DNA from: Rhodoferax sp.
Lineage (GTDB): Bacteria; Pseudomonadota; Gammaproteobacteria; Burkholderiales; Burkholderiaceae_C
Assembly (NCBI RefSeq): GCF_028689295.1
Contig: NZ_JAQTWL010000006.1
Location: 102,341-166,340 of the forward strand
Direction of reading: 5' to 3'
Length of the DNA stretch: 64,000 bases
The translations under genes were made by a program, and so were the position numbers. Numbering within the stretch: position 1 is the first letter of the stretch; each line of letters starts with the position of its first letter. The notes below the pieces were generated by a model. The model worked only from the letters and a program-made list of their open reading frames with translations. It searched no databases and was not told the origin of the DNA. Of this stretch, positions 1 through 64,000 are shown piece by piece.

Positions 1-744
1 TTTCACGACTTTGCCGGCAGCGTGGTGGTGCATGCGGTGGGCGGTTGGATTGCCCTGCCTGCCGTGTTGCTGCTGGGTGCGCGCGCTAACCGCTACCGCA
101 AGGACGGCGCCATGTCGGCGCACCCGCCCAGCAGCATTCCGTTTCTGGCGCTGGGCGCCTGGGTGCTGACGGTCGGCTGGTTCGGCTTTAACGTAATGAG
201 CGCACAAACTCTCGACAAAATCTCTGGGTTGGTGGCAGTGAACTCGCTGATGGCCATGGCGGGCGGCACACTGGCCGCCGTGCTGGTGGGCAAAAACGAC
301 CCTGGATTTGTCCACAACGGTCCCTTGGCGGGTTTGGTGGCGGTGTGCGCCGGCTCTGACCTGATGCACCCGCTAGGTGCCTTGGTGGTGGGTGCCGTCG
401 CCGGTGCCATTTTTGTTTTCATGTTCACCTTGACCCAAAACAAATGGAAGATCGACGACGTGCTGGGCGTGTGGCCGCTGCACGGTTTGTGCGGCACCTG
501 GGGCGGACTGGCCGCCGGCCTGTTTGGCAGCCAGGCGCTGGGCGGTTTGGGCGGTGTGCATCTGGGTGCGCAACTGATCGGCACGGCCATGGGCGTGAGC
601 TGGGCATTGCTTGGTGGACTATTGGTCTATGGCCTGCTTAAACATACCACGGGTATCCGGCTGAGCCAGGAGGAAGAATACGATGGCGCGGATCTGTCCA
701 TCCACAAAATCAGCGCATCCCCCGAGCGCGAAGCCAACTGGTAA
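1..744 (+). CDS. amt: Ammonium transporter (Amt family), 3' part
   Basis: This is the C-terminal 247 residues of an Amt/Mep/Rh ammonium channel. The reading frame is open from the first base of the window, so the start lies upstream. Visible Amt features are the segment beginning FHDFAGSVVVHAVGG, which carries one of the pore histidines, and several hydrophobic helices. A later glycine-rich stretch (HPLGALVVGAVAGAIFVF) and the short charged cytoplasmic tail also fit. The protein imports ammonium across the inner membrane as a trimer. No glnK is visible, but it would normally lie upstream, outside the window. The family call is firm; full length and start cannot be judged. Confidence 0.93.
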   Translation, partial: FHDFAGSVVVHAVGGWIALPAVLLLGARANRYRKDGAMSAHPPSSIPFLALGAWVLTVGWFGFNVMSAQTLDKISGLVAVNSLMAMAGGTLAAVLVGKNDPGFVHNGPLAGLVAVCAGSDLMHPLGALVVGAVAGAIFVFMFTLTQNKWKIDDVLGVWPLHGLCGTWGGLAAGLFGSQALGGLGGVHLGAQLIGTAMGVSWALLGGLLVYGLLKHTTGIRLSQEEEYDGADLSIHKISASPEREANW

Positions 745-851
745 CAGCCGGACCCTGGGTCCAGGCGCAGGTGGGGATGGCCTGTGGTCAAATCACAGCT
801 CTGACCTAATCTTGTGTCGCGTCTCTGAGGCGTGACTTCACGACACTACCT

Positions 852-1430
852 ATGCTTTATCTGGTCTTGGGGCTTCTGCTTTTTTTGGGCACGCATTCAG
901 TCAGGATCGTCGCCGACGACTGGCGCACCCGCACCCGGACCAAGCTTGGGACTTCGAGCTGGCGTGCGCTGTACACGCTGGTGTCGCTGCTGGGGTTTGG
1001 CCTGATCGTGTGGGGCTTCGGTCAGGCACGGCAAAGCCCGTGGCTACTGTGGAGCCCGCCACCAGCCTTGCGCCATTTGGCGATGCTGCTGACCTTGTTG
1101 AGCTTTGTGCTGCTGGCTGCGGCCTATGTGCCGGGCAACCGCATCAAGGCGCGCCTTCACCACCCGATGATGGCGGCCGTCAAGCTGTGGGCGTTGGCCC
1201 ATCTGCTCACCAACGGCACCCTGGCGCATGTCATGCTGTTCGGCACCTTTCTGCTGTGGTCGGTTTTTGCATTTCTGGCCGCCCGCAAGCGAGATATACG
1301 GGACGACACGCCTTATTCACAGGGCAGCACCGGTGCCACCGGGGTGACAGTGGCGCTGGGGGTGGCGCTCTGGATCGCTTTCACGCTGTGGCTGCACGGG
1401 CTGCTGATCGGGATAAGGCCTTTCGGCTGA
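852..1430 (+). CDS. NnrU family integral membrane protein
   Basis: A 192-residue protein that is almost entirely hydrophobic, with about five predicted membrane helices. It opens with MLYLVLGLLLFLGTHSVRI and has the HPMMAAVKLWALAHLLTNG segment typical of NnrU proteins. NnrU is a membrane family linked to nitric-oxide and denitrification regulons in some alphaproteobacteria, and it is distantly related to 15-cis-zeta-carotene isomerase. Conserved histidines in the THS and LAHLL segments are visible. The gene stands alone between amt and a convergent small gene. Its precise role here is unknown; the nitrate and Fnr-type genes elsewhere in the window are compatible with a nitrogen-oxide link but do not prove it. 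Confidence 0.82.
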   Translation: MLYLVLGLLLFLGTHSVRIVADDWRTRTRTKLGTSSWRALYTLVSLLGFGLIVWGFGQARQSPWLLWSPPPALRHLAMLLTLLSFVLLAAAYVPGNRIKARLHHPMMAAVKLWALAHLLTNGTLAHVMLFGTFLLWSVFAFLAARKRDIRDDTPYSQGSTGATGVTVALGVALWIAFTLWLHGLLIGIRPFG

Positions 1431-1448
1431 CCGCCGCGAATTTGATAA

Positions 1449-1499
1449 CTTGCGGGTCAGACCACTCGCGAAGTGACGTGCTCTGACCCCAACTGACTA
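1449..1499. repeat. 51-bp dispersed repeat, copy 1
   Basis: This stretch recurs in inverted orientation at 41498-41548 with only two differences. It contains a short inverted repeat (GGGTCAGA / TCTGACCC) that could form a hairpin. Here it sits between two convergent stop codons, and the other copy lies just 3' of the octaheme cytochrome gene. A role as a bidirectional terminator or a REP-like intergenic element is inferred from this placement. Confidence 0.8.
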
Positions 1500-1709
1500 T
1501 TTGATGTCCATCACCCACTGGATCATGTACTTGGCAACGAAGCCGACCATGCCGAAGGCCAGCCCCAGCATCATGACAAAAAACCCGAATTTGCCGGCTT
1601 TGGATTCCCAGGCCAGCTGGCCGATGATGAACAGCATGTAAAGCATCAGGCCACCGACGCCAAAAGTCATGCCAAAGGCGGCGATTTGTTCTTCAGAAAA
1701 GCCAAACAT
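1497..1709 (-). CDS. DUF2788 family small membrane protein
   Basis: A 70-residue protein starting MFGFSEEQIAAFGMTFGVGG. It has two hydrophobic segments (about residues 12-30 and 42-62) joined by a short charged loop containing WESKAGKFG. This matches my knowledge of the DUF2788 family, small inner-membrane proteins common in Beta- and Gammaproteobacteria with no assigned function. The 3' end overlaps the 51-bp repeat, and the gene is convergent with the NnrU gene. The start is supported by the family's usual length. Nothing around it indicates a function. Confidence 0.8.
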   Translation of the reverse strand: MFGFSEEQIAAFGMTFGVGGLMLYMLFIIGQLAWESKAGKFGFFVMMLGLAFGMVGFVAKYMIQWVMDIK

Positions 1710-1827
1710 GGGCGCGTTGTCCTTGGATCCAGGCGTGAGTGAGGGGTGGGTCGGGCGCAGAGCTTACCGCATTCGTCCGCAGGCAAGGCCTAGCACGATC
1801 CCATGGCCCTTTTGAAACAGCACAAAG

Positions 1828-1871
1828 CCCGACGGCCAGCGCCGCCCTTGCGGGCAACACTGGCCGTCGGG
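1828..1871 (-). terminator. Strong hairpin downstream of the Spy-like gene
   Basis: A perfect 12-bp inverted repeat (CCCGACGGCCAG / CTGGCCGTCGGG) flanks a 20-nt loop, about 18 bases beyond the stop codon of the Spy-like gene on the minus strand. The following bases (CTTTG) are only weakly T-rich, so it may be a terminator or an mRNA 3' stabiliser. Confidence 0.5.
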
Positions 1872-1888
1872 TCATCAGGCAAACTTGC

Positions 1889-2431
1889 TTATCCCCTGGG
1901 CTGCATCATGCCTTTGCCACCCTGCATGCCCCTGTGCGAACCACGGCCTTGCATGGTCTGGGCATCGAACACCTTTTGCTGCTCGGGCGTCAGAACGGCA
2001 TAAAACGCCTTGGTGGCCTCGGCGCGCTTGTCCATGGCGGTAGTCATCTCGCCCATGTGCTGCGCACGCAGTTCCTTCATTTTGTCAAGACGCTCCGGCG
2101 TGGTGAGCTTGGCCAGGTCAGGCATCGAGGCAGCTTGGCCCTTCATGCCTGCCGCTGGATTGTGGTTGGCCACATAAGCGCTCCAAGCAGCTTCTTGCGC
2201 GGGGGTGAGCTTGAGTTGTGCTTTCAGGGCCGCGTGGCGCGCGTCCATCCTGGCCTGCATTTTGGCCGGGTCCATTTTGCCCATGCCGCGATAGCTCATG
2301 CCCTGGCCCTGCATGGCGCCATGTGGCCCGGTCATGTCGCACTGAGCGCCGCCCATGGGGCCTTGCGAGTAGGCCAGGCCGACGGCCATCAGCAAACCAG
2401 CGACCAGAGAAAATTTGAGATTGGTTTTCAT
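1889..2431 (-). CDS. Spy/CpxP-like periplasmic LTXXQ protein
   Basis: I chose the ATG at 2431, giving 180 residues, because AAGGAA lies just upstream and a clean signal peptide follows (MKTNLKFSLVAGLLMAVGLAYS). Upstream in-frame codons would place extra residues before the signal. The mature part is rich in Met, Gln, Gly and His. It carries two LTXXQ motifs (LTPAQ and LTPEQ), the hallmark of Spy/CpxP periplasmic chaperones, and a histidine/methionine-rich tail. Such proteins bind unfolded proteins or metals in the periplasm. A link to the nearby copper genes is possible but unproven. It is monocistronic and divergent from rdgC. Confidence 0.75.
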   Translation of the reverse strand: MKTNLKFSLVAGLLMAVGLAYSQGPMGGAQCDMTGPHGAMQGQGMSYRGMGKMDPAKMQARMDARHAALKAQLKLTPAQEAAWSAYVANHNPAAGMKGQAASMPDLAKLTTPERLDKMKELRAQHMGEMTTAMDKRAEATKAFYAVLTPEQQKVFDAQTMQGRGSHRGMQGGKGMMQPRG

Positions 2432-2618
2432 GATCATTTCCTTCAAGTTAATACCAATGACCAGAGAGTGGCATCGGCGTGAAGAGAAGTGTGCGCTGTC
2501 CATGTAACGCGTCCATGAGGCTCCGTGAAAGCTTTGTAAAGTTTTGCCAGCTGAATCATCGGTTTTTGATGGGATGATTGGCGGCTTCGCATTTGCATCG
2601 ATTTATAGAAAGTTAGCC

Positions 2619-3515
2619 GTGTTCAAGAACGTCATCATGTACCGCATCGCTGCGGAATGGAGCCTCAGCGCCCAGGAAATAGAAACCCGTTTGCAGGACA
2701 ACCATTTTGTGGAGTGTGGTGCCAGCCAGGAAAGGTCCATCGGCTGGATCGAGCCGCGTGGCGAGGCCCACGGGCCACTGCTGGAAGTGGTGGCCGGGCA
2801 ATGGATCTTGAAGCTGATGACCGAGACCCGCGCCCTGCCCGCCTCGGTGGTGAACCGCAAAGCCCAGGAGCGGGTGGCCAAGATTGAAGCCAGCACCGGG
2901 CGCAAGCCGGGCAAAAAAGAGACCCGTGACCTCAAGGACGACATTCGACTGGAACTGTTGCCGATGGCCTTCACCAAGCAGTCCAGCACCCAGGTCTGGA
3001 TTGACCGCGCAGCAAATTTGCTGGTGGTGGATGCAGGCAGCCAGGCCCGTGCCGATGAGCTGGCAACGCTGCTGGTGCAAAGCCTGCCCGGTCTGGCGCT
3101 GAGTTTGCTCAACACCCGGCTGTCACCGAGCGCCGCCATGGCCGAATGGCTGGTGAGCCAGGAAGCACCGCAAGGTTTCAGCGTGGACCGCGAATGCGAG
3201 CTCAAGGCCGCCGATGAATCCAAAGCCGTGGTGCGCTACGCCCGCCACCGACTCGATACCGATGAGATCAAGCAGCACATCGAGGGCGGCAAAATGCCCA
3301 CCCGCTTGGCGCTGACTTGGGACGACAGGGTCTCGTTTGTGCTCACCGAAGGCTTGCAGCTTAAAAAATTGGCGTTTCTGGAAGTGGTATTCGAAGGCGC
3401 CAGCCAGGGCAAGGACGACGGCTTCGATGCCGATGTGGCGATTGCCACCGGTGAGCTGCAAAAGGCGCTGCCAGCGCTGCTGGAAGCGCTGGGGGGCGAG
3501 GCACCTTTGGCCTAA
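2619..3515 (+). CDS. rdgC: Recombination-associated protein RdgC
   Basis: A 298-residue protein using the GTG at 2619, so that it begins MFKNVIMYRI, the usual RdgC N-terminus. An upstream in-frame ATG at 2544 would add 25 residues unlike the family. RdgC is a ring-forming DNA-binding protein that coats duplex DNA and restrains RecA. The sequence shows the family's alternating alpha/beta pattern, a basic stretch (RKPGKKETRDLKDD) and a C-terminal acidic region. Length matches the family norm of about 300. The gene stands alone and is convergent with a small membrane-protein gene whose stop is two bases away. Confidence 0.9.
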   Translation: MFKNVIMYRIAAEWSLSAQEIETRLQDNHFVECGASQERSIGWIEPRGEAHGPLLEVVAGQWILKLMTETRALPASVVNRKAQERVAKIEASTGRKPGKKETRDLKDDIRLELLPMAFTKQSSTQVWIDRAANLLVVDAGSQARADELATLLVQSLPGLALSLLNTRLSPSAAMAEWLVSQEAPQGFSVDRECELKAADESKAVVRYARHRLDTDEIKQHIEGGKMPTRLALTWDDRVSFVLTEGLQLKKLAFLEVVFEGASQGKDDGFDADVAIATGELQKALPALLEALGGEAPLA

Positions 3516-3516
3516 G

Positions 3517-3708
3517 CTATTTCTTCGTCGAACAGGTGTTCCAGCCAAAAATGGCATAGGGAGGGCACCAGCCAATGGCACCTGTGGCCAGCAGCACCAC
3601 GCCCAGCCAGCCCCAGACACCGATGTTGCCCGTCAGTGTCAAGCCAATCAACACCAGTCCTACGACGATGCGCAAAATGCGGTCAATGCCGCCGACGTTT
3701 GATTTCAT
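3517..3708 (-). CDS. YgaP-like DUF2892 membrane protein
   Basis: A 63-residue protein, MKSNVGGIDRILRIVVGLVL onward, with two membrane helices. It ends in the family pattern GWCPPYAIFGWNTC. This DUF2892 family is the membrane part of YgaP-type proteins, where it is often joined to a rhodanese domain; here it is stand-alone. The Cys in WCPPY and the terminal NTC are family features. A good ribosome-binding sequence (AAGGAG) precedes the ATG. It lies 78 bp downstream of the Crp-type regulator gene, and a palindrome between them may be its operator. Function is unknown. Confidence 0.8.
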   Translation of the reverse strand: MKSNVGGIDRILRIVVGLVLIGLTLTGNIGVWGWLGVVLLATGAIGWCPPYAIFGWNTCSTKK

Positions 3709-3776
3709 GAAAACTCCTTGAGGTCAGGTTAAAGAACCGAGGGGCAGATTACACCGCCAATCCGCTTGGTGTGTCT

Positions 3777-3790
3777 GTGACTCAAGTCAC
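3777..3790. promoter_or_regulatory. Palindrome GTGACTCAAGTCAC, possible Crp/Fnr-type operator
   Basis: A perfect 5-4-5 palindrome lies about 70 bp upstream of the DUF2892 gene and overlaps the stop codon of the Crp-type regulator gene. The TGAC-N4-GTCA core resembles Dnr/FixK-type sites but lacks the outer T/A of the TTGAC-N4-GTCAA consensus. Regulatory function is inferred from position and symmetry only. Confidence 0.35.
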
Positions 3791-4443
3791 CCAGCCAGGT
3801 CTCGCAAGGCGGCGCCGTTGACAATCTGGATGTGCTCGCGGCCCAGGCTGACCCAGCCTTCGCGCTCAAAGCGGCGCAGCAGCCGGGTCACCATTTCGCG
3901 CACGGTACCCAGTTCGTCGGCCAGCGTCTGGTGCGTCACATTGAGCAGTTGACCGCGCCCCAGCAAGGCCGCTGCCAGACGCCGGTCCAGCCTTTGAAAC
4001 GCCACCGCATCGATCAGACTGGTGAGGTCGGCCATGCGCTCGGCAAAAAGTCCCAGCACATCGTTGCGAAAGGCGGGCGTTTCCAGCCACCGCTTGAACA
4101 GCTCGGGCCTGATCAGCAGCAAGGTACTGGGTTTGGTGGTGACGCCATGGGCCGAGAGCGGCTGGGCGCGAAATAAACAGGCGCTCGAAACTAGGCACAA
4201 CTCGCCGGGCACCACCCGGTAAAGTTCCAGCGAGCGGCCATCGCCCGAATGGCGCGACACCTTGATTTCACCGGTCAACACCAGCGGAAAGCCCTGGCAG
4301 GCCGTGTTTTCACTGAACAACACGCTGCCTGCAGGTGCTTCAAGGGGCTGCAAGCCTGATTCCGGGGCATCCGGCGCGGGCCGCACCTGAACCAGTGACG
4401 GGTATAAATCGGTCAGCAGCGCCATCGAGGCCATGGCGGTCAT
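3787..4443 (-). CDS. Crp/Fnr family transcriptional regulator
   Basis: A 218-residue regulator with an N-terminal cyclic-nucleotide-binding-like beta-roll (about residues 30-140). A C-terminal winged helix-turn-helix follows (about 150-215), with recognition region LADELGTVREMVTRLLRRFE. The N-terminal four-cysteine cluster of true oxygen-sensing FNR is absent; scattered cysteines at about 49, 82 and 88 are not in that arrangement. The gene follows copZ by 12 bp and probably shares its transcript, which suggests a link to copper or redox stress rather than classical oxygen sensing. Several ATGs cluster at the start, and the first was taken. The ligand is unknown. Confidence 0.85.
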   Translation of the reverse strand: MTAMASMALLTDLYPSLVQVRPAPDAPESGLQPLEAPAGSVLFSENTACQGFPLVLTGEIKVSRHSGDGRSLELYRVVPGELCLVSSACLFRAQPLSAHGVTTKPSTLLLIRPELFKRWLETPAFRNDVLGLFAERMADLTSLIDAVAFQRLDRRLAAALLGRGQLLNVTHQTLADELGTVREMVTRLLRRFEREGWVSLGREHIQIVNGAALRDLAG

Positions 4444-4455
4444 GCGGGGCTGGCC

Positions 4456-4653
4456 TCAGGCCGCGACGGTGTAACCTTCCTCTGCAATGGCTTGGGAAAG
4501 CGCTTCGCGCGGCAGCTCGGAGTCCACTTCGACCCGGTTTTGCGTGCGGTCGGCCTGCACCTCGGCCGTGCGGTCGAGCTGGCGCACGGCGCGCACCACG
4601 GCTTTTTCGCAATGCTCACAGGTCATGCCGGTCACGGTAAATATCTGCTTCAT
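4456..4653 (-). CDS. copZ: CopZ-like copper chaperone (HMA domain)
   Basis: A 65-residue single heavy-metal-associated domain with the metal-binding motif [11 protein letters not shown] near the N-terminus. A C-terminal YTVAA strand completes the ferredoxin-like fold. Proteins of this kind bind Cu(I) through the two cysteines and hand it to a P1B-type ATPase. The gene is divergent from such an ATPase, with a 77-bp shared promoter region. GGAAT lies just before the ATG. I saw no convincing CueR-type dyad in the promoter region. It is likely cotranscribed with the following Crp-type regulator. Confidence 0.88.
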
Positions 4654-4730
4654 TTCAATTCCTTGGAAAATACGGCTGCATCAAAAGCGCGTATTGTGAA
4701 CCTTGCCACTTATTTCAGGCTACACCAATT

Positions 4731-6956
4731 ATGACAACAGCTCAACTTCCTACTGGCTCCTTGCGGGTGGACATCGGCATTCACGGCATGACCTGCGCGT
4801 CGTGCGTTGGCCGTGCTGAGCGCGCCCTGAAAAAGGTGCCCGGCGTGCAGGAAGTGAGCGTGAATCTGGCCACTGAATCGGCCCGCGTGATGGTGCAGCC
4901 ATCCGAGCAGATCGAGGCACGCCTGCGGCGCGCCGTGCGCGATGCCGGTTACGAACCGGTGGCGGCCAATGCGGCCATCGACGCGCCCAGCGAATCGAAC
5001 TGGGCCGGATTTGCCCCCGTGGCGCTGGGCATTGCGTTGTCCTTGCCCTTGATGTTGCCCATGCTCGGTGACCTGCTGAGCCAGCACTGGATGCTGCCGG
5101 CCTGGGTCCAGTTCGCCCTGGCGACTCCGGTGCAGTTCTTTCTGGGGGCGCGTTTTTACAAGGCGGGCTGGCATTCGCTCAAGTCGCTCAGCGGCAACAT
5201 GGACCTGCTGGTGGCCATGGGCACCAGCGCCGGCTGGGCGCTGTCGGTGTGGTTATGGCTCAGCGCCGCCGCTGGCACCATGCCGCACCTGTATTTTGAA
5301 GCCTCGGCCGTGGTCATCACGCTGGTGCTGCTGGGCAAATGGCTCGAAGCGCGGGCCAAGCGCCAGACCACCTCGGCCATCCGCGCCCTGCATGCCCTGC
5401 GGCCTGAAACGGCGCACCTGCTGGGATTCGATGGCGAAGTCGATGTGCCGATCGACGAAGTGCTGGTGGGCGACGAACTGGTGGTGCGCCCCGGTGAGCG
5501 TTTTGCCGTCGATGGCCGGGTGATTGAGGGCCAGACGCAGGTCGATGAATCGATGCTCACTGGCGAGCCTCTGCCGGTGAGTAAGGTGCTCCAGGACAAG
5601 GTGACCGGCGGCACGCTCAATGGCGATGGCCGGGTCATCGTGCAGGTGAGCGCCACCGGTGTCGATACGGTGCTGGCGGGCATCATCCGCCTGGTGGAAG
5701 ATGCGCAGGCCGCCAAGGCGCCGATCCAGCGCCTGGTGGACAAGGTGAGCGCCGTGTTTGTTCCGGTAGTGCTGGGGCTGGCGCTGCTCACGCTGCTGGG
5801 CTGGTGGCTCAGTGGTGCGCCCTTCGAGGTGGCTGTCATCAACGCGGTCACGGTGCTGGTGATCGCCTGCCCCTGCGCCTTGGGGCTGGCCACGCCGGCG
5901 GCCATCATGGCAGGAACCGGCGTGGCGGCGCAACACGGCATCCTGATCAAGGACGCGCAGGCACTGGAACTGGCGCACAAAGCCAATGTAGTGGTGTTCG
6001 ACAAGACCGGCACACTGACACTCGGCCAGGCGCGCCTGACTGACTTTGCCGTGCCGGCGGGCGCCGATCAAGACGCCTTGCTGGCCATTGCAGGTGCCTT
6101 GCAAAGCGGCAGCGGCCACCCGCTGGCGCGTGCCGTGGTGATGGCGGCTCAGCAAAAGCAGCTTGCTTTGCCGGCCGTGGCGCAATTGCAAAGCACGCCG
6201 GGCAAGGGGCTGCGCGGCCAGGTCAACGGTGAAGACTATTTGATCGGCAGTGTGCGCTGGATGCAGGAACTCGGTGTGCGGCTTGACAGCCTCGATGTGC
6301 GCCTGCCATCGCTGAGCGCACAAGGGGCCACGCTGGCGGTCATGGCGCAACAAACGCCAGACGGTTTGCAGGCCCTGGCGCTGCTGGCTTTTGGCGACGA
6401 GCCGAAGGCCGAGGCCAGTGCCGCCATTGCCATTTTGCGCGAACGCGGCATCCGGGTCATGATGCTCTCGGGCGACAACAGCGCGGCTGCGCTGGCCATG
6501 GCCAAGCGCGTCGGCTTGCAACCGGATGAGGTCATCAGCAATGTGCTGCCCGGTGACAAGGCGGCACACATCACCCGCCTCAAGCAACAAGGCCGCACCG
6601 TGGTGATGGTCGGCGACGGTGTCAACGATGCCCCGGCGCTGGCGGCGGCCGATGTCGGCATGGCCATGGCCAATGTGGGTGGCGGCACCGATGTGGCGAT
6701 GCACGCGGCAGGCATCACGCTGATGCGCGGCGACCTGGCGCTGGTGGCCGCCGCGCTGGACATCTCCAACCGCACCGTGGCCAAAATCAGGCAAAACCTG
6801 TTCTGGGCCTTTATCTACAACGTGGCGGGCATCCCGCTGGCCGCATTTGGTTTCCTGAACCCGGTCATGGCCGGTGCCGCCATGGCGATGAGCTCGGTGA
6901 GCGTGATGAGCAACGCGCTGCTGCTCAAGCGCTGGCAACCCGATCGATCAAAGTAA
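4731..6956 (+). CDS. copA: Copper-translocating P-type ATPase CopA
   Basis: A 741-residue P1B-type ATPase that pumps Cu(I) out across the inner membrane. In order it shows one N-terminal HMA domain with GMTCASC (about residues 19-25) and paired membrane helices. The ion-path motif CPC is at 380-382, the phosphorylation motif DKTGTLT starts at residue 424, and GDGVNDAP starts at 628. Membrane helices close the C-terminus. CPC indicates Cu(I)/Ag(I) specificity. It is divergent from copZ. Its last nine bases overlap the 3' end of the convergent iorB gene, leaving no room for a separate terminator. Confidence 0.95.
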
Positions 6957-7724
6957 GGGCACGGCGTCGGGCGACAAGGCCTCATCGACGGCAAACAGGC
7001 TGGCGGCAAGCGGGGCAGCATCGGGGCTCAACAAGCGCTGACACCAGGCGGCCACGCAAGACGGCGGCACGGCTTCGGGCTCAAAGGCAATGCGCGATAC
7101 CACCCGGGCCACCACCTCTGAGGCAACGCCGGCGGCCAACAACGCCGCAGCAAAGCGACTGGCCGCGTCGCCCATGCGAAAAGCGTTGATGTTGGCGTTG
7201 ACGATGCGCTCGCCCTTGCGCGAAAAAAGCCTGCGCAATTGATTCTCGAACAGCTCCGGGGACAGCGGTAAATGCATGGCAGCCGCACCCAGCATCACGG
7301 TGTTTTGCACCTTGATGCTGCCAGCCTTTTTCGCCATGCGCGCTGCATCCAGCGCCACCAGCCGCGGCGCTGAAAACAGCACCTGATACAAGGCATCCAT
7401 TGGCGGGTAATTGGCAACATTCACCATGGGCGTGATGTCGGAAACGATCCAGCCATCCGGACGCAGCAATTGGGTGTAGCGCAGCGCCTCCATGGGTTCG
7501 ACCGACAACACCATGCTGGCCATGCCGTCGCCGATCAGGTCGCTGGCGACCGGCTGGTCAGAAATGCGCACAAAGGCCGACACCGCACCGCCGCGCTGCG
7601 CCATGCCATGAACTTCGGACTGCTTCAGGTGCAAACCCGCGGCATGGATGGCGTGGTCAATCACCCCCGCAATCGTCAGCACGCCCTGGCCGCCGACACC
7701 GCTCACCACCAGGTCATAGTTCAT
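6948..7724 (-). CDS. iorB: Indolepyruvate oxidoreductase beta subunit
   Basis: A 258-residue protein of the pyruvate/ketoisovalerate oxidoreductase gamma/beta type. It begins [20 protein letters not shown] and has the family motif [11 protein letters not shown] at about residue 37. With IorA it forms a TPP-dependent enzyme that oxidatively decarboxylates arylpyruvates (indole-, phenyl- or hydroxyphenylpyruvate) to arylacetyl-CoA. It overlaps iorA by four bases (ATGA), which indicates translational coupling. It is the last gene of the nine-gene operon that starts at livH. Exact substrate preference cannot be read from sequence. Confidence 0.88.
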
Positions 7725-9373
7725 GCGTGCTCCACCTTGCCATGCCGCTTGAGCTCCCGGACTTCCTTACTGTCCTTGATTTCCTTGGCGAAGGTGACGC
7801 AGGAGCGCCGCGCGATGATGACCGACAGACCGGTGTAAGCCAGTTCCTCGCGGATGGTCTCCATGGTGTGGTGCTTTTTGTGCGGCGACGGCACCACGAT
7901 GCGAATGTGCTCGCGCGCCACCCCCAGACCAGCGACCAGGTTGATGACGTCTTCGTCGGTGGCCGCAGAAGGCTGGCCGCCCGTCATGGCGATGATGCTG
8001 TTGTCCAGAATGAACACCTTGATGTTGGTGTTGTCGCGCGCCGCGTCCAGCAGCGGAGCCAACCCGGAGTGGGTAAAGGTGCCGTCGCCAATCACGCACA
8101 GGGCCTGCTTCATGCCGGCATGCACCACACCAATCGCCATGCCAATGGAGGCGCCCATGCACAAGCACGAGTGGATGCCTTTGAGCGGCCCCACGGCGCC
8201 CAGGGTGTAGCAGCCAATGTCGCCCATGACCCGCAGGTCGGGGTTGAATTCGGCAATCACCTCGTTAATGGCGAGGTAGGAGTCGGTGTGCGGACACTTG
8301 TCACACAGGCTTGGCGGCCGCCCAACCAGCACTTCAGTCAAACCGGCAATCTGCAACGAAGCGCTCACTGGCAGGCCAAAGCAGCGCTTGATGGCGTCTT
8401 GCGACATCTCGCCCATGCGCGGCAGATCACCGGTGAGCTTGCCGCGAATCGGCCGCTCACGCATCAGCCCCAAGGCCGTTACATAACGCTCGATGAACGG
8501 GTAGCCTTCTTCGACGATCCAGACCTCGCTGGAGGCATCGAGCAACTGGCGGATTTTCTTGACCGGCAAGGGGTAACAGCCGATGCGCAACAGGTTGTAG
8601 CTTTGCAGCGTATCCCCCAGGGCCTCTTGCAGGTAATTGCACGCCAGGCCGCTCACCAAAATGCCGGGACGATCCTTGCCAGTGATCGCCAGCGCATTCA
8701 CCGGGTGGGCCTCCGAGTACGCCTGCAGTGCAGTTTGCTTGTCGATCAGCTTGCCATAAGCGCGCCGGGCGTTGGCGGGCAGCAGGATGAAACGACTTGG
8801 GTCGGTTACAAAGTTGGCCACATTTTGCTCGCGCGGCGCGGCCAGCCTGACCCTGGCGCGGCTGTGAGCCAGGCGGGTGACCAAGCGCAGCAGCACGGGC
8901 ACCTGCAGGGCTTCAGACAACTCGAACGCCTCACGGGTAAAGTCGTAACACTGCTGCTGGTCTGCCGGTTCCAGGCAGGGCACCATGGCAAAGTCGGCAA
9001 AGTAGCGCGAATCCTGCTCGTTTTGCGAGCTGTGCATGCCAGGATCGTCAGCCACCACCACCACCAGGCCGCCGTGCGCGCCTGACACCGCCACGTTCAT
9101 GAACGGATCGGCAGCCACATTGAGCCCGACGTGTTTCATCGACACCAGCACACGCCGCCCGGCATAGGACACACCCACCGCTTCTTCAAGCGCTACTTTT
9201 TCGTTGGTGGACCACATGCCGCGCACGCTCAAGCTGTGCTTTTTGGCGTGCTCCTCAATGGTCTGGTAGATCTCGGTGGAAGGGGTTCCGGGGTAGGCAA
9301 AGGCCGCGCTGATGCCGGCATCGATGGCCCCGCGCGCCACCGCCTCGACGCCCAGCAAAATGACTTCAGACAT
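7721..9373 (-). CDS. iorA: Indolepyruvate oxidoreductase alpha subunit, no C-terminal ferredoxin domain
   Basis: A 550-residue TPP-binding subunit. The N-terminal half carries the pyruvate-oxidoreductase-like domain (AYPGTPSTE, then GLNVAADPFMN). The C-terminal half carries the TPP site GDGTF at about residue 425 with a following DNS. A CDKCPH cysteine pair lies near residue 360. Classical archaeal IorA ends in an 8Fe ferredoxin domain; here the chain stops after about 25 basic residues with no such cysteine clusters. Electrons must therefore leave by another route or partner. Together with IorB, PaaK and an ABC importer it suggests arylpyruvate or arylacetate catabolism. A sound ribosome-binding site (AGGAG) precedes the ATG. 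Confidence 0.87.
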   Translation of the reverse strand: MSEVILLGVEAVARGAIDAGISAAFAYPGTPSTEIYQTIEEHAKKHSLSVRGMWSTNEKVALEEAVGVSYAGRRVLVSMKHVGLNVAADPFMNVAVSGAHGGLVVVVADDPGMHSSQNEQDSRYFADFAMVPCLEPADQQQCYDFTREAFELSEALQVPVLLRLVTRLAHSRARVRLAAPREQNVANFVTDPSRFILLPANARRAYGKLIDKQTALQAYSEAHPVNALAITGKDRPGILVSGLACNYLQEALGDTLQSYNLLRIGCYPLPVKKIRQLLDASSEVWIVEEGYPFIERYVTALGLMRERPIRGKLTGDLPRMGEMSQDAIKRCFGLPVSASLQIAGLTEVLVGRPPSLCDKCPHTDSYLAINEVIAEFNPDLRVMGDIGCYTLGAVGPLKGIHSCLCMGASIGMAIGVVHAGMKQALCVIGDGTFTHSGLAPLLDAARDNTNIKVFILDNSIIAMTGGQPSAATDEDVINLVAGLGVAREHIRIVVPSPHKKHHTMETIREELAYTGLSVIIARRSCVTFAKEIKDSKEVRELKRHGKVEHA

Positions 9374-9400
9374 AACTTCTCCTGTGGGACATCGGGCCGC

Positions 9401-10546
9401 TTATTGCACCAGCGACCAGTCGCCGTTCTTGATTTCAAGCAGGTTAAAGGCAGACAGATCAAGGCCCATGTGGTCGGTGGCCGACATGTTGACCACGCCG
9501 CCGGTCCCAATGAAGCCCTTGGTGGCCTCGATGGCGTCACGGACCTTGGCTTTGTCAGTGCCACCAGCGCGCTGGATGGCATCCACGGCCATCATCAGAC
9601 CGTCATAAGCGTGGCCACCAAAAGTGGACACATCGGTTTTCCACTTTTCGTTGAATGCTTTTTTGTAGCCTGTGACCACCGGTTTTTGTGGGTCTTTGGC
9701 AGCCAATTTATCAGCAATCAACAGCGATGCGGCGGGCAGGCGGACACCTTCGGCGGCAACGCCGGCGAGTTTGATGAATTCTTCAGAAGCGACACCGTGC
9801 GACTGGTACAGCGGCAGCGTCATGCCAAGCTGCTTGTAGTTTTTTGTGACAATGGCTGGCCCCTGGCCCAGGCCAAAAACAAATACCGCCTGCACGCCGG
9901 CGGTGTTGCGGATTTTGGTCAATTGCGGGCTGGTGTCGGTGTCTTTGGGGCCGTAGGTTTCACTGGCCACCAGGGTAATGCCGTACTTTGCAGCCACGGC
10001 TTCGGTTTCCTTTTTGCCGGATTGGCCAAATCCGCTGGTCTCTGACAACAGGGCGACCTTGGTCAGGCCACGTTTCTTGAGGTCATCAAACACCTTTTCG
10101 GCCGCCATGCGGTCGGTATGCGGCGTCTTGAACACCCACTTTTTGACAGGCTCGATGATCACCACGGCACCGGCCAGCGAGATAAAGGGAATGTTGGCTT
10201 TTTCGACCAGCGACACCATCGACATGGTGGCACCGGTGGTGGTGCCACCCACAATCAGATCCACCTTGTCGTCGTCGATCAGGCGCTTGGCAAAGCCGTT
10301 GGCTTTGCCGGCGTCACTGCCGTCATCGTAGTGAATCAACTGCAATGGGCGGCCCAGAACGCCGCCTTTCTTGTTAATGTCTTCGACGTACATCTGCAGG
10401 GTCTTGATCTCCGGATCGCCCAGAAAGGCGGCCGGGCCGGTGATCGACAGGACCGAGCCAATCTTGATGGGCTCAGCGGCAAAAGAAGTCAGCGTGCCAA
10501 GCGCCAAAGCGGCACCAGCGAGCAGTTTTTTCATCGGGAATTTCAT
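9401..10546 (-). CDS. livJ: ABC transporter substrate-binding protein (LivJ-like)
   Basis: A 381-residue periplasmic binding protein of the branched-chain amino acid/amide type (type I fold). A cleavable signal peptide (MKFPMKKLLAGAALALGTLTSFAA) is followed by PIKIGSVLSITGPAAFLGD, the usual start of the mature domain. The ATG is supported by AAGGAG. It captures the ligand for the LivHMGF-type importer encoded upstream in the same operon. The neighbours paaK, paaI and iorAB suggest an aromatic acid or aromatic amino acid ligand rather than leucine, as in related aromatic-degradation clusters. That substrate assignment is inference. Confidence 0.88.
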   Translation of the reverse strand: MKFPMKKLLAGAALALGTLTSFAAEPIKIGSVLSITGPAAFLGDPEIKTLQMYVEDINKKGGVLGRPLQLIHYDDGSDAGKANGFAKRLIDDDKVDLIVGGTTTGATMSMVSLVEKANIPFISLAGAVVIIEPVKKWVFKTPHTDRMAAEKVFDDLKKRGLTKVALLSETSGFGQSGKKETEAVAAKYGITLVASETYGPKDTDTSPQLTKIRNTAGVQAVFVFGLGQGPAIVTKNYKQLGMTLPLYQSHGVASEEFIKLAGVAAEGVRLPAASLLIADKLAAKDPQKPVVTGYKKAFNEKWKTDVSTFGGHAYDGLMMAVDAIQRAGGTDKAKVRDAIEATKGFIGTGGVVNMSATDHMGLDLSAFNLLEIKNGDWSLVQ

Positions 10547-10586
10547 GGTTGCGTCTCCTTAGTAGTTAAAAAAATCAGTTCCATCT

Positions 10587-11912
10587 TCAAATCAGTTTGG
10601 GTCGCTCATCAAACAGGCGCCGCGCCTTGCCCGCCAGGGTGCGCGGTATCGAATCGAATTTCAGCACCGTGATCCGGGTGGATATGCCAATGTTGGTCTT
10701 GATGTGATGCTGCAACTCCTTGCCAATGGCAAGCTGCTCGGACGCTGTGAGTTTGTCCGATACGTCGCGCTGCAACTCGCAGCGCACTTCCACCTGGTCC
10801 AGGTGCCCGTCGCGGCTGAGCACAATCTGGTAATTGCCTGAGAGCCGCTTGTCGCGCATGATCTGCTCTTCAATTTGCGTCGGGAATACATTGACCCCGC
10901 GAATGATCAGCATGTCATCAGAGCGCCCGGTCAAGCGGTCGATGCGCCTGAAGCTGCGCGACGTGGGGGGCAGCAAGCGGGTCAGGTCGCGCGTGCGGTA
11001 GCGAATCACCGGCATGGCTTGTTTGGTCAGCGAGGTAAACACCAGCTCGCCCGGCTCGCCCTCGGGAACCACTTCACCGGTTTCCGGGTTGATGATTTCC
11101 GGGTAAAAGTGGTCTTCCCAGATGACCGGGCCGTCTTTTGACTCGATGCACTCGCAGGCCACACCCGGGCCGATCACTTCGGTCAGACCGTAAATGTCGA
11201 TGGCATCGAGGCCGAGCTTTTTCTCGATCTCGGCGCGCATGCCCTCACCCCAAGGCTCGGCGCCAAAAAAGCCAAGGCGCAGGGAAATGTCCTGGGGCGC
11301 AATGCCAAGACGCTCAAACTCTTCGGCCAGCACCAGCGAATAGGACGGCGTGGCCATCAGGATGTCGGGTTTGAAATCCTGAATCAGCTGCACCTGCTTC
11401 TCGGTCTGCCCGCCCGACATGGGCACCACCATGCAGCCCATTTTTTCAGCGCCATAGTGGGCACCCAGCCCGCCGGTAAACAAACCGTAGCCATAGGCAA
11501 TATGGCAAATGTCACCTGCGCGGCCGCCGCCGGCACGCATTGATCGCACCATCAGTTGCGCCCAGGTGTCAATGTCTTGCTGGGTGTAGCCGACCACAAT
11601 GGGCTTGCCCGTGGTGCCGGAAGACGCATGCACCCGCACCACCTGGTTGCGCGGCACGGCAAACAGGCCAAACGGATAGTTGTCTCGCAAATCGAGTTTG
11701 GTTGTGAACGGAAATCTGGCCAGATCGGCCAGTGTTTTCAGGTCGTCCGGGTGCACGCCCTTGGCATCGCATTTGGCTTTGAAATGCGCCACATGGTCAT
11801 AGGTGTGTCTGAGCGACCATTGGAGACGCTGCAGCTGCAATGCTGAAATTTCGTCGCGACTGGCGATCTCGATCGGATCAATATCGCTGGACATTGGCTG
11901 CTTGTCTGTCAT
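10587..11912 (-). CDS. paaK: Phenylacetate-CoA ligase
   Basis: A 441-residue AMP-forming CoA ligase of the PaaK family. Visible features include the P-loop-like ASSGTTGKPIVVGYT (about residue 95), FFGAEPWGEGMR, YGLTEVIGPGVA and the C-terminal hinge region TGRSDDMLIIRGVNVFPTQ. Length fits the family (about 430-440). It activates phenylacetate or a hydroxyphenylacetate to its CoA thioester in the cytoplasm. It sits between paaI and livJ with short gaps (15 and 40 bp), consistent with one transcript. The iorAB genes downstream make arylacetyl-CoA directly, so the two routes may serve arylacetates and arylpyruvates respectively. Confidence 0.93.
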   Translation of the reverse strand: MTDKQPMSSDIDPIEIASRDEISALQLQRLQWSLRHTYDHVAHFKAKCDAKGVHPDDLKTLADLARFPFTTKLDLRDNYPFGLFAVPRNQVVRVHASSGTTGKPIVVGYTQQDIDTWAQLMVRSMRAGGGRAGDICHIAYGYGLFTGGLGAHYGAEKMGCMVVPMSGGQTEKQVQLIQDFKPDILMATPSYSLVLAEEFERLGIAPQDISLRLGFFGAEPWGEGMRAEIEKKLGLDAIDIYGLTEVIGPGVACECIESKDGPVIWEDHFYPEIINPETGEVVPEGEPGELVFTSLTKQAMPVIRYRTRDLTRLLPPTSRSFRRIDRLTGRSDDMLIIRGVNVFPTQIEEQIMRDKRLSGNYQIVLSRDGHLDQVEVRCELQRDVSDKLTASEQLAIGKELQHHIKTNIGISTRITVLKFDSIPRTLAGKARRLFDERPKLI

Positions 11913-11927
11913 ATTGCGCTTTCCGCC

Positions 11928-12398
11928 TTATTGTGATGGGACCTGCGCGGCCTGCTCCAACTCAGCCATCACTTCCCCGTTGATACGGTAACTCTTGCCT
12001 CGAAACAAGGCCACGATTTTGCCACCACGCACCCGCACGGTCACGTCATAGACCCCGGTGCGACCAGATCTTGATCGCTCCACAGCCTCGGCTTCAAGCA
12101 TATCGCCTTCTTTGGCGGGTGCCAAAAAGTCGATGTGGCACGCCGATGCCACGGTGTTGTGGTTGTAGCTGTTGCAGGCATAGGCAAAGGCCGTGTCAGC
12201 CAGCGTAAACATCAGGCCGCCATGGCAAATGTGATGGCCATTGACCATGTCTGCGCGCACCGGCATCGACACCAGCGCACTGCCTGCCGAGATGCTCTGC
12301 AGCGTCATGCCCAACGCCTGCACGGTCTGGTCGCGCTGCCACATGGCGGCAGCCACCGCTTCGGCAAGCTTCTGCGCATGGGGGTGTTGTTGTTTCAT
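11928..12398 (-). CDS. paaI: PaaI-type acyl-CoA thioesterase
   Basis: A 156-residue hotdog-fold thioesterase. I used the ATG at 12398; an upstream TTG would add six residues touching the livF stop. The family signature NGHHICHGGLMFTLADTAFA is present, with the catalytic HGG and an Asp in the following helix. PaaI hydrolyses hydroxylated phenylacetyl-CoA or dead-end CoA esters, freeing trapped CoA in the phenylacetate pathway. It lies directly before paaK on the same transcript. None of the ring epoxidase genes paaABCDE are in the window. Confidence 0.88.
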   Translation of the reverse strand: MKQQHPHAQKLAEAVAAAMWQRDQTVQALGMTLQSISAGSALVSMPVRADMVNGHHICHGGLMFTLADTAFAYACNSYNHNTVASACHIDFLAPAKEGDMLEAEAVERSRSGRTGVYDVTVRVRGGKIVALFRGKSYRINGEVMAELEQAAQVPSQ

Positions 12399-12416
12399 TA
12401 GATTTCTCGCTGTCAA

Positions 12417-13733
12417 TCACATGCCCAGATAGGCCGCTCGCACCTGGTCATTGCGCACCAGCTCGTTGCCGCTACCGGTCAGGATCACACAGCCGGTCTC
12501 GAGCACATAGCCACGGTCGGAAATGTCAAGGGCGGCCAGGGCGTTTTGTTCAACCAGCAGAATCGTGATGCCCTGGCTTTTCAGCGTCTTGATCACAGCG
12601 AACACCTCTTGCACCAGCAGCGGAGCCAGGCCCATCGATGGTTCGTCGAGCAGCAGCAGGCGCGGGCGGCCCATCAAGGCACGGCCGATGGCCAGCATTT
12701 GCTGTTGCCCGCCCGACAAGGTGCCCGCCGGTTGGTGGCGTTTTTCCTTGAGGATCGGGAACATGGTGAATATCTTTTCCATGTCGCCCGCCACCTGGTG
12801 TCGGGGTTGCGTATAGGCGCCCAGACGCAGGTTGTCCTCGATCGACAAGGGGCCAAACACCTGGCGCCCTTCGGGGCTTTGGCAAATGCCGCGACGCATT
12901 CGCTTGTCCGGGCGCAGCCTGCTGATGTCTTCACCATCAAAAAAAATGCTGCCGGCACTCATGGGCTGTACACCCGAGAGCGTTCGCAATAAAGTGGTTT
13001 TACCAGCCCCGTTGGCGCCCACCAGCGCCACGGTTTCGCCGCGGCGCACTTCGATGCTGATGCCTTTGAGCGCCTTGATGCGGCCGTAGCAGGATTCCAG
13101 GCCCTGCACCCGAAGCAAAACTTCGGCCTGTGCCGGGCTTGCGCCGCCTGGCAAATGGCCTACACTTTTGCCGCCCAGTCCGAGAGATTCGGGTGCCACG
13201 CTGACGATGCGGTGGTACAGCTCACGAAACCCGGCCTGCGCGGCATCGCCAAATAGCGGGTGAACGGGATCATGAAAGGCGCGGTTGATTTCAACCCAAT
13301 CCTCTTTCAGCAGGGTCTTGTGCGCCAGTGGCAGCAACTGTTTTTCTTCAGTCAGAATGTGCGACTTCAAATCGGCCGTGAAGTGGCGCAGTTGTGTGGC
13401 CAGTGCTGGCCCTGACATCTCCCCTGCCGCCACCGCTGCCATGGCGGCTCGCAAGGCCCGATGCCTGCTGCCGCTGTCCCGGTGATCCTGCTCCAGACGA
13501 TCGAGCGTGGTGGCAACTTCAGGGCTGCGCAAGCGCAGATAGTGAAACAAAAAGCCATCTTCTTTCGGATAGTGCAAGCGCTCCTCGAACTGCACGATGT
13601 AGTCCAGCGCCGCGCTCAAAAAATTTGGGTCGAGCGCGACACCGGCTTCAAGTTCAACAGCCAATTGGTCCACCGTGGTGGCCATGCGCCACAGGCTGTT
13701 GTGGTCTTCGCTGATGATGCGCAGTGCGTCCAT
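12417..13733 (-). CDS. Hemerythrin-like domain fused to LivF-type ABC ATPase
   Basis: A 438-residue two-domain protein. Residues 1-145 are a hemerythrin-like (HHE) four-helix domain with a full set of candidate iron ligands: H11, H54 and E58 (HYPKE), H84, and H125 and E129 (HILTE). A linker (about 146-204) leads to a complete LivF-type ATPase. That part has Walker A GANGAGKTT at 239-247, signature LSGGQQQ and Walker B LLLLDEPSMG, and ends in an AAYLGM tail. The junction is continuous, with no stop or frameshift. LivF in other bacteria is about 235 residues without the extra domain. An oxygen- or redox-sensing control on the importer is inferred. It follows livG by 12 bp. Confidence 0.92.
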   Translation of the reverse strand: MDALRIISEDHNSLWRMATTVDQLAVELEAGVALDPNFLSAALDYIVQFEERLHYPKEDGFLFHYLRLRSPEVATTLDRLEQDHRDSGSRHRALRAAMAAVAAGEMSGPALATQLRHFTADLKSHILTEEKQLLPLAHKTLLKEDWVEINRAFHDPVHPLFGDAAQAGFRELYHRIVSVAPESLGLGGKSVGHLPGGASPAQAEVLLRVQGLESCYGRIKALKGISIEVRRGETVALVGANGAGKTTLLRTLSGVQPMSAGSIFFDGEDISRLRPDKRMRRGICQSPEGRQVFGPLSIEDNLRLGAYTQPRHQVAGDMEKIFTMFPILKEKRHQPAGTLSGGQQQMLAIGRALMGRPRLLLLDEPSMGLAPLLVQEVFAVIKTLKSQGITILLVEQNALAALDISDRGYVLETGCVILTGSGNELVRNDQVRAAYLGM

Positions 13734-13745
13734 GGTGCTTGTCGT

Positions 13746-14507
13746 TCAGGCGTGCGCACCCAGATAGGCGGCAATCACGTCCGGGTTGTTGCGCACCTCG
13801 ATGCAACTGCCCTCGGCCAGCTTTTTGCCATAGTCCAGCACCAATATGCGGTCTGATAGATTCATCACCATCTTCATGTCATGCTCCACCAGCACTACCG
13901 TGATACCCGAATCGGCCACCCTGCGCACCAGAGCATCCACGTCCTGGGTTTCCCTGGTATTGAGCCCGGCGGCGGGTTCGTCGAGAAAAATCAGGCGCGG
14001 CTTCATGGCCAGGGCGCGGGCAATTTCCAGGCGCTTGAGTGCGCCATAGGGCATGCTGTCGGCACGGGCTTGCAAGTAGTCCTGCAGGCCAACAAAGCGC
14101 ATCAGTTCTGTCGCCTCTTGCCGCAGTTCATGGTCGCGCGTCCGGATGGATGGCCAGCGCAAGGCTGCCTTGAACAAATTGCGATCGAGCCGCAGATGCG
14201 CACCCACCATCACGTTCTCGATGGCGCTCATGTTCATGCAGATTTGCAGGTTTTGAAAGGTCCGGGCCACACCGCGCTGCGCCAGTTCGTTGGGCGTTTT
14301 TCCGCCGATGGATTCACCGTCGAGTTTGATCGTGCCGCTGGTCGGGGTGTAGATGCCGGTGATCAGGTTAAACAAGGTGGTTTTGCCTGCGCCATTGGGG
14401 CCAATGACGGCATAAACGATGCCTGCGTCAATGGCGAAACTCACATTTTGTACCGCCTTGACACCGCCAAAATGAATCGATAGCTGGTTCACTTCAAGCA
14501 GCGCCAT
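13746..14507 (-). CDS. livG: ABC transporter ATP-binding protein LivG
   Basis: A 253-residue ATPase of the branched-chain amino acid uptake family. Walker A GPNGAGKTT lies near residue 36, and Walker B is LIFLDEPAAGLN. The signature position reads YGALKRLEIARALA, the family's usual divergence from LSGGQ. The ABC H-loop histidine (VLVEHDMK) is present. It pairs with the hemerythrin-LivF fusion to drive the LivHM permease. The gap to livM is two bases, showing tight coupling. No unusual features apart from its partner. Confidence 0.92.
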   Translation of the reverse strand: MALLEVNQLSIHFGGVKAVQNVSFAIDAGIVYAVIGPNGAGKTTLFNLITGIYTPTSGTIKLDGESIGGKTPNELAQRGVARTFQNLQICMNMSAIENVMVGAHLRLDRNLFKAALRWPSIRTRDHELRQEATELMRFVGLQDYLQARADSMPYGALKRLEIARALAMKPRLIFLDEPAAGLNTRETQDVDALVRRVADSGITVVLVEHDMKMVMNLSDRILVLDYGKKLAEGSCIEVRNNPDVIAAYLGAHA

Positions 14508-14509
14508 GC

Positions 14510-15442
14510 CTATTCACCCCTCACGAACTTGGCCGCCAGGGTCGGCACCAAGCCTTTGGGCAGAAAGATCATGCACAGCATCAGGATGGTGCCAAACGCC
14601 ACCGTTTCCCAACCCTCAAAAGACGTGAGTGTCTGCGGCAGGGCGGTCAGCAAAACGGCGCCCACCACCGAGCCATAGACTGACGCCATACCGCCAATCA
14701 CCACCATGGTGACCAGTTCAAGGGAGTGAAAAAAATCTGCCAGATTAGGTGTCACAAAACCCACGTAATGGGCGGTGACGCTGCCCATGATGCTGGCAAT
14801 CACAGCCGAGACCACAAAAATGGCGACTTTGTAGCGCACCACATCGACCCCAACCACCTGCGAGGCCACTTCAGAGCCATGCAAGGCCCGCAAGGCACGT
14901 CCAAACGGCGAATCGATCAGGTTCAGCGAAGCCCAGATGGCCAGCGACAACAACAAGGCAGTCAGCCAATACCAGAGCTTGTCGCCTGACAATTCATAAC
15001 CCAGCAGCGCCATGGCTGGCACCGGCATACCGTCAGGGCCACCGGTCAGGCCCGCCTCATTGCGCACCACAATATTGATGATGATGCCCAATCCCAGCGT
15101 GGCCATGGCCAGGTAATGTCCCCTGAGCTTGAAAATGGGCCGCGCCAGCACGGCGGCCAGCAGCCCTGCGCCCACTGCGCCTGCCACCATGGCCAGCAGC
15201 GGATGCCAGCCAAAGTGCGTCGGCAACACTGCAGAAGCATAAGCGCCAATGCCCAAAAACCCTGCGTGCCCCAAACTGATCTGCCCGGCAAAACCGATCA
15301 GAAGATTCAGGCTCAGCACAATCACCGCGTTGATCGCCATGCGAATTGCCAGGTCCATGTAGAAACTGTTGGGCAGCACAAAAGGCAACACCAGCAGAAC
15401 CGCCATGATGAGGTACAGACCGATAAAAGCTGGGTTGCGCAT
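14510..15442 (-). CDS. livM: ABC transporter permease LivM
   Basis: A 310-residue inner-membrane permease with about eight to nine hydrophobic helices. The family segment LLIGFAGQISLGHAGFLGIGAY lies near residue 45, and a conserved cytoplasmic loop (SPFGRALRALHGSEVASQVVGVD) contacts the ATPase. It forms the translocation channel with LivH. Two-base gaps separate it from livH and livG. The family call is firm; the transported ligand is inferred from the operon to be aromatic. Confidence 0.92.
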   Translation of the reverse strand: MRNPAFIGLYLIMAVLLVLPFVLPNSFYMDLAIRMAINAVIVLSLNLLIGFAGQISLGHAGFLGIGAYASAVLPTHFGWHPLLAMVAGAVGAGLLAAVLARPIFKLRGHYLAMATLGLGIIINIVVRNEAGLTGGPDGMPVPAMALLGYELSGDKLWYWLTALLLSLAIWASLNLIDSPFGRALRALHGSEVASQVVGVDVVRYKVAIFVVSAVIASIMGSVTAHYVGFVTPNLADFFHSLELVTMVVIGGMASVYGSVVGAVLLTALPQTLTSFEGWETVAFGTILMLCMIFLPKGLVPTLAAKFVRGE

Positions 15443-15444
15443 AG

Positions 15445-16320
15445 TCAGACCCGGTCGGTCAATTTGCCGCCAAACAAGCCACGTGGTTTGAAAAACAGCA
15501 TCAACAAAATCAACACAAACGGAATCGCATCCTTGTAGGATGACGAGATGTAGCCAGCGCCCATGGCTTCCAGAATACCCACCAGCAATCCGCCCAGTAC
15601 GGCGCCCAGTCCATTGCCCAAACCACCCACCACGGCTGCCACAAAACCCTTGAGCCCCAGCATCACACCCACATCGTACGAGGTCAGCGTGATCGGTGCG
15701 ACCAGAATGCCACCCAAGGCTCCGAGCGCAGCAGAAAGCGCAAAGCTCATGAAGAGAACCCAGTTGGTGTTGATGCCCACCAACTCGGCTGCAAGGCGGT
15801 TATGCGATGTGGCCAGCATCGCCTTGCCATGCAGGGTTCGATTGAAAAAATACCATAAGCCAAGCACGACCAGCGCTGTCACCCCCAGCACCCAAAGGCT
15901 TTGCGGCATCAGCGTGGCACCCAGAATCTGCAGCGGTTCATCACCCGAAAACGCCGGCAGGCTGTGTGTCGCCTTGCCCAACCAGACCTGGATCAACCCC
16001 CGGATCACCAGGGAGGCGCCAATCGTGATGATGATCAGCGTCACCGACTCTGCGCCCTTGACGGGTTCAATCGCCAACTTTTCAAGCACCACGCCCACCA
16101 GGGCAGGCAATACTATCGCCAATAGCAAGGCGAATGGCAGTGGCAGTCCGGACTGGGAAAAATACACCGCCAACATGCCGCCCAGCATGATGAATTCTCC
16201 CTGAGCAAAGTTAATGACATTGCTGGCGTTGTAGATCAGCGTGAAACCCAATGCGGCCAGAGCATAAGTCGCCCCAACCGTGATGCCGGAGAACAGGAAC
16301 TGTAGAAACTGGGCCAGCAT
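15445..16320 (-). CDS. livH: ABC transporter permease LivH
   Basis: A 291-residue permease, the first gene of the nine-gene operon. The family's N-terminal GITVGATYALAALGFTLIYNASNVINFAQGE region and the later glycine-rich VVGGLGNGLGAVLGGLLVGILE are visible, with about eight membrane helices. It pairs with LivM. The 163 bp upstream carry an FNR/FixK-like half-palindrome at 16442-16455. This is the only substantial gap before the operon, so the promoter most likely lies there. Confidence 0.92.
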   Translation of the reverse strand: MLAQFLQFLFSGITVGATYALAALGFTLIYNASNVINFAQGEFIMLGGMLAVYFSQSGLPLPFALLLAIVLPALVGVVLEKLAIEPVKGAESVTLIIITIGASLVIRGLIQVWLGKATHSLPAFSGDEPLQILGATLMPQSLWVLGVTALVVLGLWYFFNRTLHGKAMLATSHNRLAAELVGINTNWVLFMSFALSAALGALGGILVAPITLTSYDVGVMLGLKGFVAAVVGGLGNGLGAVLGGLLVGILEAMGAGYISSSYKDAIPFVLILLMLFFKPRGLFGGKLTDRV

Positions 16321-16441
16321 GAGACGCCCAGCTATCCGGGAAATAATGAATGATTGATTGATTCCACGCTAAAACTTTGGCTTTAAGCGCTCGCATGATA
16401 AGCGTTTTAAGCTACAAATTCAGTACTGAAATCGGGGTTGT

Positions 16442-16455
16442 TTGATCTGGGTCAT
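16442..16455. promoter_or_regulatory. FNR/FixK-like site upstream of livH operon
   Basis: TTGATctggGTCAT lies 122 bp upstream of the livH start. It matches the TTGAT-N4-GTCAA type in nine of ten positions. The only other gene here is minE, whose stop lies to the right, so the site can only control the leftward operon. Function is inferred from the match and position. Confidence 0.4.
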
Positions 16456-16483
16456 TCAAAACTGCCCATGGAACTTTCCCGGT

Positions 16484-16744
16484 TCAGCGCGCGTCTGGCA
16501 ACTCGATCTTGACTTCCAGCACTTCCAGATTGTCCTGTCGCTCCAGGTTGACTTTGATATCGTCAGGATTGATCTTGATGTACTTGCTGATGACCGCAAT
16601 CAATTCGCGTTGCAGGTCAGGCAGGTAATCCGGGGTGGCAGGACTGCGGCCATTGCGCTCATGCGCCAGGATGATCTGCAGGCGTTCCTTGGCAAGGCTG
16701 GCGGTTTTCTTTTTCTCGCCCAGAAAAAATGAGAAAAAAGACAT
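16484..16744 (-). CDS. minE: Cell division topological specificity factor MinE
   Basis: An 86-residue protein with the MinE pattern. An N-terminal amphipathic and contact region ([30 protein letters not shown]) is followed by the topological specificity domain ending [11 protein letters not shown]. MinE stimulates MinD ATPase at the membrane, so that MinCD oscillates and septation stays at midcell. It follows minD by four bases and is last of the minCDE operon. Length matches the family (about 85-90). Confidence 0.94.
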
Positions 16745-16748
16745 GACG

Positions 16749-17564
16749 TCATTTCCCCCCGAACAGACGTTTCAACAAGCTTTGTTTGGGCGGCTCGGTA
16801 AAGCGCATGGGCTTGTCTTCACCCAGAAAACGGTCGATCACATCCTTGTAGGCTTCAGAGACGTCGCTGCCTTCCATGTGCACCGCCGGCACCCCCTGGT
16901 TGGAGGCCTGGAGCACCGCTTCGCTTTCGGGGATCACGCCAATGAGCTTGATGCGCAAAATGTCCTTGATGTCCTGCAAGGAGAGCATTTGACCTTGGTT
17001 CACCCGCGACGGGTTGTAGCGGGTGATCAGTAAATGCTCCTTGATGGGCTCCAGCCCTTCCATGGCGCGTTTAGTCTTGCTCGACAGCATGCCCAGAATG
17101 CGGTCAGAGTCGCGCACCGAGGAAACCTCGGGGTTGGTCACCACCAGGGCCTCGTCGGCAAAGTGCATGGCCATCAGTGCACCGGTCTCGATCCCGGCGG
17201 GCGAGTCACAGACGATGAACTCAAAATCCATGGCGGCCAGGTCAGCCAACACCTTTTCAACGCCAACCTGGGTCAGGGCATCTTTGTCGCGCGTTTGCGA
17301 GGCTGCCAGCACATAAAGGTTGTCGCACTGTTTGTCCTTGATAAGCGCCTGGTTCAGGTTGGCTTCGCCATGGATCACATTGATCAGGTCATACACCACG
17401 CGGCGTTCGCAGCCCATGATCAAGTCCAGGTTGCGCAGGCCAACATCGAAGTCGATGACGGCGGTCTTGTGGCCGCGCATGGCCAAGCCGGTCGAAAAAC
17501 TGGCGCTGGTGGTGGTTTTACCCACCCCACCCTTGCCGGAAGTCACCACAATTATTTTTGCCAT
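16749..17564 (-). CDS. minD: Septum-site determining ATPase MinD
   Basis: A 271-residue ParA-type ATPase. I chose the ATG at 17564 ([18 protein letters not shown]); an in-frame TTG 18 bases upstream is less likely. The deviant Walker A box is at residues 10-17. The C-terminus ends in a basic amphipathic membrane-targeting helix ([11 protein letters not shown]). MinD recruits MinC to the membrane and is displaced by MinE. It sits 27 bp after minC and four bases before minE. Confidence 0.95.
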
Positions 17565-17591
17565 GTTGATGGGGTCTTTCAAAGAGAAAAT

Positions 17592-18353
17592 TTAAGGGTT
17601 CAAGGCTTCGAAGATCAGCTTGTCCTGGCCGTCGAGACTCAGGCGCACCTGTGCCGGCCTGCCGTGGATATCTTTTGGGAGTGGATTTTCGCTGGTACGG
17701 TACACACCCGCAATGGAAATCAGTTCTGGCTCCAGACAGAGTGAAAAGATTCGCGCCTGGGTGTTGCCACTGGCGCCGGCCATGGCTTTGCCACGCAAGG
17801 GCGCATAGACGTGAATGTTGCCGTCTGCCACCACTTCTGCACCCATATTGACCATCGCCAACACCACCAGATCAGCGCCCCGCGCGTATATTTTCTGGCC
17901 AGAACGCAAAGGCTTGTCAATCACCAGGGTCGCAGGGCCAGGTACCTCGCGCACCACTTCCCGAACCACTTCGCGCACGGTTTCTGGGCCGGGCTTATCT
18001 GAGGTCTTTTTTGGATTGGCAGTCTTGCTGCGCGGCATTTCAGCTGGAGCTTCGATCAAACCGCAAGCCATGGCTGCAGTCGCTGTTGACGGCATGGCAT
18101 TGCGAAAGGCAATCGGCTTGAGACAACAGTGATGCAAGGTTGACAGCAATGCCGGCAGCGACTGATCGATCCCCTGGAATTCACAATTCAAAAAGTCTAT
18201 TACCAAAGCATCATCATCAAAAAAGTCCGGGCTCTGACTCGCCGGCCCAAACTGCGCGTAAAGGTCTTCAATGATATGTGCCAGGTCAGGTGTTTTGAGC
18301 AGCAATGCCACCAATGGCAACTGAGCGCTTTTGATTTCAAAGGTATGTGCCAC
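17592..18353 (-). CDS. minC: Septum-site determining protein MinC
   Basis: A 253-residue MinC using the GTG at 18353 ([11 protein letters not shown]). The next upstream in-frame start would add 23 unrelated residues. The N-terminal FtsZ-inhibiting domain spans about residues 1-105. A charged, low-complexity linker ([12 protein letters not shown]) follows, then the C-terminal beta-helix domain with [20 protein letters not shown] and [14 protein letters not shown], which binds MinD. The gene heads minCDE. Its promoter must lie in the AT-rich segment that also holds the DnaA-box cluster. No clear Shine-Dalgarno sequence is visible, so the exact start is uncertain. Confidence 0.9.
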
Positions 18354-18420
18354 GTGACATGAATAAAAAATGAAAAAAGCTAATGGTCTGAAATAAAGTT
18401 GATTGATGCTGCATAGTGGC

Positions 18421-18779
18421 AACGGGTAAATGTTACTTGATCAAGCTGCCAAAAACCATCGATGGATCAATTTTATTGACTCTATGCACAGGATTTTTAC
18501 ATTGATGCTGGAACTCTTGAAAACGGTTTGATTTTTGTCAGCTGTCATTAATTATCTTTATTCTTTTAAAGTAGTGGTAGTAGATAAGGACTTGCCAATG
18601 TCGTGGATAAGTCACTTTTGTTAATATAAATCAATGATTTGAACTATCTTCGTTAATGTGCACCGCCGCGCTTTTTATCTGTACCAGATTCTTGGGTAAG
18701 TATCCTGAAATTATATTTCTGTGGATAACTTGCTATTTAAAGTTTTATTATCCACAAACTTATACACTGATTGATGAGT
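18421..18779. other. AT-rich gene-free segment with DnaA-box cluster (candidate oriC or DnaA-titration site)
   Basis: This roughly 360-bp stretch is far more AT-rich than the rest of the window and encodes no gene. It holds two perfect DnaA boxes: TGTGGATAA at 18720-18728 and TTATCCACA at 18748-18756, facing each other. Three near matches are CTATGCACA (18482-18490), CGTGGATAA (18602-18610) and TTATACACT (18760-18768). AT-only runs such as TTAATATAAATCAA and TTATTAATTATC-like patches could unwind. It also contains the minC promoter region. dnaA itself is not in the window; parAB with parS sites lie 14 kb away, as expected near a replication origin. Whether this is oriC is inference. Confidence 0.45.
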
Positions 18780-18808
18780 AAAAAAAAGCCCGGAATTAAC
18801 CGGGCTAT
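18780..18808 (-). terminator. Rho-independent terminator of the ccm operon
   Basis: On the minus strand, an AGCCCGG / CCGGGCT stem with a six-base loop is followed by a run of seven T. It sits about 20 bases after the ccmI stop codon. This is a textbook intrinsic terminator that ends the ccm operon and insulates the AT-rich segment from it. Confidence 0.85.
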
Positions 18809-18826
18809 ATGGCTATGAGCCTTCTA

Positions 18827-20173
18827 TCAGGGTTTGCCGGAAGCGCTCATTTTGAACTTGGCATCGGCAATTTCCGCCTTGATGGGGTCAATATCAGGAG
18901 AATTGACCGGCAAAACCGTCAAGGCAGTCTGCCAGTGACCAATCGCCTTGGCATAGTTGCCGCTCTGAAAAGCCGCTTGCCCCGCCATCATCAGCGCCAT
19001 CGGGTGTTTGGGATCAATCGTCAGGGCTTTGTTGACCAGTTCAGCTGGCTTGCCTTGCAGATTCTTGGCGCGCATGGCCAAGGTGTCGGCGTATTGGGTC
19101 AATAAATCAGGGTCAGAGTCCAGCAGTGTGCCAGTCTTGGCATAGGCGTTGGCAGCTTCATCCAGACGCCCCTGCACCTTGTATGCCCGTGCCAGCCGTG
19201 CCCAGCCAGCCAGGTCATCCGGATTGTCTTTCAAGCGGGCAGCCAGCCGATCGACCATCTGGTTGATCATCTCTGGCGTCATGCCTGCAGCGGCATTTTC
19301 AGGTACCGGTGGCAACACGTTGCTCGCGCCCGCAGGCATTCCGGCTTTGCCACGGGCGTCGGCGATGTTGGCTTGAATTTGTTGTGTATCCGGCGAATCG
19401 GGCGGCAACAGGCCAAGCAATTTTTCCCAGCGCGTCACGGCATTGGGGAAATCGCCGCTTTGATAGGCGGCCACCCCCGCTATCATCAAGCCCATGGGAT
19501 GTTCCGGGTTCAGCCGCAGCGCTTCCTCGACGATTTGCTGAGGCTTGCCGACGAAGGTGTTGCCCGCCATGATGCCCAGCAATTCGGCGTAATCGACCAG
19601 CATGTCCGGATTGGTCTTGATAAAGTCACCCGCTCGTTCAAACGCCTGTTTGGATTCTTCGAAACGCCCCACAACCTTATAAGAGCGCGCCATCATGGCC
19701 CAGCCTTGCGGATTGTCGGGATTGGCTTTCAGTTTGGCCGCCAGCGTGTCGATCATTTGCGTGACTTGCTGATCTTCCGCGTTGACGCTGGCCACCGGTG
19801 GGTTGATGGCTGCTGGTGCGCCCAATTGCAGGTAAATGCCCAATGCCAGCACCGGCAGACTCACGCCAATTGCCGCCGCCATGCGTGGTGGGGTCCAAAA
19901 TCCAGGGGTTTGATCACCTGCTGCTGCTTCAAAGCTCTCGGTGTCGTCAAGCAGGCGAAGTTGCAACTCCTCGCGGGTGGTCTCGAAGTCCTGCTGGCTG
20001 ATGACGCCGCGTGCCAAATCACCTTCAAGGGTCTGCAGTTGGTCGCGGTGGATGGCAGCGTTGAGTTTTTCGCTGGACGTACCGCTACCCTTTGGTTTGA
20101 CAAGCAGCGGGCGAATCACCCAAGCTACAACCAGCAGCGTCAACAGCGCTGAAATACCTATAAAGACGTTCAT
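18827..20173 (-). CDS. ccmI: Cytochrome c biogenesis protein CcmI with two TPR modules
   Basis: A 448-residue inner-membrane protein with helices near residues 3-22 and 95-115. Between them is a coiled-coil CcmI-type region (QLQTLEGDLARGVISQQDFE). The periplasmic part holds two similar TPR modules, each ending in a matching unit: GVAAYQSGDFPNAVTRWEKL and GQAAFQSGNYAKAIGHWQTA. Each is followed by PPDSPD/PVNSPD and IADA(R/K). CcmI presents apocytochrome to the heme-ligation machinery. It overlaps ccmH by four bases and is the last gene of the operon. The internal duplication makes it longer than many homologs. Confidence 0.9.
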   Translation of the reverse strand: MNVFIGISALLTLLVVAWVIRPLLVKPKGSGTSSEKLNAAIHRDQLQTLEGDLARGVISQQDFETTREELQLRLLDDTESFEAAAGDQTPGFWTPPRMAAAIGVSLPVLALGIYLQLGAPAAINPPVASVNAEDQQVTQMIDTLAAKLKANPDNPQGWAMMARSYKVVGRFEESKQAFERAGDFIKTNPDMLVDYAELLGIMAGNTFVGKPQQIVEEALRLNPEHPMGLMIAGVAAYQSGDFPNAVTRWEKLLGLLPPDSPDTQQIQANIADARGKAGMPAGASNVLPPVPENAAAGMTPEMINQMVDRLAARLKDNPDDLAGWARLARAYKVQGRLDEAANAYAKTGTLLDSDPDLLTQYADTLAMRAKNLQGKPAELVNKALTIDPKHPMALMMAGQAAFQSGNYAKAIGHWQTALTVLPVNSPDIDPIKAEIADAKFKMSASGKP

Positions 20174-20637
20174 TTGGAAGAATCAGTTTCTTGAAGAAGG
20201 GCTTGCGCTTTGGCGCGCTGGGCGGCGTTTAGCACCGGGGTGTCTTTTTGACTTTGATTGCGCCTGATGGCAGTCACCAGTAACCAGATGGCACCGATCA
20301 ACAGCAGCAATGGCCCGAACCAGAGCAGCCAGGTCGTGGGTTTGACGGGCGGACGGTACAGCACGAAGTCACCATAACGGTTGACCAGATACTCCTTGAT
20401 TTCGGCATCCGACTTGCCGGATTTGATCAGGGTTCGCACCTCACGGCGCAGATCGTTGGCAAGATCGGCGCGGGAGCCGGCCAGTGATTCGTTCTGGCAA
20501 ACCAGGCAGCGCAACTCTTCGGCAATGGTAATCAGGCGCTGTTCCACCACCGGGTCTTCAGCCAATGGTGCCGCCTCTTCGGCGTGCGCACCGATGGCGC
20601 ATTGCAGCGCCATAAAAAGAACGATCAGGAATTTCAT
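20170..20637 (-). CDS. ccmH: Cytochrome c biogenesis protein CcmH (apocytochrome thiol reductase)
   Basis: A 155-residue protein with a signal peptide and the redox motif LRCLVCQNES at C44 and C47. The DLRREVRTLIKSGKSDAEIK helix and VNRYGDFVLYRPP follow, with one C-terminal membrane anchor. This is the short CcmH/CycL form without TPRs, the TPR part being supplied by separate CcmI. It reduces or holds apocytochrome cysteines for heme attachment in the periplasm. It overlaps ccmG (20634-20637) and ccmI by four bases. Confidence 0.93.
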   Translation of the reverse strand: MKFLIVLFMALQCAIGAHAEEAAPLAEDPVVEQRLITIAEELRCLVCQNESLAGSRADLANDLRREVRTLIKSGKSDAEIKEYLVNRYGDFVLYRPPVKPTTWLLWFGPLLLLIGAIWLLVTAIRRNQSQKDTPVLNAAQRAKAQALLQETDSSK

Positions 20638-21158
20638 GATTGCAGTTCCTTGATCAGCGGCACCAGTTTGTCGCGCAAGGCTTCTTCGGTGAACGGGCCA
20701 ATCTGTTTGTAGCGGATGATGCCTGCCTTGTCGATCAGGAAGCTCTCTGGCACGCCATAGACACCGAAATCAATCCCGATACGCGCGTCCGCATCCACGA
20801 TGGTGTGGGTGTACGGGTTGCCGAAGCGGGCCAGCCATTGCAGGCCATCAGCTTCCTTGTCTTTGTAGTCCAAGCCGACGATGACCAGCGGATTGGTTTT
20901 GACAAATTCAACCAGCAACGGGTGCTCCTGCCGACAGGCCACGCACCAGGAGGCCCAGGTGTTGAGCAGCCACACTTGGCCCAGCATGTCTTTGTTGGAG
21001 AATGTTTCTCCCGGCTTGCCAAGTACCGGCGCGGTGAATGCTGGTGCGGGTTTACCAATCAGGGGCGACGGAATTTCATGCGGGTCGCGCGTCAGTCCGA
21101 TGGCCAAAAAGATCAGCAAGACAACAAAGATGCCTAACGGTATCAAACCCTTTTTCAT
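20634..21158 (-). CDS. ccmG: Thiol:disulfide interchange protein CcmG/DsbE
   Basis: A 174-residue membrane-anchored thioredoxin-like protein. The ATG at 21158 overlaps the ccmF stop (ATGA) and gives a proper signal anchor (MKKGLIPLGIFVVLLIFLAIG). The redox motif NTWASWCVACRQEH and the cis-proline region GVYGVPESFLID are typical of CcmG. It keeps the apocytochrome heme-binding cysteines reduced with CcmH in the periplasm. Longer upstream reading into ccmF is rejected. Confidence 0.93.
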   Translation of the reverse strand: MKKGLIPLGIFVVLLIFLAIGLTRDPHEIPSPLIGKPAPAFTAPVLGKPGETFSNKDMLGQVWLLNTWASWCVACRQEHPLLVEFVKTNPLVIVGLDYKDKEADGLQWLARFGNPYTHTIVDADARIGIDFGVYGVPESFLIDKAGIIRYKQIGPFTEEALRDKLVPLIKELQS

Positions 21159-23122
21159 GCGGCAGCGCCCTTCATGTCTGTCATATTCAATTTGGCAGCC
21201 ACTTTTTTGCGGTAGCGTTTGTCCAAGGCCGCCATGGCGCCGCCGATGGCCATGAACAAGCAACCAAACCAGATCCAGGCGATGAATGGCTTGTAATAGA
21301 CGCGCATGGCCCAGGCCGGCTTGCCCTCGCCTTCGAGCTTTTCTCCCAGTGACACATACACGTCACGCGTGAAAGTGGTGTCGATGGCGGCTTCGGTCAT
21401 CGGCATGGTGGACGAAAAATAGGCGCGCTTTTCAGGGTAAAGCGTGCGCAGGACCTTGCCATCTTTGATCAATTCCACGTTGCCGCGATCGGCCTTGTAA
21501 TTGGGGCCAGGTACTTCATTGATGCCCGTCAGCCGGAAGGTGTAACCGCCTACTTCGACGGTGTCGCCAATGGTCATGCGTACGTCCTTTTCGGTTTCGT
21601 AACCTTTGACCATGGTGATGCCGACCACGCACACCGCAATACCGATGTGCGCCACATGCATGCCCCAATAAGAAACAGGAGTGGACTTCCAGTTGACCGT
21701 GTCTTTGAGCTGGCGGTAAATCTGCACGGCCGAGGCCAGCACGATCCAGATCGCCAAGGTCAGGCCCATGGCGACCAGGGCCGACCATTCGCCAGCCAGC
21801 AGAGGCGCGGTACAACCCAGCAGCACTGAAACGATCGCAATGGGACGCAGTTTTCTGGTCAGATCAGCCACTGTGTCATTTTTCCAGCGGGCATAACTGC
21901 CAATCACCATGAACAGCAGCACCGGTGTCATGATGGGTGCAAAGACGGCGTTGAAGTAGGGCGGGCCCACCGACAGTTTGCCCAAATTCAGCGCATCAAT
22001 GATCAGGGGGTAAAGCGTGCCCAGCAGAACCGCCGCCGCTGCTGTGGTTAGCAGCACGTTGTTGATCAGCAAAAAGGTTTCGCGTGAAATAAGCGAAAAC
22101 GATCCACCGGAACGCACTTTGCCGGCACGGGCGGCAAACAAGATCAGCGAGCTGCCTACAACCACGGCCAGAAACAACAAAATGAAGACGCCGCGCTTGG
22201 GGTCGGTGGCAAAAGCATGGACCGACGTCAACACCCCCGAGCGCACCAGGAAGGTGCCGAGCAGGCTGAGCGAGAACGCAATCAGCGACAGCATGATGGT
22301 CCAACTTCTGAACAGGCCACGTTTTTCAGTGACCGCCAGCGAGTGCATCAGCGCGGTGCCGACCAGCCAGGGCAGGAAAGAAGCGTTTTCCACCGGATCC
22401 CAGAACCACCAGCCGCCCCAGCCCAATTCGTAGTAGGCCCACCAGGATCCCATGGCAATGCCGATGGTCAGGCAAATCCAGGCGGCTGTGGCCCAAGGGC
22501 GTGTCCAGCGTGCCCATGCCGCATCAAGCCGGCCGTTGAGCAGGGCTGCGATCGAGAAAGCAAACGGAATCGACATACCGACATAGCCCATGTAGAGCAT
22601 CGGCGGGTGAAACACCAGGCCGGGATCTTGCAGCAGCGGGTTCAGGTCACGGCCGTCAACCGGGATTTCGACCAGGCGTGAAAAAGGGCTTGACGTGATC
22701 AGCATGAAAAGCAGAAAACCAACGGCGATCAGCGCCAGCACCCCCAGCACACGCGACACCATGGCATCGGGCAACTGGCGCGAAAAGAGCGATACCGCCA
22801 TCATCCAGGTGCACAGCATCAGCAACCACAGCAAGAGCGAGCCTTCATGGCCGCCCCACACCGCGGCGATGCGGTAAATGTCCGGCAACTGGGTGTTGGA
22901 GTGCTGGGCCACGTACAGCACGGAGAAGTCATTGGTGTAAAAAGAGTAGGTCAGACACAGAAACGAAAAGCCAACCAATAGCCATAGCACCTGGGCACCA
23001 GGGCGCGCCAGCGCCATCCAGTCGGCTCTCCCCTGCTGACCGCCTGCCAGGCTGAGGGTACCGAATGCTGCAGCAACCAGCAAGGCAAGAATCAGTGCGA
23101 AATGTCCAAGTTCTGGAATCAT
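21155..23122 (-). CDS. ccmF: Heme lyase subunit CcmF
   Basis: A 655-residue polytopic membrane protein with about 15 helices. It carries the heme-handling tryptophan-rich motif WGGWWFWDPVENASFLPWL in its middle third and conserved periplasmic histidines. CcmF forms the cytochrome c synthetase core with CcmH and CcmI, attaching heme from CcmE to CXXCH motifs. Length and motif match the family. It lies 61 bp after ccmE and overlaps ccmG. Confidence 0.95.
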   Translation of the reverse strand: MIPELGHFALILALLVAAAFGTLSLAGGQQGRADWMALARPGAQVLWLLVGFSFLCLTYSFYTNDFSVLYVAQHSNTQLPDIYRIAAVWGGHEGSLLLWLLMLCTWMMAVSLFSRQLPDAMVSRVLGVLALIAVGFLLFMLITSSPFSRLVEIPVDGRDLNPLLQDPGLVFHPPMLYMGYVGMSIPFAFSIAALLNGRLDAAWARWTRPWATAAWICLTIGIAMGSWWAYYELGWGGWWFWDPVENASFLPWLVGTALMHSLAVTEKRGLFRSWTIMLSLIAFSLSLLGTFLVRSGVLTSVHAFATDPKRGVFILLFLAVVVGSSLILFAARAGKVRSGGSFSLISRETFLLINNVLLTTAAAAVLLGTLYPLIIDALNLGKLSVGPPYFNAVFAPIMTPVLLFMVIGSYARWKNDTVADLTRKLRPIAIVSVLLGCTAPLLAGEWSALVAMGLTLAIWIVLASAVQIYRQLKDTVNWKSTPVSYWGMHVAHIGIAVCVVGITMVKGYETEKDVRMTIGDTVEVGGYTFRLTGINEVPGPNYKADRGNVELIKDGKVLRTLYPEKRAYFSSTMPMTEAAIDTTFTRDVYVSLGEKLEGEGKPAWAMRVYYKPFIAWIWFGCLFMAIGGAMAALDKRYRKKVAAKLNMTDMKGAAA

Positions 23123-23183
23123 GTTGGGTCTCGGTGCGTTAAAGGACGGGTGACTTGCTGGTGAAATGGAGCAGCATGAAGCG

Positions 23184-23633
23184 TTATTTCAGGGATTTGC
23201 CGGCTTTTTCGATTTCAGCCTGGTCCAGCGCATGCTGGGCTTCGGGTGGCATGTAGTTTTCATCATGTTTGGCCAGCACCTCGGAGGCGGTGAATTTTCC
23301 GTCAGCGTTGAGTTGACCTTGGGCGACAACGCCCTTGCCTTCGCGAAACAGATCCGGCAGGATGCCGGTGTAGGTTACGGGCACTTCCTTGATCGTGTCA
23401 GTGACGACGAAAGACACAGTCAGGTTGCTGCGCTGCACCGAGCCTTCTTTAACCATGCCGCCGATGCGAAAGGCGCGGTTGTGAGGCGCCTCACCGGCAC
23501 CCACCTGGCTGGGGGTGAAGAAAAAGACCAGATTGCTTTGAAAGGCATTCAGGACAAAGTATGAGGCGATGCCGATGGCGGCCAGTGCGCCCACAATCAT
23601 GGCGGTGCGTTTGTGACGAGGTTTCATGGTCAT
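23184..23633 (-). CDS. ccmE: Heme chaperone CcmE
   Basis: A 149-residue protein with an N-terminal membrane anchor (about residues 10-30) and an OB-fold periplasmic domain. The covalent heme-binding motif is HDENY, with histidine at residue 123. This is the CXXXY-lacking, His-type CcmE used by most proteobacteria. It carries heme from CcmABCD to CcmF. The first ATG overlaps the ccmD stop by four bases; a second ATG two codons later is also possible. Confidence 0.95.
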
Positions 23634-23815
23634 TGTGCGGTTGAATCGTTTTGAGAGTCGTTATCGTTCAAAAGGTTTCGCAAGATTTCGCGCCGGTGAG
23701 CGCGCACCTGCCAGATTTCGGCAATCACCACCAGGGCTGAAATGCCAAAACTGCCCCATACATAGAAGGCGTAACCTCCCATGTCCAGAAATTCTCCAAC
23801 GCTATGCCACTGCAT
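23630..23815 (-). CDS. ccmD: Heme exporter accessory protein CcmD
   Basis: A 61-residue protein with one membrane helix ([21 protein letters not shown]) and a basic cytoplasmic tail ([12 protein letters not shown]), the standard CcmD pattern. It stabilises the CcmABC complex that loads heme onto CcmE. It overlaps ccmC by 14 bases and ccmE by four. It is small, but the context and helix-plus-tail signature make it reliable. Confidence 0.9.
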
Positions 23816-24539
23816 GTTTCACCCACTCCGTATGACGTTCCCGATCCAGAATAATGCTGCGCACCCGCACCAGCGCAATGGCGATGGTGTACATCCAAAA
23901 AGCAAAAACCATGATCAGCATCCCGGCCAGCATGGGCGTGGCCATGCTGGCCCCTTTCATGGACACCGACGCGCCTTGATGCAGGGTGTTCCACCATTTC
24001 ACCGAAAAATAAATGATAGGCACATTGACCGCCCCCACCAGCGCCAGGATGGCGCAGGCCTTGTCGGCCCGGCGCGGATCGTCGATGGAGGCTTGCAGGG
24101 CCAGAAAGCCCAGATACAAAAACAGCAGGATCAATTCAGAGGTCAGCCGCGCATCCCAGACCCACCAGGCGCCCCACATCGGCTTGCCCCACAGCGCGCC
24201 GGTGACCAGCGACAAAAAAGCGAATAACGCGCCGGTTGGCGCCAGTGCCGAGGCCATCATGCCCGACAGGCGGGTGTTGAAGGCCAAGCCGAAGCCAGCC
24301 CAGCCCGCCATCACCAGGTAGATGAACATGGACATTTGCGAGGCCGGCACATGGACAAAAATAATGCGATACCCCTGACCCTGCTGGGCATCGACGGGCG
24401 CCACAAAAAACGAAATCCACAAGCCGACCAGCGTCAGCAGCGCGGCCAGAGTGGCAAACCAAGGCCACATTTTTCCGGCCAAATAATAAAAGTTCTGCGG
24501 AGAAGAGAACTTGAACCAATGAATCACACGTGTTTTCAT
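23802..24539 (-). CDS. ccmC: Heme exporter membrane protein CcmC
   Basis: A 245-residue, six-helix membrane protein carrying the tryptophan-rich heme motif GAWWVWDARLTSELILLF and flanking conserved histidines. CcmC binds heme and presents it to CcmE in the periplasm. It overlaps ccmB by four bases and ccmD by 14. Length fits the family. Confidence 0.94.
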   Translation of the reverse strand: MKTRVIHWFKFSSPQNFYYLAGKMWPWFATLAALLTLVGLWISFFVAPVDAQQGQGYRIIFVHVPASQMSMFIYLVMAGWAGFGLAFNTRLSGMMASALAPTGALFAFLSLVTGALWGKPMWGAWWVWDARLTSELILLFLYLGFLALQASIDDPRRADKACAILALVGAVNVPIIYFSVKWWNTLHQGASVSMKGASMATPMLAGMLIMVFAFWMYTIAIALVRVRSIILDRERHTEWVKHAVA

Positions 24540-25231
24540 TCCAGGGAAATCCTCAAAGCGGCTGCCGTAGCCAGGGGAGAGAAAAAGAGCGAGAGTACCA
24601 ACAGGGCCGCCATCAGTGACAAATGGCCACCAATGCCCATGCCGGCTGCATCAGCTTCAACCGCACCCGCACCAAAAATAAGAACCGGAATATACAGCGG
24701 CAAGATCAATAGCGACAGCAAAACCCCTGCACCCCGTACGCCCAAGGTCAAGGCGGCGCCAATACTGCCAATCAGGCTCAGGGTGGGCGTGCCCAGCAGC
24801 AGCGACAGCATCAAGATACCCAGAGCCCGGGTGTCCAGGCCAAACTGCAATCCCAACACCGGCGCCATCAGCACCAGGGGCAGCCCCGCCAACAAGAAAT
24901 GGGCCAGCGCTTTGGCCAGCACCAGCAAGGCCAGCGGGGTGGTGGACAGCGCCATCTGTTCCAGCGAGCCGTCGGCGTAGTCGGTGGCGAACATGCGCTG
25001 TAGCGACAGCATCGCGGCCAGCAGCGCGCTGACCCACAAGACGCCCGGCGCCATGCGCAACAGCAAGGCAGTTTCCGGTCCGACGCCGAGCGGAAACAGG
25101 CTGGCAATCACCACAAAAAACACCAGCGGCGTCAGCACCTCGCCCTTTTGGCGAAACCCCAAGGCAATTTCGCGCCTGAGCACGGCCAGCAGCACCCGGC
25201 CCAATCCAACAGGTTTGACGAGCGTACTCAT
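24536..25231 (-). CDS. ccmB: Heme exporter membrane protein CcmB
   Basis: A 231-residue membrane protein with about six helices. The early motif AVLRREIALGFRQKGEVLTPLVFFV is characteristic of CcmB. It is the permease partner of CcmA in the complex that releases holo-CcmE. It overlaps ccmA and ccmC by four bases each. Confidence 0.93.
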   Translation of the reverse strand: MSTLVKPVGLGRVLLAVLRREIALGFRQKGEVLTPLVFFVVIASLFPLGVGPETALLLRMAPGVLWVSALLAAMLSLQRMFATDYADGSLEQMALSTTPLALLVLAKALAHFLLAGLPLVLMAPVLGLQFGLDTRALGILMLSLLLGTPTLSLIGSIGAALTLGVRGAGVLLSLLILPLYIPVLIFGAGAVEADAAGMGIGGHLSLMAALLVLSLFFSPLATAAALRISLE

Positions 25232-25863
25232 TGCGCCTGCAACTCCAGCATTTGTGGCGGCAGGTTGCCAATGTTCACACGCTGGTGGCTGGTCAGCACC
25301 GCCAGTCCACCAGTTGCCAGGTGATCGGCAATCAGATCGGCCAGCAGGTTGATGCCGCCTTCGTCCATGGCCACATAAGGCTCATCCAGCACCCACAGCC
25401 TGGCCGGGCTCAACACCAGCCGTGACAAGGCCACGCGCCGCTTTTGCCCTTGTGACAAATGGCGCACCAGTTGCCTGCCTCGACCGCGCAGGCCGAAACG
25501 CGACAGGACCTCCTGGGTTTGCGCCCGGTCAGGGGCAATGCCTCCCAGGGCCGTGATAAAAGCCAGGTTCTCATCGACCGTCATGGATTCCTGCAGGGCA
25601 TTCAAGTGGCCCAGGTAACACAGGTCCTGGCGGTAGGCTTCGCGCTGTGCATGAATGGGCGTGCCATTCCACAAAATGTCACCGGCTTCAATAGGGGCCA
25701 GGCCGCACACCATGCGCAACAGGCTGGTTTTGCCGACGCCGTTGGCGCCGGCCACATACAGCCAGTGCCCAGGGGTCAGCTCGCAGTCCACGTTCTTGAA
25801 TAGCTGGCGCCCGCCCTTGATGCAGCCAAGTTTGGTGAAAGACAGTGATGGGATGATATTCAA
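25228..25863 (-). CDS. ccmA: Heme exporter ATP-binding protein CcmA
   Basis: A 211-residue ABC ATPase with Walker A GANGVGKTS, signature LSQGQKRRVALSRL and Walker B LWVLDEPYVAMDEGG. The Q-loop segment CYLGHLNALQESMTVDENL is a CcmA-type feature. ATP hydrolysis frees heme-loaded CcmE from CcmC and CcmD. It is the first ccm gene and lies 70 bp downstream of rquA, so rquA may be the true head of the transcript. Confidence 0.94.
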   Translation of the reverse strand: MNIIPSLSFTKLGCIKGGRQLFKNVDCELTPGHWLYVAGANGVGKTSLLRMVCGLAPIEAGDILWNGTPIHAQREAYRQDLCYLGHLNALQESMTVDENLAFITALGGIAPDRAQTQEVLSRFGLRGRGRQLVRHLSQGQKRRVALSRLVLSPARLWVLDEPYVAMDEGGINLLADLIADHLATGGLAVLTSHQRVNIGNLPPQMLELQAQ

Positions 25864-25933
25864 AGGCAGAGCTGTCGCAGAAACAAAACCGGCTGATTTT
25901 ACGGTACGCCGCGTTGACTAGAGTGATGCGGGA

Positions 25934-26683
25934 TCAGCGCGTCATCACGACTTTTTGGTACAGCCCGCCGAAATAGGTCTGCTTTTCAAGCGCCAGGCTC
26001 TTGCAGTCTGACGGCAGCCAATCGGCAATTTGACCGTTCCACAAGTCCATGGCAAAGGGTTCCAGGGTGGTCAGGATCGGCACCATGACATATCGAAACG
26101 GGTTGCTGGCTTTGGGCTTGTGGTAATCCACAAACACAATCTTGCCACCGGGTTTGGTCACGCGCAAGGCCTCGGCAATCGTTTTGCGCCGCACCTCGGC
26201 GGGTTGTTCATGGAGCAGGAAAAACACCACCACGGTGTCATGGCTGGCATCGGCAAAATGCAGGGCTGATGAATCCTGCTGCAACACCGTGACCTGTTTT
26301 TGCTGGCCCAGTTTGGCGTGCAGGTTGGTGATTTGCACCGGCGCCACGTCAATCACATTCAAGTGCCCCTGCGGCCCCAGTCGGCGCACCAGGTGTTCGG
26401 TGAAATTGCCATAGACGCAAGCCACTTGCAGCACGTCGCCGTTGATGACATCGCCCATTTCCTGTAGCGCCAGATCGCGCAACCGGGAAAAGTTGCCCCA
26501 CAAAATCAGATTGACCAGCCATTGGCGCTCAAACACGCGCACTGCATTCGGGTGCGTGTAGGCCCACCAGTAGGTGGATTCCAGATAGTGCGGCACGGTC
26601 ACGGGTGTGATGGCGCAAGGCGCTGACGCGGCAAGGATGGCTTTGCCGTGTTCGGTGCTGGCTTTGTTCAAAATCATATGCAT
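25934..26683 (-). CDS. rquA: Rhodoquinone biosynthesis methyltransferase-like RquA
   Basis: A 249-residue class I methyltransferase-fold protein. It carries the segment YWWAYTHPNAVRVFERQWLV followed by NLILWGNFSRLRDLAL, which I recognise as characteristic of RquA. RquA replaces a methoxy group of ubiquinone by an amino group to give rhodoquinone. The SAM-binding region is atypical (VLQVACVYGNFTEHLV) where ordinary methyltransferases read D-x-G-x-G, matching what is known of RquA. Rhodoquinone is a low-potential quinone used for fumarate reduction and is found in Rhodoferax. The gene is divergent from a cytochrome gene and may lead the ccm transcript. Confidence 0.9.
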   Translation of the reverse strand: MHMILNKASTEHGKAILAASAPCAITPVTVPHYLESTYWWAYTHPNAVRVFERQWLVNLILWGNFSRLRDLALQEMGDVINGDVLQVACVYGNFTEHLVRRLGPQGHLNVIDVAPVQITNLHAKLGQQKQVTVLQQDSSALHFADASHDTVVVFFLLHEQPAEVRRKTIAEALRVTKPGGKIVFVDYHKPKASNPFRYVMVPILTTLEPFAMDLWNGQIADWLPSDCKSLALEKQTYFGGLYQKVVMTR

Positions 26684-26833
26684 TCAAGAAGATGACGGGC
26701 ACCCATGGAAGACCATGCGTGCCGGGGAAGTGATGAAATGACGGGCCTGATGCTAACTGAAATGAAAAGACTGTTCACGAGACAGTTTGTACATGCATTT
26801 GGGGTAAACCCCGATTCACTAACTGCCCACCTG

Positions 26834-26847
26834 TTGACATATATCAA
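26834..26847. promoter_or_regulatory. FNR/Anr-type site between rquA and the cytochrome genes
   Basis: TTGACatatATCAA lies in the 257-bp gap between the divergent rquA (start 151 bp away) and the class I cytochrome gene (start 94 bp away). It matches TTGAT-N4-ATCAA in nine of ten positions. It could serve either promoter; spacing fits the rightward cytochrome operon better. Confidence 0.65.
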
Positions 26848-26940
26848 AAAAAGGGGCGTGAAGGGTATTTCGATGGGAGTAGCATCGGGACTTGGTACAT
26901 TAGCTCTTCTTTAACCATTTAACTTTCATAGAGGATTCAC

Positions 26941-27285
26941 ATGAGCAACACTAAAATTTCCTATCTTTTGCACGCTTTGATGGCCGCTGGTTTGGCTTGC
27001 GGCGCAATGGCTGCACAAGCTGCTCCTGACGCGGCGGCCGCCGAAGCTGCGATCAAGGACAACAAGTGCTCCAAGTGCCATTCGGTTGACAAAGATAAAA
27101 CCGGCCCTTCCTATAAAAAGGTCGCGGAAAAATACAAAGGCAAGGCTGATGCCGAAGCCAAGCTGGTCACCCACCTGACCACCGGTCCCAAGGTCAAGGT
27201 GGACGGTGAAGAAGAAAATCACGTCAAAACCAAAGGTGATGACGCCGCCATCAAGAATCTGGCGCAATACATTTTGTCGCGTTAA
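26941..27285 (+). CDS. Small class I-like cytochrome c, monoheme
   Basis: A 114-residue periplasmic cytochrome. A signal peptide ends near MAAQA, and one heme site (CSKCH) follows after about 14 mature residues. The mature chain has no methionine, so the usual Met ligand is missing; a histidine in EENHVKTK is the likely second ligand. It is clearly paralogous to the protein at 38416-38760, sharing CHxVDKDKTGP and the TTGPK region. It probably shuttles electrons in the periplasm at low potential. It heads a three-cytochrome operon with a good AGAGGA ribosome-binding site. Confidence 0.88.
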   Translation: MSNTKISYLLHALMAAGLACGAMAAQAAPDAAAAEAAIKDNKCSKCHSVDKDKTGPSYKKVAEKYKGKADAEAKLVTHLTTGPKVKVDGEEENHVKTKGDDAAIKNLAQYILSR

Positions 27286-27308
27286 GCGAGCAGGACAGGC
27301 CCATCAAG

Positions 27309-27896
27309 ATGTCTGAAGTCGTCAAAAAAATGCGCCAGCACTGGAAGCTGGTACTGGGTTCATTGGTCGCACTTTTCCTCTTCTCAGTTTCCGTGGGAAT
27401 CGCGGGCGCTTATGTTTTGGCATTCACCAGTACAGAAGAGTTTTGCGTGGGCTGTCATGAAATGTCCTATAACCTGGACGAGTACAAGGGCACCATCCAT
27501 GACACCAACCGCACCGGTGTGCGGGCGATTTGTACCAACTGTCATGTGCCCCATGAGCCGGGGCCTTTGGTGTTTGCCAAGATCAAGGCCACCAAGGACG
27601 TTTTCTACACCTACATCGCGCCTTCCATTGATACCAAGGAAAAGTTCGAGGCCAAACGTGCGCATATGGCACAAAAGGTGTGGCTGGAAATGAAAGCCAA
27701 TGACTCTCATAACTGCCGTAGTTGCCATCGGGCGGACAAGATGAGTGTGGACTTGCAGTCTGCCAGTGCCCAGAAGCGTCATGCCAAAGGCAAGGCTGAA
27801 GGAAAAACCTGTATTGAATGCCATTTTGGTATTGCCCACAACGAACCAGAGGGTCCAAGCCCGACGGAGTTGTTCAATACGATGGCTGTCAAGTAA
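27309..27896 (+). CDS. NapC/NirT-family tetraheme cytochrome c
   Basis: A 195-residue membrane-anchored cytochrome with one N-terminal helix (about residues 14-38) and four CXXCH sites (CVGCH, CTNCH, CRSCH, CIECH), the NapC/NirT/CymA layout. Such proteins oxidise membrane quinol and pass electrons to periplasmic reductases. The nap cluster at 44-49 kb lacks napC, so this could serve nitrate reductase, the octaheme protein or the outward electron route. It lies 23 bp after the class I cytochrome and 30 bp before the next one. Confidence 0.92.
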   Translation: MSEVVKKMRQHWKLVLGSLVALFLFSVSVGIAGAYVLAFTSTEEFCVGCHEMSYNLDEYKGTIHDTNRTGVRAICTNCHVPHEPGPLVFAKIKATKDVFYTYIAPSIDTKEKFEAKRAHMAQKVWLEMKANDSHNCRSCHRADKMSVDLQSASAQKRHAKGKAEGKTCIECHFGIAHNEPEGPSPTELFNTMAVK

Positions 27897-27926
27897 GATG
27901 AATTCTTTTAACCCGAGGAGCAGACG

Positions 27927-28418
27927 ATGATGAAATTGAAATTATTGGCCATTCTGGCTGGTGCGGTGGTGGCTTTGCCCGCCGTGGCTGCCGATGTGAC
28001 CTATCGCAATGACATTGCGCCTATGTTCAAGAAATTGTGCGCAGACTGTCACTTTGCTGAAAACAATGCTCCCTCGATGGCAGAGTTCAAACTGGACGAA
28101 GACAAGTACAAAAAGCAACTCAAGGTGGGTCCGCGTGTCGATACCTATGAACATCTTTTGCAACTGGTGGACGGCAAGTCCACAGGTGCGTTGATGCGTC
28201 GTCTGGATGATGGCACGAACCCCTACGCCAAGGGTAAGGCTGGCAACATGTACAAGTACTTGGGTGAGACCGATGCTGAACGCGCTGCCAACCTGAAGCT
28301 TGTCAAGGCTTGGGTTGTGGGTGAAGGCAAGGCATGGAATCTGAATGGTGTTGGCCAACGTGGCGATATGCCTCCGGTTACGCTGGAGCAATTGCGCCAA
28401 GTTCAAACCAAGTATTGA
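27927..28418 (+). CDS. Periplasmic monoheme cytochrome c-like protein
   Basis: A 163-residue secreted protein with signal peptide (MMKLKLLAILAGAVVALPAVAA) and a single heme motif, CADCH, near residue 40 inside DIAPMFKKLCADCHFAENN. The rest is alpha-helical with no second heme. Methionines near the C-terminus (QRGDMPPVT) could be the axial ligand. I do not recognise a named family. It is the last gene of the three-cytochrome operon and is followed by a strong terminator. A role as electron carrier or regulator of the NapC-type protein is conjecture. Confidence 0.8.
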   Translation: MMKLKLLAILAGAVVALPAVAADVTYRNDIAPMFKKLCADCHFAENNAPSMAEFKLDEDKYKKQLKVGPRVDTYEHLLQLVDGKSTGALMRRLDDGTNPYAKGKAGNMYKYLGETDAERAANLKLVKAWVVGEGKAWNLNGVGQRGDMPPVTLEQLRQVQTKY

Positions 28419-28440
28419 TTCAAGCGTTCCTTTGAATGCA

Positions 28441-28470
28441 AAAGCCGCTGTGACCCAGCGGCTTTTTTTA
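28441..28470 (+). terminator. Rho-independent terminator of the cytochrome operon
   Basis: An AGCCGCTG / CAGCGGCT stem with a five-base loop is followed by seven T, 22 bases beyond the stop of the monoheme gene. The left arm is preceded by A residues, so it could also act weakly in the other direction for the GST gene. Confidence 0.88.
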
Positions 28471-28517
28471 TTAACGGAATTTAGCAAGATTCAAGCATGG
28501 ATCTTGCCGTGGTCTGG

Positions 28518-29126
28518 CTACTTGAGCAAACCTTCAGCGCGCAAGGCATCCTGCACGGCAGGCCGCGCAGCGACACGGGCCACCAAGGCGCTCAGATTGT
28601 CCAGACCGCTGACGTCCACCCCCACAAATTTACCCCAGCCCGCCACCACGAACAGGTAGGCGTCGGCCACGGTGAAGGTGTCACCCATCAGGTAATCCTT
28701 GCCTGCCAGTTCGCCATCGACCCAGTTCAGCCGTGAGATCAGACGTGTCTTGGCGATCTCCTTGGCCTCGGCCGGCATCCCGGGCGTGAACAGCGGTGAG
28801 AAGCCTTTGTGCAGCTCGGTTCCGATGGTGTTGAGCCATTCCTGCAGCTTGTAGCGCTCCCAGGTGCCGTTGGCGGGGGCTAGTTGCTTGGTCGGCACCT
28901 GGTCGGCAATGTATTGCGAAATGGCAGGCACTTCATGCAGGGTACGGCCATCATCGAGCACCAGGAAAGGCACATAACCCAGTGGGTTGATACTGTAGTA
29001 GTCGGTGCCATCGGCAAGCTTGTGGGTTTTGGTGGGTGCGGCAATGGCTTCGAAGGGCAGACCGGATTCTTTCAGGACGATGTGGGGTGCCAATGAGCAG
29101 GCGCCGTGAGAGTAGTAAAGCTTCAT
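28518..29126 (-). CDS. gstA: Glutathione S-transferase
   Basis: A 202-residue cytosolic GST of the beta-class type. The N-terminal thioredoxin-like domain (MKLYYSHGACSLAPHIVLKE) has the beta-class active-site cysteine and serine. The cis-proline region is GYVPFLVLDDG, and the all-helical C-terminal domain contains LMGDTFTVADAYLF. It conjugates glutathione to electrophiles or acts in redox protection. It is monocistronic, convergent with the cytochrome operon. Length is normal. Confidence 0.92.
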   Translation of the reverse strand: MKLYYSHGACSLAPHIVLKESGLPFEAIAAPTKTHKLADGTDYYSINPLGYVPFLVLDDGRTLHEVPAISQYIADQVPTKQLAPANGTWERYKLQEWLNTIGTELHKGFSPLFTPGMPAEAKEIAKTRLISRLNWVDGELAGKDYLMGDTFTVADAYLFVVAGWGKFVGVDVSGLDNLSALVARVAARPAVQDALRAEGLLK

Positions 29127-29214
29127 GAATATCCAGGTAATGGTTGCTTGGGATCGACCTGATCGGTCAACACCATCATGCTAACGCGACGCTGCCAGGC
29201 TTGCCGAAACAGGC

Positions 29215-29811
29215 TTATTTCTCACTTTGGTTCGTCGGTGTCAGGCGCTCCGCCGCCCACAGCACCTGCTTGACGACCGATGCGACACCTTCGCGTTGTT
29301 TGTCAAGCTGCAGTTGACCGGCGGCATCGAAGGCACTGGCCGCCTCGCCCAGGGCAAATTGTTGCGGCGCCACCCAGCACTGCAGGTTGCTCAGCAATGG
29401 CGCAAGGTGTTGCAGCGAGCGCAGACCGCCCAAAGCGCCTGGCGAAGCGGACAGCAGCCCCACGACCTTGCCGGTAAAAGCTCTGCTGCCCTGGCTCCAG
29501 TCGGGGTCGCCCTTGACCGGGCTGGAGGCCCAGTCCAGCGTGTTTTTCAGCAGCGCGGTATAGCTGCCGTTGTATTCAGGCGAGCAGATGATCCAGCCCG
29601 GATGATCGAGCAGGACTTGTTTCAGGCGAATCACATCGGGCGGCGTGCCACGGGCTTCCAGGTCGGCGTTGTAGAGCGGTATGTCGAAGCTGGAGAGCTC
29701 CAGCAGTGTGACCTCTGCTCCGGATTGCCGCGCCAGGTCGGCAGCGACCCTGGCCAGCTGGCGGTTGTACGACTGGGCGCGCGTGCTGCCCGCAAAAATC
29801 AGGAGGTCCAT
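29215..29811 (-). CDS. NADPH-dependent FMN reductase family protein
   Basis: A 198-residue flavodoxin-like protein. I used the ATG at 29811 (MDLLIFAGSTRAQSYNRQLA), nine residues after an earlier in-frame start that overlaps the upstream gene's stop. FMN phosphate loop GSTRAQSYN and the SPEYNGSYT flavin-contact motif are typical of the NADPH-dependent FMN reductase/chromate reductase/azoreductase family. It likely reduces quinones or flavins in the cytoplasm. It follows the phosphofructokinase gene with only a ten-base gap, suggesting cotranscription. Confidence 0.88.
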   Translation of the reverse strand: MDLLIFAGSTRAQSYNRQLARVAADLARQSGAEVTLLELSSFDIPLYNADLEARGTPPDVIRLKQVLLDHPGWIICSPEYNGSYTALLKNTLDWASSPVKGDPDWSQGSRAFTGKVVGLLSASPGALGGLRSLQHLAPLLSNLQCWVAPQQFALGEAASAFDAAGQLQLDKQREGVASVVKQVLWAAERLTPTNQSEK

Positions 29812-29821
29812 GGTTGATTGC

Positions 29822-31036
29822 TTATTTTTTAAGCACACGTTCCACCGGGTGGTGGCGCAGCCTGAAGGCGTCGGGCATGCCCGAGCCCAGCAGCGGGCGC
29901 AGGTACATGCGAAAGGCGTCGGTCACATCGGTGCCGCTGGGGGCGATGAACTCGTCTTCCATCACGCGGGTCTTGCCGGCCACGGCTTCCAGCGGCAGCA
30001 ATTCGTAATCGACCGAGTAAAAACCGGTGCGCTTGATGGCGACCGAGCCATCATGTTGCCCCCACATGGCAAACTGCACGGCTTTCTCGCCCACTTCACG
30101 GGCTTCGCGCTGATCGACATCGGACACGCAGCCGATGAACGAGCGCTGCAGATAACCAAAGGTGTCGCCGCGCACGCGTTTGATCTTGAGCTTGGACTTG
30201 ATCTCTTCGCACAGCAAATCGGCCAGCGCGCCGTTGCCCGAGAGTTGCACATTGCCGTGCGCGTCATGCTCCATCTCCTTGGCCAACAGCGCCGTGATGG
30301 GCGTGCCGGAGGCATCGTGAATGCCCTCGGAGACGGCAATCACGCAGCGGCCATAACGCTCGTAGGTGGCCTTGACATCGGCCAGAAACTGCGCGATGAC
30401 AAAGGTGCGCTCCGGCAGGTAGATCAGGTGCGGGCCGTCATCGGGAAATTTTTTGCCTAATGCCGATGCTGCGGTCAAAAACCCCGCATGGCGCCCCATC
30501 ACCACGCCCACGTAAACACCGGGCAGGGCCGCGTTGTCCAGGTTGGCGCCGGCAAAAGCCTGCGCGACAAAACGCGCCGCCGACGGAAAGCCCGGCGTGT
30601 GGTCGTTGCCCACAAGGTCGTTGTCGATGGTTTTGGGAATGTGGATGCTGCGCAGCGGGTAGTTGGCCGCGCGCGCCTGCTGGCTCACGATACGCACCGT
30701 GTCCGACGAGTCGTTGCCGCCAATGTAGAAAAAGTGGCCGATCTGGTGCGCTTGCAGCACCTTGAAAATTTCGCGGCAATAGGCCTCATCGGGCTTGTCG
30801 CGGGTGGAGCCCAGGGCGCTCGACGGCGTGTTGGCCACCAGTTCCAGGTTGTGGCTGGTCTCCTGCGTCAGGTCGGCAAAGTCTTCGTCGATGATGCCGC
30901 GCACGCCGTGGTGGGCGCCGTAAATGTGGCCAATGTGGGCAAAGCGGCGCGCTTCGAGCGCCACGCCCACCAGCGACTGGTTGATGACGGCAGTGGGGCC
31001 GCCGCCCTGGGCGACGAGTATTTTTCCGGAGGCCAT
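29822..31036 (-). CDS. pfp: Pyrophosphate-dependent 6-phosphofructokinase
   Basis: A 404-residue enzyme. The ATG at 31036 (MASGKILVAQGGGPTAVIN) has AGGAA upstream and matches the family start; further upstream codons read into the mnmG promoter. The phosphoryl-donor region reads IGGNDSSDT and the catalytic loop reads PKTIDND. That lysine, in place of glycine, is typical of PPi-dependent rather than ATP-dependent enzymes. It reversibly interconverts fructose-6-phosphate and fructose-1,6-bisphosphate using pyrophosphate. It is divergent from mnmG. Confidence 0.9.
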   Translation of the reverse strand: MASGKILVAQGGGPTAVINQSLVGVALEARRFAHIGHIYGAHHGVRGIIDEDFADLTQETSHNLELVANTPSSALGSTRDKPDEAYCREIFKVLQAHQIGHFFYIGGNDSSDTVRIVSQQARAANYPLRSIHIPKTIDNDLVGNDHTPGFPSAARFVAQAFAGANLDNAALPGVYVGVVMGRHAGFLTAASALGKKFPDDGPHLIYLPERTFVIAQFLADVKATYERYGRCVIAVSEGIHDASGTPITALLAKEMEHDAHGNVQLSGNGALADLLCEEIKSKLKIKRVRGDTFGYLQRSFIGCVSDVDQREAREVGEKAVQFAMWGQHDGSVAIKRTGFYSVDYELLPLEAVAGKTRVMEDEFIAPSGTDVTDAFRMYLRPLLGSGMPDAFRLRHHPVERVLKK

Positions 31037-31218
31037 GTGGAATTCCTGTGCGTAGGGAGTAAATGGATGATGTCTGAATTGTGCCTCCGATGCGGCTTGA
31101 ATTTTGCCCATGCCTGTCGCTGCCGTGCGCTTTTCGCAGGCATCGGTAAAATCCAGCCTTTGCTTGCGCGCGCAGGCCCGGCAGACTGCCTGATTTGCCG
31201 CCATTCCGATTGACCACC

Positions 31219-33360
31219 ATGCTCTATCCACAACATTTCGATGTCATCGTCGTCGGCGGCGGCCACGCCGGGACCGAGGCTGCGCTGGCCGCGGCCCGCA
31301 TGGGCTGCAAAACGCTGCTGCTGAGCCACAACATCGAGACACTGGGGCAGATGAGCTGCAACCCGTCGATCGGCGGCATTGGCAAGGGGCATCTGGTGAA
31401 GGAAGTCGATGCACTTGGCGGTGCCATGGCCTCAGCCACCGACGAAGCCGGCATTCAGTTCCGCATTCTCAACTCCAGCAAGGGGCCTGCGGTGCGCGCC
31501 ACCCGGGCCCAGGCCGACCGCATTCTGTACAAGGCCGCCATTCGCCAACGTCTGGAAAACCAGCCCAACCTGTGGCTGTTCCAGCAGGCGGTGGACGACC
31601 TGATGGTGGAAGGCGACCGGGTGGTCGGGGCGGTGACGCAGGTGGGCATTCGCTTCAGGTCGAGCACCGTGGTGCTCACGGCCGGCACCTTTCTGGATGG
31701 CAAGATCCATGTCGGGCTCAACAACTTTGCCGCCGGACGTGCCGGCGACCCGCCCGCGGTAAGCTTGAGCGCACGTTTGAAAGAACTCAAGTTGCCGCAG
31801 GGCCGCCTGAAAACCGGCACGCCACCGCGCCTGGATGGCCGCACGATTGATTTCAGCCAGTGCACCGAGCAGCCTGGCGACGGCATGCCCGGTGGCATGA
31901 GCCCGCAGATGCCGGTGTTCAGCTTCATGGGACGGCCCGGGCAGCACCCGCAGCAGATGTCGTGCTGGATCACGCACACCAACGCGCTTACCCACGACAT
32001 CATCCGCAGCGGCTTTGACCGCAGCCCCATGTTCACCGGCAGGATCGAAGGCGTCGGACCGCGCTATTGCCCCAGCGTCGAAGACAAGATCAACCGCTTT
32101 GCCGACAAGGACAGCCACCAGATTTTTCTGGAGCCCGAAGGCCTGACGACCCACGAGTTTTACCCCAACGGCATCAGCACCAGCCTGCCGTTCGACATCC
32201 AGTACGCGATGGTGCGTTCCATGCCGGGGCTGGAAAACGCGCATATTTTGCGGCCTGGCTACGCCATTGAATACGACTACTTCGATCCGACCCAGCTCAA
32301 GAGCAGTTTTGAGACCAGGGCCATCGGCGGCCTGTTTTTTGCCGGGCAAATCAACGGCACCACGGGCTACGAAGAAGCGGCGGCGCAAGGCTTGTTTGCC
32401 GGCATCAACGCCGCGCTGCAGGCGCGCGCCATGGGTGGCGGCAATGCGCAGGCCAGTGCGGCGGGTGCCATTTCATTTGCTGGCGACAACTGGTTGCCGG
32501 GGCGTGATGAGGCCTATCTTGGCGTGCTGGTCGATGACCTGATCACCCAGGGTGTCACCGAGCCTTACCGCATGTTCACCAGTCGCGCCGAGTTCCGGCT
32601 GCAGCTGCGCGAAGACAATGCCGACGCCCGTTTGACCGAGGTGGGACGCCAACTCGGCTTGGTCGATGATGCCCGCTGGCAGGCCTTCAACCAGAAGCGG
32701 GACGCTGTTTCACGTGAAACAGAGCGCCTGCGTTTGATCTGGGTCAGCCCCAAAAACCTGGACTTTGCCGAGTCTGAACGCGTGCTGGGCAAAGCCATTG
32801 AGCACGAATACAACCTGGCTGAGCTGCTGCGCCGCCCAGGTGTGAGCTACTCCGGGCTGATGTCGCTGGTCGGCGGCAAATATACGGCGCCGGAGTTTAT
32901 GCCCGATGTTTCACGTGAAACATCGGGCATTTCCGGTCCCATGGACCACCACGACTTACCTTCTGGTGATAACGGTAGTGCCGTCACTGCGAGCGCCTCG
33001 ACTGGCACAGGACAGGCTGAAGCGCGGCAACTCATGAGTCCCGAATTGGCGGCGACCGTCATCGAGCAGGTGGAAATTATGGCGAAATACTCGGGCTACA
33101 TCGACCGCCAGAAAGACGAGGTGGTGCGCGCCGCCCACTATGAGAACCTCAAGCTGCCGCAAGACCTGGACTACATGCAGGTGTCGGCGCTGAGCATCGA
33201 GGCTCGGCAAAAGCTCAACCGCCTCAAGCCTGAAACGCTGGGGCAGGCTTCGCGCATCTCGGGCATCACGCCGGCGAGCATCTCCTTGCTGACGATCCAC
33301 TTGAAAAAGACCAGGTTCGCGGGTTTTGCCAGAAACCCGTCTGAAAGCGCAGCAGCCTGA
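31219..33360 (+). CDS. mnmG: tRNA uridine modification enzyme MnmG (GidA) with extra C-terminal segment
   Basis: A 713-residue FAD enzyme that, with MnmE, makes the cmnm5U modification of wobble uridine. I used the ATG at 31219 ([20 protein letters not shown]); nine upstream codons are not family-like. The FAD loop [36 protein letters not shown] and C-terminal [15 protein letters not shown] are all present. It is about 80 residues longer than E. coli MnmG. The excess lies mainly between KYTAPEFM and [13 protein letters not shown], exactly where a perfect parS palindrome (32901-32928) is translated in frame. A second parS is 195 bases upstream. The stop overlaps rsmG by one base. Confidence 0.95.
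32706..32721. promoter_or_regulatory. parS site 1, inside mnmG
   Basis: A perfect 16-bp match to the bacterial parS consensus TGTTTCACGTGAAACA, read in frame as VSRET within mnmG. It lies 3.2 kb upstream of parB and should be a ParB nucleation site. Confidence 0.9.
32901..32928. promoter_or_regulatory. parS site 2 within a perfect 28-bp palindrome, inside mnmG
   Basis: The 16-bp parS consensus at 32907-32922 is extended by six further paired bases on each side (GCCCGA / TCGGGC), making a perfect 28-bp palindrome. It lies in the segment where MnmG is longer than usual. ParB binding is expected; the outer arms could also form an mRNA hairpin. Confidence 0.9.
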
Positions 33361-34034
33361 TGCAAGCCATCGAGGCTAATCTAAGGGCGGGTCTGACGGC
33401 GCTTGAGCTTGACTTGAGCGATGCGCAGGTTGCCAGTTTGCTGGCCTACCAGGGCCTGATCCAGAAGTGGAACAAGGTCTATAACCTGACGGCGGTGCGC
33501 GACCCCGGCGACATGCTGACGCACCATCTGCTCGACAGTCTGGCGGTGATCGGGCCGCTGTGCCGGCAACTGGCGCAGATGACAAAAACGGCGGCTAAAG
33601 ATGTTGCCAACCCCGACGCGCTGCGTTTGCTCGATGTCGGTTCTGGTGCCGGCCTGCCCGGCGTTGTGGTTGCCATTTGTTGCCCTGACATTCAGGTGGA
33701 TTGCGTTGATGCGGTCGCTAAAAAAGCGGCATTTATTCAACAGGCGGCCGTCACGCTGAAGCTGCCGAACCTGCGCGGCGTTCACGCCCGGGTTGAGAAT
33801 CTGTCTGAGAAATACAAGGTGATCTGCTCGCGGGCCTTTGCTTCGCTGGCCGATTTCACCAATTGGTCAAGGCAAGCCTTGGCTGAAGAAGGCGTGTGGT
33901 TGGCCATGAAAGGCAAGTATCCCGTGGATGAACTGGCACTTTTGTCGCCAGATATTGATGTGTTTCACGTGGAACAAGTTGCCGTCCCTGGGCTAAATGC
34001 GGAGCGCTGCCTGATCTGGATGAAGCCGAAATAA
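33360..34034 (+). CDS. rsmG: 16S rRNA m7G527 methyltransferase RsmG (GidB)
   Basis: A 224-residue SAM-dependent methyltransferase with the family start region (LLAYQGLIQKWNKVYNLTAVRD) and SAM loop LDVGSGAGLPGVVVAI. The later CSRAFASLADF motif is also present. It methylates G527 of 16S rRNA. Its ATG shares one base with the mnmG stop (TGATG). Near its 3' end a parS-like site (33961-33976) is translated as part of the protein. Order mnmG-rsmG-parA-parB is the classic origin-proximal arrangement. Confidence 0.94.
   Translation: MQAIEANLRAGLTALELDLSDAQVASLLAYQGLIQKWNKVYNLTAVRDPGDMLTHHLLDSLAVIGPLCRQLAQMTKTAAKDVANPDALRLLDVGSGAGLPGVVVAICCPDIQVDCVDAVAKKAAFIQQAAVTLKLPNLRGVHARVENLSEKYKVICSRAFASLADFTNWSRQALAEEGVWLAMKGKYPVDELALLSPDIDVFHVEQVAVPGLNAERCLIWMKPK
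33961..33976. promoter_or_regulatory. parS-like site 3, inside rsmG
   Basis: TGTTTCACGTGGAACA differs from the parS consensus at one position. It is translated in frame as part of rsmG, giving FHVEQ. ParB binding may be weaker than at the perfect sites. Confidence 0.75.
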
Positions 34035-34109
34035 CAGCCGGGGTAATGATGGATGCAGCCTGGCGTTTCAAGAGCAGTCTGTGCGTTCCTTGATGGCAGA
34101 GGGCAGGGT

Positions 34110-34322
34110 ATTGGGGCCCGCCTCAGACGCGCTTCGCTTTGCGACATCGGCGGGCCCCAATACCCAACCCACTGCTGCACGCGCTCTGCCTTGTTGAGTT
34201 TGACGGCCGGATTCAGGAGGCGCCCCAACCATCACTATCGGCCAGACCAAGTGGGTTTGGGCAGGGGGCCGATGTCGCAAAGCGAAGCGCGTCTGAGGCC
34301 GTCTGTCCAAACTCACTTGGTC
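34110..34322. repeat. Nested inverted repeats between rsmG and parA
   Basis: The gap 34035-34475 holds no gene. Inside it, a roughly 29-base unit containing GACGCGCTTCGCTTTGCGAC (34129-34148) recurs inverted at about 34268-34296. The second copy is enclosed by another inverted pair, GACCAAGTGGGTTTGGGCAG (34245-34264) and CTGTCCAAACTCACTTGGTC (34303-34322). The first copy is flanked by its own GGGGCCCGCC / GGCGGGCCCC arms. These are large REP-like hairpins. They may end the mnmG-rsmG transcript. Confidence 0.7.
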
Positions 34323-34427
34323 CGTCACAAGCGCAAGCATATTACTGAATGAATCCTGCCACGAACCGGAATTTGCGCGCAGATGGATTTCATTATTTTG
34401 ATTCAAGCCCAATTACACTAGCGTCCA

Positions 34428-34443
34428 TGTTTCACGTGAAACA
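34428..34443. promoter_or_regulatory. parS site 4, upstream of parA
   Basis: A perfect TGTTTCACGTGAAACA 33 bases before the parA start. It is well placed both as a segregation site and for ParB autoregulation of parAB. Confidence 0.92.
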
Positions 34444-34475
34444 CGCCTTCAACTTTTCTACCCGGTAAGCATCGC

Positions 34476-35261
34476 ATGGCCAAAATCTTTTGTATTGCCA
34501 ATCAAAAAGGTGGCGTGGGCAAGACCACCACCACGGTCAATCTGGCTGCGGGCCTGGCCAAGGTGGGGCAGCGGGTGCTGATGGTTGACCTGGACCCGCA
34601 AGGCAATGCCACCATGGGGTCGGGCGTGGACAAGCGCAAACTTGAGCTCTCGGTGTACGACGTCTTGCTGGAGTCCGCCTCGGTGGGGGAAGCGCGGGTG
34701 CAAAGCAGCAAGCTGCTTGACGCGGGTTGCAGTTATGACATTCTGGGTGCCAACCGCGAGCTGGCCGGGGCCGAGGTGGAGATGGTTGAACTGGAGCGCC
34801 GTGAAAAGCGCCTGCGCCAAGCCTTGAGCGCCGTGGCGCAAGACTACGACTTTATTCTGATCGACTGCCCGCCCAGCCTTTCGATGCTCACGCTCAACGG
34901 CCTGTGTTGTGCCCACGGCGTGATCGTGCCGATGCAGTGCGAGTACTTTGCCCTAGAAGGCTTGGCGGATTTGGTCAACACCATCAAGCAGGTGCACGCC
35001 AACCTCAACAAGGAGCTGGCCATCATCGGCTTGCTGCGCGTCATGTTCGACCCGCGCATCACCTTGCAGCAGCAGGTGAGCGAACAGCTCAAGGCGCGTT
35101 TTGCCGACAAGGTGTTCAACACCGTGATTCCGCGCAATGTGCGCCTGGCCGAGGCCCCAAGCTATGGTGTGCCAGGGGTGGTGTTCGATCCGTCGAGCAA
35201 GGGTGCACAGGCCTTTGTGGCCTTTGCGCAGGAGATGGTAGAACGCATTGAAAAAATGTAA
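34476..35261 (+). CDS. parA: Chromosome partitioning ATPase ParA
   Basis: A 261-residue chromosomal ParA (Soj type) without an N-terminal DNA-binding domain. It starts [20 protein letters not shown] with the deviant Walker A box, and DLDPQGNATMGSG follows. It drives segregation of ParB-bound origins by ATP-dependent DNA binding. A parS site sits in its promoter. parB follows after an intervening hydrolase gene. Confidence 0.95.
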   Translation: MAKIFCIANQKGGVGKTTTTVNLAAGLAKVGQRVLMVDLDPQGNATMGSGVDKRKLELSVYDVLLESASVGEARVQSSKLLDAGCSYDILGANRELAGAEVEMVELERREKRLRQALSAVAQDYDFILIDCPPSLSMLTLNGLCCAHGVIVPMQCEYFALEGLADLVNTIKQVHANLNKELAIIGLLRVMFDPRITLQQQVSEQLKARFADKVFNTVIPRNVRLAEAPSYGVPGVVFDPSSKGAQAFVAFAQEMVERIEKM

Positions 35262-35317
35262 CCGGGCTGGCCCAAAGCCAATTCCATGCTGCCCAAGAAG
35301 CTATTAAATTCATAGTA

Positions 35318-35857
35318 ATGAAGGCCAACAACGTCCTCATCCTGCCGGGTTGGCAAGGCTCCGGCCCGCAGCACTGGCAAAGCCTGTGGCAAGCCCAGCC
35401 TGGCTGCCAGCGGGTGGAGCAGCACGACTGGCTGCGACCGCTGCGCGGTGACTGGATTGCGCGTCTGGAAGACGTTGTGTTGTCCCTTGACGCGCCCGCA
35501 GTGCTGGTGGCGCACAGCCTTGGCTGCATGCTGGTGGCGGCTTGGGCGGCGCATAGCCGCAACACGCACCGCGTCAAAGCCGCGCTGCTGGTGGCCCCCG
35601 GTGATGTGGCGCAAGAGGCGCTGCGGCCGGTGCTTGCCAGTTGGTTGCCGATCCCGTTGCAGCCCTTGCCATTCAAAAACACGCTTGTGGCCAGCCGGGA
35701 CGACCCCTATTGCAGCTTCGAGCGGGCGCAAACCTTTGCCCAGGCCTGGGGCTCCGGTCTGGTCGATGCCGGCGCGCTCGGCCATATCAACGCCGATTCC
35801 GGTCTGGGCGACTGGCCGCAGGGCCAGGTTTTGCTGAACGAACTCATACATACTTAA
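35318..35857 (+). CDS. RBBP9/YdeN-type alpha/beta hydrolase
   Basis: A 179-residue small serine hydrolase. It begins with the family motif VLILPGWQGSGPQHWQ and has the nucleophile elbow VAHSLGCML, an aspartate near DDPYCS and the histidine in LGHINADSG. That completes a Ser-Asp-His triad. Substrate is unknown. It lies between parA and parB (56 and 13 bp gaps), so it is likely cotranscribed with them, an arrangement seen in other Burkholderiales to my knowledge. No functional tie to segregation is evident. Confidence 0.85.
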   Translation: MKANNVLILPGWQGSGPQHWQSLWQAQPGCQRVEQHDWLRPLRGDWIARLEDVVLSLDAPAVLVAHSLGCMLVAAWAAHSRNTHRVKAALLVAPGDVAQEALRPVLASWLPIPLQPLPFKNTLVASRDDPYCSFERAQTFAQAWGSGLVDAGALGHINADSGLGDWPQGQVLLNELIHT

Positions 35858-35870
35858 CCGGGAGATTGTC

Positions 35871-36875
35871 ATGGTCACAAAAAAACTCAAAGGCCTGGGC
35901 CGCGGTCTGGAAGCCCTGTTAGGCCCCACGGTCGATGAGTCGCTCACCCCTGAGGGCGGCCATGCCCTGCTGACCAACAGCGGCCTGCCATCCACCTTGA
36001 TGCTCACCGACATGGTGCCTGGCCAGTACCAGCCGCGCACCCGCATGGACGAGGGCGCGCTCTATGAGCTGGCCGAATCCATCAAGGCGCAGGGCATCAT
36101 GCAGCCGATTCTGGTGCGCCGCCTGAGCGATGCCGATGCCGAACTCAAACGCAGCCAGCAGCCGCCGGACTTCACCGGCGGCACCAGTGGCGGCGGCGTG
36201 GTGCGCCCGCTGTATGAAATCATTGCCGGCGAGCGGCGCTTCCGGGCCGCCAAGCTCGCCGGCCTGGACAGCGTGCCGGTGCTGGTGCGCGAGGTGCCCA
36301 ACGAGGCGGCCGCGGCCATGGCGCTCATCGAGAACATCCAGCGCGAAGACCTCAATCCCCTCGAGGAAGCGCAGGGCGTGCAGCGCCTGATCAAGGAATT
36401 TGGCCTCACGCACGAGACCGCTGCGCAGGCCGTGGGTCGTTCTCGCAGTGCCACCAGCAACCTGCTGCGCCTGCTGAACCTGGCCGAGCCGGTGCAAACC
36501 ATGCTGATGGCGGGTGATATCGACATGGGTCACGCCCGAGCCCTGCTGGCTCTGGACAAGGCCACCCAGATCACCGCAGCCAACCAGATCGCCGCCAAAA
36601 AAATGTCGGTGCGCGAGGCCGAGAGCCTGGTCAAAAAGATCAGCGCCGAATTTTCACTGGTGGCGGTCAAACCCAAAAAAGACAAGTCGCGCGATCTGAA
36701 GCGGGTCGAGGAAGAGCTGTCTGACCTGCTGATGGCGCAGGTTGACGTGCGTGTCAAAAAGCGCGTCAAGCGCGCTGGGCGACTCGAAGAAATGGGCGAG
36801 CTCGCCATCCAGTTCGGCTCGCTCGACGAGCTCAACGGCCTGATCGACAAGCTGCGCGGCAAACCGCAGCGCTGA
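35871..36875 (+). CDS. parB: Chromosome partitioning protein ParB
   Basis: A 334-residue ParB/Spo0J protein. The N-terminus (KLKGLGRGLEALLG) is the ParA-contact segment. The CTP-binding region includes GERRFRAAKLAGL and ENIQREDLNPLEEA. The helix-turn-helix follows (LTHETAAQAVGRSRSATSNLLRLLNL), then the C-terminal dimerisation domain. A serine/glycine insert (TGGTSGGGV) lies just before the GERR motif. It loads and slides on DNA from the parS sites found in mnmG, rsmG and upstream of parA. AGATTGTC precedes the ATG, giving only a weak ribosome-binding site. Confidence 0.95.
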   Translation: MVTKKLKGLGRGLEALLGPTVDESLTPEGGHALLTNSGLPSTLMLTDMVPGQYQPRTRMDEGALYELAESIKAQGIMQPILVRRLSDADAELKRSQQPPDFTGGTSGGGVVRPLYEIIAGERRFRAAKLAGLDSVPVLVREVPNEAAAAMALIENIQREDLNPLEEAQGVQRLIKEFGLTHETAAQAVGRSRSATSNLLRLLNLAEPVQTMLMAGDIDMGHARALLALDKATQITAANQIAAKKMSVREAESLVKKISAEFSLVAVKPKKDKSRDLKRVEEELSDLLMAQVDVRVKKRVKRAGRLEEMGELAIQFGSLDELNGLIDKLRGKPQR

Positions 36876-36932
36876 CAGCCCGCGCTGCCCTGGCCCAGGG
36901 CAAGCCGGATTTTCTGAAAACCGGCGCATTGT

Positions 36933-36946
36933 TTGATGATGATCAA
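36933..36946. promoter_or_regulatory. Perfect FNR-type site upstream of tetraheme cytochrome gene
   Basis: TTGATgatgATCAA matches the FNR consensus at all ten specified positions. It lies 107 bp upstream of the duplicated tetraheme cytochrome gene and 58 bp after parB, so it can only act rightward. Anaerobic activation of the cytochrome cluster is expected. Confidence 0.75.
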
Positions 36947-37053
36947 CAAATGCCGACAACGTCAAGTCCGGAAGTCCAATTTTTCAGTAAAAATGAATGC
37001 AACCATGAAATATTTTTTGTGGTGCGCTGAAATATATTGGAAGGAACAGGACG

Positions 37054-38355
37054 ATGAAAAAAACGATGTTTGCCACGGTGGTGGCCTTGTTGGCAACTTT
37101 CACGACATCTTTGGCAAGTGCCGCTGACCCCGCATCGGTGGTCCGTGGAGGTCGCCTCTATGACAACCTGAGCCTGGAGTTAAAGGCGCGCACACCCAAT
37201 CAACCCAACCCCGCGTTCAAAACCCAGCAGGTCCGCGTTGCCATGGCGGACACCTGGAACTGCTCGGAATGCCATGGCTGGGACTACAAGGGTAAACACG
37301 GCTTCGTCGGCATCAGCGGCAAGCAGAATGCCGCTCCCGCCGCCATTCTGGCGATCCTGAAAAATGCTAACCACAACTATGACGACCTTCTGGACGAAGG
37401 TGACCGCCTTGACCTGGCCAACTTTGTCAGCGCTGGCCAGGCAGACATGCGCAAGCTGGTGGATATGGCAGCAAAGGTCAAGCCGGGCCAAGGCTCATCA
37501 GACAAGGTATTTGCCACGGTTTGCGCCAACTGCCATGGTCTGGAAGGCGACCGGCTGCGTCAGATACCCCCGCTGGGAGACACGGCACGGCAACGTCCGA
37601 TAGAGGTTTTGCACGTGGCCCTCAACGGGCATCCAGGTGGCAACATGCCAGCACTCAGGACTCTGGGCGATGAAACTGTGGCCAACATGCTGGCTTATCT
37701 GCAGACCCTGCGCAGTGTCAACCTGGCGAGCTCCATTGCCAATGGCGGCCGACTTTACGACGACTGGCAGGCTCAGGCGGGTGGCCAGCGCCAGGCCTTG
37801 CCGCATCCGTCTTACCCCGCGAAGGCCTATTACGCCAACGTGCCGGCTGAAACCTGGCGCTGCAAGGAATGCCATGGCTGGGATTACAAGGGTAATCAGG
37901 GCGTCTATGCCACTGGCAACCATGCGACCGGGATCAAGGGGATTCGCGCCATGGCGGGTGCTGACCCGGAAAAAGTCATGGCAATTTTGCGCAGCAGCGT
38001 CCACATGTTTGGTGCCGTCATGAAATACCGCGACCTGCTTGATCTGGCCAACTTTGTCAGTTATGGCCAAATTGACATGGACAAAGTGGTCGATCAGAAA
38101 ACCGGACTGGCGCGCGGCGACGCGGCAAAGGGCTCGGCGCACTACCGCACCATGTGCGCGGCCTGCCATGGTCTGGAGGGCCGCTATGTTGCCAAACGCG
38201 CCATGGGCCGCGTGACCAAGGAAGATCCGTGGCACAGCGTGCACAACATGCTCAACGGCCACCCCGACGACACCATGCCTGCCTTGCGCGAAATCGACTC
38301 CAAAGTGATCAACGACGTCCTTGCGCACATGCAGACATTTCAAGCCAAACGCTAG
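37054..38355 (+). CDS. Tetraheme cytochrome c made of two tandem diheme modules
   Basis: A 433-residue periplasmic protein with signal peptide (MKKTMFATVVALLATFTTSLASA) and four heme motifs: CSECHGWDYKG, CANCHGLEG, CKECHGWDYKG and CAACHGLEG. The pattern repeats as two modules of about 200 residues, each starting GGRLYD and ending with a cytochrome fold containing NGHP and a late Met (GGNMPALR / DDTMPALR). This is an internal duplication of a diheme unit. Ligands would be Met for the second heme of each pair. It follows a perfect FNR-type site. Function is unassigned; electron carrier or dehydrogenase partner are options. Confidence 0.88.
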   Translation: MKKTMFATVVALLATFTTSLASAADPASVVRGGRLYDNLSLELKARTPNQPNPAFKTQQVRVAMADTWNCSECHGWDYKGKHGFVGISGKQNAAPAAILAILKNANHNYDDLLDEGDRLDLANFVSAGQADMRKLVDMAAKVKPGQGSSDKVFATVCANCHGLEGDRLRQIPPLGDTARQRPIEVLHVALNGHPGGNMPALRTLGDETVANMLAYLQTLRSVNLASSIANGGRLYDDWQAQAGGQRQALPHPSYPAKAYYANVPAETWRCKECHGWDYKGNQGVYATGNHATGIKGIRAMAGADPEKVMAILRSSVHMFGAVMKYRDLLDLANFVSYGQIDMDKVVDQKTGLARGDAAKGSAHYRTMCAACHGLEGRYVAKRAMGRVTKEDPWHSVHNMLNGHPDDTMPALREIDSKVINDVLAHMQTFQAKR

Positions 38356-38415
38356 ACCACGTCCTGTGGCCGGGCAGAAGAAATTGAAAGAGTTTTTTTA
38401 ACCAAGGAGTAGTGC

Positions 38416-38760
38416 ATGAAAATCAAGACCCCCCTTTGGGCAGCTGGAACCCTGTTGTTCGCTCTGGCTGGCATGAGCCCAGCTCATGCTGCCATCGATG
38501 CAGCCCAGGCTCAAGCGCTGATGAAGAGCAACAAGTGCGAGAAATGCCATGCCGTCGATAAAGACAAGACGGGCCCTGCCCTGAAGAAGATTGCCGCCAA
38601 ATACAAGGGCAAGGCGGAGGGTGAGGCAAATATCATCAAGAACATCACCACCGGTCCCAAAATCAAGAACGACGACGGCACCGAAGAAGAGCACAAAATC
38701 ATCAAATCCAAGGATCAGGCCGAGCTCAAAAACCTGGCCCAATGGATTTTGTCTCAGTAA
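38416..38760 (+). CDS. Small class I-like cytochrome c, monoheme, paralog of 26941-27285
   Basis: A 114-residue cytochrome with signal peptide and one heme site, CEKCH. The mature chain has no methionine after the heme motif. A histidine in EEEHKII aligns with that of the paralog at 26941-27285 and is the probable sixth ligand. The two proteins share CHxVDKDKTGP, YKGKA(D/E) and TTGPK. It lies 60 bp after the tetraheme gene with an AAGGAG ribosome-binding site and before the CbcL-like gene, suggesting a dedicated periplasmic shuttle. Confidence 0.88.
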   Translation: MKIKTPLWAAGTLLFALAGMSPAHAAIDAAQAQALMKSNKCEKCHAVDKDKTGPALKKIAAKYKGKAEGEANIIKNITTGPKIKNDDGTEEEHKIIKSKDQAELKNLAQWILSQ

Positions 38761-38935
38761 TCCAGTCCAATGCCGCCGGCGCCAGTTCCTGGTGATCGGC
38801 AGCAGAGCCGGGCGCTTAGCCAAGTAGCCCGCTCACTTTCATCGGAACGCAGGAAACGCCAGCCAGGCTACGTGCTTGTGCTGGAGCAAGACGCACGCGC
38901 CCCGATCATCTAACCGGGTTCGGAGAACGTAAATC

Positions 38936-40924
38936 ATGAGTGGCAGCAAGCTGACAGTTTGGTTCATGGCCGCGGCGTTTTGTATCGCCGCCAGCCTCTC
39001 GGGCGGTGCCATCGCTGCCGACGATGCATCGGGGCTTGGCAACAAGACCTGCCTTTCCTGCCACGATGGCAAAAGTGGCAAGCTCGAAGTGCCGGACGCA
39101 GACGGTGAAAAGCGTGCCTTGTACACGGTCGAGCCCACGGCATTCGCTAAGAGCGTGCATTCCGGCATGGAGTGTGTCAACTGCCACCTGGAAATCAACG
39201 ACAGTAGCGCCAACCACAAGAAAACCCTCGGCGAGAAACGGCCTGATTGTGTGCAGTGCCACCAGAAACTCAACGATGAAGCAGCCCAGGTCAAGGTCGC
39301 CGGCGAGCGACGCTGGATGCGCGCCGTGGGCGCCAGCATCGAAACCTACAAGACCTCGCACCATGCAAAGCCCAGTGGCGATGACCCCAGCAAGCCCAAC
39401 GCATCCTGCAACGATTGCCATAACGTTCACAGCTTCAATGTGCCGCCGCGCGGCACCGTTGAACGCACCGAGTGGCACCTCGGCATCTCGGACCTGTGCG
39501 GAAAATGCCATGAAGATCAGCTGGAGACCTGGGCCGGGTCGGTGCATGGCCGCGAAATCAAGCAAAAACACAACCCCAAGGCCGCCGATTGTGCCGATTG
39601 CCACACGTCGCACAACGTCAAGAAAACATCGTCCAGCCTGGTCAAGCTGGCGATCACCGCCAACTGCGGCAGCTGCCACGAGGAAAACTATGCCTCTTAC
39701 CGGGCCACCTACCACGGACAAATCACCACGCTGGGCTATGCCCACACAGCCAAGTGCTTCGATTGCCACAGCAGCCACGACATCGAGCCTTCCTCCAATC
39801 CGGCATCCAAGATGCATTTGGACAACCGGCTTGAATCCTGCCAGGAGTGTCACAGTGGCAGGAAAGACATCCCGCTGGCGACCACCGGCTTTGTCAGCTT
39901 CAGTCCGCATGGCACCAGCACCGACTTTTCCACCTACCCGCAAATCTGGGTGGCCAACAAGATCATGATCCAGCTGTTGCTGGGCACCTTCGGTTTCTTC
40001 TGGCTGCACACGCTGCTGTGGTTCTACCGCGAATTCAAGGAGCGCCAGCAGCGCAAGTCGCAGCCCCACGTCAAACTTGAGGGACTGCCAGAGTTTCCAG
40101 CCAAGTTCCAGGGCAAGCACTTCCAGCGCTTTAGCCGCACATGGCGCATCGCCCACCTGCTGTTCGCCTTGAGTCTGATGACCCTGACGCTGACCGGCAT
40201 CCCGCTGTTTTATCCGGAGTCGCCTTGGGCGCAACCGTTGATCAGCCTGCTCAACGGTCCGCATACGGCGGGGCTGGTTCACCGCGTGGCCGCAGTCGTC
40301 TTTGCCGGCGTATTTTTCTGGCACCTGTTCTACATGGGCATCAGAATCGGGCGCGACTGGAAGAACTTCAAGATCTTCGGCCCCAACTCCATGGTGCCAG
40401 GCCCGCAGGATCTCAAGGACATCATCGCCATGTTCAAGTGGTTCTTTGGCAAAGCACCGCGGCCGGTGTTCGACCGCTGGACCTATTGGGAAAAATTTGA
40501 CTACTGGGCACCGTTCTGGGGTGTCACCATCATCGGTGTCAGCGGCATCCTGATGTGGTTCCCGCACATTGCGGCCAAATTTCTGCCTGGCTGGGTCTTC
40601 AACGTGGCGGCCATTTTCCACAGCGAGGAAGCCTTCCTGGCGGTGGTCTTCCTGTTCACGGTGCATTTCTTCAACAACCACTTCCGGCCCGACAAGTTCC
40701 CGCTCGACCGGGTGATGTTCACCGGCACCTTCACGCTCGACGAGCTGATGCACGAGCATCCACTGCAATACAAGCGACTGATGGAGTCTGGCGAGTTGGA
40801 GCAACACCTGGTCGATGCCCCGTCCTCCGCGATGGTGAAGGGTTCGACCGTGCTGGGCTTCACTTTGATCGTGATCGGCCTGACGCTGCTGACCTTGGTC
40901 GGGATCGGCTTCTTTACGAGCTAA
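38936..40924 (+). CDS. Nonaheme cytochrome c fused to b-type membrane cytochrome (CbcL-like)
   Basis: A 662-residue inner-membrane quinol oxidoreductase candidate. After a signal peptide, residues 30-310 hold nine CXXCH sites (CLSCH, CVNCH, CVQCH, CNDCH, CGKCH, CADCH, CGSCH, CFDCH, CQECH). A membrane helix near 345 leads to a cytochrome b561/FdnI-like domain (about 395-660). Its histidines in WRIAHLLFAL, HRVAAVVFAG, FFWHLFYMG and HFFNNH are candidates for two b hemes. This fusion matches the layout I know for Geobacter CbcL, needed for respiration of low-potential extracellular acceptors. GGAGA lies before the ATG. Homology should be checked. Confidence 0.88.
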   Translation: MSGSKLTVWFMAAAFCIAASLSGGAIAADDASGLGNKTCLSCHDGKSGKLEVPDADGEKRALYTVEPTAFAKSVHSGMECVNCHLEINDSSANHKKTLGEKRPDCVQCHQKLNDEAAQVKVAGERRWMRAVGASIETYKTSHHAKPSGDDPSKPNASCNDCHNVHSFNVPPRGTVERTEWHLGISDLCGKCHEDQLETWAGSVHGREIKQKHNPKAADCADCHTSHNVKKTSSSLVKLAITANCGSCHEENYASYRATYHGQITTLGYAHTAKCFDCHSSHDIEPSSNPASKMHLDNRLESCQECHSGRKDIPLATTGFVSFSPHGTSTDFSTYPQIWVANKIMIQLLLGTFGFFWLHTLLWFYREFKERQQRKSQPHVKLEGLPEFPAKFQGKHFQRFSRTWRIAHLLFALSLMTLTLTGIPLFYPESPWAQPLISLLNGPHTAGLVHRVAAVVFAGVFFWHLFYMGIRIGRDWKNFKIFGPNSMVPGPQDLKDIIAMFKWFFGKAPRPVFDRWTYWEKFDYWAPFWGVTIIGVSGILMWFPHIAAKFLPGWVFNVAAIFHSEEAFLAVVFLFTVHFFNNHFRPDKFPLDRVMFTGTFTLDELMHEHPLQYKRLMESGELEQHLVDAPSSAMVKGSTVLGFTLIVIGLTLLTLVGIGFFTS

Positions 40925-40933
40925 GGGGCTTGA

Positions 40934-41371
40934 TCAGAGCGTGGCCAGCTTGACCAGGATCGACGCCAGCTTGTCCTGATGGCCTGGCTCGATCCGAATC
41001 GCCTCATTGAAGGCGGCCAGTGAGAGCCCGTTTTGTCCGGTGTGCAGATAGGCAAATCCCAGGCCCAGCCAGGCCTTGTCGTTGTTGGCGTCGAGCCCGA
41101 TGCTGCGCTGGTAGGTCGCAATGCAGGCCGCAAACTCCTGGCGGCTCAGCTGCAACCCCGCCAGCTTCATGTGCGCCTTGACCGAGCGTGGCTCGGCTTG
41201 CACGGCCTGCTCAAAAGTGCGTTGTGCCGCATCAAGTTGGCCGGCCGCCCACTGCGCGTCACCTTGTTTGATCAAGTCAAGCCGCATGGCTGCCTGGGCC
41301 GACCACAGGGTGAAGGCGCTGAGCACGGCGGAGCAGCCAAACAGCAAGGCTTTACGAATCGAAGCGTTCAT
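40934..41371 (-). CDS. Secreted TPR-repeat protein
   Basis: A 145-residue protein with signal peptide (MNASIRKALLFGCSAVLSAFTLWSAQA) and three TPR units, including AQRTFEQAVQAEPRSVKAHM and CIATYQRSIGLDANNDKAWL. I chose the second of two adjacent ATGs. It lies downstream of the octaheme gene on the same strand, separated by about 200 bp of repeats. A periplasmic assembly or scaffolding role for the multiheme proteins is possible; there is no direct evidence. The 3' end is convergent with the CbcL-like gene, nine bases apart. Confidence 0.82.
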   Translation of the reverse strand: MNASIRKALLFGCSAVLSAFTLWSAQAAMRLDLIKQGDAQWAAGQLDAAQRTFEQAVQAEPRSVKAHMKLAGLQLSRQEFAACIATYQRSIGLDANNDKAWLGLGFAYLHTGQNGLSLAAFNEAIRIEPGHQDKLASILVKLATL

Positions 41372-41413
41372 CATGGTTTCCTTTGGGAAGCAGAAAATGC
41401 AAAAGTACCAACA

Positions 41414-41492
41414 CCGTCATCGCGAGCGTAGCGTGGCGATCCATCTCCGCCCTGAACAGGCATGGATTGCCGCGCTACGCTCGCAATGACGG
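41414..41492. repeat. REP-like palindromic repeat, copy at 41.4 kb
   Basis: An inverted repeat of about 30-base arms: CCGTCATCGCGAGCGTAGCG with the matching right arm CGCTACGCTCGCAATGACGG, separated by about 15-20 bases. The same family recurs at 49.0, 61.1-61.4 and 61.7-62.0 kb. It sits in the gap between the octaheme and TPR genes. Confidence 0.88.
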
Positions 41493-41497
41493 TATTT

Positions 41498-41548
41498 AGT
41501 CAGTTGGGGTCAGAGCACATCGCTTCGCGAGTGGTCTGACCCGCAAGG
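41498..41548. repeat. 51-bp dispersed repeat, copy 2
   Basis: This is the inverted counterpart of 1449-1499, with two differences in 51 bases. It lies 24 bases beyond the stop codon of the octaheme cytochrome gene. The internal TCTGACCC / GGGTCAGA arms could act as a 3' hairpin. Confidence 0.8.
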
Positions 41549-41571
41549 TATTCAGGTGGAGAGCAGCGTGC

Positions 41572-43062
41572 TTATTTCATCGAGCCCGCGCCATAGCGCT
41601 CTTCATAGCCCTTGCGCACTTTTTCGATCTGCTCCTTGCCCATGCCGTTGAAGAACCAGTCATGGCCGGCGATCGGCTTGAAGTACTTGTCGAGCATTTC
41701 ATTGGCAAATTTTTCGTTGCCGTCTTTGGCGCGCACGACTTCCTTGAGCTCTGGAATCCACTTGAAGTAGGTATGCTGGCTGACCTCATAGATGCCGTGC
41801 CACCAGGTGTAGTCCGGGCCGTTCATCGAGGCACCGTGACGGGCGCGGCGGCCCTCGTGGTGCCAGATCTCGAACCAGGTCCACTTGATCTTGGCGTCCA
41901 TGGGCTGACTCGTCAGGTAGCCCCTGGTTTCAAGTTCTTTCATGACCGCAGCAATCGGTTTGGCGTATTTGTCGTTATACAGGTCCACCACGTCGTCAAA
42001 CTGCTTGTAGTGGCCGTTCACGGTGTTGCTGGTGTGGCAGGTGGCGCAAACGTTTTTCATCTTGTTGCGGCGTTGTTCCCAGGTCAGCACTTCGGTCACG
42101 GTCGAGCCCTTGACCGCGTCGCCCACCTTGGGCAGCGCTGCGCTGTCGGGCTGGTCGAACTCGTCGCCATTGGCCAGGCGAATCATGTTGAGCTTGGTGG
42201 AAATGGCCGGTCGCAGCGTCCAGGAGATGCGTTCACCCACGTCGTGCGTGCCCTTTTGGTCCTTGGTGGCGCCCATGTGGCAGGTGGCGCAAGTGGGCGC
42301 GGCGGTGTAGTCCACGCCAGCCACCCAGCTTTTGGACTTGAGGTTCATCTTGTCCACGTTGGCGTTGTACAGAATGCCGTGCTTGGACTCGTTATAGACC
42401 TCGATCTGCGGATGGTCCGGTCCCATGTGGCACTTGCCGCAGGTCTCAGGTGTGCGCGCCTGGGCCGATGAGAAGCTGTGGCGTGCGTGGCAGGCCGAGC
42501 ACGAGCCCAGTGAGCCGTCCACATTCTTGCGGCCGATGCCGGTGTTGGGCCAGGTTTGTGGTGTCGGGATGCCCTTGGCGTCAAGCTCGACCGTGCTGCC
42601 GTGGCACTGCTTGCATCCGGCATTCACTGCGGCCGGGCCGCCGATCACCTCGCCCAGCAGGTTGTCCACCGAAGCCAGGATGTTGCCGGCCTTGGCGTGG
42701 TGCGAGCGTTGTTGTTGCGCGACCTCGGTCTGGTGGCAGGTGGCACAGTCTTTGGGCGTGACCACCACGTGGATCAGCGCACCTTTGTGCTCAAAAGCCC
42801 CCTTGTCGCCGGGCTTGGCCTTGTGGCAGTCATAACAATCGACGTTATTGGCCGCGTGCGAGCTGTTTTTCCACTCCGCGTAAATGCCGGGTTGGTCCTC
42901 CGGGCCGTGGCAGGTCAGGCATTTCTTGCCGATGGCCGCATCAGCCGCCGACTTGGTGACGGCGACGGCATCTGCTGCCCATGCCGGGCTGGCCAGCGAC
43001 AGCGTCAGCAGACAGGCCAGGGCCCACACCGCATGCACTGCGCCTCGAACGATCTGCATCAT
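41572..43062 (-). CDS. Octaheme cytochrome c of the hydroxylamine-oxidoreductase-like family
   Basis: A 496-residue periplasmic cytochrome; the ATG at 43062 has AAGGAGA upstream and gives a proper signal peptide (MMQIVRGAVHAVWALACLL). Eight CXXCH sites are present, and near the C-terminus HHEGRRARHGASMNGPDYTW followed by WHG matches the HAO family signature. HAO oxidises hydroxylamine; related proteins lacking the P460 crosslink tyrosine work reductively on nitrite or hydroxylamine. The nap and Crp/Fnr neighbours and the absence of ammonia-oxidation genes favour a reductive role. I could not align the crosslink tyrosine with confidence. Confidence 0.88.
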   Translation of the reverse strand: MMQIVRGAVHAVWALACLLTLSLASPAWAADAVAVTKSAADAAIGKKCLTCHGPEDQPGIYAEWKNSSHAANNVDCYDCHKAKPGDKGAFEHKGALIHVVVTPKDCATCHQTEVAQQQRSHHAKAGNILASVDNLLGEVIGGPAAVNAGCKQCHGSTVELDAKGIPTPQTWPNTGIGRKNVDGSLGSCSACHARHSFSSAQARTPETCGKCHMGPDHPQIEVYNESKHGILYNANVDKMNLKSKSWVAGVDYTAAPTCATCHMGATKDQKGTHDVGERISWTLRPAISTKLNMIRLANGDEFDQPDSAALPKVGDAVKGSTVTEVLTWEQRRNKMKNVCATCHTSNTVNGHYKQFDDVVDLYNDKYAKPIAAVMKELETRGYLTSQPMDAKIKWTWFEIWHHEGRRARHGASMNGPDYTWWHGIYEVSQHTYFKWIPELKEVVRAKDGNEKFANEMLDKYFKPIAGHDWFFNGMGKEQIEKVRKGYEERYGAGSMK

Positions 43063-43118
43063 GACATTCTCCTTGAGTTGATGATGCTTCACTTTAGGCG
43101 CGCCCTGTGATGGGGCCC

Positions 43119-43132
43119 TTGATATGGTTTAA
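43119..43132. promoter_or_regulatory. Weak FNR-like half site upstream of octaheme gene
   Basis: TTGATatggTTTAA has one perfect half and a second half with two mismatches, 57 bp upstream of the octaheme start. It lies in the gap between the octaheme gene and the Crp/Fnr regulator gene on the same strand. Confidence 0.28.
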
Positions 43133-43166
43133 GAACCGTTACAAATAGTGCGTGCCGCACCGGTCA

Positions 43167-43871
43167 CTAGCGCGATCCGAAGCTGGCCAGCCGGGGCACG
43201 TCAAGAATGCGGATTTCGCGCCTGTCGATCTGGATCAGGCTCTGCGCTTCAAGTTCGTGCAGCACCCGTGAAAAGTATTCCGGCGTGAGCGACAGGCGCG
43301 AGGCAATGGTGGCCTTGCTGGCAGGCAGATTGACGATCAGGCTGGTGCGGTGGGTGCCGTCGTTTTGAATGCTTTCAACATCGCGCAGCAGGTAGCCGAT
43401 GAGGCGCTGCATGCCGCTGTGCAGCGCGTAGCCCTCCACGTCCTGAATCAGGCCATGCAATCGGCGCGATATGCCGGCCAGCATGTGCAGTGCAAAGCAT
43501 GGGTCGCGCATCACTTCGTCCAGCACGGCATGTTTGCACACGCACACCAGCAGGGTGTCCGTCAGCGCCTGCGCATTCACCACATGCGGGCTGCCCATAA
43601 ACACCATGGCCTCGGCAAAACTGCGGCTGGGGCCGATCAGTTCGATCACCTTCTCCTGACCGGCGGGCGAGGCCACGTACAGCTTGACCTGTCCCGACAC
43701 CACCACGTAAAACGCCTCACAGGGCTCGCCCGCCCGAAACAACACCTCCGCGCTGGCCAGCCGCTTGAGCTGGCAGCCTTGGGCAACGCGTTCGCGTTCG
43801 GGGATCGACAAGGCGCTGAAAAGCGGCAGTACCGAAAAAAGCCGATGAACGTCGATAGCTGCGCTGTTCAT
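43167..43871 (-). CDS. Crp/Fnr family regulator (Dnr/NnrR-like)
   Basis: A 234-residue regulator; the ATG at 43871 gives the normal family length, while upstream codons read through napB in another frame. The N-terminal sensor domain (about 15-135) and C-terminal helix-turn-helix (LPASKATIASRLSLTPEYFSRVLHELE) are complete. There is no N-terminal FNR cysteine cluster, so oxygen sensing by Fe-S is unlikely; heme- or NO-sensing Dnr/NnrR-like behaviour is plausible. It lies between napB (11-bp gap) and the octaheme gene. It may control both through the TTGAT-type sites seen here. Confidence 0.88.
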   Translation of the reverse strand: MNSAAIDVHRLFSVLPLFSALSIPERERVAQGCQLKRLASAEVLFRAGEPCEAFYVVVSGQVKLYVASPAGQEKVIELIGPSRSFAEAMVFMGSPHVVNAQALTDTLLVCVCKHAVLDEVMRDPCFALHMLAGISRRLHGLIQDVEGYALHSGMQRLIGYLLRDVESIQNDGTHRTSLIVNLPASKATIASRLSLTPEYFSRVLHELEAQSLIQIDRREIRILDVPRLASFGSR

Positions 43872-43882
43872 GCGCCGGTCAG

Positions 43883-44326
43883 TCAGTTGGTCTTGAAGTC
43901 GTTGCCCACCAGTGGTTTGGCATCCACCTGTGGCACATGGCAACTGTCGCATTGCCAGTGCTGCATGTCGAGCTTGGGCTCGGCCTTGGCATCCGTGCCT
44001 GGAACCAGATGGGCTTTTGACACCATTGGCATTTTCTTGCCCTTGAAGTCGTCGCTGTTGTGGCAATCCCAACAGGCGTTTTCAGTCTGGCTGATGTTGT
44101 AGCCATCGACGCTGTGCGGTACCAGCGGCGGCTGGCCGGCAAAGCTGCGCTCGATCAACGCGAACTGTCCGGGGCGCTTGCCGGCGTAGGCTTTGACGTC
44201 GGGCGCGCTGTCGGCGCTGCTCACGCTGGTGTCGCGCAGCGTGCTGACCTGCACCGCGCTGCTGGCGCAGGCCACCACCGTCACGGCCAGCATGGCCAGC
44301 AGGGAAACTTTGAGGGTCTTCTTCAT
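43883..44326 (-). CDS. napB: Periplasmic nitrate reductase small subunit NapB
   Basis: A 147-residue diheme cytochrome with signal peptide and heme sites CWDCH and CDSCH. The NapB pattern PPLVPHSVDGYNIS...NACWDCH and the late MPMVSKAH are present. It passes electrons to NapA in the periplasm. The start of the signal (VVACASS) also resembles a lipobox, which would be unusual for NapB. It is last of the nap genes, 35 bp after napH. Confidence 0.92.
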   Translation of the reverse strand: MKKTLKVSLLAMLAVTVVACASSAVQVSTLRDTSVSSADSAPDVKAYAGKRPGQFALIERSFAGQPPLVPHSVDGYNISQTENACWDCHNSDDFKGKKMPMVSKAHLVPGTDAKAEPKLDMQHWQCDSCHVPQVDAKPLVGNDFKTN

Positions 44327-44361
44327 GATGGGGTCTCCACGGGTGAAATGATCGAATGAAA

Positions 44362-45255
44362 TCAGGGGTTTGACAGCACCTGGAGGCCGTTGTCAAGCTT
44401 GGGCTTGAACCGGGAGGTCCAGGTGAAAACATCTTTGGAGCACACGTCGATGCAGCGTCCGCAGTTGGTGCAATTGCCCGACAAAATGATCGGACTGGCC
44501 CCTTTTTTGGCGCCCTTCAGCGGCAGCCTGATGACCTGCTGCTCGGGGCACACGGTAAAGCAGTCCAGGCAGTCGTTGCAGACGGCGCGCTGGTTGGCCG
44601 TGACGCGCACAACACTGAATCGCCCCAACAAGCTGTAAAACGCGCCGACCGGGCACAGGTGGCCGCACCAGCCGTTTTTCATGACAAACAGGTCGAACAA
44701 AAAGATGCCGCCAATCATCAGCCAGCCCGCGCCCATGCCGAACATCAGTCCGCGCGGCAACATCGACACCGGGTTCACCAGTTCCCAGACGATGCCCCCG
44801 GTGCTGGCAGCCAGCAGCAGGATCAGCGCCAGAATCCAGTAGCGCGTGGCACGCGGCAGGTCGCCGCCACCGCGAATGTCCAGTTTGCGCCGCAACGCAC
44901 TGGCAGCATCGGTAACGAGGTTGACCGGGCAAACCCAGGCGCAATAGGCGCGCCCGCCCACCAGCAGGTAAAACACGGTGATGATCAGCGCACCCAGGAG
45001 CGCGTTGCGCTCGGGCACATGGCGCGCCAGCAGCGACTGCAGCAGCACCAGCGGGTCGGCCAGCGGCAATATGCCCAATGTCAGGCTGTAATTCAGGTTG
45101 CCCTTGACCAGCCACCAGCCCAGCCACGGCCCCATCAAGAACAAAAACAATATGCTCAACTGCGACACGCGCCGCAAGATCAAAAAGCGGTGCGCGCCCC
45201 ACCAGCCCTTGGCCTCGATGGCTTCCTGCGCCAGTTTTAATTGCGCGTGGCTCAT
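44362..45255 (-). CDS. napH: Ferredoxin-type quinol dehydrogenase subunit NapH
   Basis: A 297-residue membrane protein with four helices and two cytoplasm-facing CXXXCP motifs (CAWVCPVN and CGHLCPVG). Two C-terminal [4Fe-4S] clusters ([13 protein letters not shown] and [14 protein letters not shown]) are present. With NapG it oxidises quinol and feeds nitrate reductase. It overlaps napG by four bases. Its presence without napC here resembles NapC-independent systems such as those of Epsilonproteobacteria. Confidence 0.94.
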
Positions 45256-46073
45256 CGCGGCGCCTCATCCTGCAAGGGCGCAGGCGTGGCCGGTGCGGCG
45301 CTGCCCGGATCCCAGTGGCCGGGCAATTGCACGCCCTCGGGCAGGCGATCGGGCAGATCCACCAAATTGCGGTTTTCCACCAGCGACTTGCCGCCGGCCT
45401 TGCGCTTTTCTTCCCAGCCCAATTGGTAATGCGCGCCCAGTTCGCCCTTGGCCAGCTTGACCGGGTACACCTTGATGGCGGCCACTTCGAGCACGCACGA
45501 GGCCTCGCACTTGCCGCAGCCGGTGCAGGCCTCGGAATGCACGGTGGGCAAAAAGCGTGCGTGCTTGTCGGTGCGCGTGTTGTGCTGCAGTTCCAGCGTG
45601 ATGGCTTTGTCAATAGCCGGACAGACGCGGTAACACACGTCGCAGCGCAGGCCCAGAAAGTTCAGGCAGGTTTCATGGTCCACCAGCACCGCCAGGCCCA
45701 TCTTGGCTTTTTTGATGTCGGTCAGACTGTGGTCCAGCGCCCCGGTGGGGCAGGCCTTGACGCAGGGGATGTCTTCGCACATCTCGCAGGGTTTGGCGCG
45801 CGCCACAAAAAACGGCGTGCCGGTCGCCACCGGCATGTTCGGCGTTGCCAGTTTGAGGATGTCATACGGGCAGTCGCGCACGCACAGGCCGCAGCGGATG
45901 CAGGCGCCCTGAAAGTCGTCCTCCAGCCCGGCGCCCGGCGGCCTGATGGCGCCCGCTGGCAGAGCTTTGGCCTGTTTGCTCACCAGCCCCAAACCGAGGC
46001 CGATCGCGCCCACGCCACAGGCCATCTTGGCCGTGTCGAGCAGAAACTGGCGGCGTTCGGCAGAGAGAGCCAT
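45252..46073 (-). CDS. napG: Ferredoxin-type protein NapG
   Basis: A 273-residue iron-sulfur protein with a twin-arginine-type signal ([20 protein letters not shown]). It carries four [4Fe-4S] motifs: [26 protein letters not shown], the CDVCYRVCP set and [11 protein letters not shown]. It is periplasmic and works with NapH in quinol oxidation. It begins nine bases after napA and overlaps napH by four bases. Confidence 0.94.
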
Positions 46074-46082
46074 GGTGCAGCT

Positions 46083-48611
46083 TTAAGCCTTCACCACCTT
46101 GCAGGCGCACTTCTTGAAATCGGTCTCTTTCGAGATCGGGCAGGTGGCGTCGAGCGTGAGCTTGTTGACCAGGCGGTGCTCGTCGAAGAACGGCATGAAC
46201 ACCATGCCGGGCGGCATTTTGTTGCGACCACGGGTTTCCACCTTGGTCGTGAGCTCGCCGCGGCGGGTGCTCACCTTGATGTTGTCGCCGCGCTGCAGAC
46301 CGCGCTTTTTGGCATCGTCCGCATTCATGTACAACCAGGCATCGGGCATGGCGCGGTACAGCTCGGGCACGCGCCGGGTCATGCTGCCGGTGTGCCAGTG
46401 CTCCAGCACGCGGCCGGTGGAAAACCACAGGTCGAACTCGGCGTCGGGCGCTTCGGCAGCCGGTTGCCAGGGCAGGGCAAAAATCCAGGCCTTGCCGTCG
46501 GGCTTGCCGTAAAAGCGAATGCCTTCGCCTTTTTTCACATAGGGGTCATAACCCTCGCGGAAGCGCCACAGGGTTTCCTTCCGGTCCACCACCGGCCAGC
46601 GCAGGCCGCGCGCGTGGTGGTAACTCTCGAAGGGTGCCAGGTCATGCGCATGACCGCGGCCAAAGGCGGCGTACTCCTCGAACAGGCCCTTTTGCAGGTA
46701 GTAGCCCAGTTCCTTCGACTCGTCGTTGTCGAAGCCTTTCTGAATCTCTGCCAGCGGGAACTTGTTGACCTGGCCGTTGGCGTAGAGCACGTCGTACAGC
46801 GTCTTGCCCTTGAGCTCGGGCGCCTTCGCGATCAGGTCGGCGGGCCAGACCTCTTCGACCTTGAAGCGTTTGGAAAACTCCACGTATTGCCACAGGTCCG
46901 ACTTGGCCTGGCCCGGCGCGCGCACCTGCTGGCGCCAGAACTGGGTGCGGCGCTCGGCGTTGCCAAAGGCGCCTTCTTTCTCGCTCCACATGGCCGAGGG
47001 CAAAATCAGATCGGCCGCCATGGCCGACACCGTGGGATAGGCGTCAGACACCACGATGAAGTTGGCCGGGTTGCGAAAGCCGGGCCAGATTTCTTCATTG
47101 ATGTTCGGGCCCGCCTGCATGTTGTTGGTGGTGGTGGTCCAGTAGAAGTTGAGCTTGCCGTCCTTGAGCGCGCGGCTTTGCGCCACGGCGTGCAGGCCGA
47201 CCCAGTCGGGCACCGTGCCGGCGGGCAGCTTCCAGAGCTTTTCGGCAATCTCACGGTGTATGGGGTTGGTCACCTCCATGTCGGCGGGCAGGCGATGGGC
47301 AAAGGTGCCCACTTCGCGCGCCGTGCCGCAGGCCGAGGGCTGGCCGGTGAGCGAGAACGGGCCATTGCCGGGCTCCGATATTTTGCCCACCAGCAAATGC
47401 ACGTTGTAGATCATGTTGTTGACCCAGGTGCCGCGCGTGTGCTGGTTAAAGCCCATGGTCCAGGTCGATACCACCTTGATTTTCGGGTCGGCATAGGTCT
47501 TGGCCAGGGCTTCGAGCTTGTCCTTGGGCACGCCGGAAATCTGGTGCGCCTTGTCCAGCGTGTAGTCGCTCACAAACGCCTTGAACTCGTCAAACGTCAT
47601 CGGCGCGGAGGCGCCCGGGTTGCCCTTGGGTTTGCCGTCGGCACCGGGGTAACCGTTTTGCGTGGCTTTTTGTTCCAGCGGGTGGTTGGGGCGCAGGCCA
47701 TAACCGATGTCGGTCACGCCCTTGCGGAAGCTCACATTGGCTTTCACAAAGGCCTCGTTCACCGCGCCGTTCTGGATGATGTAGTTGCAGAGGTAATTCA
47801 AAATCGCCAGGTCGCTTTGCGGCTTGAAGATCAGCTCACTGTCGGCCAGCTCGCAGGAACGGTGGCTAAACGTGGACAGCACATTGAGCTTGACGTGCTT
47901 GGCCGTCAGGCGCCGGTCGGTGATGCGGCTCCACAAAATCGGGTGCATCTCGGCCATGTTGCTGCCCCACAGCACAAAGGCGTCGGCGTGCTCGAAGTCG
48001 TCGTAGCAGCCCATCGGCTCATCGATGCCGAAGGTGCGCATGAAGCCGGCCACCGCCGAGGCCATGCAGTGGCGCGCGTTGGGGTCGATGTTGTTGGAGC
48101 GAAAACCCGCCTTGAACAGCTTGGCTGCGGCATAGCCTTCCCAAATGGTCCACTGGCCCGAGCCGAACATGCCCACCGACCTGGGACCGCTGGCTTTGAG
48201 CGCACCCTTGCACTTTTCTTCCATGATGTCGAATGCCTGCTTCCAGCTGATGTGGGCAAACTCGCCGTTCTTGTCGAACTTGCCGTCTTTCATGCGCAAC
48301 AGCGGCTGCGTCAGGCGGTCCTTGCCGTACATGATCTTGCTCAGGAAGTAACCCTTGATGCAGTTGAGCCCCTTGTTGACCGGCGCATCCGGGTCGCCCT
48401 GGGTGGCCACGATGCGGTTGTCCTTGGTGCCTATCAGCACGCCGCAACCGGTGCCACAAAAACGGCAGACGCCCTTGTCCCAGCGCACGCCGTCCATGCT
48501 GGCCGGCGCAGCCTGCGCCAGCGCCTGCGCGCCGGGCACGCTGATGCCGATCACGGTGGCGGCCGCGGTGACGGCGTTGGCTTTGATCAATTCACGACGG
48601 GTTACTTGCAT
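46083..48611 (-). CDS. napA: Periplasmic nitrate reductase catalytic subunit NapA
   Basis: An 842-residue molybdopterin oxidoreductase. The twin-arginine signal is at R5-R6 ([14 protein letters not shown]). The [4Fe-4S] cluster cysteines are C49, C52, C56 and C84, and the molybdenum-coordinating cysteine is C182 in [11 protein letters not shown]-terminal bis-MGD binding regions are complete. It reduces nitrate to nitrite in the periplasm. Its start overlaps the napD stop by about ten bases. Confidence 0.96.
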
Positions 48612-48862
48612 GGCGATAACTCCTGCTCTGGGTTGGATTCGGTTTGTTGATAGACAAGCGCCATCGACAGCACGCCTTCGGCTCGCTCGATGGCTTCATA
48701 GGTTGCGGCGGCATTACGGTCGTCATCGGCCTCGATGCTGATGACCAGCTTGCCGTCTTCGGTGGCGGCATGCACCTCAACGCCGGCTTGTCTGGCCAGC
48801 CAGGCGCGCAACTCAGCCGCCTGCTCGGGGCGGCTATAGACGATGGCGCTGGAAATGTTCAT
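48602..48862 (-). CDS. napD: NapA signal-binding chaperone NapD
   Basis: An 86-residue protein using the ATG at 48862 ([19 protein letters not shown]), which has AAGGAC upstream. The longer form adds 16 residues not typical of the family. NapD has a ferredoxin-like fold and binds the NapA Tat signal peptide to time its export. The family segment [18 protein letters not shown] is clear. It heads the nap operon and is preceded by a TTGAT-type site. Confidence 0.9.
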
Positions 48863-48987
48863 GGAGTCCTTGCGATTCAATGCCAAGGGTTTTCCCTTGT
48901 TTGTGCGCAAGTCTAGGCTTTTCGGGCGGGCAGTAAATTGAACCAGTTCAAGATCTGAGGGCCTGATCAGCCAAATCCGGAGCTTGC

Positions 48988-49001
48988 TTGATTTTTGTCA
49001 A
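48988..49001. promoter_or_regulatory. FNR/Dnr-type site upstream of the nap operon
   Basis: TTGATttttGTCAA fits the TTGAT-N4-GTCAA form recognised by Dnr/FixK-like members of the family. It lies 126 bp upstream of napD within a 337-bp gene-free stretch (48863-49199) that otherwise holds a REP-like repeat. Control by the Crp/Fnr regulator encoded after napB is plausible. Confidence 0.6.
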
Positions 49002-49014
49002 TCAACGTGGTCGT

Positions 49015-49109
49015 TGTCATTGCGAACGCATCCCCGTCATTGCGAACGAAGTGAAGCAATCCACGACTTCCGGGCTACATGGACTGCCGCGCTGCGCTCG
49101 CAGTGACAG
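49015..49109. repeat. REP-like palindromic repeat, copy at 49.0 kb
   Basis: The unit reads CATTGCGAACGAAGTGAAGC in its left part and GCCGCGCTGCGCTCGCAGTG in the right part, with an extra half unit in front. It is the same family as at 41.4 and 61-62 kb and lies in the divergent gap between napD and the glutaredoxin-like gene. Confidence 0.85.
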
Positions 49110-49199
49110 GGTCAGGTTCAATGCCCATGTGTGGGTATCTGGCCTGATTCCGGGGTCTCTCCAAGACAGACGGCGGCAATGCCTGAGACAATGCCACCC

Positions 49200-49592
49200 A
49201 TGAAAACCATCATCCGAACCTTCTTCCGAACCCTGCGTATCGTGCTCGGCCCCTTCATGCAGCTGTGGGAATTTGTGACCCGTCCCAAAGGTGTGGTGCG
49301 CCCACCAGCGGTGCAGCAAGCCGTCAACCAGCAGTGCCAAAGCATGGTGCTGTACCAGTTCACCACCTGCCCGTTTTGCATCAAGGTGCGCCAGGAAATG
49401 CGGCGCCTCTCCTTGCCCATCGAGCGCCGCGATGCGCAACATCACCCGCAAAACCGGGACGATCTGCTCAAAGGCAGCGGAGAGGTCAAGGTGCCCTGCC
49501 TCAAGATCACCGACGCCAACGGTCAGAGCCAGTGGCTGTTCGAGTCGGGCGCCATCATCAGTTATCTCAACGGGCGCTTTGCTGCGGCTTGA
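49200..49592 (+). CDS. Glutaredoxin-like protein with N-terminal hydrophobic segment
   Basis: A 130-residue protein using the ATG at 49200 (MKTIIRTFFRTLRIVLGPFM). An amphipathic or membrane-associated N-terminus precedes a glutaredoxin/GST-N domain. That domain has the redox motif YQFTTCPFCIKV, the cis-proline KVPCLKI and the SGAIISYL segment. It probably acts in glutathione-dependent thiol redox. Similar proteins are common in Burkholderiales and Pseudomonas. Earlier in-frame ATGs exist at 49131, 49179 and 49191. It is convergent with the hexaheme gene, two bases apart. Confidence 0.82.
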   Translation: MKTIIRTFFRTLRIVLGPFMQLWEFVTRPKGVVRPPAVQQAVNQQCQSMVLYQFTTCPFCIKVRQEMRRLSLPIERRDAQHHPQNRDDLLKGSGEVKVPCLKITDANGQSQWLFESGAIISYLNGRFAAA

Positions 49593-49594
49593 GA

Positions 49595-50374
49595 TTAATT
49601 TGTCATCGCCGGGTGGCACCTTTTGCAGTCGGCCATGGGAAAGGCGACCGTGGTGTGGCACACGCCGCAAAACTCGCCCTGCAAATTGGCCGTCATGGAA
49701 AAGTGCTGGGTGGTCTTTTTCTTGATGTTGAAAATGTCGGGGTGGCAATTGCTGCAGTCCAGCAGCCAGGTATGCGGCCGGTGTGGGAAAACTGCGGGCG
49801 GCGTGCCGGTCCACTCCGACTCCAGCACCAGGATGTCTTTGAAAGCCATCTCGTTCACCGGTTTGATGGTCAGGTGCCGGGCCGGCACCGACAGACCCTT
49901 GTTCAGCGCCTTGCCCCAGTCGATCCTGTTGCCAAAACCAGCGGTAGGCAGTTTGGCCAGTTCGGCAAAACGCTCCTTGCCGGCCGACAAATTGCCGTTA
50001 TGGCATTTTTCGCAGGTGTCGATCTTGTGGCCAAACGCTGCCTTGCCGTCATGGCAACCGCTGGAGCCGCAAAACTGGCCGCTCTGGTTCGCCGCTTCGG
50101 TGATTTCGGTGGTGTTGACCTTCATGCCGAACTCCAGCTCGGAGTGGCAAATCCGGCAGGAGAACTTGCGCCGGTGAATCCAGTGTGAAAAAACCGCCGG
50201 CTTCACCGCGCTTTTGCCGGAGGTGCGATTGATCAGCAGGTTGCCGAACTCGTCGGGCGGTGGTGGTTTTGGCAGCTCCCAGAACTCGGCCGCCAGCAGG
50301 GGCAGCGAGACACACACCAACACGACCAGCAACAGCCTCTTGCCGTGCTGCAAAAACATTTGCCAAAACATCAC
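49595..50374 (-). CDS. Secreted multiheme cytochrome c (five CXXCH plus one CX4CH), c7-related
   Basis: A 259-residue secreted cytochrome with five canonical heme sites (CRICH, CEKCH, CSNCH, CGVCH, CKRCH) and one CGSSGCH (CX4CH) in place of the second site. It resembles two fused c7-type triheme units, with the pattern VFSHWIHRRKFSCRICHSEL...FGMKV at the front and FPHRPHTWLLDCSNCH at the back. It is paralogous to the gene at 51324-52145, where the second site is an ordinary CGTCH. It lies downstream of that paralog on the same strand, separated by a toxin-antitoxin pair and 245 bp (50375-50619) in which I see no gene. Likely a periplasmic or outer-surface electron carrier. Confidence 0.86.
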   Translation of the reverse strand: MMFWQMFLQHGKRLLLVVLVCVSLPLLAAEFWELPKPPPPDEFGNLLINRTSGKSAVKPAVFSHWIHRRKFSCRICHSELEFGMKVNTTEITEAANQSGQFCGSSGCHDGKAAFGHKIDTCEKCHNGNLSAGKERFAELAKLPTAGFGNRIDWGKALNKGLSVPARHLTIKPVNEMAFKDILVLESEWTGTPPAVFPHRPHTWLLDCSNCHPDIFNIKKKTTQHFSMTANLQGEFCGVCHTTVAFPMADCKRCHPAMTN

Positions 50375-50619
50375 AAGGCTCCATTCAGAGAAGTTTCCCT
50401 TATATCCTACCGCGTCAAACTTAACTGAATTTTGACGGCATGTTCCAGAGCTTTGGGATCAGGCCGCCTTTGATTTCAATGGCACTGCAAGGCAACGCGG
50501 ACATCCGTCATGATGGTCCATGGCGCTGATCGGTACATTTGGAGTTCTTCGCCTGAGCTCGCGCTTACAAACACATGATTTAAAAACGGATTTGTAACGA
50601 TTAAAGGGAAGCGCCCCCT

Positions 50620-51024
50620 TCAAGCTGCTTCCCAGTCCTCCAACTTCAATCCATCAATGCGACTGAATTCACGCGTGTTATGCGTCACGACCGTCAGCCG
50701 GTGGGTAAGCCCGATGGCTGCGATCAACATATCGTTGGCACCAATAGCAGCCCCCTTCGCGGCAAGCACCGCCCGCAACTGTCCATAAGCGTGCATACAG
50801 GCATCGTCAAACGGCAAACTGCGCAACGGCGCAAAAAATATCTCCAGCCGTTGAAGGTTAGCCGCAACACGTGCGCTACGGTAAGCACCATAGATCAACT
50901 CTGCCTTGACAACGCTGCACAGGGCCAAATCAGACGGAAGATGCTTGAAGAATTGCCGCCGAACACCGGCATGACTGTCATTGAGAAACTGAATGCAAGT
51001 ATTGCTGTCAAGCAGGTACTTCAT
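50620..51024 (-). CDS. vapC: VapC-type PIN-domain toxin
   Basis: A 134-residue PIN-domain ribonuclease. Acidic residues expected for the metal site are D6 (YLLDSNTCI), E42 (VKAELIYG) and D98 (GANDMLIAA), and the tail reads TVVTHNTREFSRI. VapC toxins cleave tRNA or rRNA when free of antitoxin. It overlaps its antitoxin gene by four bases. The pair sits as an insertion between two paralogous cytochrome genes of the same strand. Confidence 0.9.
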   Translation of the reverse strand: MKYLLDSNTCIQFLNDSHAGVRRQFFKHLPSDLALCSVVKAELIYGAYRSARVAANLQRLEIFFAPLRSLPFDDACMHAYGQLRAVLAAKGAAIGANDMLIAAIGLTHRLTVVTHNTREFSRIDGLKLEDWEAA

Positions 51025-51251
51025 TGCAATTCGATCCGCTCTTGCGCCAATCCAGCCGACTCAACGGACAAGGGCGAACGCTCCACCTGCGGCCCAAACA
51101 AAGCCGCTTCAAAACCCTCTGGCCAACCCGCATTGGCATCCCGCTTGACCAGTTCAGCCAAATAGCCCGACACGCTTTGACCCAGCTGGGCTGCGTGCCG
51201 TTGCAATTGCTCGGCGACGACATCAGGAACATAGCAGTGAAGCTGTGGCAT
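51021..51251 (-). CDS. vapB: VapB-like antitoxin
   Basis: A 76-residue protein using the ATG at 51251 (MPQLHCYVPDVVAEQLQRHA), preceded by GGAG; an earlier ATG adds 18 residues. The N-terminal strand-helix-helix pattern (YVPDVVAEQLQRHAAQLGQS then VSGYLAELVKRD) suggests a ribbon-helix-helix DNA-binding domain. The C-terminal part would wrap the toxin. It forms a type II pair with vapC, whose start overlaps its stop. Confidence 0.82.
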   Translation of the reverse strand: MPQLHCYVPDVVAEQLQRHAAQLGQSVSGYLAELVKRDANAGWPEGFEAALFGPQVERSPLSVESAGLAQERIELQ

Positions 51252-51323
51252 AAAAGACTCCATATGTATGTGGCAAATACATATTATGCCCATTTTTTGG
51301 GCCAATCACTGGCAACGTCCCCT

Positions 51324-52145
51324 CTACATCACCGGCTTCGAATGACAGTGCTCGCAATCGATCATCGGGAACGCCACCTTGCCGTGGCAGGCGCCGCAGT
51401 ATTTGCCGTCAAAATTCTCGTTCATCGAATAGGCCTGTTTGGCCTCTTTTTTCACTGACGGAAACAGGTCGGGGTGGCACAGTTCGCAGCCGTTCCACAC
51501 GCCGTGCTTGTCGTGTGAAAAGATGATGTCGGGCATGCCATAGGCGTGCGGCGAGATGGTGGCATCTGCCGGGCTCACAAAAGGCTTGCTTTTGCTCGAA
51601 ATCCCGTCCAGCCGGTCGATCAATGTCACCTGGCCTGCCGCCTCGGTGGCGATCCAGTCGATGCCGTTGCCAAAGCGTTGTTTGGGGAATTTGCCGGTGA
51701 ATTCGGCAAAGTCATTTTTCAGCTTCACCTCCTGGCCTGCGGCATGGCAGCGGCTGCAGCGCTGCGCCTCGGCCGGGTCTTTCACGCCCGCAGGAGCGGT
51801 CTTGGCCGGGCAGGCGGCAAAAATGCGCTCGCCAGCAAACGTCATCTTGCCGTTGTGGCAGGTGCCGCAGTAGTTGCCGCCGGCATTGTCAGCCGCGGTG
51901 ATGCCGGTTTCGTTGGCTTTCATGGCAAAGCCAATGTCCACGTGGCACAGCCTGCAGGTGTATTTGGAGCGGTGCAGCCAATGGTTAAAAGTGACTGGCG
52001 CCAGCCTGGCCTGGGCCGAATGGTTGCTGATGACCACCTTGCCGTATTCCTGCGGCGGCGGCCGTTTCTTTTTGACGCCACCCTGCGCCAGGGCCAGGCC
52101 CGCGGCAAGCAACACGGTCAAACAAATCACCAGCAGCTTCTTCAT
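51324..52145 (-). CDS. Secreted hexaheme cytochrome c, c7-related
   Basis: A 273-residue secreted cytochrome with signal peptide (MKKLLVICLTVLLAAGLALA) and six heme sites (CRLCH, CGTCH, CSRCH, CELCH, CGACH, CEHCH). They are arranged as two triheme units joined by a linker of about 90 residues. Features shared with c7-type triheme proteins are FNHWLHRSKYTCRLCH, GFAMKA..GIT and GNYCGTCHNGKMTF. It is paralogous to 49595-50374. It follows the small secreted gene 52157-52471 by 11 bp and likely shares its promoter, divergent from the NHL lipoprotein. A role moving electrons across the periplasm is inferred. Confidence 0.88.
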   Translation of the reverse strand: MKKLLVICLTVLLAAGLALAQGGVKKKRPPPQEYGKVVISNHSAQARLAPVTFNHWLHRSKYTCRLCHVDIGFAMKANETGITAADNAGGNYCGTCHNGKMTFAGERIFAACPAKTAPAGVKDPAEAQRCSRCHAAGQEVKLKNDFAEFTGKFPKQRFGNGIDWIATEAAGQVTLIDRLDGISSKSKPFVSPADATISPHAYGMPDIIFSHDKHGVWNGCELCHPDLFPSVKKEAKQAYSMNENFDGKYCGACHGKVAFPMIDCEHCHSKPVM

Positions 52146-52156
52146 GGCACATCACC

Positions 52157-52471
52157 TCATTTTTCGGGAATCACCTTGACCTCATTGACAAAAGACATGG
52201 TGGGGAAGCCCCGCAACAGGTCGTTGCTGTAAAAGTCCATCATCATGTAGCCCACATTGAAGCTGATGCGGTCGCCGGGCTTGACCTGGCCAACTACCTC
52301 CGAGGCCAGCCATTTGGTCTTGCCTTCGCCGGCGGCGGCGTCGGTGACTTCGATAAAGGTAAAGCTCAAGGTGGTGGCGGCGCTGACCACCTTGGCCTCG
52401 TCGGCCATCGCAGCCGACAGCAAGGCGGCAAACAGGGCGGCGCCACACAGCAGGCGCGAGGTCAATTTCAT
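52157..52471 (-). CDS. Small secreted protein of unknown function in the cytochrome island
   Basis: A 104-residue protein with a clear signal peptide (MKLTSRLLCGAALFAALLSAAMA) and a beta-rich mature region (TLSFTFIEVTD, KPGDRISFNVGYMMMDFYSN, GFPTMSFVNEVKVI). It has no heme motif. It heads the leftward unit with the hexaheme gene. The pattern hints at a small beta-barrel or OB-like fold. I do not recognise the family; a structural or metal-binding accessory role for the island is possible. Confidence 0.75.
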   Translation of the reverse strand: MKLTSRLLCGAALFAALLSAAMADEAKVVSAATTLSFTFIEVTDAAAGEGKTKWLASEVVGQVKPGDRISFNVGYMMMDFYSNDLLRGFPTMSFVNEVKVIPEK

Positions 52472-52642
52472 GGGGCTTCCAATCAGGCTGATTAATTCAG
52501 TAATGACGCAATGATACGACTGTCGGCTGGCGGCAGGGCAAACCGGCGGCGGTCAAGGCCTTTGCCCCGGCGGGTTGCGCCAGGCGCCGGCGCGCATGGA
52601 TAAAATGCACCCTTTCACTCTTTCAACCCTTTGGAAGTCAAC

Positions 52643-53860
52643 ATGACCACCATGCCTCAATTCATTGAATCTGATTCTGTAACGCAAGCTTTGCAGTCGC
52701 AGTCCTGGCGTCCGCAGCGCCCGTCGGGTGCCCGCCGGCTGGTTCATGCCCTGGCCGCCGTGGCGGTGGCCGGACTGGCGGCCGTGCTCGGCGGTTGCGC
52801 CAGCGATGCGCCCATCAAGGAGGCGCCGCCTCTGGTCTGGCCGGCGCCGCCCGAGACGGCGCGCATCAAGTTCCTGCGCACTCTGGTGGATGACAGCGAC
52901 CTGAACCAGGACACGACCGCCAGCCGCAAGGTGCTCAATTTTCTGGCTGGCGAGATGGCGGCCGCCAACCGCATCGTCGAGCCGATGGGCCTTGCGGTGT
53001 CTGACGACGGCCACCGCGTCTATGTGTCCGACTTTGCCCAGGGGGCGGTGTTCGTCTTTGACTTCGAGAAAAAAACCTCGCTCAAAATCGGCGCCCCGCG
53101 CGACCCGCTGGGCGGCCCCATGAGCGTGGCGCTGGACGGCGATGAAAACATTTACGTGGCGGAGGCGGCCGGCAAGGGCGTGCAGGTGTTCGACCGCACC
53201 GGCAAAAAGCTGCATTTCATCACCGACAAGTCGATCGAGCGGCCCATCGGCGTGGCGGTTGACAAGGCGCGCGGCAAGCTCTATGTGGCCGACACCGGGC
53301 GCGCCGAATCGTTCGAGCACACCATCAAGGTGTTTGACTTGCAGGGCAAGCTGCTGAGCAAGATCGGCAAGCAGATTGGCGACGTCGAAGGCTCCTTTTT
53401 GTTCCCCACCTGGATCACGCTGGATGCCCAGGGCAACCTGTATGTGTCTGACACGCTCAACTCGCGCATTCAAAAGTTCGACCCCGACGGCAAGTTCCTG
53501 CGGGTCTTTGGCAAACGCGGCAATTCCCCTGGCCAGTTCGACAAACCCAAGGGCCTGGGGGTGGACACTTTTGGCAACCTGTATGTGGTCGATGCCGGCT
53601 GGAGCAACGTGCAGATCTTCAATGCCAGGGGCGAGATGCTGATGTTTTTTGCCGGCCGCGGTGCCCTGCCGGGGTTTTTGCAAAACCCCACGTCGCTGGC
53701 CATCGACAAGCAGAACCGCATTTATGTGGGTGATTCGCTCAACCACCGGGTCAACGTTTATCAGCTGATCAACACCACCGCCGAAGACAGCGCCATCAAG
53801 GCCGCCGACGACGCCAAGGCGGCTGAAGCCGCCAAAACCGCAGAGCCGGCCAAGAAGTAA
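52643..53860 (+). CDS. NHL-repeat beta-propeller lipoprotein 1
   Basis: A 405-residue protein using the ATG at 52643 (GGAAG upstream). The hydrophobic segment ending in lipobox VLGGC puts the lipid cysteine at C52, after an unusually long N-region. At least six NHL-type blades follow, with repeated G-(N/R)-(L/I)-Y-V-(S/V/G)-D signatures such as GNLYVSDTLNSRIQKFDPDG and GNLYVVDAGWSNVQIF. The tail is rich in Ala and Lys. It shares the early motif LVWPAPPETARIKFLRTL with the second NHL protein at 58290-59342. In this setting it is likely an envelope scaffold for extracellular cytochromes. Confidence 0.88.
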   Translation: MTTMPQFIESDSVTQALQSQSWRPQRPSGARRLVHALAAVAVAGLAAVLGGCASDAPIKEAPPLVWPAPPETARIKFLRTLVDDSDLNQDTTASRKVLNFLAGEMAAANRIVEPMGLAVSDDGHRVYVSDFAQGAVFVFDFEKKTSLKIGAPRDPLGGPMSVALDGDENIYVAEAAGKGVQVFDRTGKKLHFITDKSIERPIGVAVDKARGKLYVADTGRAESFEHTIKVFDLQGKLLSKIGKQIGDVEGSFLFPTWITLDAQGNLYVSDTLNSRIQKFDPDGKFLRVFGKRGNSPGQFDKPKGLGVDTFGNLYVVDAGWSNVQIFNARGEMLMFFAGRGALPGFLQNPTSLAIDKQNRIYVGDSLNHRVNVYQLINTTAEDSAIKAADDAKAAEAAKTAEPAKK

Positions 53861-53883
53861 AACGCGCCAACGCCGCTCATCGG

Positions 53884-53917
53884 GGGCGCTGACTGCAAGG
53901 TCAGCGCCCTTTGTTTT
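53884..53917 (+). terminator. Rho-independent terminator after NHL lipoprotein 1
   Basis: A GGGCGCTGAC / GTCAGCGCCC stem with loop TGCAAG is followed by TTTGTTTT. The stem arms are identical to those of the terminator at 55065-55096, so the tetraheme gene between them is insulated on both sides. Confidence 0.9.
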
Positions 53918-54120
53918 GCAGGTTACCAAACCGTAACATCCACCTGTTTTCAGCCGTTAGCCGGTTACCAAAATGAAACCAATGCCACCCCATTTGCCCG
54001 CCCCAAAGGCTGCCAGGCCGTTCTTCCCCAGTGGCGGCGCAAGTTGGCCCGCCTTTTGCTTATACTGATCCGTCCGGGGTTGTTCCGGGACCTTCATTTC
54101 AAACCAAGGAGCATTTCGTC

Positions 54121-55032
54121 ATGAAAGTTTTAAAGAGTGCATTAGCCGTCAGCATGGTGCTGGCAACCATGGGTACCGCCATGGCATCCACCGGCGGTAC
54201 TGGTATCACCGGCACCCGTCACGATTACGCCACACGTACCAACTATCTGGGCTCGCAAACTGGCGGCCGTGCCGGCTTGGCCAATTCGGCTGGTCAGTGC
54301 ATGTATTGCCACACACCGCACAGTGCCACCACCACCAATCTGCTGTGGAACAAGGAACTGGGCAACACCAGCTACACCTGGGACATCTCCCTGACAGACG
54401 GCGGCACCACATTCGCTACTTTGGCAGCTGGCTACAAAGGCCCGTCAGTCAAGTGCCTGGCCTGCCATGACGGCGCCGTTGCCATTGGTGACGTTGCCCT
54501 GGCCCGTGGCAGCTTGAATGCCACGCTGAACAGCTTCAAGGTCGGCGACATTCCCACCAGCTACAGCACGACGATCAGCACTGCCACCTTCACCTCGACG
54601 GCTCAACGTCCGCAGTTCATCATCGGCTCTGCCGGCAGCCTGGCTGGTACCCACCCCATCGGCATGCCTTACCCGCTGGCTAATGCTGTTGGCACCTACA
54701 ACGGTGTGACCACCGGTGGCAGCGTGGTGCTCAACGAGTTCCAAGCCAACCCGCACCAGATCAGCTCCGGCAGCGCCGGCGGTGGTTTGGCTGTCAGCGC
54801 AAGCTACCCTGCTGCCAATGGCGCAGGCAACCAGGCCGCGCTGATCAAGCTGTACCAGGACAACGGCACCAACATCTCGGCCGGTACCTCGGCTGGCTTG
54901 ACCGGCATGGAATGCTCCACTTGCCACGATCCGCACAACAAGCAAACCGTGGACGACTGGATGCTGCGCGGCACCAACAACGGCTCCACCCAGGCCAGCG
55001 GTTACATCTGCCTGCAGTGCCACATCAAATAA
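54121..55032 (+). CDS. Secreted tetraheme cytochrome c, OmcE-like nanowire candidate
   Basis: A 303-residue secreted protein; the ATG at 54121 has AAGGAG upstream and begins a signal peptide (MKVLKSALAVSMVLATMGTA). Four heme sites are at C60-H64 (CMYCHTPH), C112-H116 (CLACHDG), C265-H269 (CSTCHDPH) and C297-H301 (CLQCH). Extra histidines (H34 in GTRHDY, H67, H178 in THPIG, H212, H272) could give bis-His ligation of all hemes. The N-terminal GITGTRHDY and CxxCHTPHxA patterns resemble OmcE-type filament cytochromes as I know them. The long Ser/Thr/Gly/Ala-rich middle suits a surface protein. It forms a single-gene unit between twin terminators. Nanowire assembly is inferred. Confidence 0.85.
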   Translation: MKVLKSALAVSMVLATMGTAMASTGGTGITGTRHDYATRTNYLGSQTGGRAGLANSAGQCMYCHTPHSATTTNLLWNKELGNTSYTWDISLTDGGTTFATLAAGYKGPSVKCLACHDGAVAIGDVALARGSLNATLNSFKVGDIPTSYSTTISTATFTSTAQRPQFIIGSAGSLAGTHPIGMPYPLANAVGTYNGVTTGGSVVLNEFQANPHQISSGSAGGGLAVSASYPAANGAGNQAALIKLYQDNGTNISAGTSAGLTGMECSTCHDPHNKQTVDDWMLRGTNNGSTQASGYICLQCHIK

Positions 55033-55064
55033 GCTAAGCCCAGCGCTTTCTTATCCCGCGCAAA

Positions 55065-55096
55065 GGGCGCTGACTTTCGGGTCAGCGCCCTTTTTT
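55065..55096 (+). terminator. Rho-independent terminator after the tetraheme gene
   Basis: A GGGCGCTGAC / GTCAGCGCCC stem with loop TTTCGG is followed by six T, 32 bases beyond the stop codon. It is the same stem as at 53884-53909 with a different loop. Confidence 0.92.
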
Positions 55097-55187
55097 CAGT
55101 CACGCAGTGGAACTCCCGGCATGCAATAGACTCGTAACTTGTACGGTTAAAATTTGGTAATGTGCAGCAGCAATATTGGTTGATCTG

Positions 55188-55835
55188 ATGGCTTTGAATG
55201 TCCCGAGATTTCGGCAGCACCTGGGCCGCATGCTGGCCTTGGCCCTGGTGCTGGTGCTGGTGCTGGCGGCCTGCAGCGCCTCCCCGCCGATGATGGCCAT
55301 GCTGTTCGACATGCCCCCGCCAAGCGAGCAGGTCTCCAACGAGCCGCCGCCGCGCCAGCCACGCCGCACCGTGCCCAAGCCGCAAGTGCTCATCATTTCC
55401 GCAGAATATGTGGCCATGGTGGAGGGCCTGCTCAAGACCGGCGCACCGCCCAACTGGCCCGACATCTTCAAGAAACTGCCCAAGGACGACGACGACAACA
55501 TCGACTGGTCTGCCGCGCTGGCGAGCAAGGCCATCAGCCCCAGCGGCATCATCAATGCCAGTGACACCGACGAGGGCAAAACCTCCGAAGACGACATCGA
55601 GCTGTCCACCTCGGGCAAACCGGCGCGCATGGTGATCTTCTCGCACAAGGTGCACACCCAGTGGCTCACCTGCACCAACTGCCACAACGCCATCTTCAAG
55701 CGCGAGGCCGGCGCCGCCACCATCACCATGGAGGCCATCGACGAGGGCAAGTACTGCGGTGTTTGCCACGACAAGGTGGCGCTGGCCCAGCCCTCGGGCT
55801 GCAAGGGCTGCCACAAGCCGATCAAAAAATCATGA
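55188..55835 (+). CDS. Triheme c7-type cytochrome lipoprotein
   Basis: A 215-residue protein; the ATG at 55188 is preferred over an in-frame TTG 12 bases upstream. A lipoprotein signal ends LVLVLAAC. A proline- and acid-rich linker (about 30-140, with PPPSEQVSNEPPPRQP) leads to a C-terminal triheme domain (CTNCH, CGVCH, CKGCH). That domain has the c7-type pattern VIFSHKVHTQWLTCTNCH, ITMEAIDEGKYCGVCH. It would hold a heme domain near a membrane surface on a flexible arm. It is the first gene of the five-gene operon; its stop overlaps the next start (ATGA at 55832-55835). Confidence 0.88.
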   Translation: MALNVPRFRQHLGRMLALALVLVLVLAACSASPPMMAMLFDMPPPSEQVSNEPPPRQPRRTVPKPQVLIISAEYVAMVEGLLKTGAPPNWPDIFKKLPKDDDDNIDWSAALASKAISPSGIINASDTDEGKTSEDDIELSTSGKPARMVIFSHKVHTQWLTCTNCHNAIFKREAGAATITMEAIDEGKYCGVCHDKVALAQPSGCKGCHKPIKKS

Positions 55836-56170
55836 AGGTCCTACTCTTGTGCAGACTCATGGCCGCTTGTCTGCTGCTGGCGCTGGCCGCGCCTGCGCTG
55901 GCGGCGCCGGTGCTGGGCGACATCACCTTCGAGCGCAAGACCAAGGGCGAGGAAGACTTTCCGCCGGCCATTTTTTCGCACTGGAATCACCGCGTCAAGT
56001 ACAAGTGTTATGTGTGTCACAACAAGAAAGTCGGCTTCGAGATGAAGGCCGGCAGCGCCAAAATCACCATGGCGCTGATCGATGAAAAAAAGTTCTGCGG
56101 CGTCTGCCACAAGGGACAGCCCGCCTTTGGCGTGGGCTTTGAGAGCTGCTCGCGCTGCCATCGCAAATGA
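55832..56170 (+). CDS. Periplasmic triheme c7-type cytochrome
   Basis: A 112-residue secreted protein with signal peptide (MKVLLLCRLMAACLLLALAA) and three heme sites (CYVCH, CGVCH, CSRCH). The c7-type pattern AIFSHWNHRVKYKCYVCH then ITMALIDEKKFCGVCHKGQP is present. It is the compact, unattached version of the domain in the preceding lipoprotein. It resembles the periplasmic triheme shuttles that link inner-membrane cytochromes to outer-membrane conduits in Geobacter. Four-base overlaps join it to both neighbours. Confidence 0.9.
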   Translation: MKVLLLCRLMAACLLLALAAPALAAPVLGDITFERKTKGEEDFPPAIFSHWNHRVKYKCYVCHNKKVGFEMKAGSAKITMALIDEKKFCGVCHKGQPAFGVGFESCSRCHRK

Positions 56171-58293
56171 GGTCTTTGCCCCCCTGGTCCATGCCCTTGT
56201 TGCTCGCCCTGGTGGCAGGCGCGGTGCCTGCCACCAGCGGGGCCGCCATCGACTGGAAGTTTGGCCGTGGCAAGTGGACCGGGGGCGTCGGGCTGCGCTA
56301 CGACCAGTCCAGCCAGTCCAGGGAATCTGACAGCAGCAGCCTGAGCACCTCGAGCCGGAACCTGCGCGAATGGTTTTACCTGCGGGGCAGCGGCCTTTAT
56401 GTGCTGGACCCGCGCCTGGTCAACGCCAGCCTGGGGCTGCAACTGGGCCTTAACCAGAACTCCTACAGCGGCTCGTATTCAGACAGCAGCGCCGCCGACC
56501 AGGCGATCGGCTACAACCTGGATGCCAGCATTCTGGAGCAAAAGCCCTACCCCATGCAGCTTTATGCCAACCGCAGCCAGACCGAGGCCAACCAGGACTT
56601 CGGCGCGCGCACCGAGGGCACTTTTGAAAACGTCGGTTTCAGCCTGAGGCTCAAGGAAGACAGCTTTCTGCAAAACTGGGGCGGCCCGTGGCTGAGCGCC
56701 GACCTGCGCGTGCGCCAGGAGCGCCGCCACGACACCACCACCTATTTTGAGCGTGTCAGCCAGCGCGACCAGAGCCAGAGCACGGTCGAAGTGTCTGCCG
56801 ACAAAGGCTTTACCACGGCCGACCTCAGGTTTCGCTACCTGGCCAACGAGCTGAGCAACGCGGAGCAGCCGAGCAACCGGTCGCAGAGCGCCAACCTGTT
56901 TTATACCCAGGACTTCGGCCCCGGACTGAACCGCAATTTTGGCTCCAGCCTGTCGTATTCAACGCACAGCGGGCTGCTGCCCAGCAACACGCTGGCGGCC
57001 ACCGGGACCCTGCACATCGCGCATTTGACCAACCTGTCCACCGACTACAGCTACATCTTCAGCAATGAAGAGATCGAGGGCGTGAGCACGACGCAGCACA
57101 GCGGCAGCTTCTCCTTGTCGCATCGTCTGTATGAAAACCTCATGACGTCCGTGGCGCTGAGCGGCAACCAGATCACCCTGCCGGTTGGCACGCTGACCAA
57201 TTACAGCGGCCAACTCAGCCAGAGCTACCAGCACAGCCTGCCCGGCGGCGGCGGCTTGAGCATGAACTGGTCGGGCGGCTACCAGCGCGACGTCAATGCG
57301 CTGAGTGTCGGCGTGGTCAATTTCTTTGAGCAGGTCGAGGCGACCGCGCTGGACCAGGTTTTTAAGCTGAGCAAGACTTTTGTGATCGAAAGCAGCATCA
57401 GGGTGTTCAACGTGCAGGACGCGCTGGATATTCGTGAGCTTGCGCTTGGCACCGATTACACCGTGGAGCGGGTCGGCAATGATGTTTACATCACGCTGAT
57501 CCAGGACCCGCTGTCACCCGATCCGCCGGTTGCGCTCGGCGACAAGCTCCGGGTGACCTATGATTTCGAGCTGGACCCCAGCCTCGAGTACGAGACCCTG
57601 AACGCAGGTTATGGTGTGGCGGTGGACTACGGCTGGATCGGGGCGACCTACCAGCACCAGCAGTCGGAAAGAACCCCGCTGGTTGGTGAAGCCCGCTTTT
57701 TGAACAGCACCAGCAGCGACAGTTTTGGTCTCAGCTTGCGCGGCGGCTGGCGCGGTCTGCAGACAACGGCCAGGGCCAACCATGTGCGCAGCATCAGGAC
57801 CGATGTTGCGGGCCAGACGCAAGAGGACACCACCCGCCTGTCGCTGCAAGGCAGCGGGCGCATGTATGAGATGGATGCGCTCGGCAACGCAAGTCTTGAT
57901 CGCTACCGCGCGCCGCTGCAGGCTTATGACCGGGCCCAGGTCACGGCGTCACTGCGTTGGCGGCCTGCCAATAACTGGGACATGGCGTTCAGCGCCGATG
58001 CCATCAAGGTGCGCTACCAGATGCCCGACAGCCAGACCACAACGCTCACGGCCCGCAGCTCGATCAACTGGCGCACGTCTGGCGGCTGGAACAACACCGC
58101 CTTTGTGGGTGTCGCCAACAGCACCGGCAGCGGGGGCGGCAACACCTCGGTGTTGCAGGTGGGCGCGCGCACACGCTGGGGCTGGGGCCAACTGGCGCTT
58201 TCTTCGGGCGTGACTTTCGACTACCTGACCACCGGCGGCACGCAGTCCGCCAGCCAGCGCTTCGACATTGCCATCACGAGGTCATTTCGATGA
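56167..58293 (+). CDS. Large outer-membrane beta-barrel (porin-like) of the electron-transfer operon
   Basis: A 708-residue protein with signal peptide and no cysteine. The mature chain is a succession of alternating polar/aromatic strands (for example REWFYLRGSGLYVLDPRLVN, WLSADLRVRQERRHDTTTYF) and ends RFDIAITRSFR, typical of an outer-membrane beta-barrel. Its length is near that of MtrB/PioB-type conduit porins, but the N-terminal CXXC of MtrB is missing, so it may be a separate porin family. Placed between a triheme c7 gene and genes for a surface beta-propeller and a large cytochrome, it probably sheathes a heme wire across the outer membrane. Start overlaps the previous stop (ATGA). Confidence 0.82.
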   Translation: MRSLPPWSMPLLLALVAGAVPATSGAAIDWKFGRGKWTGGVGLRYDQSSQSRESDSSSLSTSSRNLREWFYLRGSGLYVLDPRLVNASLGLQLGLNQNSYSGSYSDSSAADQAIGYNLDASILEQKPYPMQLYANRSQTEANQDFGARTEGTFENVGFSLRLKEDSFLQNWGGPWLSADLRVRQERRHDTTTYFERVSQRDQSQSTVEVSADKGFTTADLRFRYLANELSNAEQPSNRSQSANLFYTQDFGPGLNRNFGSSLSYSTHSGLLPSNTLAATGTLHIAHLTNLSTDYSYIFSNEEIEGVSTTQHSGSFSLSHRLYENLMTSVALSGNQITLPVGTLTNYSGQLSQSYQHSLPGGGGLSMNWSGGYQRDVNALSVGVVNFFEQVEATALDQVFKLSKTFVIESSIRVFNVQDALDIRELALGTDYTVERVGNDVYITLIQDPLSPDPPVALGDKLRVTYDFELDPSLEYETLNAGYGVAVDYGWIGATYQHQQSERTPLVGEARFLNSTSSDSFGLSLRGGWRGLQTTARANHVRSIRTDVAGQTQEDTTRLSLQGSGRMYEMDALGNASLDRYRAPLQAYDRAQVTASLRWRPANNWDMAFSADAIKVRYQMPDSQTTTLTARSSINWRTSGGWNNTAFVGVANSTGSGGGNTSVLQVGARTRWGWGQLALSSGVTFDYLTTGGTQSASQRFDIAITRSFR

Positions 58294-59342
58294 GCCACGC
58301 TTTCAAGAGCTGGCTGGTGGCCTTGTCGTTGCTGCTGCTGGCCGGCGGCTGCAGCAGCCCGCCGCCAGCGCCCGCCCTGGACCCCGCCGCCCTGGCCGCC
58401 CTGGTCTGGCCCAAGCCGCCCGAGCCGCCGCGCATCAAATACCTGCAAAGCGTGGCCGGGCCGCAGGACTGGGGTGTCGAGCTGCCCTGGTGGCGGCGCC
58501 TGGCCGATGCCCTGACCGGCGCCGCCGCGCGGCAGTTTGTGCGGCCGTCTGCGGCGGCCGAGGCCGCTGGCGTGCTCTATGTGGCCGACCCCGGATCTCA
58601 GTCGCTGTGGCTGCTGGACCGGCCGCGCAAGCAGGCCAGCCAGATCACCACAATTGAAGGCGAGGCGCTGGTGTCGCCGGTGGCGCTGGCGCTGCGCGCG
58701 GATGGCGCCGTGTTTGTGGCCGACACCGCGCTCAACAAGGTGTTTTTGCTGGGCCGCGACGGCGCGCTGCTGCGCACCTTTGCCAGCCCGGAGCTGGAGC
58801 GCCCGGCGGGTGTGGCCTGGAGTGAGGCCGCACAACAGCTCTATGTGCTCGACTCCAGGCGCCACCGCATCACCGTGTTCGACGGCAATGGCACGGTGCT
58901 GCGCCATTTGGGCGACAGCGGCCGTGGCAACGGCCAGTTCAACTTTCCCACCCATATGGCGCTGGCGGCAGATGGCGCGCTGGTGGTCACCGACGCGCTG
59001 AACTTTCGCATTCAGGCGCTCGGCCCGAACGGCGATTTCTTGTGGAAGTTTGGCCACAATGGCAACGGCAGCGGCGACTTTGCCGCGCCCAAGGGCGTGG
59101 CGGTGGACGCCGGGGGCCACTACTATGTGGTCGATGCGCTGTTTGATGCGGTGCAGATCTTTGACCAGAGCGGCCAGTTGCTGCTCGCCTTTGGCGAACG
59201 CGGCGAGCAGCCGGGCCAGCTGACACTGCCGCGCGGCATATTTATTTCCAAAGAAGACAAGGTCTATGTGGCCGATGCCTACAACCAGCGGGTACAGGTG
59301 TTTCTGGGCGCCATTGCGACGCAAAAGGAGCAAGCAAAATGA
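58290..59342 (+). CDS. NHL-repeat beta-propeller lipoprotein 2
   Basis: A 350-residue lipoprotein with lipobox LLAGGC and six NHL-type blades (for example GVLYVADPGSQSLWLLDRP, GALVVTDALNFRIQALGPNG, DKVYVADAYNQRVQVF). It shares LVWPKPPEPPRIKYLQSV near its N-terminus with NHL lipoprotein 1, which suggests a common anchor or interaction segment. It has four-base overlaps with the barrel gene and the following cytochrome gene. It likely sits at the outer membrane as a scaffold for cytochrome secretion or docking. Confidence 0.88.
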   Translation: MSHAFKSWLVALSLLLLAGGCSSPPPAPALDPAALAALVWPKPPEPPRIKYLQSVAGPQDWGVELPWWRRLADALTGAAARQFVRPSAAAEAAGVLYVADPGSQSLWLLDRPRKQASQITTIEGEALVSPVALALRADGAVFVADTALNKVFLLGRDGALLRTFASPELERPAGVAWSEAAQQLYVLDSRRHRITVFDGNGTVLRHLGDSGRGNGQFNFPTHMALAADGALVVTDALNFRIQALGPNGDFLWKFGHNGNGSGDFAAPKGVAVDAGGHYYVVDALFDAVQIFDQSGQLLLAFGERGEQPGQLTLPRGIFISKEDKVYVADAYNQRVQVFLGAIATQKEQAK

Positions 59343-61096
59343 ACGCCAAATTTGACTGGAATCGCCTGCGGGCCGGGCTGCTGGGGCTGTTGCTGGCAGG
59401 GGTGGCCGGCTTGTACCCGGTCCAGGTCATGAGTGGCATTGCCAATACCAGGCACAACCTCACGCCATCGGGCCCGGGTACCGTCAAGGTGCCAGAGACC
59501 GAGCCCGCCGGCACCTGCGTGTTTTGCCACACGCCGCACAACGCCAGCCCGGCAAGGTCGCTGTGGAACCGGACGCTGTCAGCCGCCACCTACACCCTTT
59601 ACACCAGCTCCACGCTCAAGGCCGTGCCGACGCAGCCCACCGGCAGTTCGCGCCTGTGCCTGTCGTGCCACGACGGCACGCTGGCCATGGGCACGCTGCT
59701 GCGTTCACCTGGCGGCGTGCAGTTCACGCTGGACAAGCTCACCGGTGCTGGCGTGCTTGGCACCGATTTGTCCAATGACCACCCGATATCCTTCACCTAC
59801 AACAGCCAGTTGGCGACAGACCGCGGCGAACTGGTGGACCCCATCGGGGCGCCCAGCACCCTGCATCTGGACGTGAGCGGCCAAGTGCAGTGCACCAGTT
59901 GCCACGACGCGCATGTGGAGCGCGCCAAGTTCATGCGCTTTGACCCGGTCAAGGGCGCGCTGTGCACCACCTGCCACCGGCCCACGGGCTGGCCCAGCGT
60001 CACCCCTAACCCGCTCCAGGGCCACGCCAGTTCTACCGCTGAGTTTCGCGGCACCGAGACCGACACCAACCCCTGGCCCAGCGGCGGCTACACCACGGTG
60101 GAAGACAACGCCTGCCTGAACTGCCACCGCTCCCACGCGGCCGGCCATGGCAAGGGGCTGCTGGCGCAAACCGGCGAGGCGGCCAATTGCACCGTGTGCC
60201 ATAGCGGCTTGGTGGCCAACACCAACTTCAATTTAAGCGCCGAATTCACCAAAACCTCGCGCCATACGATCGACATCGACCCCTGGACCCACGAGCCCAA
60301 GGAAGATGCGAGTCTGATGCCCCGCCATGTCAGTTGCGCCGACTGCCACAACCCCCACGCGGCCGATGCCAGCACCGCCACGGTGCCCAATGTCACCGGG
60401 CCATTAAAGGGCGTGCGCGGCATCAACCAGGCTGGCAGCCCGGTGGCGGCGGCCACTTTTCAGCAGGAGGTTTGCTACAAGTGCCACGGCCTGAGCCAGG
60501 CCACCACCACCAGCATCACGCGCCAGGACAACGAGCGCAATGTGCGGCTGGAGTTCGACCCGGCCAACGCGTCTTATCATCCGGTGGCGGCAGCGGGGAA
60601 AAACCTGACCATCCCCAATAACAGCTTCGTGGCGGGCTCGGGCCTGACGTACCTGAGCCGGATTGGCTGCGGCAGTTGCCATAACAACGATGGCTGGACG
60701 GCGGGTGGCACCAATCCAGCCGGTCCGCACGGCTCCAACTATGCGCCGCTGCTGGAGCGCAACTACAACAGCGCCAGTACCGTGATCGAGTCGGCCACTG
60801 AATTTGCGATGTGCTACAAATGCCACGACCAAAACGATTTGCTGACCACGACCGTGCCCGGCAAATTCCCGCATGCGAAACACCTGAGCACCAGCGTCAG
60901 CCCGACTTCATGCGCCACCTGCCACGATGCGCATGGCTCACGCACGCAGACCCGCCTGATCAATTTCGTGACGTTTGATGTCGGCGGCATTGCGGTGGTG
61001 ACGCAGTCGGGCGGCAACCCCATTACCTTCAACCCGGCGGCCAAAAGCTGCACGCTGATGTGCCACGGCAACGATCACAACCCCAAGACCTATTGA
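59339..61096 (+). CDS. Large secreted multiheme cytochrome c (11 CXXCH plus one CX3CH)
   Basis: A 585-residue secreted cytochrome. Eleven canonical heme motifs (CVFCH, CLSCH, CTSCH, CTTCH, CLNCH, CTVCH, CADCH, CYKCH, CGSCH, CYKCH, CATCH) are followed by a final CTLMCH (CX3CH). The first quarter (SGIANTRHNL, CVFCHTPHNA, SRLCLSCHDG, NDHPISF) resembles the tetraheme protein at 54121-55032. Several sites read CHxxH or CHDAH. The N-terminal hydrophobic signal is preceded by basic residues (MNAKFDWNRLRAGLLGLLLA). It ends the five-gene operon and is a candidate outer-surface terminal reductase or filament subunit. Confidence 0.88.
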   Translation: MNAKFDWNRLRAGLLGLLLAGVAGLYPVQVMSGIANTRHNLTPSGPGTVKVPETEPAGTCVFCHTPHNASPARSLWNRTLSAATYTLYTSSTLKAVPTQPTGSSRLCLSCHDGTLAMGTLLRSPGGVQFTLDKLTGAGVLGTDLSNDHPISFTYNSQLATDRGELVDPIGAPSTLHLDVSGQVQCTSCHDAHVERAKFMRFDPVKGALCTTCHRPTGWPSVTPNPLQGHASSTAEFRGTETDTNPWPSGGYTTVEDNACLNCHRSHAAGHGKGLLAQTGEAANCTVCHSGLVANTNFNLSAEFTKTSRHTIDIDPWTHEPKEDASLMPRHVSCADCHNPHAADASTATVPNVTGPLKGVRGINQAGSPVAAATFQQEVCYKCHGLSQATTTSITRQDNERNVRLEFDPANASYHPVAAAGKNLTIPNNSFVAGSGLTYLSRIGCGSCHNNDGWTAGGTNPAGPHGSNYAPLLERNYNSASTVIESATEFAMCYKCHDQNDLLTTTVPGKFPHAKHLSTSVSPTSCATCHDAHGSRTQTRLINFVTFDVGGIAVVTQSGGNPITFNPAAKSCTLMCHGNDHNPKTY

Positions 61097-61137
61097 AAAC
61101 TCACGGATGGCGCGAGGAGTTGCTTGGTGGAGAAATG

Positions 61138-61372
61138 GTTGTCATTGCGAACGTAGCTCCGTCATTGCGCACGCCCCTTCGTCATTGCGAACGAAGTGAA
61201 GCAATCCATGCCTCCAATCTGCATGGGCTGCCGCGCTACGCTCGCAGTGACGGGGACGTCATTGCGAACGAAGTGAAGCAATCCATGAATTCCGGACTGC
61301 ATGGATTGCCGCGCTACGCTCGCAATGACAGCATTTATACATGGACTGCCGCGTTACGCTCGCAATGACAGC
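61138..61372. repeat. Cluster of REP-like palindromic repeats 3' of the electron-transfer operon
   Basis: The gap 61097-61390 carries no gene. It holds at least two complete palindromic units, built of CATTGCGAACGAAGTGAAGC and CGCGCTACGCTCGCAATGAC arms, plus several half units. They are the same family as at 41.4 and 49.0 kb. They may protect the 3' end of the long operon mRNA; no classical terminator is visible here. Confidence 0.88.
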
Positions 61373-61390
61373 CTTTGTGAATGGCCTGCG

Positions 61391-61675
61391 CTACAGCAAA
61401 CCCGGATACAAATCGTCCCACAACGGATTCATCCCTTCGATCAACGCCATTTTTTTCGCGCGTGACCCGGCTTTGAGTTGTTTCTCTCGACTTATCGCAT
61501 TCACCATGCTTGCATGCAATTCAAAATAGACCAGTGTGTGCACGGCATATTGCTTGGTAAATCCATCAACCAGATTGTTCTTGTGCTGCCAGACTCGCTT
61601 GATCAGGTCGGATGTCACGCCCACATAGAGCGTGCCCCGGAGTTGACTGGCCAGGATGTAGATGGCGGGCTGCAT
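61391..61675 (-). CDS. GIY-YIG nuclease family protein
   Basis: A 94-residue single-domain protein using the ATG at 61675. The GIY-YIG signature appears as AIYILAS...GTLYVGVTSDLIKRVWQHKN, followed by LVYFELHASMVNAISREKQL with the catalytic glutamate. Such stand-alone domains are small endonucleases of unknown cellular role. It sits between two dense clusters of REP-like repeats. The open frame continues upstream through the repeats, but that part is repeat-derived and not family-like. Confidence 0.86.
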   Translation of the reverse strand: MQPAIYILASQLRGTLYVGVTSDLIKRVWQHKNNLVDGFTKQYAVHTLVYFELHASMVNAISREKQLKAGSRAKKMALIEGMNPLWDDLYPGLL

Positions 61676-61961
61676 GGGCTTGGTGTGGTTGGTGATTTTC
61701 TGAAATGTAATGCACAAAACCAAAGTCATGGATTGCTTCACTTCGTTCGCAATGACGGGAGTGTGTTCGTAATGACGGGGCTGTGTTCGCAATGACGGGG
61801 CTGTGTTCGCAATGACGGGGCTGTTTTCGTAATGGCCACGCTGCGCTCGTGGTGAGGAGGTTGCGCTCGTAATGACGAGGCCGGTTGTCACTGCAATGAC
61901 TACAGGATTGTCATTGCGAGCGTAGCGTGGCAATCCATGTATTCGGAATTCATGGATTGCT

Positions 61962-63920
<1,959 letters not shown>

Positions 63921-64000
63921 TGCAGGTATCCTAAATCAGGCCCGATGCCGCGCACAGATTGCCGCGTCACGACGTTCCTCGCAAGGACGGTTTTATTGGC

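What the first reader, a model, noticed from the sequence alone, without database searches (positions are those of the whole stretch)
55188..61096. Five-gene, translationally coupled porin-cytochrome-propeller operon: candidate new extracellular electron conduit
Seen: triheme lipoprotein, triheme c7, 708-residue beta-barrel, NHL beta-propeller lipoprotein and an 11-12 heme secreted cytochrome are joined by ATGA overlaps at 55832-55835, 56167-56170, 58290-58293 and 59339-59342. Such coupling implies fixed stoichiometry. Known: MtrCAB, PioAB and Geobacter porin-cytochrome complexes pair a barrel with multiheme cytochromes. Inference: this is a conduit of different make-up, since the barrel lacks the MtrB CXXC and the partners are c7-type trihemes plus an NHL protein. 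I am not aware of a described betaproteobacterial system with this exact order.
Basis: partly seen in the sequence, partly recalled or inferred. Interest (0 to 1): 0.92.

Follow-up and report, generated by a model that had tools for sequence, protein, structure and literature searches.

The report
Electron conduit with a nanowire-family tip
This gene cluster, from a likely Rhodoferax bacterium, is predicted to form a Uet-type electron wire through the outer membrane; the likely outermost cytochrome has a relative of the Geobacter nanowire protein OmcE built into one end, and a second OmcE relative is encoded next door, so the wire may serve as a socket for nanowires.

Summary
In detail: five genes joined by four ATGA overlaps encode two triheme c7 proteins, a 708-aa barrel, an NHL propeller and an 11-CXXCH cytochrome that also has a conserved CX3CH. 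The barrel-NHL-undecaheme core recurs across many phyla.

Not seen in the passages I read: residues 17-214 of the undecaheme protein align with nearly all of the nanowire subunit OmcE (7tfs, E 1e-24), and the tetraheme gene just upstream (54121-55032) is also OmcE family (single sequence E 1e-11, profile E 1e-36). These are the only two OmcE-family places found in the genome. In the genus a free tetraheme occurs in 14 of 16 genomes with an undecaheme match and 2 of 73 without (strictly 12 of 14 and 4 of 75).

Likely mechanism: a conduit whose tip may dock an OmcE-type filament; polymerisation is untested.

The parts
52631..53860 (+). NHL beta-propeller protein with a lipobox-like LGGC (first NHL protein, UetH/I-like); true start may be the ATG at 52643
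   Evidence: PF01436 E 1e-26; in the loci, an NHL gene lies within 1 kb of 34 of 41 OmcE-pattern tetraheme ORFs, window included
53882..53911 (+). terminator-like hairpin after the first NHL gene
   Evidence: 13-pair stem; 53875-53925 folds at -26.4 kcal/mol, z -4.35
54121..55032 (+). secreted tetraheme cytochrome of the OmcE family (UetA-like)
   Evidence: 7tfs_A E 1.3e-11 by single sequence, E 1.2e-36 by profile A3; 4 CXXCH plus H34, H67, H178, H272, invariant or at least 90% conserved in 26 rows
55062..55093 (+). terminator-like hairpin followed by T, between the tetraheme gene and the five-gene operon
   Evidence: 55058-55100 folds at -25.3 kcal/mol, z -6.56; not listed by the consensus scan
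55188..55835 (+). triheme c7 protein with lipobox, periplasmic-side 'slot' cytochrome (UetD/E/G-like)
   Evidence: PF14522 E 8e-14, TIGR04257 E 3e-19
55269..55322 (+). post-lipobox motif ACSASPPMMAMLFDMPPP, counterpart of C...FFDGVPPP in relatives
   Evidence: pattern in 38 of 58 slot loci and 2 of 208 other ORFs with 3 or more CXXCH (pattern set after seeing the sequences)
55832..56170 (+). secreted triheme c7 cytochrome
   Evidence: PF14522 E 6e-15, TIGR04257 E 2e-18
56167..58293 (+). predicted outer-membrane beta-barrel (UetC-like), no cysteine
58290..59342 (+). NHL beta-propeller protein with lipobox, coupled to the undecaheme gene
   Evidence: PF01436 E 2e-23; gap to the undecaheme gene exactly -4 in 37 of 73 barrel loci
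59339..61096 (+). secreted cytochrome with 11 CXXCH and 1 CX3CH (UetJ-like)
   Evidence: 6119 proteins at E 1e-3 or better among 7998 candidates scored
59387..59980 (+). OmcE-family tetraheme module inside the undecaheme protein (residues 17-214)
   Evidence: 7tfs_A E 1.1e-24, 9yuq_N E 3.3e-24; 77 of 81 homologous ORFs fit the module pattern; 80 modules form one group in the tree, support 99/91
61049..61066 (+). twelfth heme-type motif, CX3CH (CTLMCH)
   Evidence: invariant in the 37-row alignment; CX3CH near the end of 77 of 81 ORFs

Best explanation
This is a Uet-type gene set predicted to build an electron conduit through the outer membrane, and its likely surface-exposed cytochrome (UetJ) has an OmcE-family nanowire module at its N-terminus, which likely passes electrons to or from the OmcE-family tetraheme protein encoded next door. 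Steps: (1) inferred: triheme c7 proteins on the periplasmic side, one a predicted lipoprotein, hand electrons to or from hemes at or inside the barrel; (2) predicted: the barrel (30 long strands in the model) sheathes the crossing, perhaps helped by the short motif of the slot lipoprotein; (3) inferred: the NHL propeller is the assembly or clamp partner of the cytochrome encoded directly after it; (4) shown by sequence: UetJ joins an OmcE-type four-heme module to a C-terminal part with eight heme motifs; (5) inferred: the C-terminal part sits on the barrel and the OmcE module faces outward, where it would dock or seed UetA, as a filament or as single subunits. The direction of flow (metal reduction or electron uptake) is open.
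For: Published Uet part list. Core order: of 73 barrel loci, window included, an NHL gene starts within 25 bp of the barrel's end, or overlaps it, in 61; an undecaheme gene follows the next NHL gene in 71, exactly -4 apart in 37. MtrB is the top structural match to the barrel. OmcE homology of UetA and of UetJ residues 17-214, each with four CXXCH and four further conserved His. Only these two OmcE-family places in the own genome at E 0.001. Co-occurrence in the genus: free tetraheme in 14 of 16 genomes with an undecaheme match and 2 of 73 without (Fisher p 2e-12); counting only near-full-length undecaheme matches, 12 of 14 and 4 of 75 (p 6e-10); places. Of 51 loci with at least 7.5 kb before UetJ, 44 hold a tetraheme ORF ending within 16 residues of its last heme motif, 33 by the strict OmcE pattern, anywhere in the locus on either strand.
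Against: No filament, expression or localisation data. AlphaFold2 of UetJ failed (pLDDT 38), so its C-terminal part and the module's orientation are unknown. The window's UetA lies in a mostly proteobacterial group apart from OmcE. Two of 14 genus genomes with near-full-length UetJ lack a free tetraheme; 18 of 51 long-enough loci lack one by the strict pattern, 7 by the loose one. No PPIase gene was seen in the cluster. TM to MtrB is low (0.35-0.37) and other barrels come close in Z. 15 of 73 barrel loci show no slot cytochrome in range and 20 of the other 58 lack the motif. One of 8 loci without a barrel hit (L074) had room for it. Within the genus the system is patchy: UetJ matches in 16 of 89, barrel profile in 9 of 89. 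The physiological role of cytochrome filaments is itself contested (PMC11077965, abstract start in the listing).
Confidence: 0.62

Rival explanations
1. A Uet conduit in which the OmcE-type module is only a shared four-heme building block: UetA stays monomeric and acts as a surface shuttle or terminal oxidoreductase, and no filament or docking exists.
For: No polymerisation evidence; the window's UetA falls outside the group that holds OmcE; some UetJ genomes and loci lack the free tetraheme.
Against: Four CXXCH and four further His positions of the OmcE pattern are kept in both UetA and UetJ, and the two co-occur strongly in the genus. Both solved relatives match over nearly the whole module.
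Confidence: 0.33
2. A conduit mainly for electron uptake (Fe(II) or electrode oxidation), as proposed for Tenderia and Gallionella, here perhaps feeding the nitrate reductase encoded in the same window. This concerns direction and does not exclude the best explanation.
For: Uet is reported from cathode- and iron-oxidising groups; a nap gene set lies at about 43.9-48.9 kb (NapB; NapD and molybdopterin and Fe-S subunits).
Against: The same window holds a NapC/NirT tetraheme and a nine-heme plus cytochrome b protein, which could equally export electrons; direction cannot be read from sequence.
Confidence: 0.45
3. The barrel is a solute or siderophore channel and the cytochromes only happen to sit next to it.
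For: TonB-dependent receptors are the next structural matches.
Against: MtrB ranks first in both comparisons, over residues 39-705; no Pfam domain in the barrel; the barrel sits with NHL and undecaheme genes in 71 of 73 barrel loci.
Confidence: 0.03

Closest known systems
Uet (undecaheme electron transfer) complex, uetABCDEFGHIJ, of Tenderiales; also reported in Gallionella, and UetJ with porin in Leptothrix-group genomes
   Same: Tetraheme, barrel, triheme c7 proteins, NHL proteins and an undecaheme cytochrome clustered together (passages)
   Different: In the window two trihemes are in the operon, no PPIase gene was seen, one NHL gene precedes the tetraheme and the other follows the barrel. 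The Tenderiales paper itself was not held and no Tenderia sequence was compared
OmcE cytochrome nanowire of Geobacter sulfurreducens (7tfs) and the 16-chain entry 9yuq
   Same: UetA and UetJ residues 17-214 are homologs over nearly the whole chain with the same heme and His pattern
   Different: UetJ carries eight further heme motifs; UetA polymerisation is untested; UetA of the window is not in OmcE's group
MtrCAB, MtoAB, PioAB
   Same: Large barrel plus multiheme cytochromes; MtrB is the best structural match
   Different: No detected sequence match to MtrB_PioB, no cysteine in the barrel, 30 long model strands (26 in MtrB, from memory), no decaheme in the operon
Geobacter porin-cytochrome (OmbB, Ext) clusters
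   Same: Barrel with periplasmic and surface multiheme partners (recalled)
   Different: Not compared by sequence; no reference sequences were at hand

Membership tests
Uet complex | undecaheme secreted cytochrome (UetJ) | tested here: met
   11 CXXCH plus CX3CH; the published cluster lists 11 and 12 motifs
Uet complex | beta-barrel, triheme c7 proteins, NHL proteins and a tetraheme clustered with it | tested here: met
Uet complex | PPIase (UetB) in the cluster | tested here: not met
   the genes between 52.6 and 61.1 kb are the two NHL proteins, the tetraheme and the other four operon genes; none is a PPIase by Pfam. The rest of the genome was not searched. The published set varies too: UetC hits in four of six Gallionella genomes
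Uet complex | TPR gene among the trihemes (Tel_16525 in Tenderia; its label UetF is my inference) | tested here: inconclusive
   none inside 52.6-61.1 kb; a 146-aa TPR protein lies at 40934-41374 and a TPR glycosyltransferase-41 protein at 61962-63920; relation to Tel_16525 not tested
Uet complex | sequence homology to Tenderia UetC and UetJ | not tested
   no Tenderia sequence reached; one search listed 120 of 4963 matches, none named Tenderia
OmcE-type cytochrome nanowires | homology over the tetraheme subunit, 4 CXXCH and four further His | tested here: met
OmcE-type cytochrome nanowires | polymerisation with inter-subunit heme ligation | not testable with these tools
   needs cryo-EM; a passage of PMC12203936 describes this for OmcE
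MtrAB/PioAB | MtrB_PioB barrel sequence family | tested here: not met
   0 of 36 barrel homologs match it at E 0.1; no PF11854 match in the genome
MtrAB/PioAB | MtrB-like barrel fold | tested here: inconclusive

The most novel reading that the evidence does not exclude
UetJ is the missing socket between outer-membrane conduits and cytochrome nanowires: its C-terminal eight-heme part caps a 30-strand barrel, while its N-terminal OmcE-type module acts as the first, cell-bound subunit of a UetA (OmcE-type) filament. Bacteria of many phyla would plug interchangeable 3- to 27-heme lipoproteins, through one shared FFDGVPPP-type motif, into the periplasmic side of the same barrel, making a standard two-sided connector for extracellular electron exchange.
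Probability: 0.3. Interest if true: 0.9.

Novelty: new member of a known kind. Interest (0 to 1): 0.62.

Why it matters
How cytochrome nanowires are wired to the cell is debated; one published view charges OmcS directly from periplasmic PpcA-E (PMC10954620, passages). A widespread conduit whose likely surface cytochrome carries an OmcE-family module, with a free OmcE-family subunit encoded beside it, offers a concrete and testable link. It makes the N-terminus of UetJ, the motif of the slot lipoprotein and the NHL partner specific targets.

Tried and rejected
Single-sequence barrel searches in plasmids, genome contigs and 299 family genomes (only the own genome matched), and a profile scan of viral contigs, found no relatives; this first looked like a rare gene, but the protein search and profiles showed it to be widespread. 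A solute channel was considered and set aside. The first motif pattern was strict (25 of 73 loci, 1 of 208 other ORFs); the relaxed one was set after seeing the sequences, so its Fisher p (7e-29) is post hoc. In one search, OmcE-like tetrahemes in range of the barrel were left out of both sets. Reaching a named Tenderia protein through the third protein search failed. The consensus promoter scan found nothing above chance. Literature: ten searches; in the listings and passages I saw, none links UetA or UetJ to OmcE. One passage reports a locus in Geoalkalibacter with MtoA-like cytochromes, an OmcE homolog and two NHL proteins (PMC12016550), so OmcE-NHL neighbours as such are in print. The library lacks most subscription papers and the Tenderiales paper itself, so I do not claim the OmcE link is unpublished.
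Full report

THE NEIGHBOURHOOD. Directly upstream lie another NHL protein with a lipobox-like motif (52631-53860) and a tetraheme cytochrome (54121-55032), each followed by a strong terminator-like hairpin (53882-53911, 55062-55093). The five-gene operon thus looks like a unit separate from the tetraheme gene; this is prediction only. On the minus strand are two more c7-type proteins (49595-50374, 51324-52145).

WHAT IT IS. A Gallionellaceae paper (PMC10734462, passages) describes the Uet complex of Tenderiales: undecaheme UetJ, extracellular tetraheme UetA, three trihemes UetDEG, PPIase UetB, NHL proteins UetHI and barrel UetC, in six Gallionella genomes with UetC hits in four. A review names the cluster uetABCDEFGHIJ (PMC12575090, passage). 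UetJ and its porin are reported from Leptothrix-group genomes (PMC13386937, passages), and an undecaheme cytochrome of Ca. Dechloromonas occultata is cited in PMC13264449 (passage). In Tenderia the undecaheme gene is Tel_16545, and the trihemes Tel_16515, 16520 and 16530 are among its most highly expressed genes (PMC5371394, passages). The Tenderiales paper was not held. The window's set is a Uet member by part list; no PPIase was seen in the cluster, and the TPR question is open.

CONSERVATION. The undecaheme protein has 6119 homologs among the 7998 candidates scored. From 473 relatives in one-genome-per-species contigs the best 80 were fetched, labelled beta-, gamma- and deltaproteobacteria, Nitrospinae, Omnitrophota, Myxococcota, Verrucomicrobia, Planctomycetota and others. 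Of these 80 plus the window (L001, a copy of the window, left out), 73 hold the barrel; of the 8 without, 7 have under 2 kb before the undecaheme gene and one (L074) has 10 kb. In 61 of 73 the NHL gene starts within 25 bp of the barrel's end or overlaps it; in 1 it is 199 bp away, in 9 more than 1 kb on, in 2 none was found downstream. An undecaheme gene follows the next NHL gene in 71 of 73, overlapping by exactly 4 bases in 37. ORF starts were taken as far upstream as possible, so larger overlaps are upper bounds. In the genus (89 genomes with the own; likely Rhodoferax, since G326 carries two copies at nearly the coordinates of the Rhodoferax sp. Kmv23 contigs L003 and L004), an undecaheme match occurs in 16 and the barrel profile in 9: patchy. 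Two of the 16 (G343, G352) match only over part of the profile, in longer frames.

VARIABLE SLOT. The cytochrome just upstream of the barrel ranges from 3 to 27 CXXCH and over c7 and paired-CXXCH types. Many begin with a lipobox cysteine and a motif like FFDGVPPP. Of 73 barrel loci 15 have no such cytochrome in range; of the other 58, 38 carry the motif, against 2 of 208 other ORFs with three or more CXXCH. The pattern was tuned on these sequences; the stricter first one gave 25 of 73 against 1 of 208. The window's version is ACSASPPMMAMLFDMPPP. I infer a docking peptide.

THE NANOWIRE LINK. The tetraheme protein matches OmcE (7tfs_A) at E 1.3e-11 alone and E 1.2e-36 as a 26-row profile; the 16-chain entry 9yuq matches at 1.5e-31. 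Residues 17-214 of the undecaheme protein align with residues 9-231 of the 232-residue OmcE chain (E 1.1e-24) and with 9yuq (3.3e-24). Both keep four CXXCH and four further histidines. OmcE and OmcS filaments use a histidine of the neighbouring subunit to ligate one heme (PMC12203936 and PMC12954529, passages). In the own genome these two are the only OmcE-family places at E 0.001. From the places listed I counted a free tetraheme in 14 of 16 genomes with an undecaheme match and in 2 of 73 without (Fisher p 2e-12); with near-full-length undecaheme matches only, 12 of 14 and 4 of 75 (p 6e-10). The genomes are related, so p is indicative. Of 51 loci with at least 7.5 kb before UetJ, 44 hold a tetraheme ORF ending within 16 residues of its last heme motif and 33 one that fits the strict OmcE pattern. 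Of 41 strict tetrahemes, 34 have an NHL gene within 1 kb, so each OmcE-type protein tends to have an NHL partner.

TREE. In a tree of 123 modules (80 UetJ, 41 tetrahemes, 2 references) the UetJ modules form one supported group (99/91). The tetrahemes split in two: 18, mostly from other phyla, group weakly with OmcE and 9yuq (86/74); 23, mostly proteobacterial and including the window's, stand apart on a long supported branch (100/99; root by midpoint only). So the window's tetraheme is OmcE family, not shown to be an OmcE ortholog. Fifteen of 56 tetraheme ORFs failed the pattern and were left out of the tree.

HOW IT LIKELY WORKS. Inferred: periplasmic trihemes feed or drain hemes in the barrel; the eight-motif C-terminal part of UetJ sits on the barrel; its OmcE module points outward and contacts UetA. 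Whether UetA polymerises is untested, and the physiological role of cytochrome filaments is contested (PMC11077965, listing). Direction is open; a NapC/NirT tetraheme, a nine-heme plus cytochrome b protein and a nap gene set lie in the same window.

VERDICT. A conserved, Uet-type conduit: a known kind. The surprising part is the OmcE module at its likely tip.

Noticed in passing
38936-40924 +: 662-aa protein with nine CXXCH and a C-terminal cytochrome b561-like membrane domain (PF01292 E 2e-7); resembles, from memory, the CbcL type of inner-membrane quinone oxidoreductase.
   Followed up: partly
27309-27896 +: NapC/NirT-family tetraheme (PF03264 E 1.6e-60), a CymA-like candidate for passing electrons between the quinone pool and the periplasm.
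   Followed up: partly
43883-48910 -: Periplasmic nitrate reductase gene set: NapB, NapD, a molybdopterin oxidoreductase and two Fe-S proteins, beside an octaheme cytochrome at 41572-43092.
   Followed up: partly
49595-50374 - and 51324-52145 -: Two further c7-type proteins with 5 and 6 CXXCH (the first also has a CX4CH) on the other strand; not in the published Uet list that I saw.
   Followed up: partly
52157-52471 -: 104-aa protein with no family match, also found near the cluster in L006 and L019.
   Followed up: no
61138-61990: Dense short repeats right after the operon, such as three copies of CGTCATTGCGAACGAAGTGAAGCAATCCATG (two exact) and 20-base tandem units, with inverted copies.
   Followed up: partly
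61962-63920 -: TPR protein with SEC-C motif and glycosyltransferase family 41 domain next to the cluster, opposite strand.
   Followed up: partly
53882-53911 and 55062-55093: The two hairpins share nearly the same stem sequence (GGGCGCTGAC/GTCAGCGCCC).
   Followed up: partly
L045, L053, L065, L067: Relatives with NHL-barrel-unknown protein (363-403 aa)-NHL-undecaheme order and no CXXCH cytochrome directly before the barrel; the unknown protein was not identified (one scan failed on wrong coordinates).
   Followed up: no
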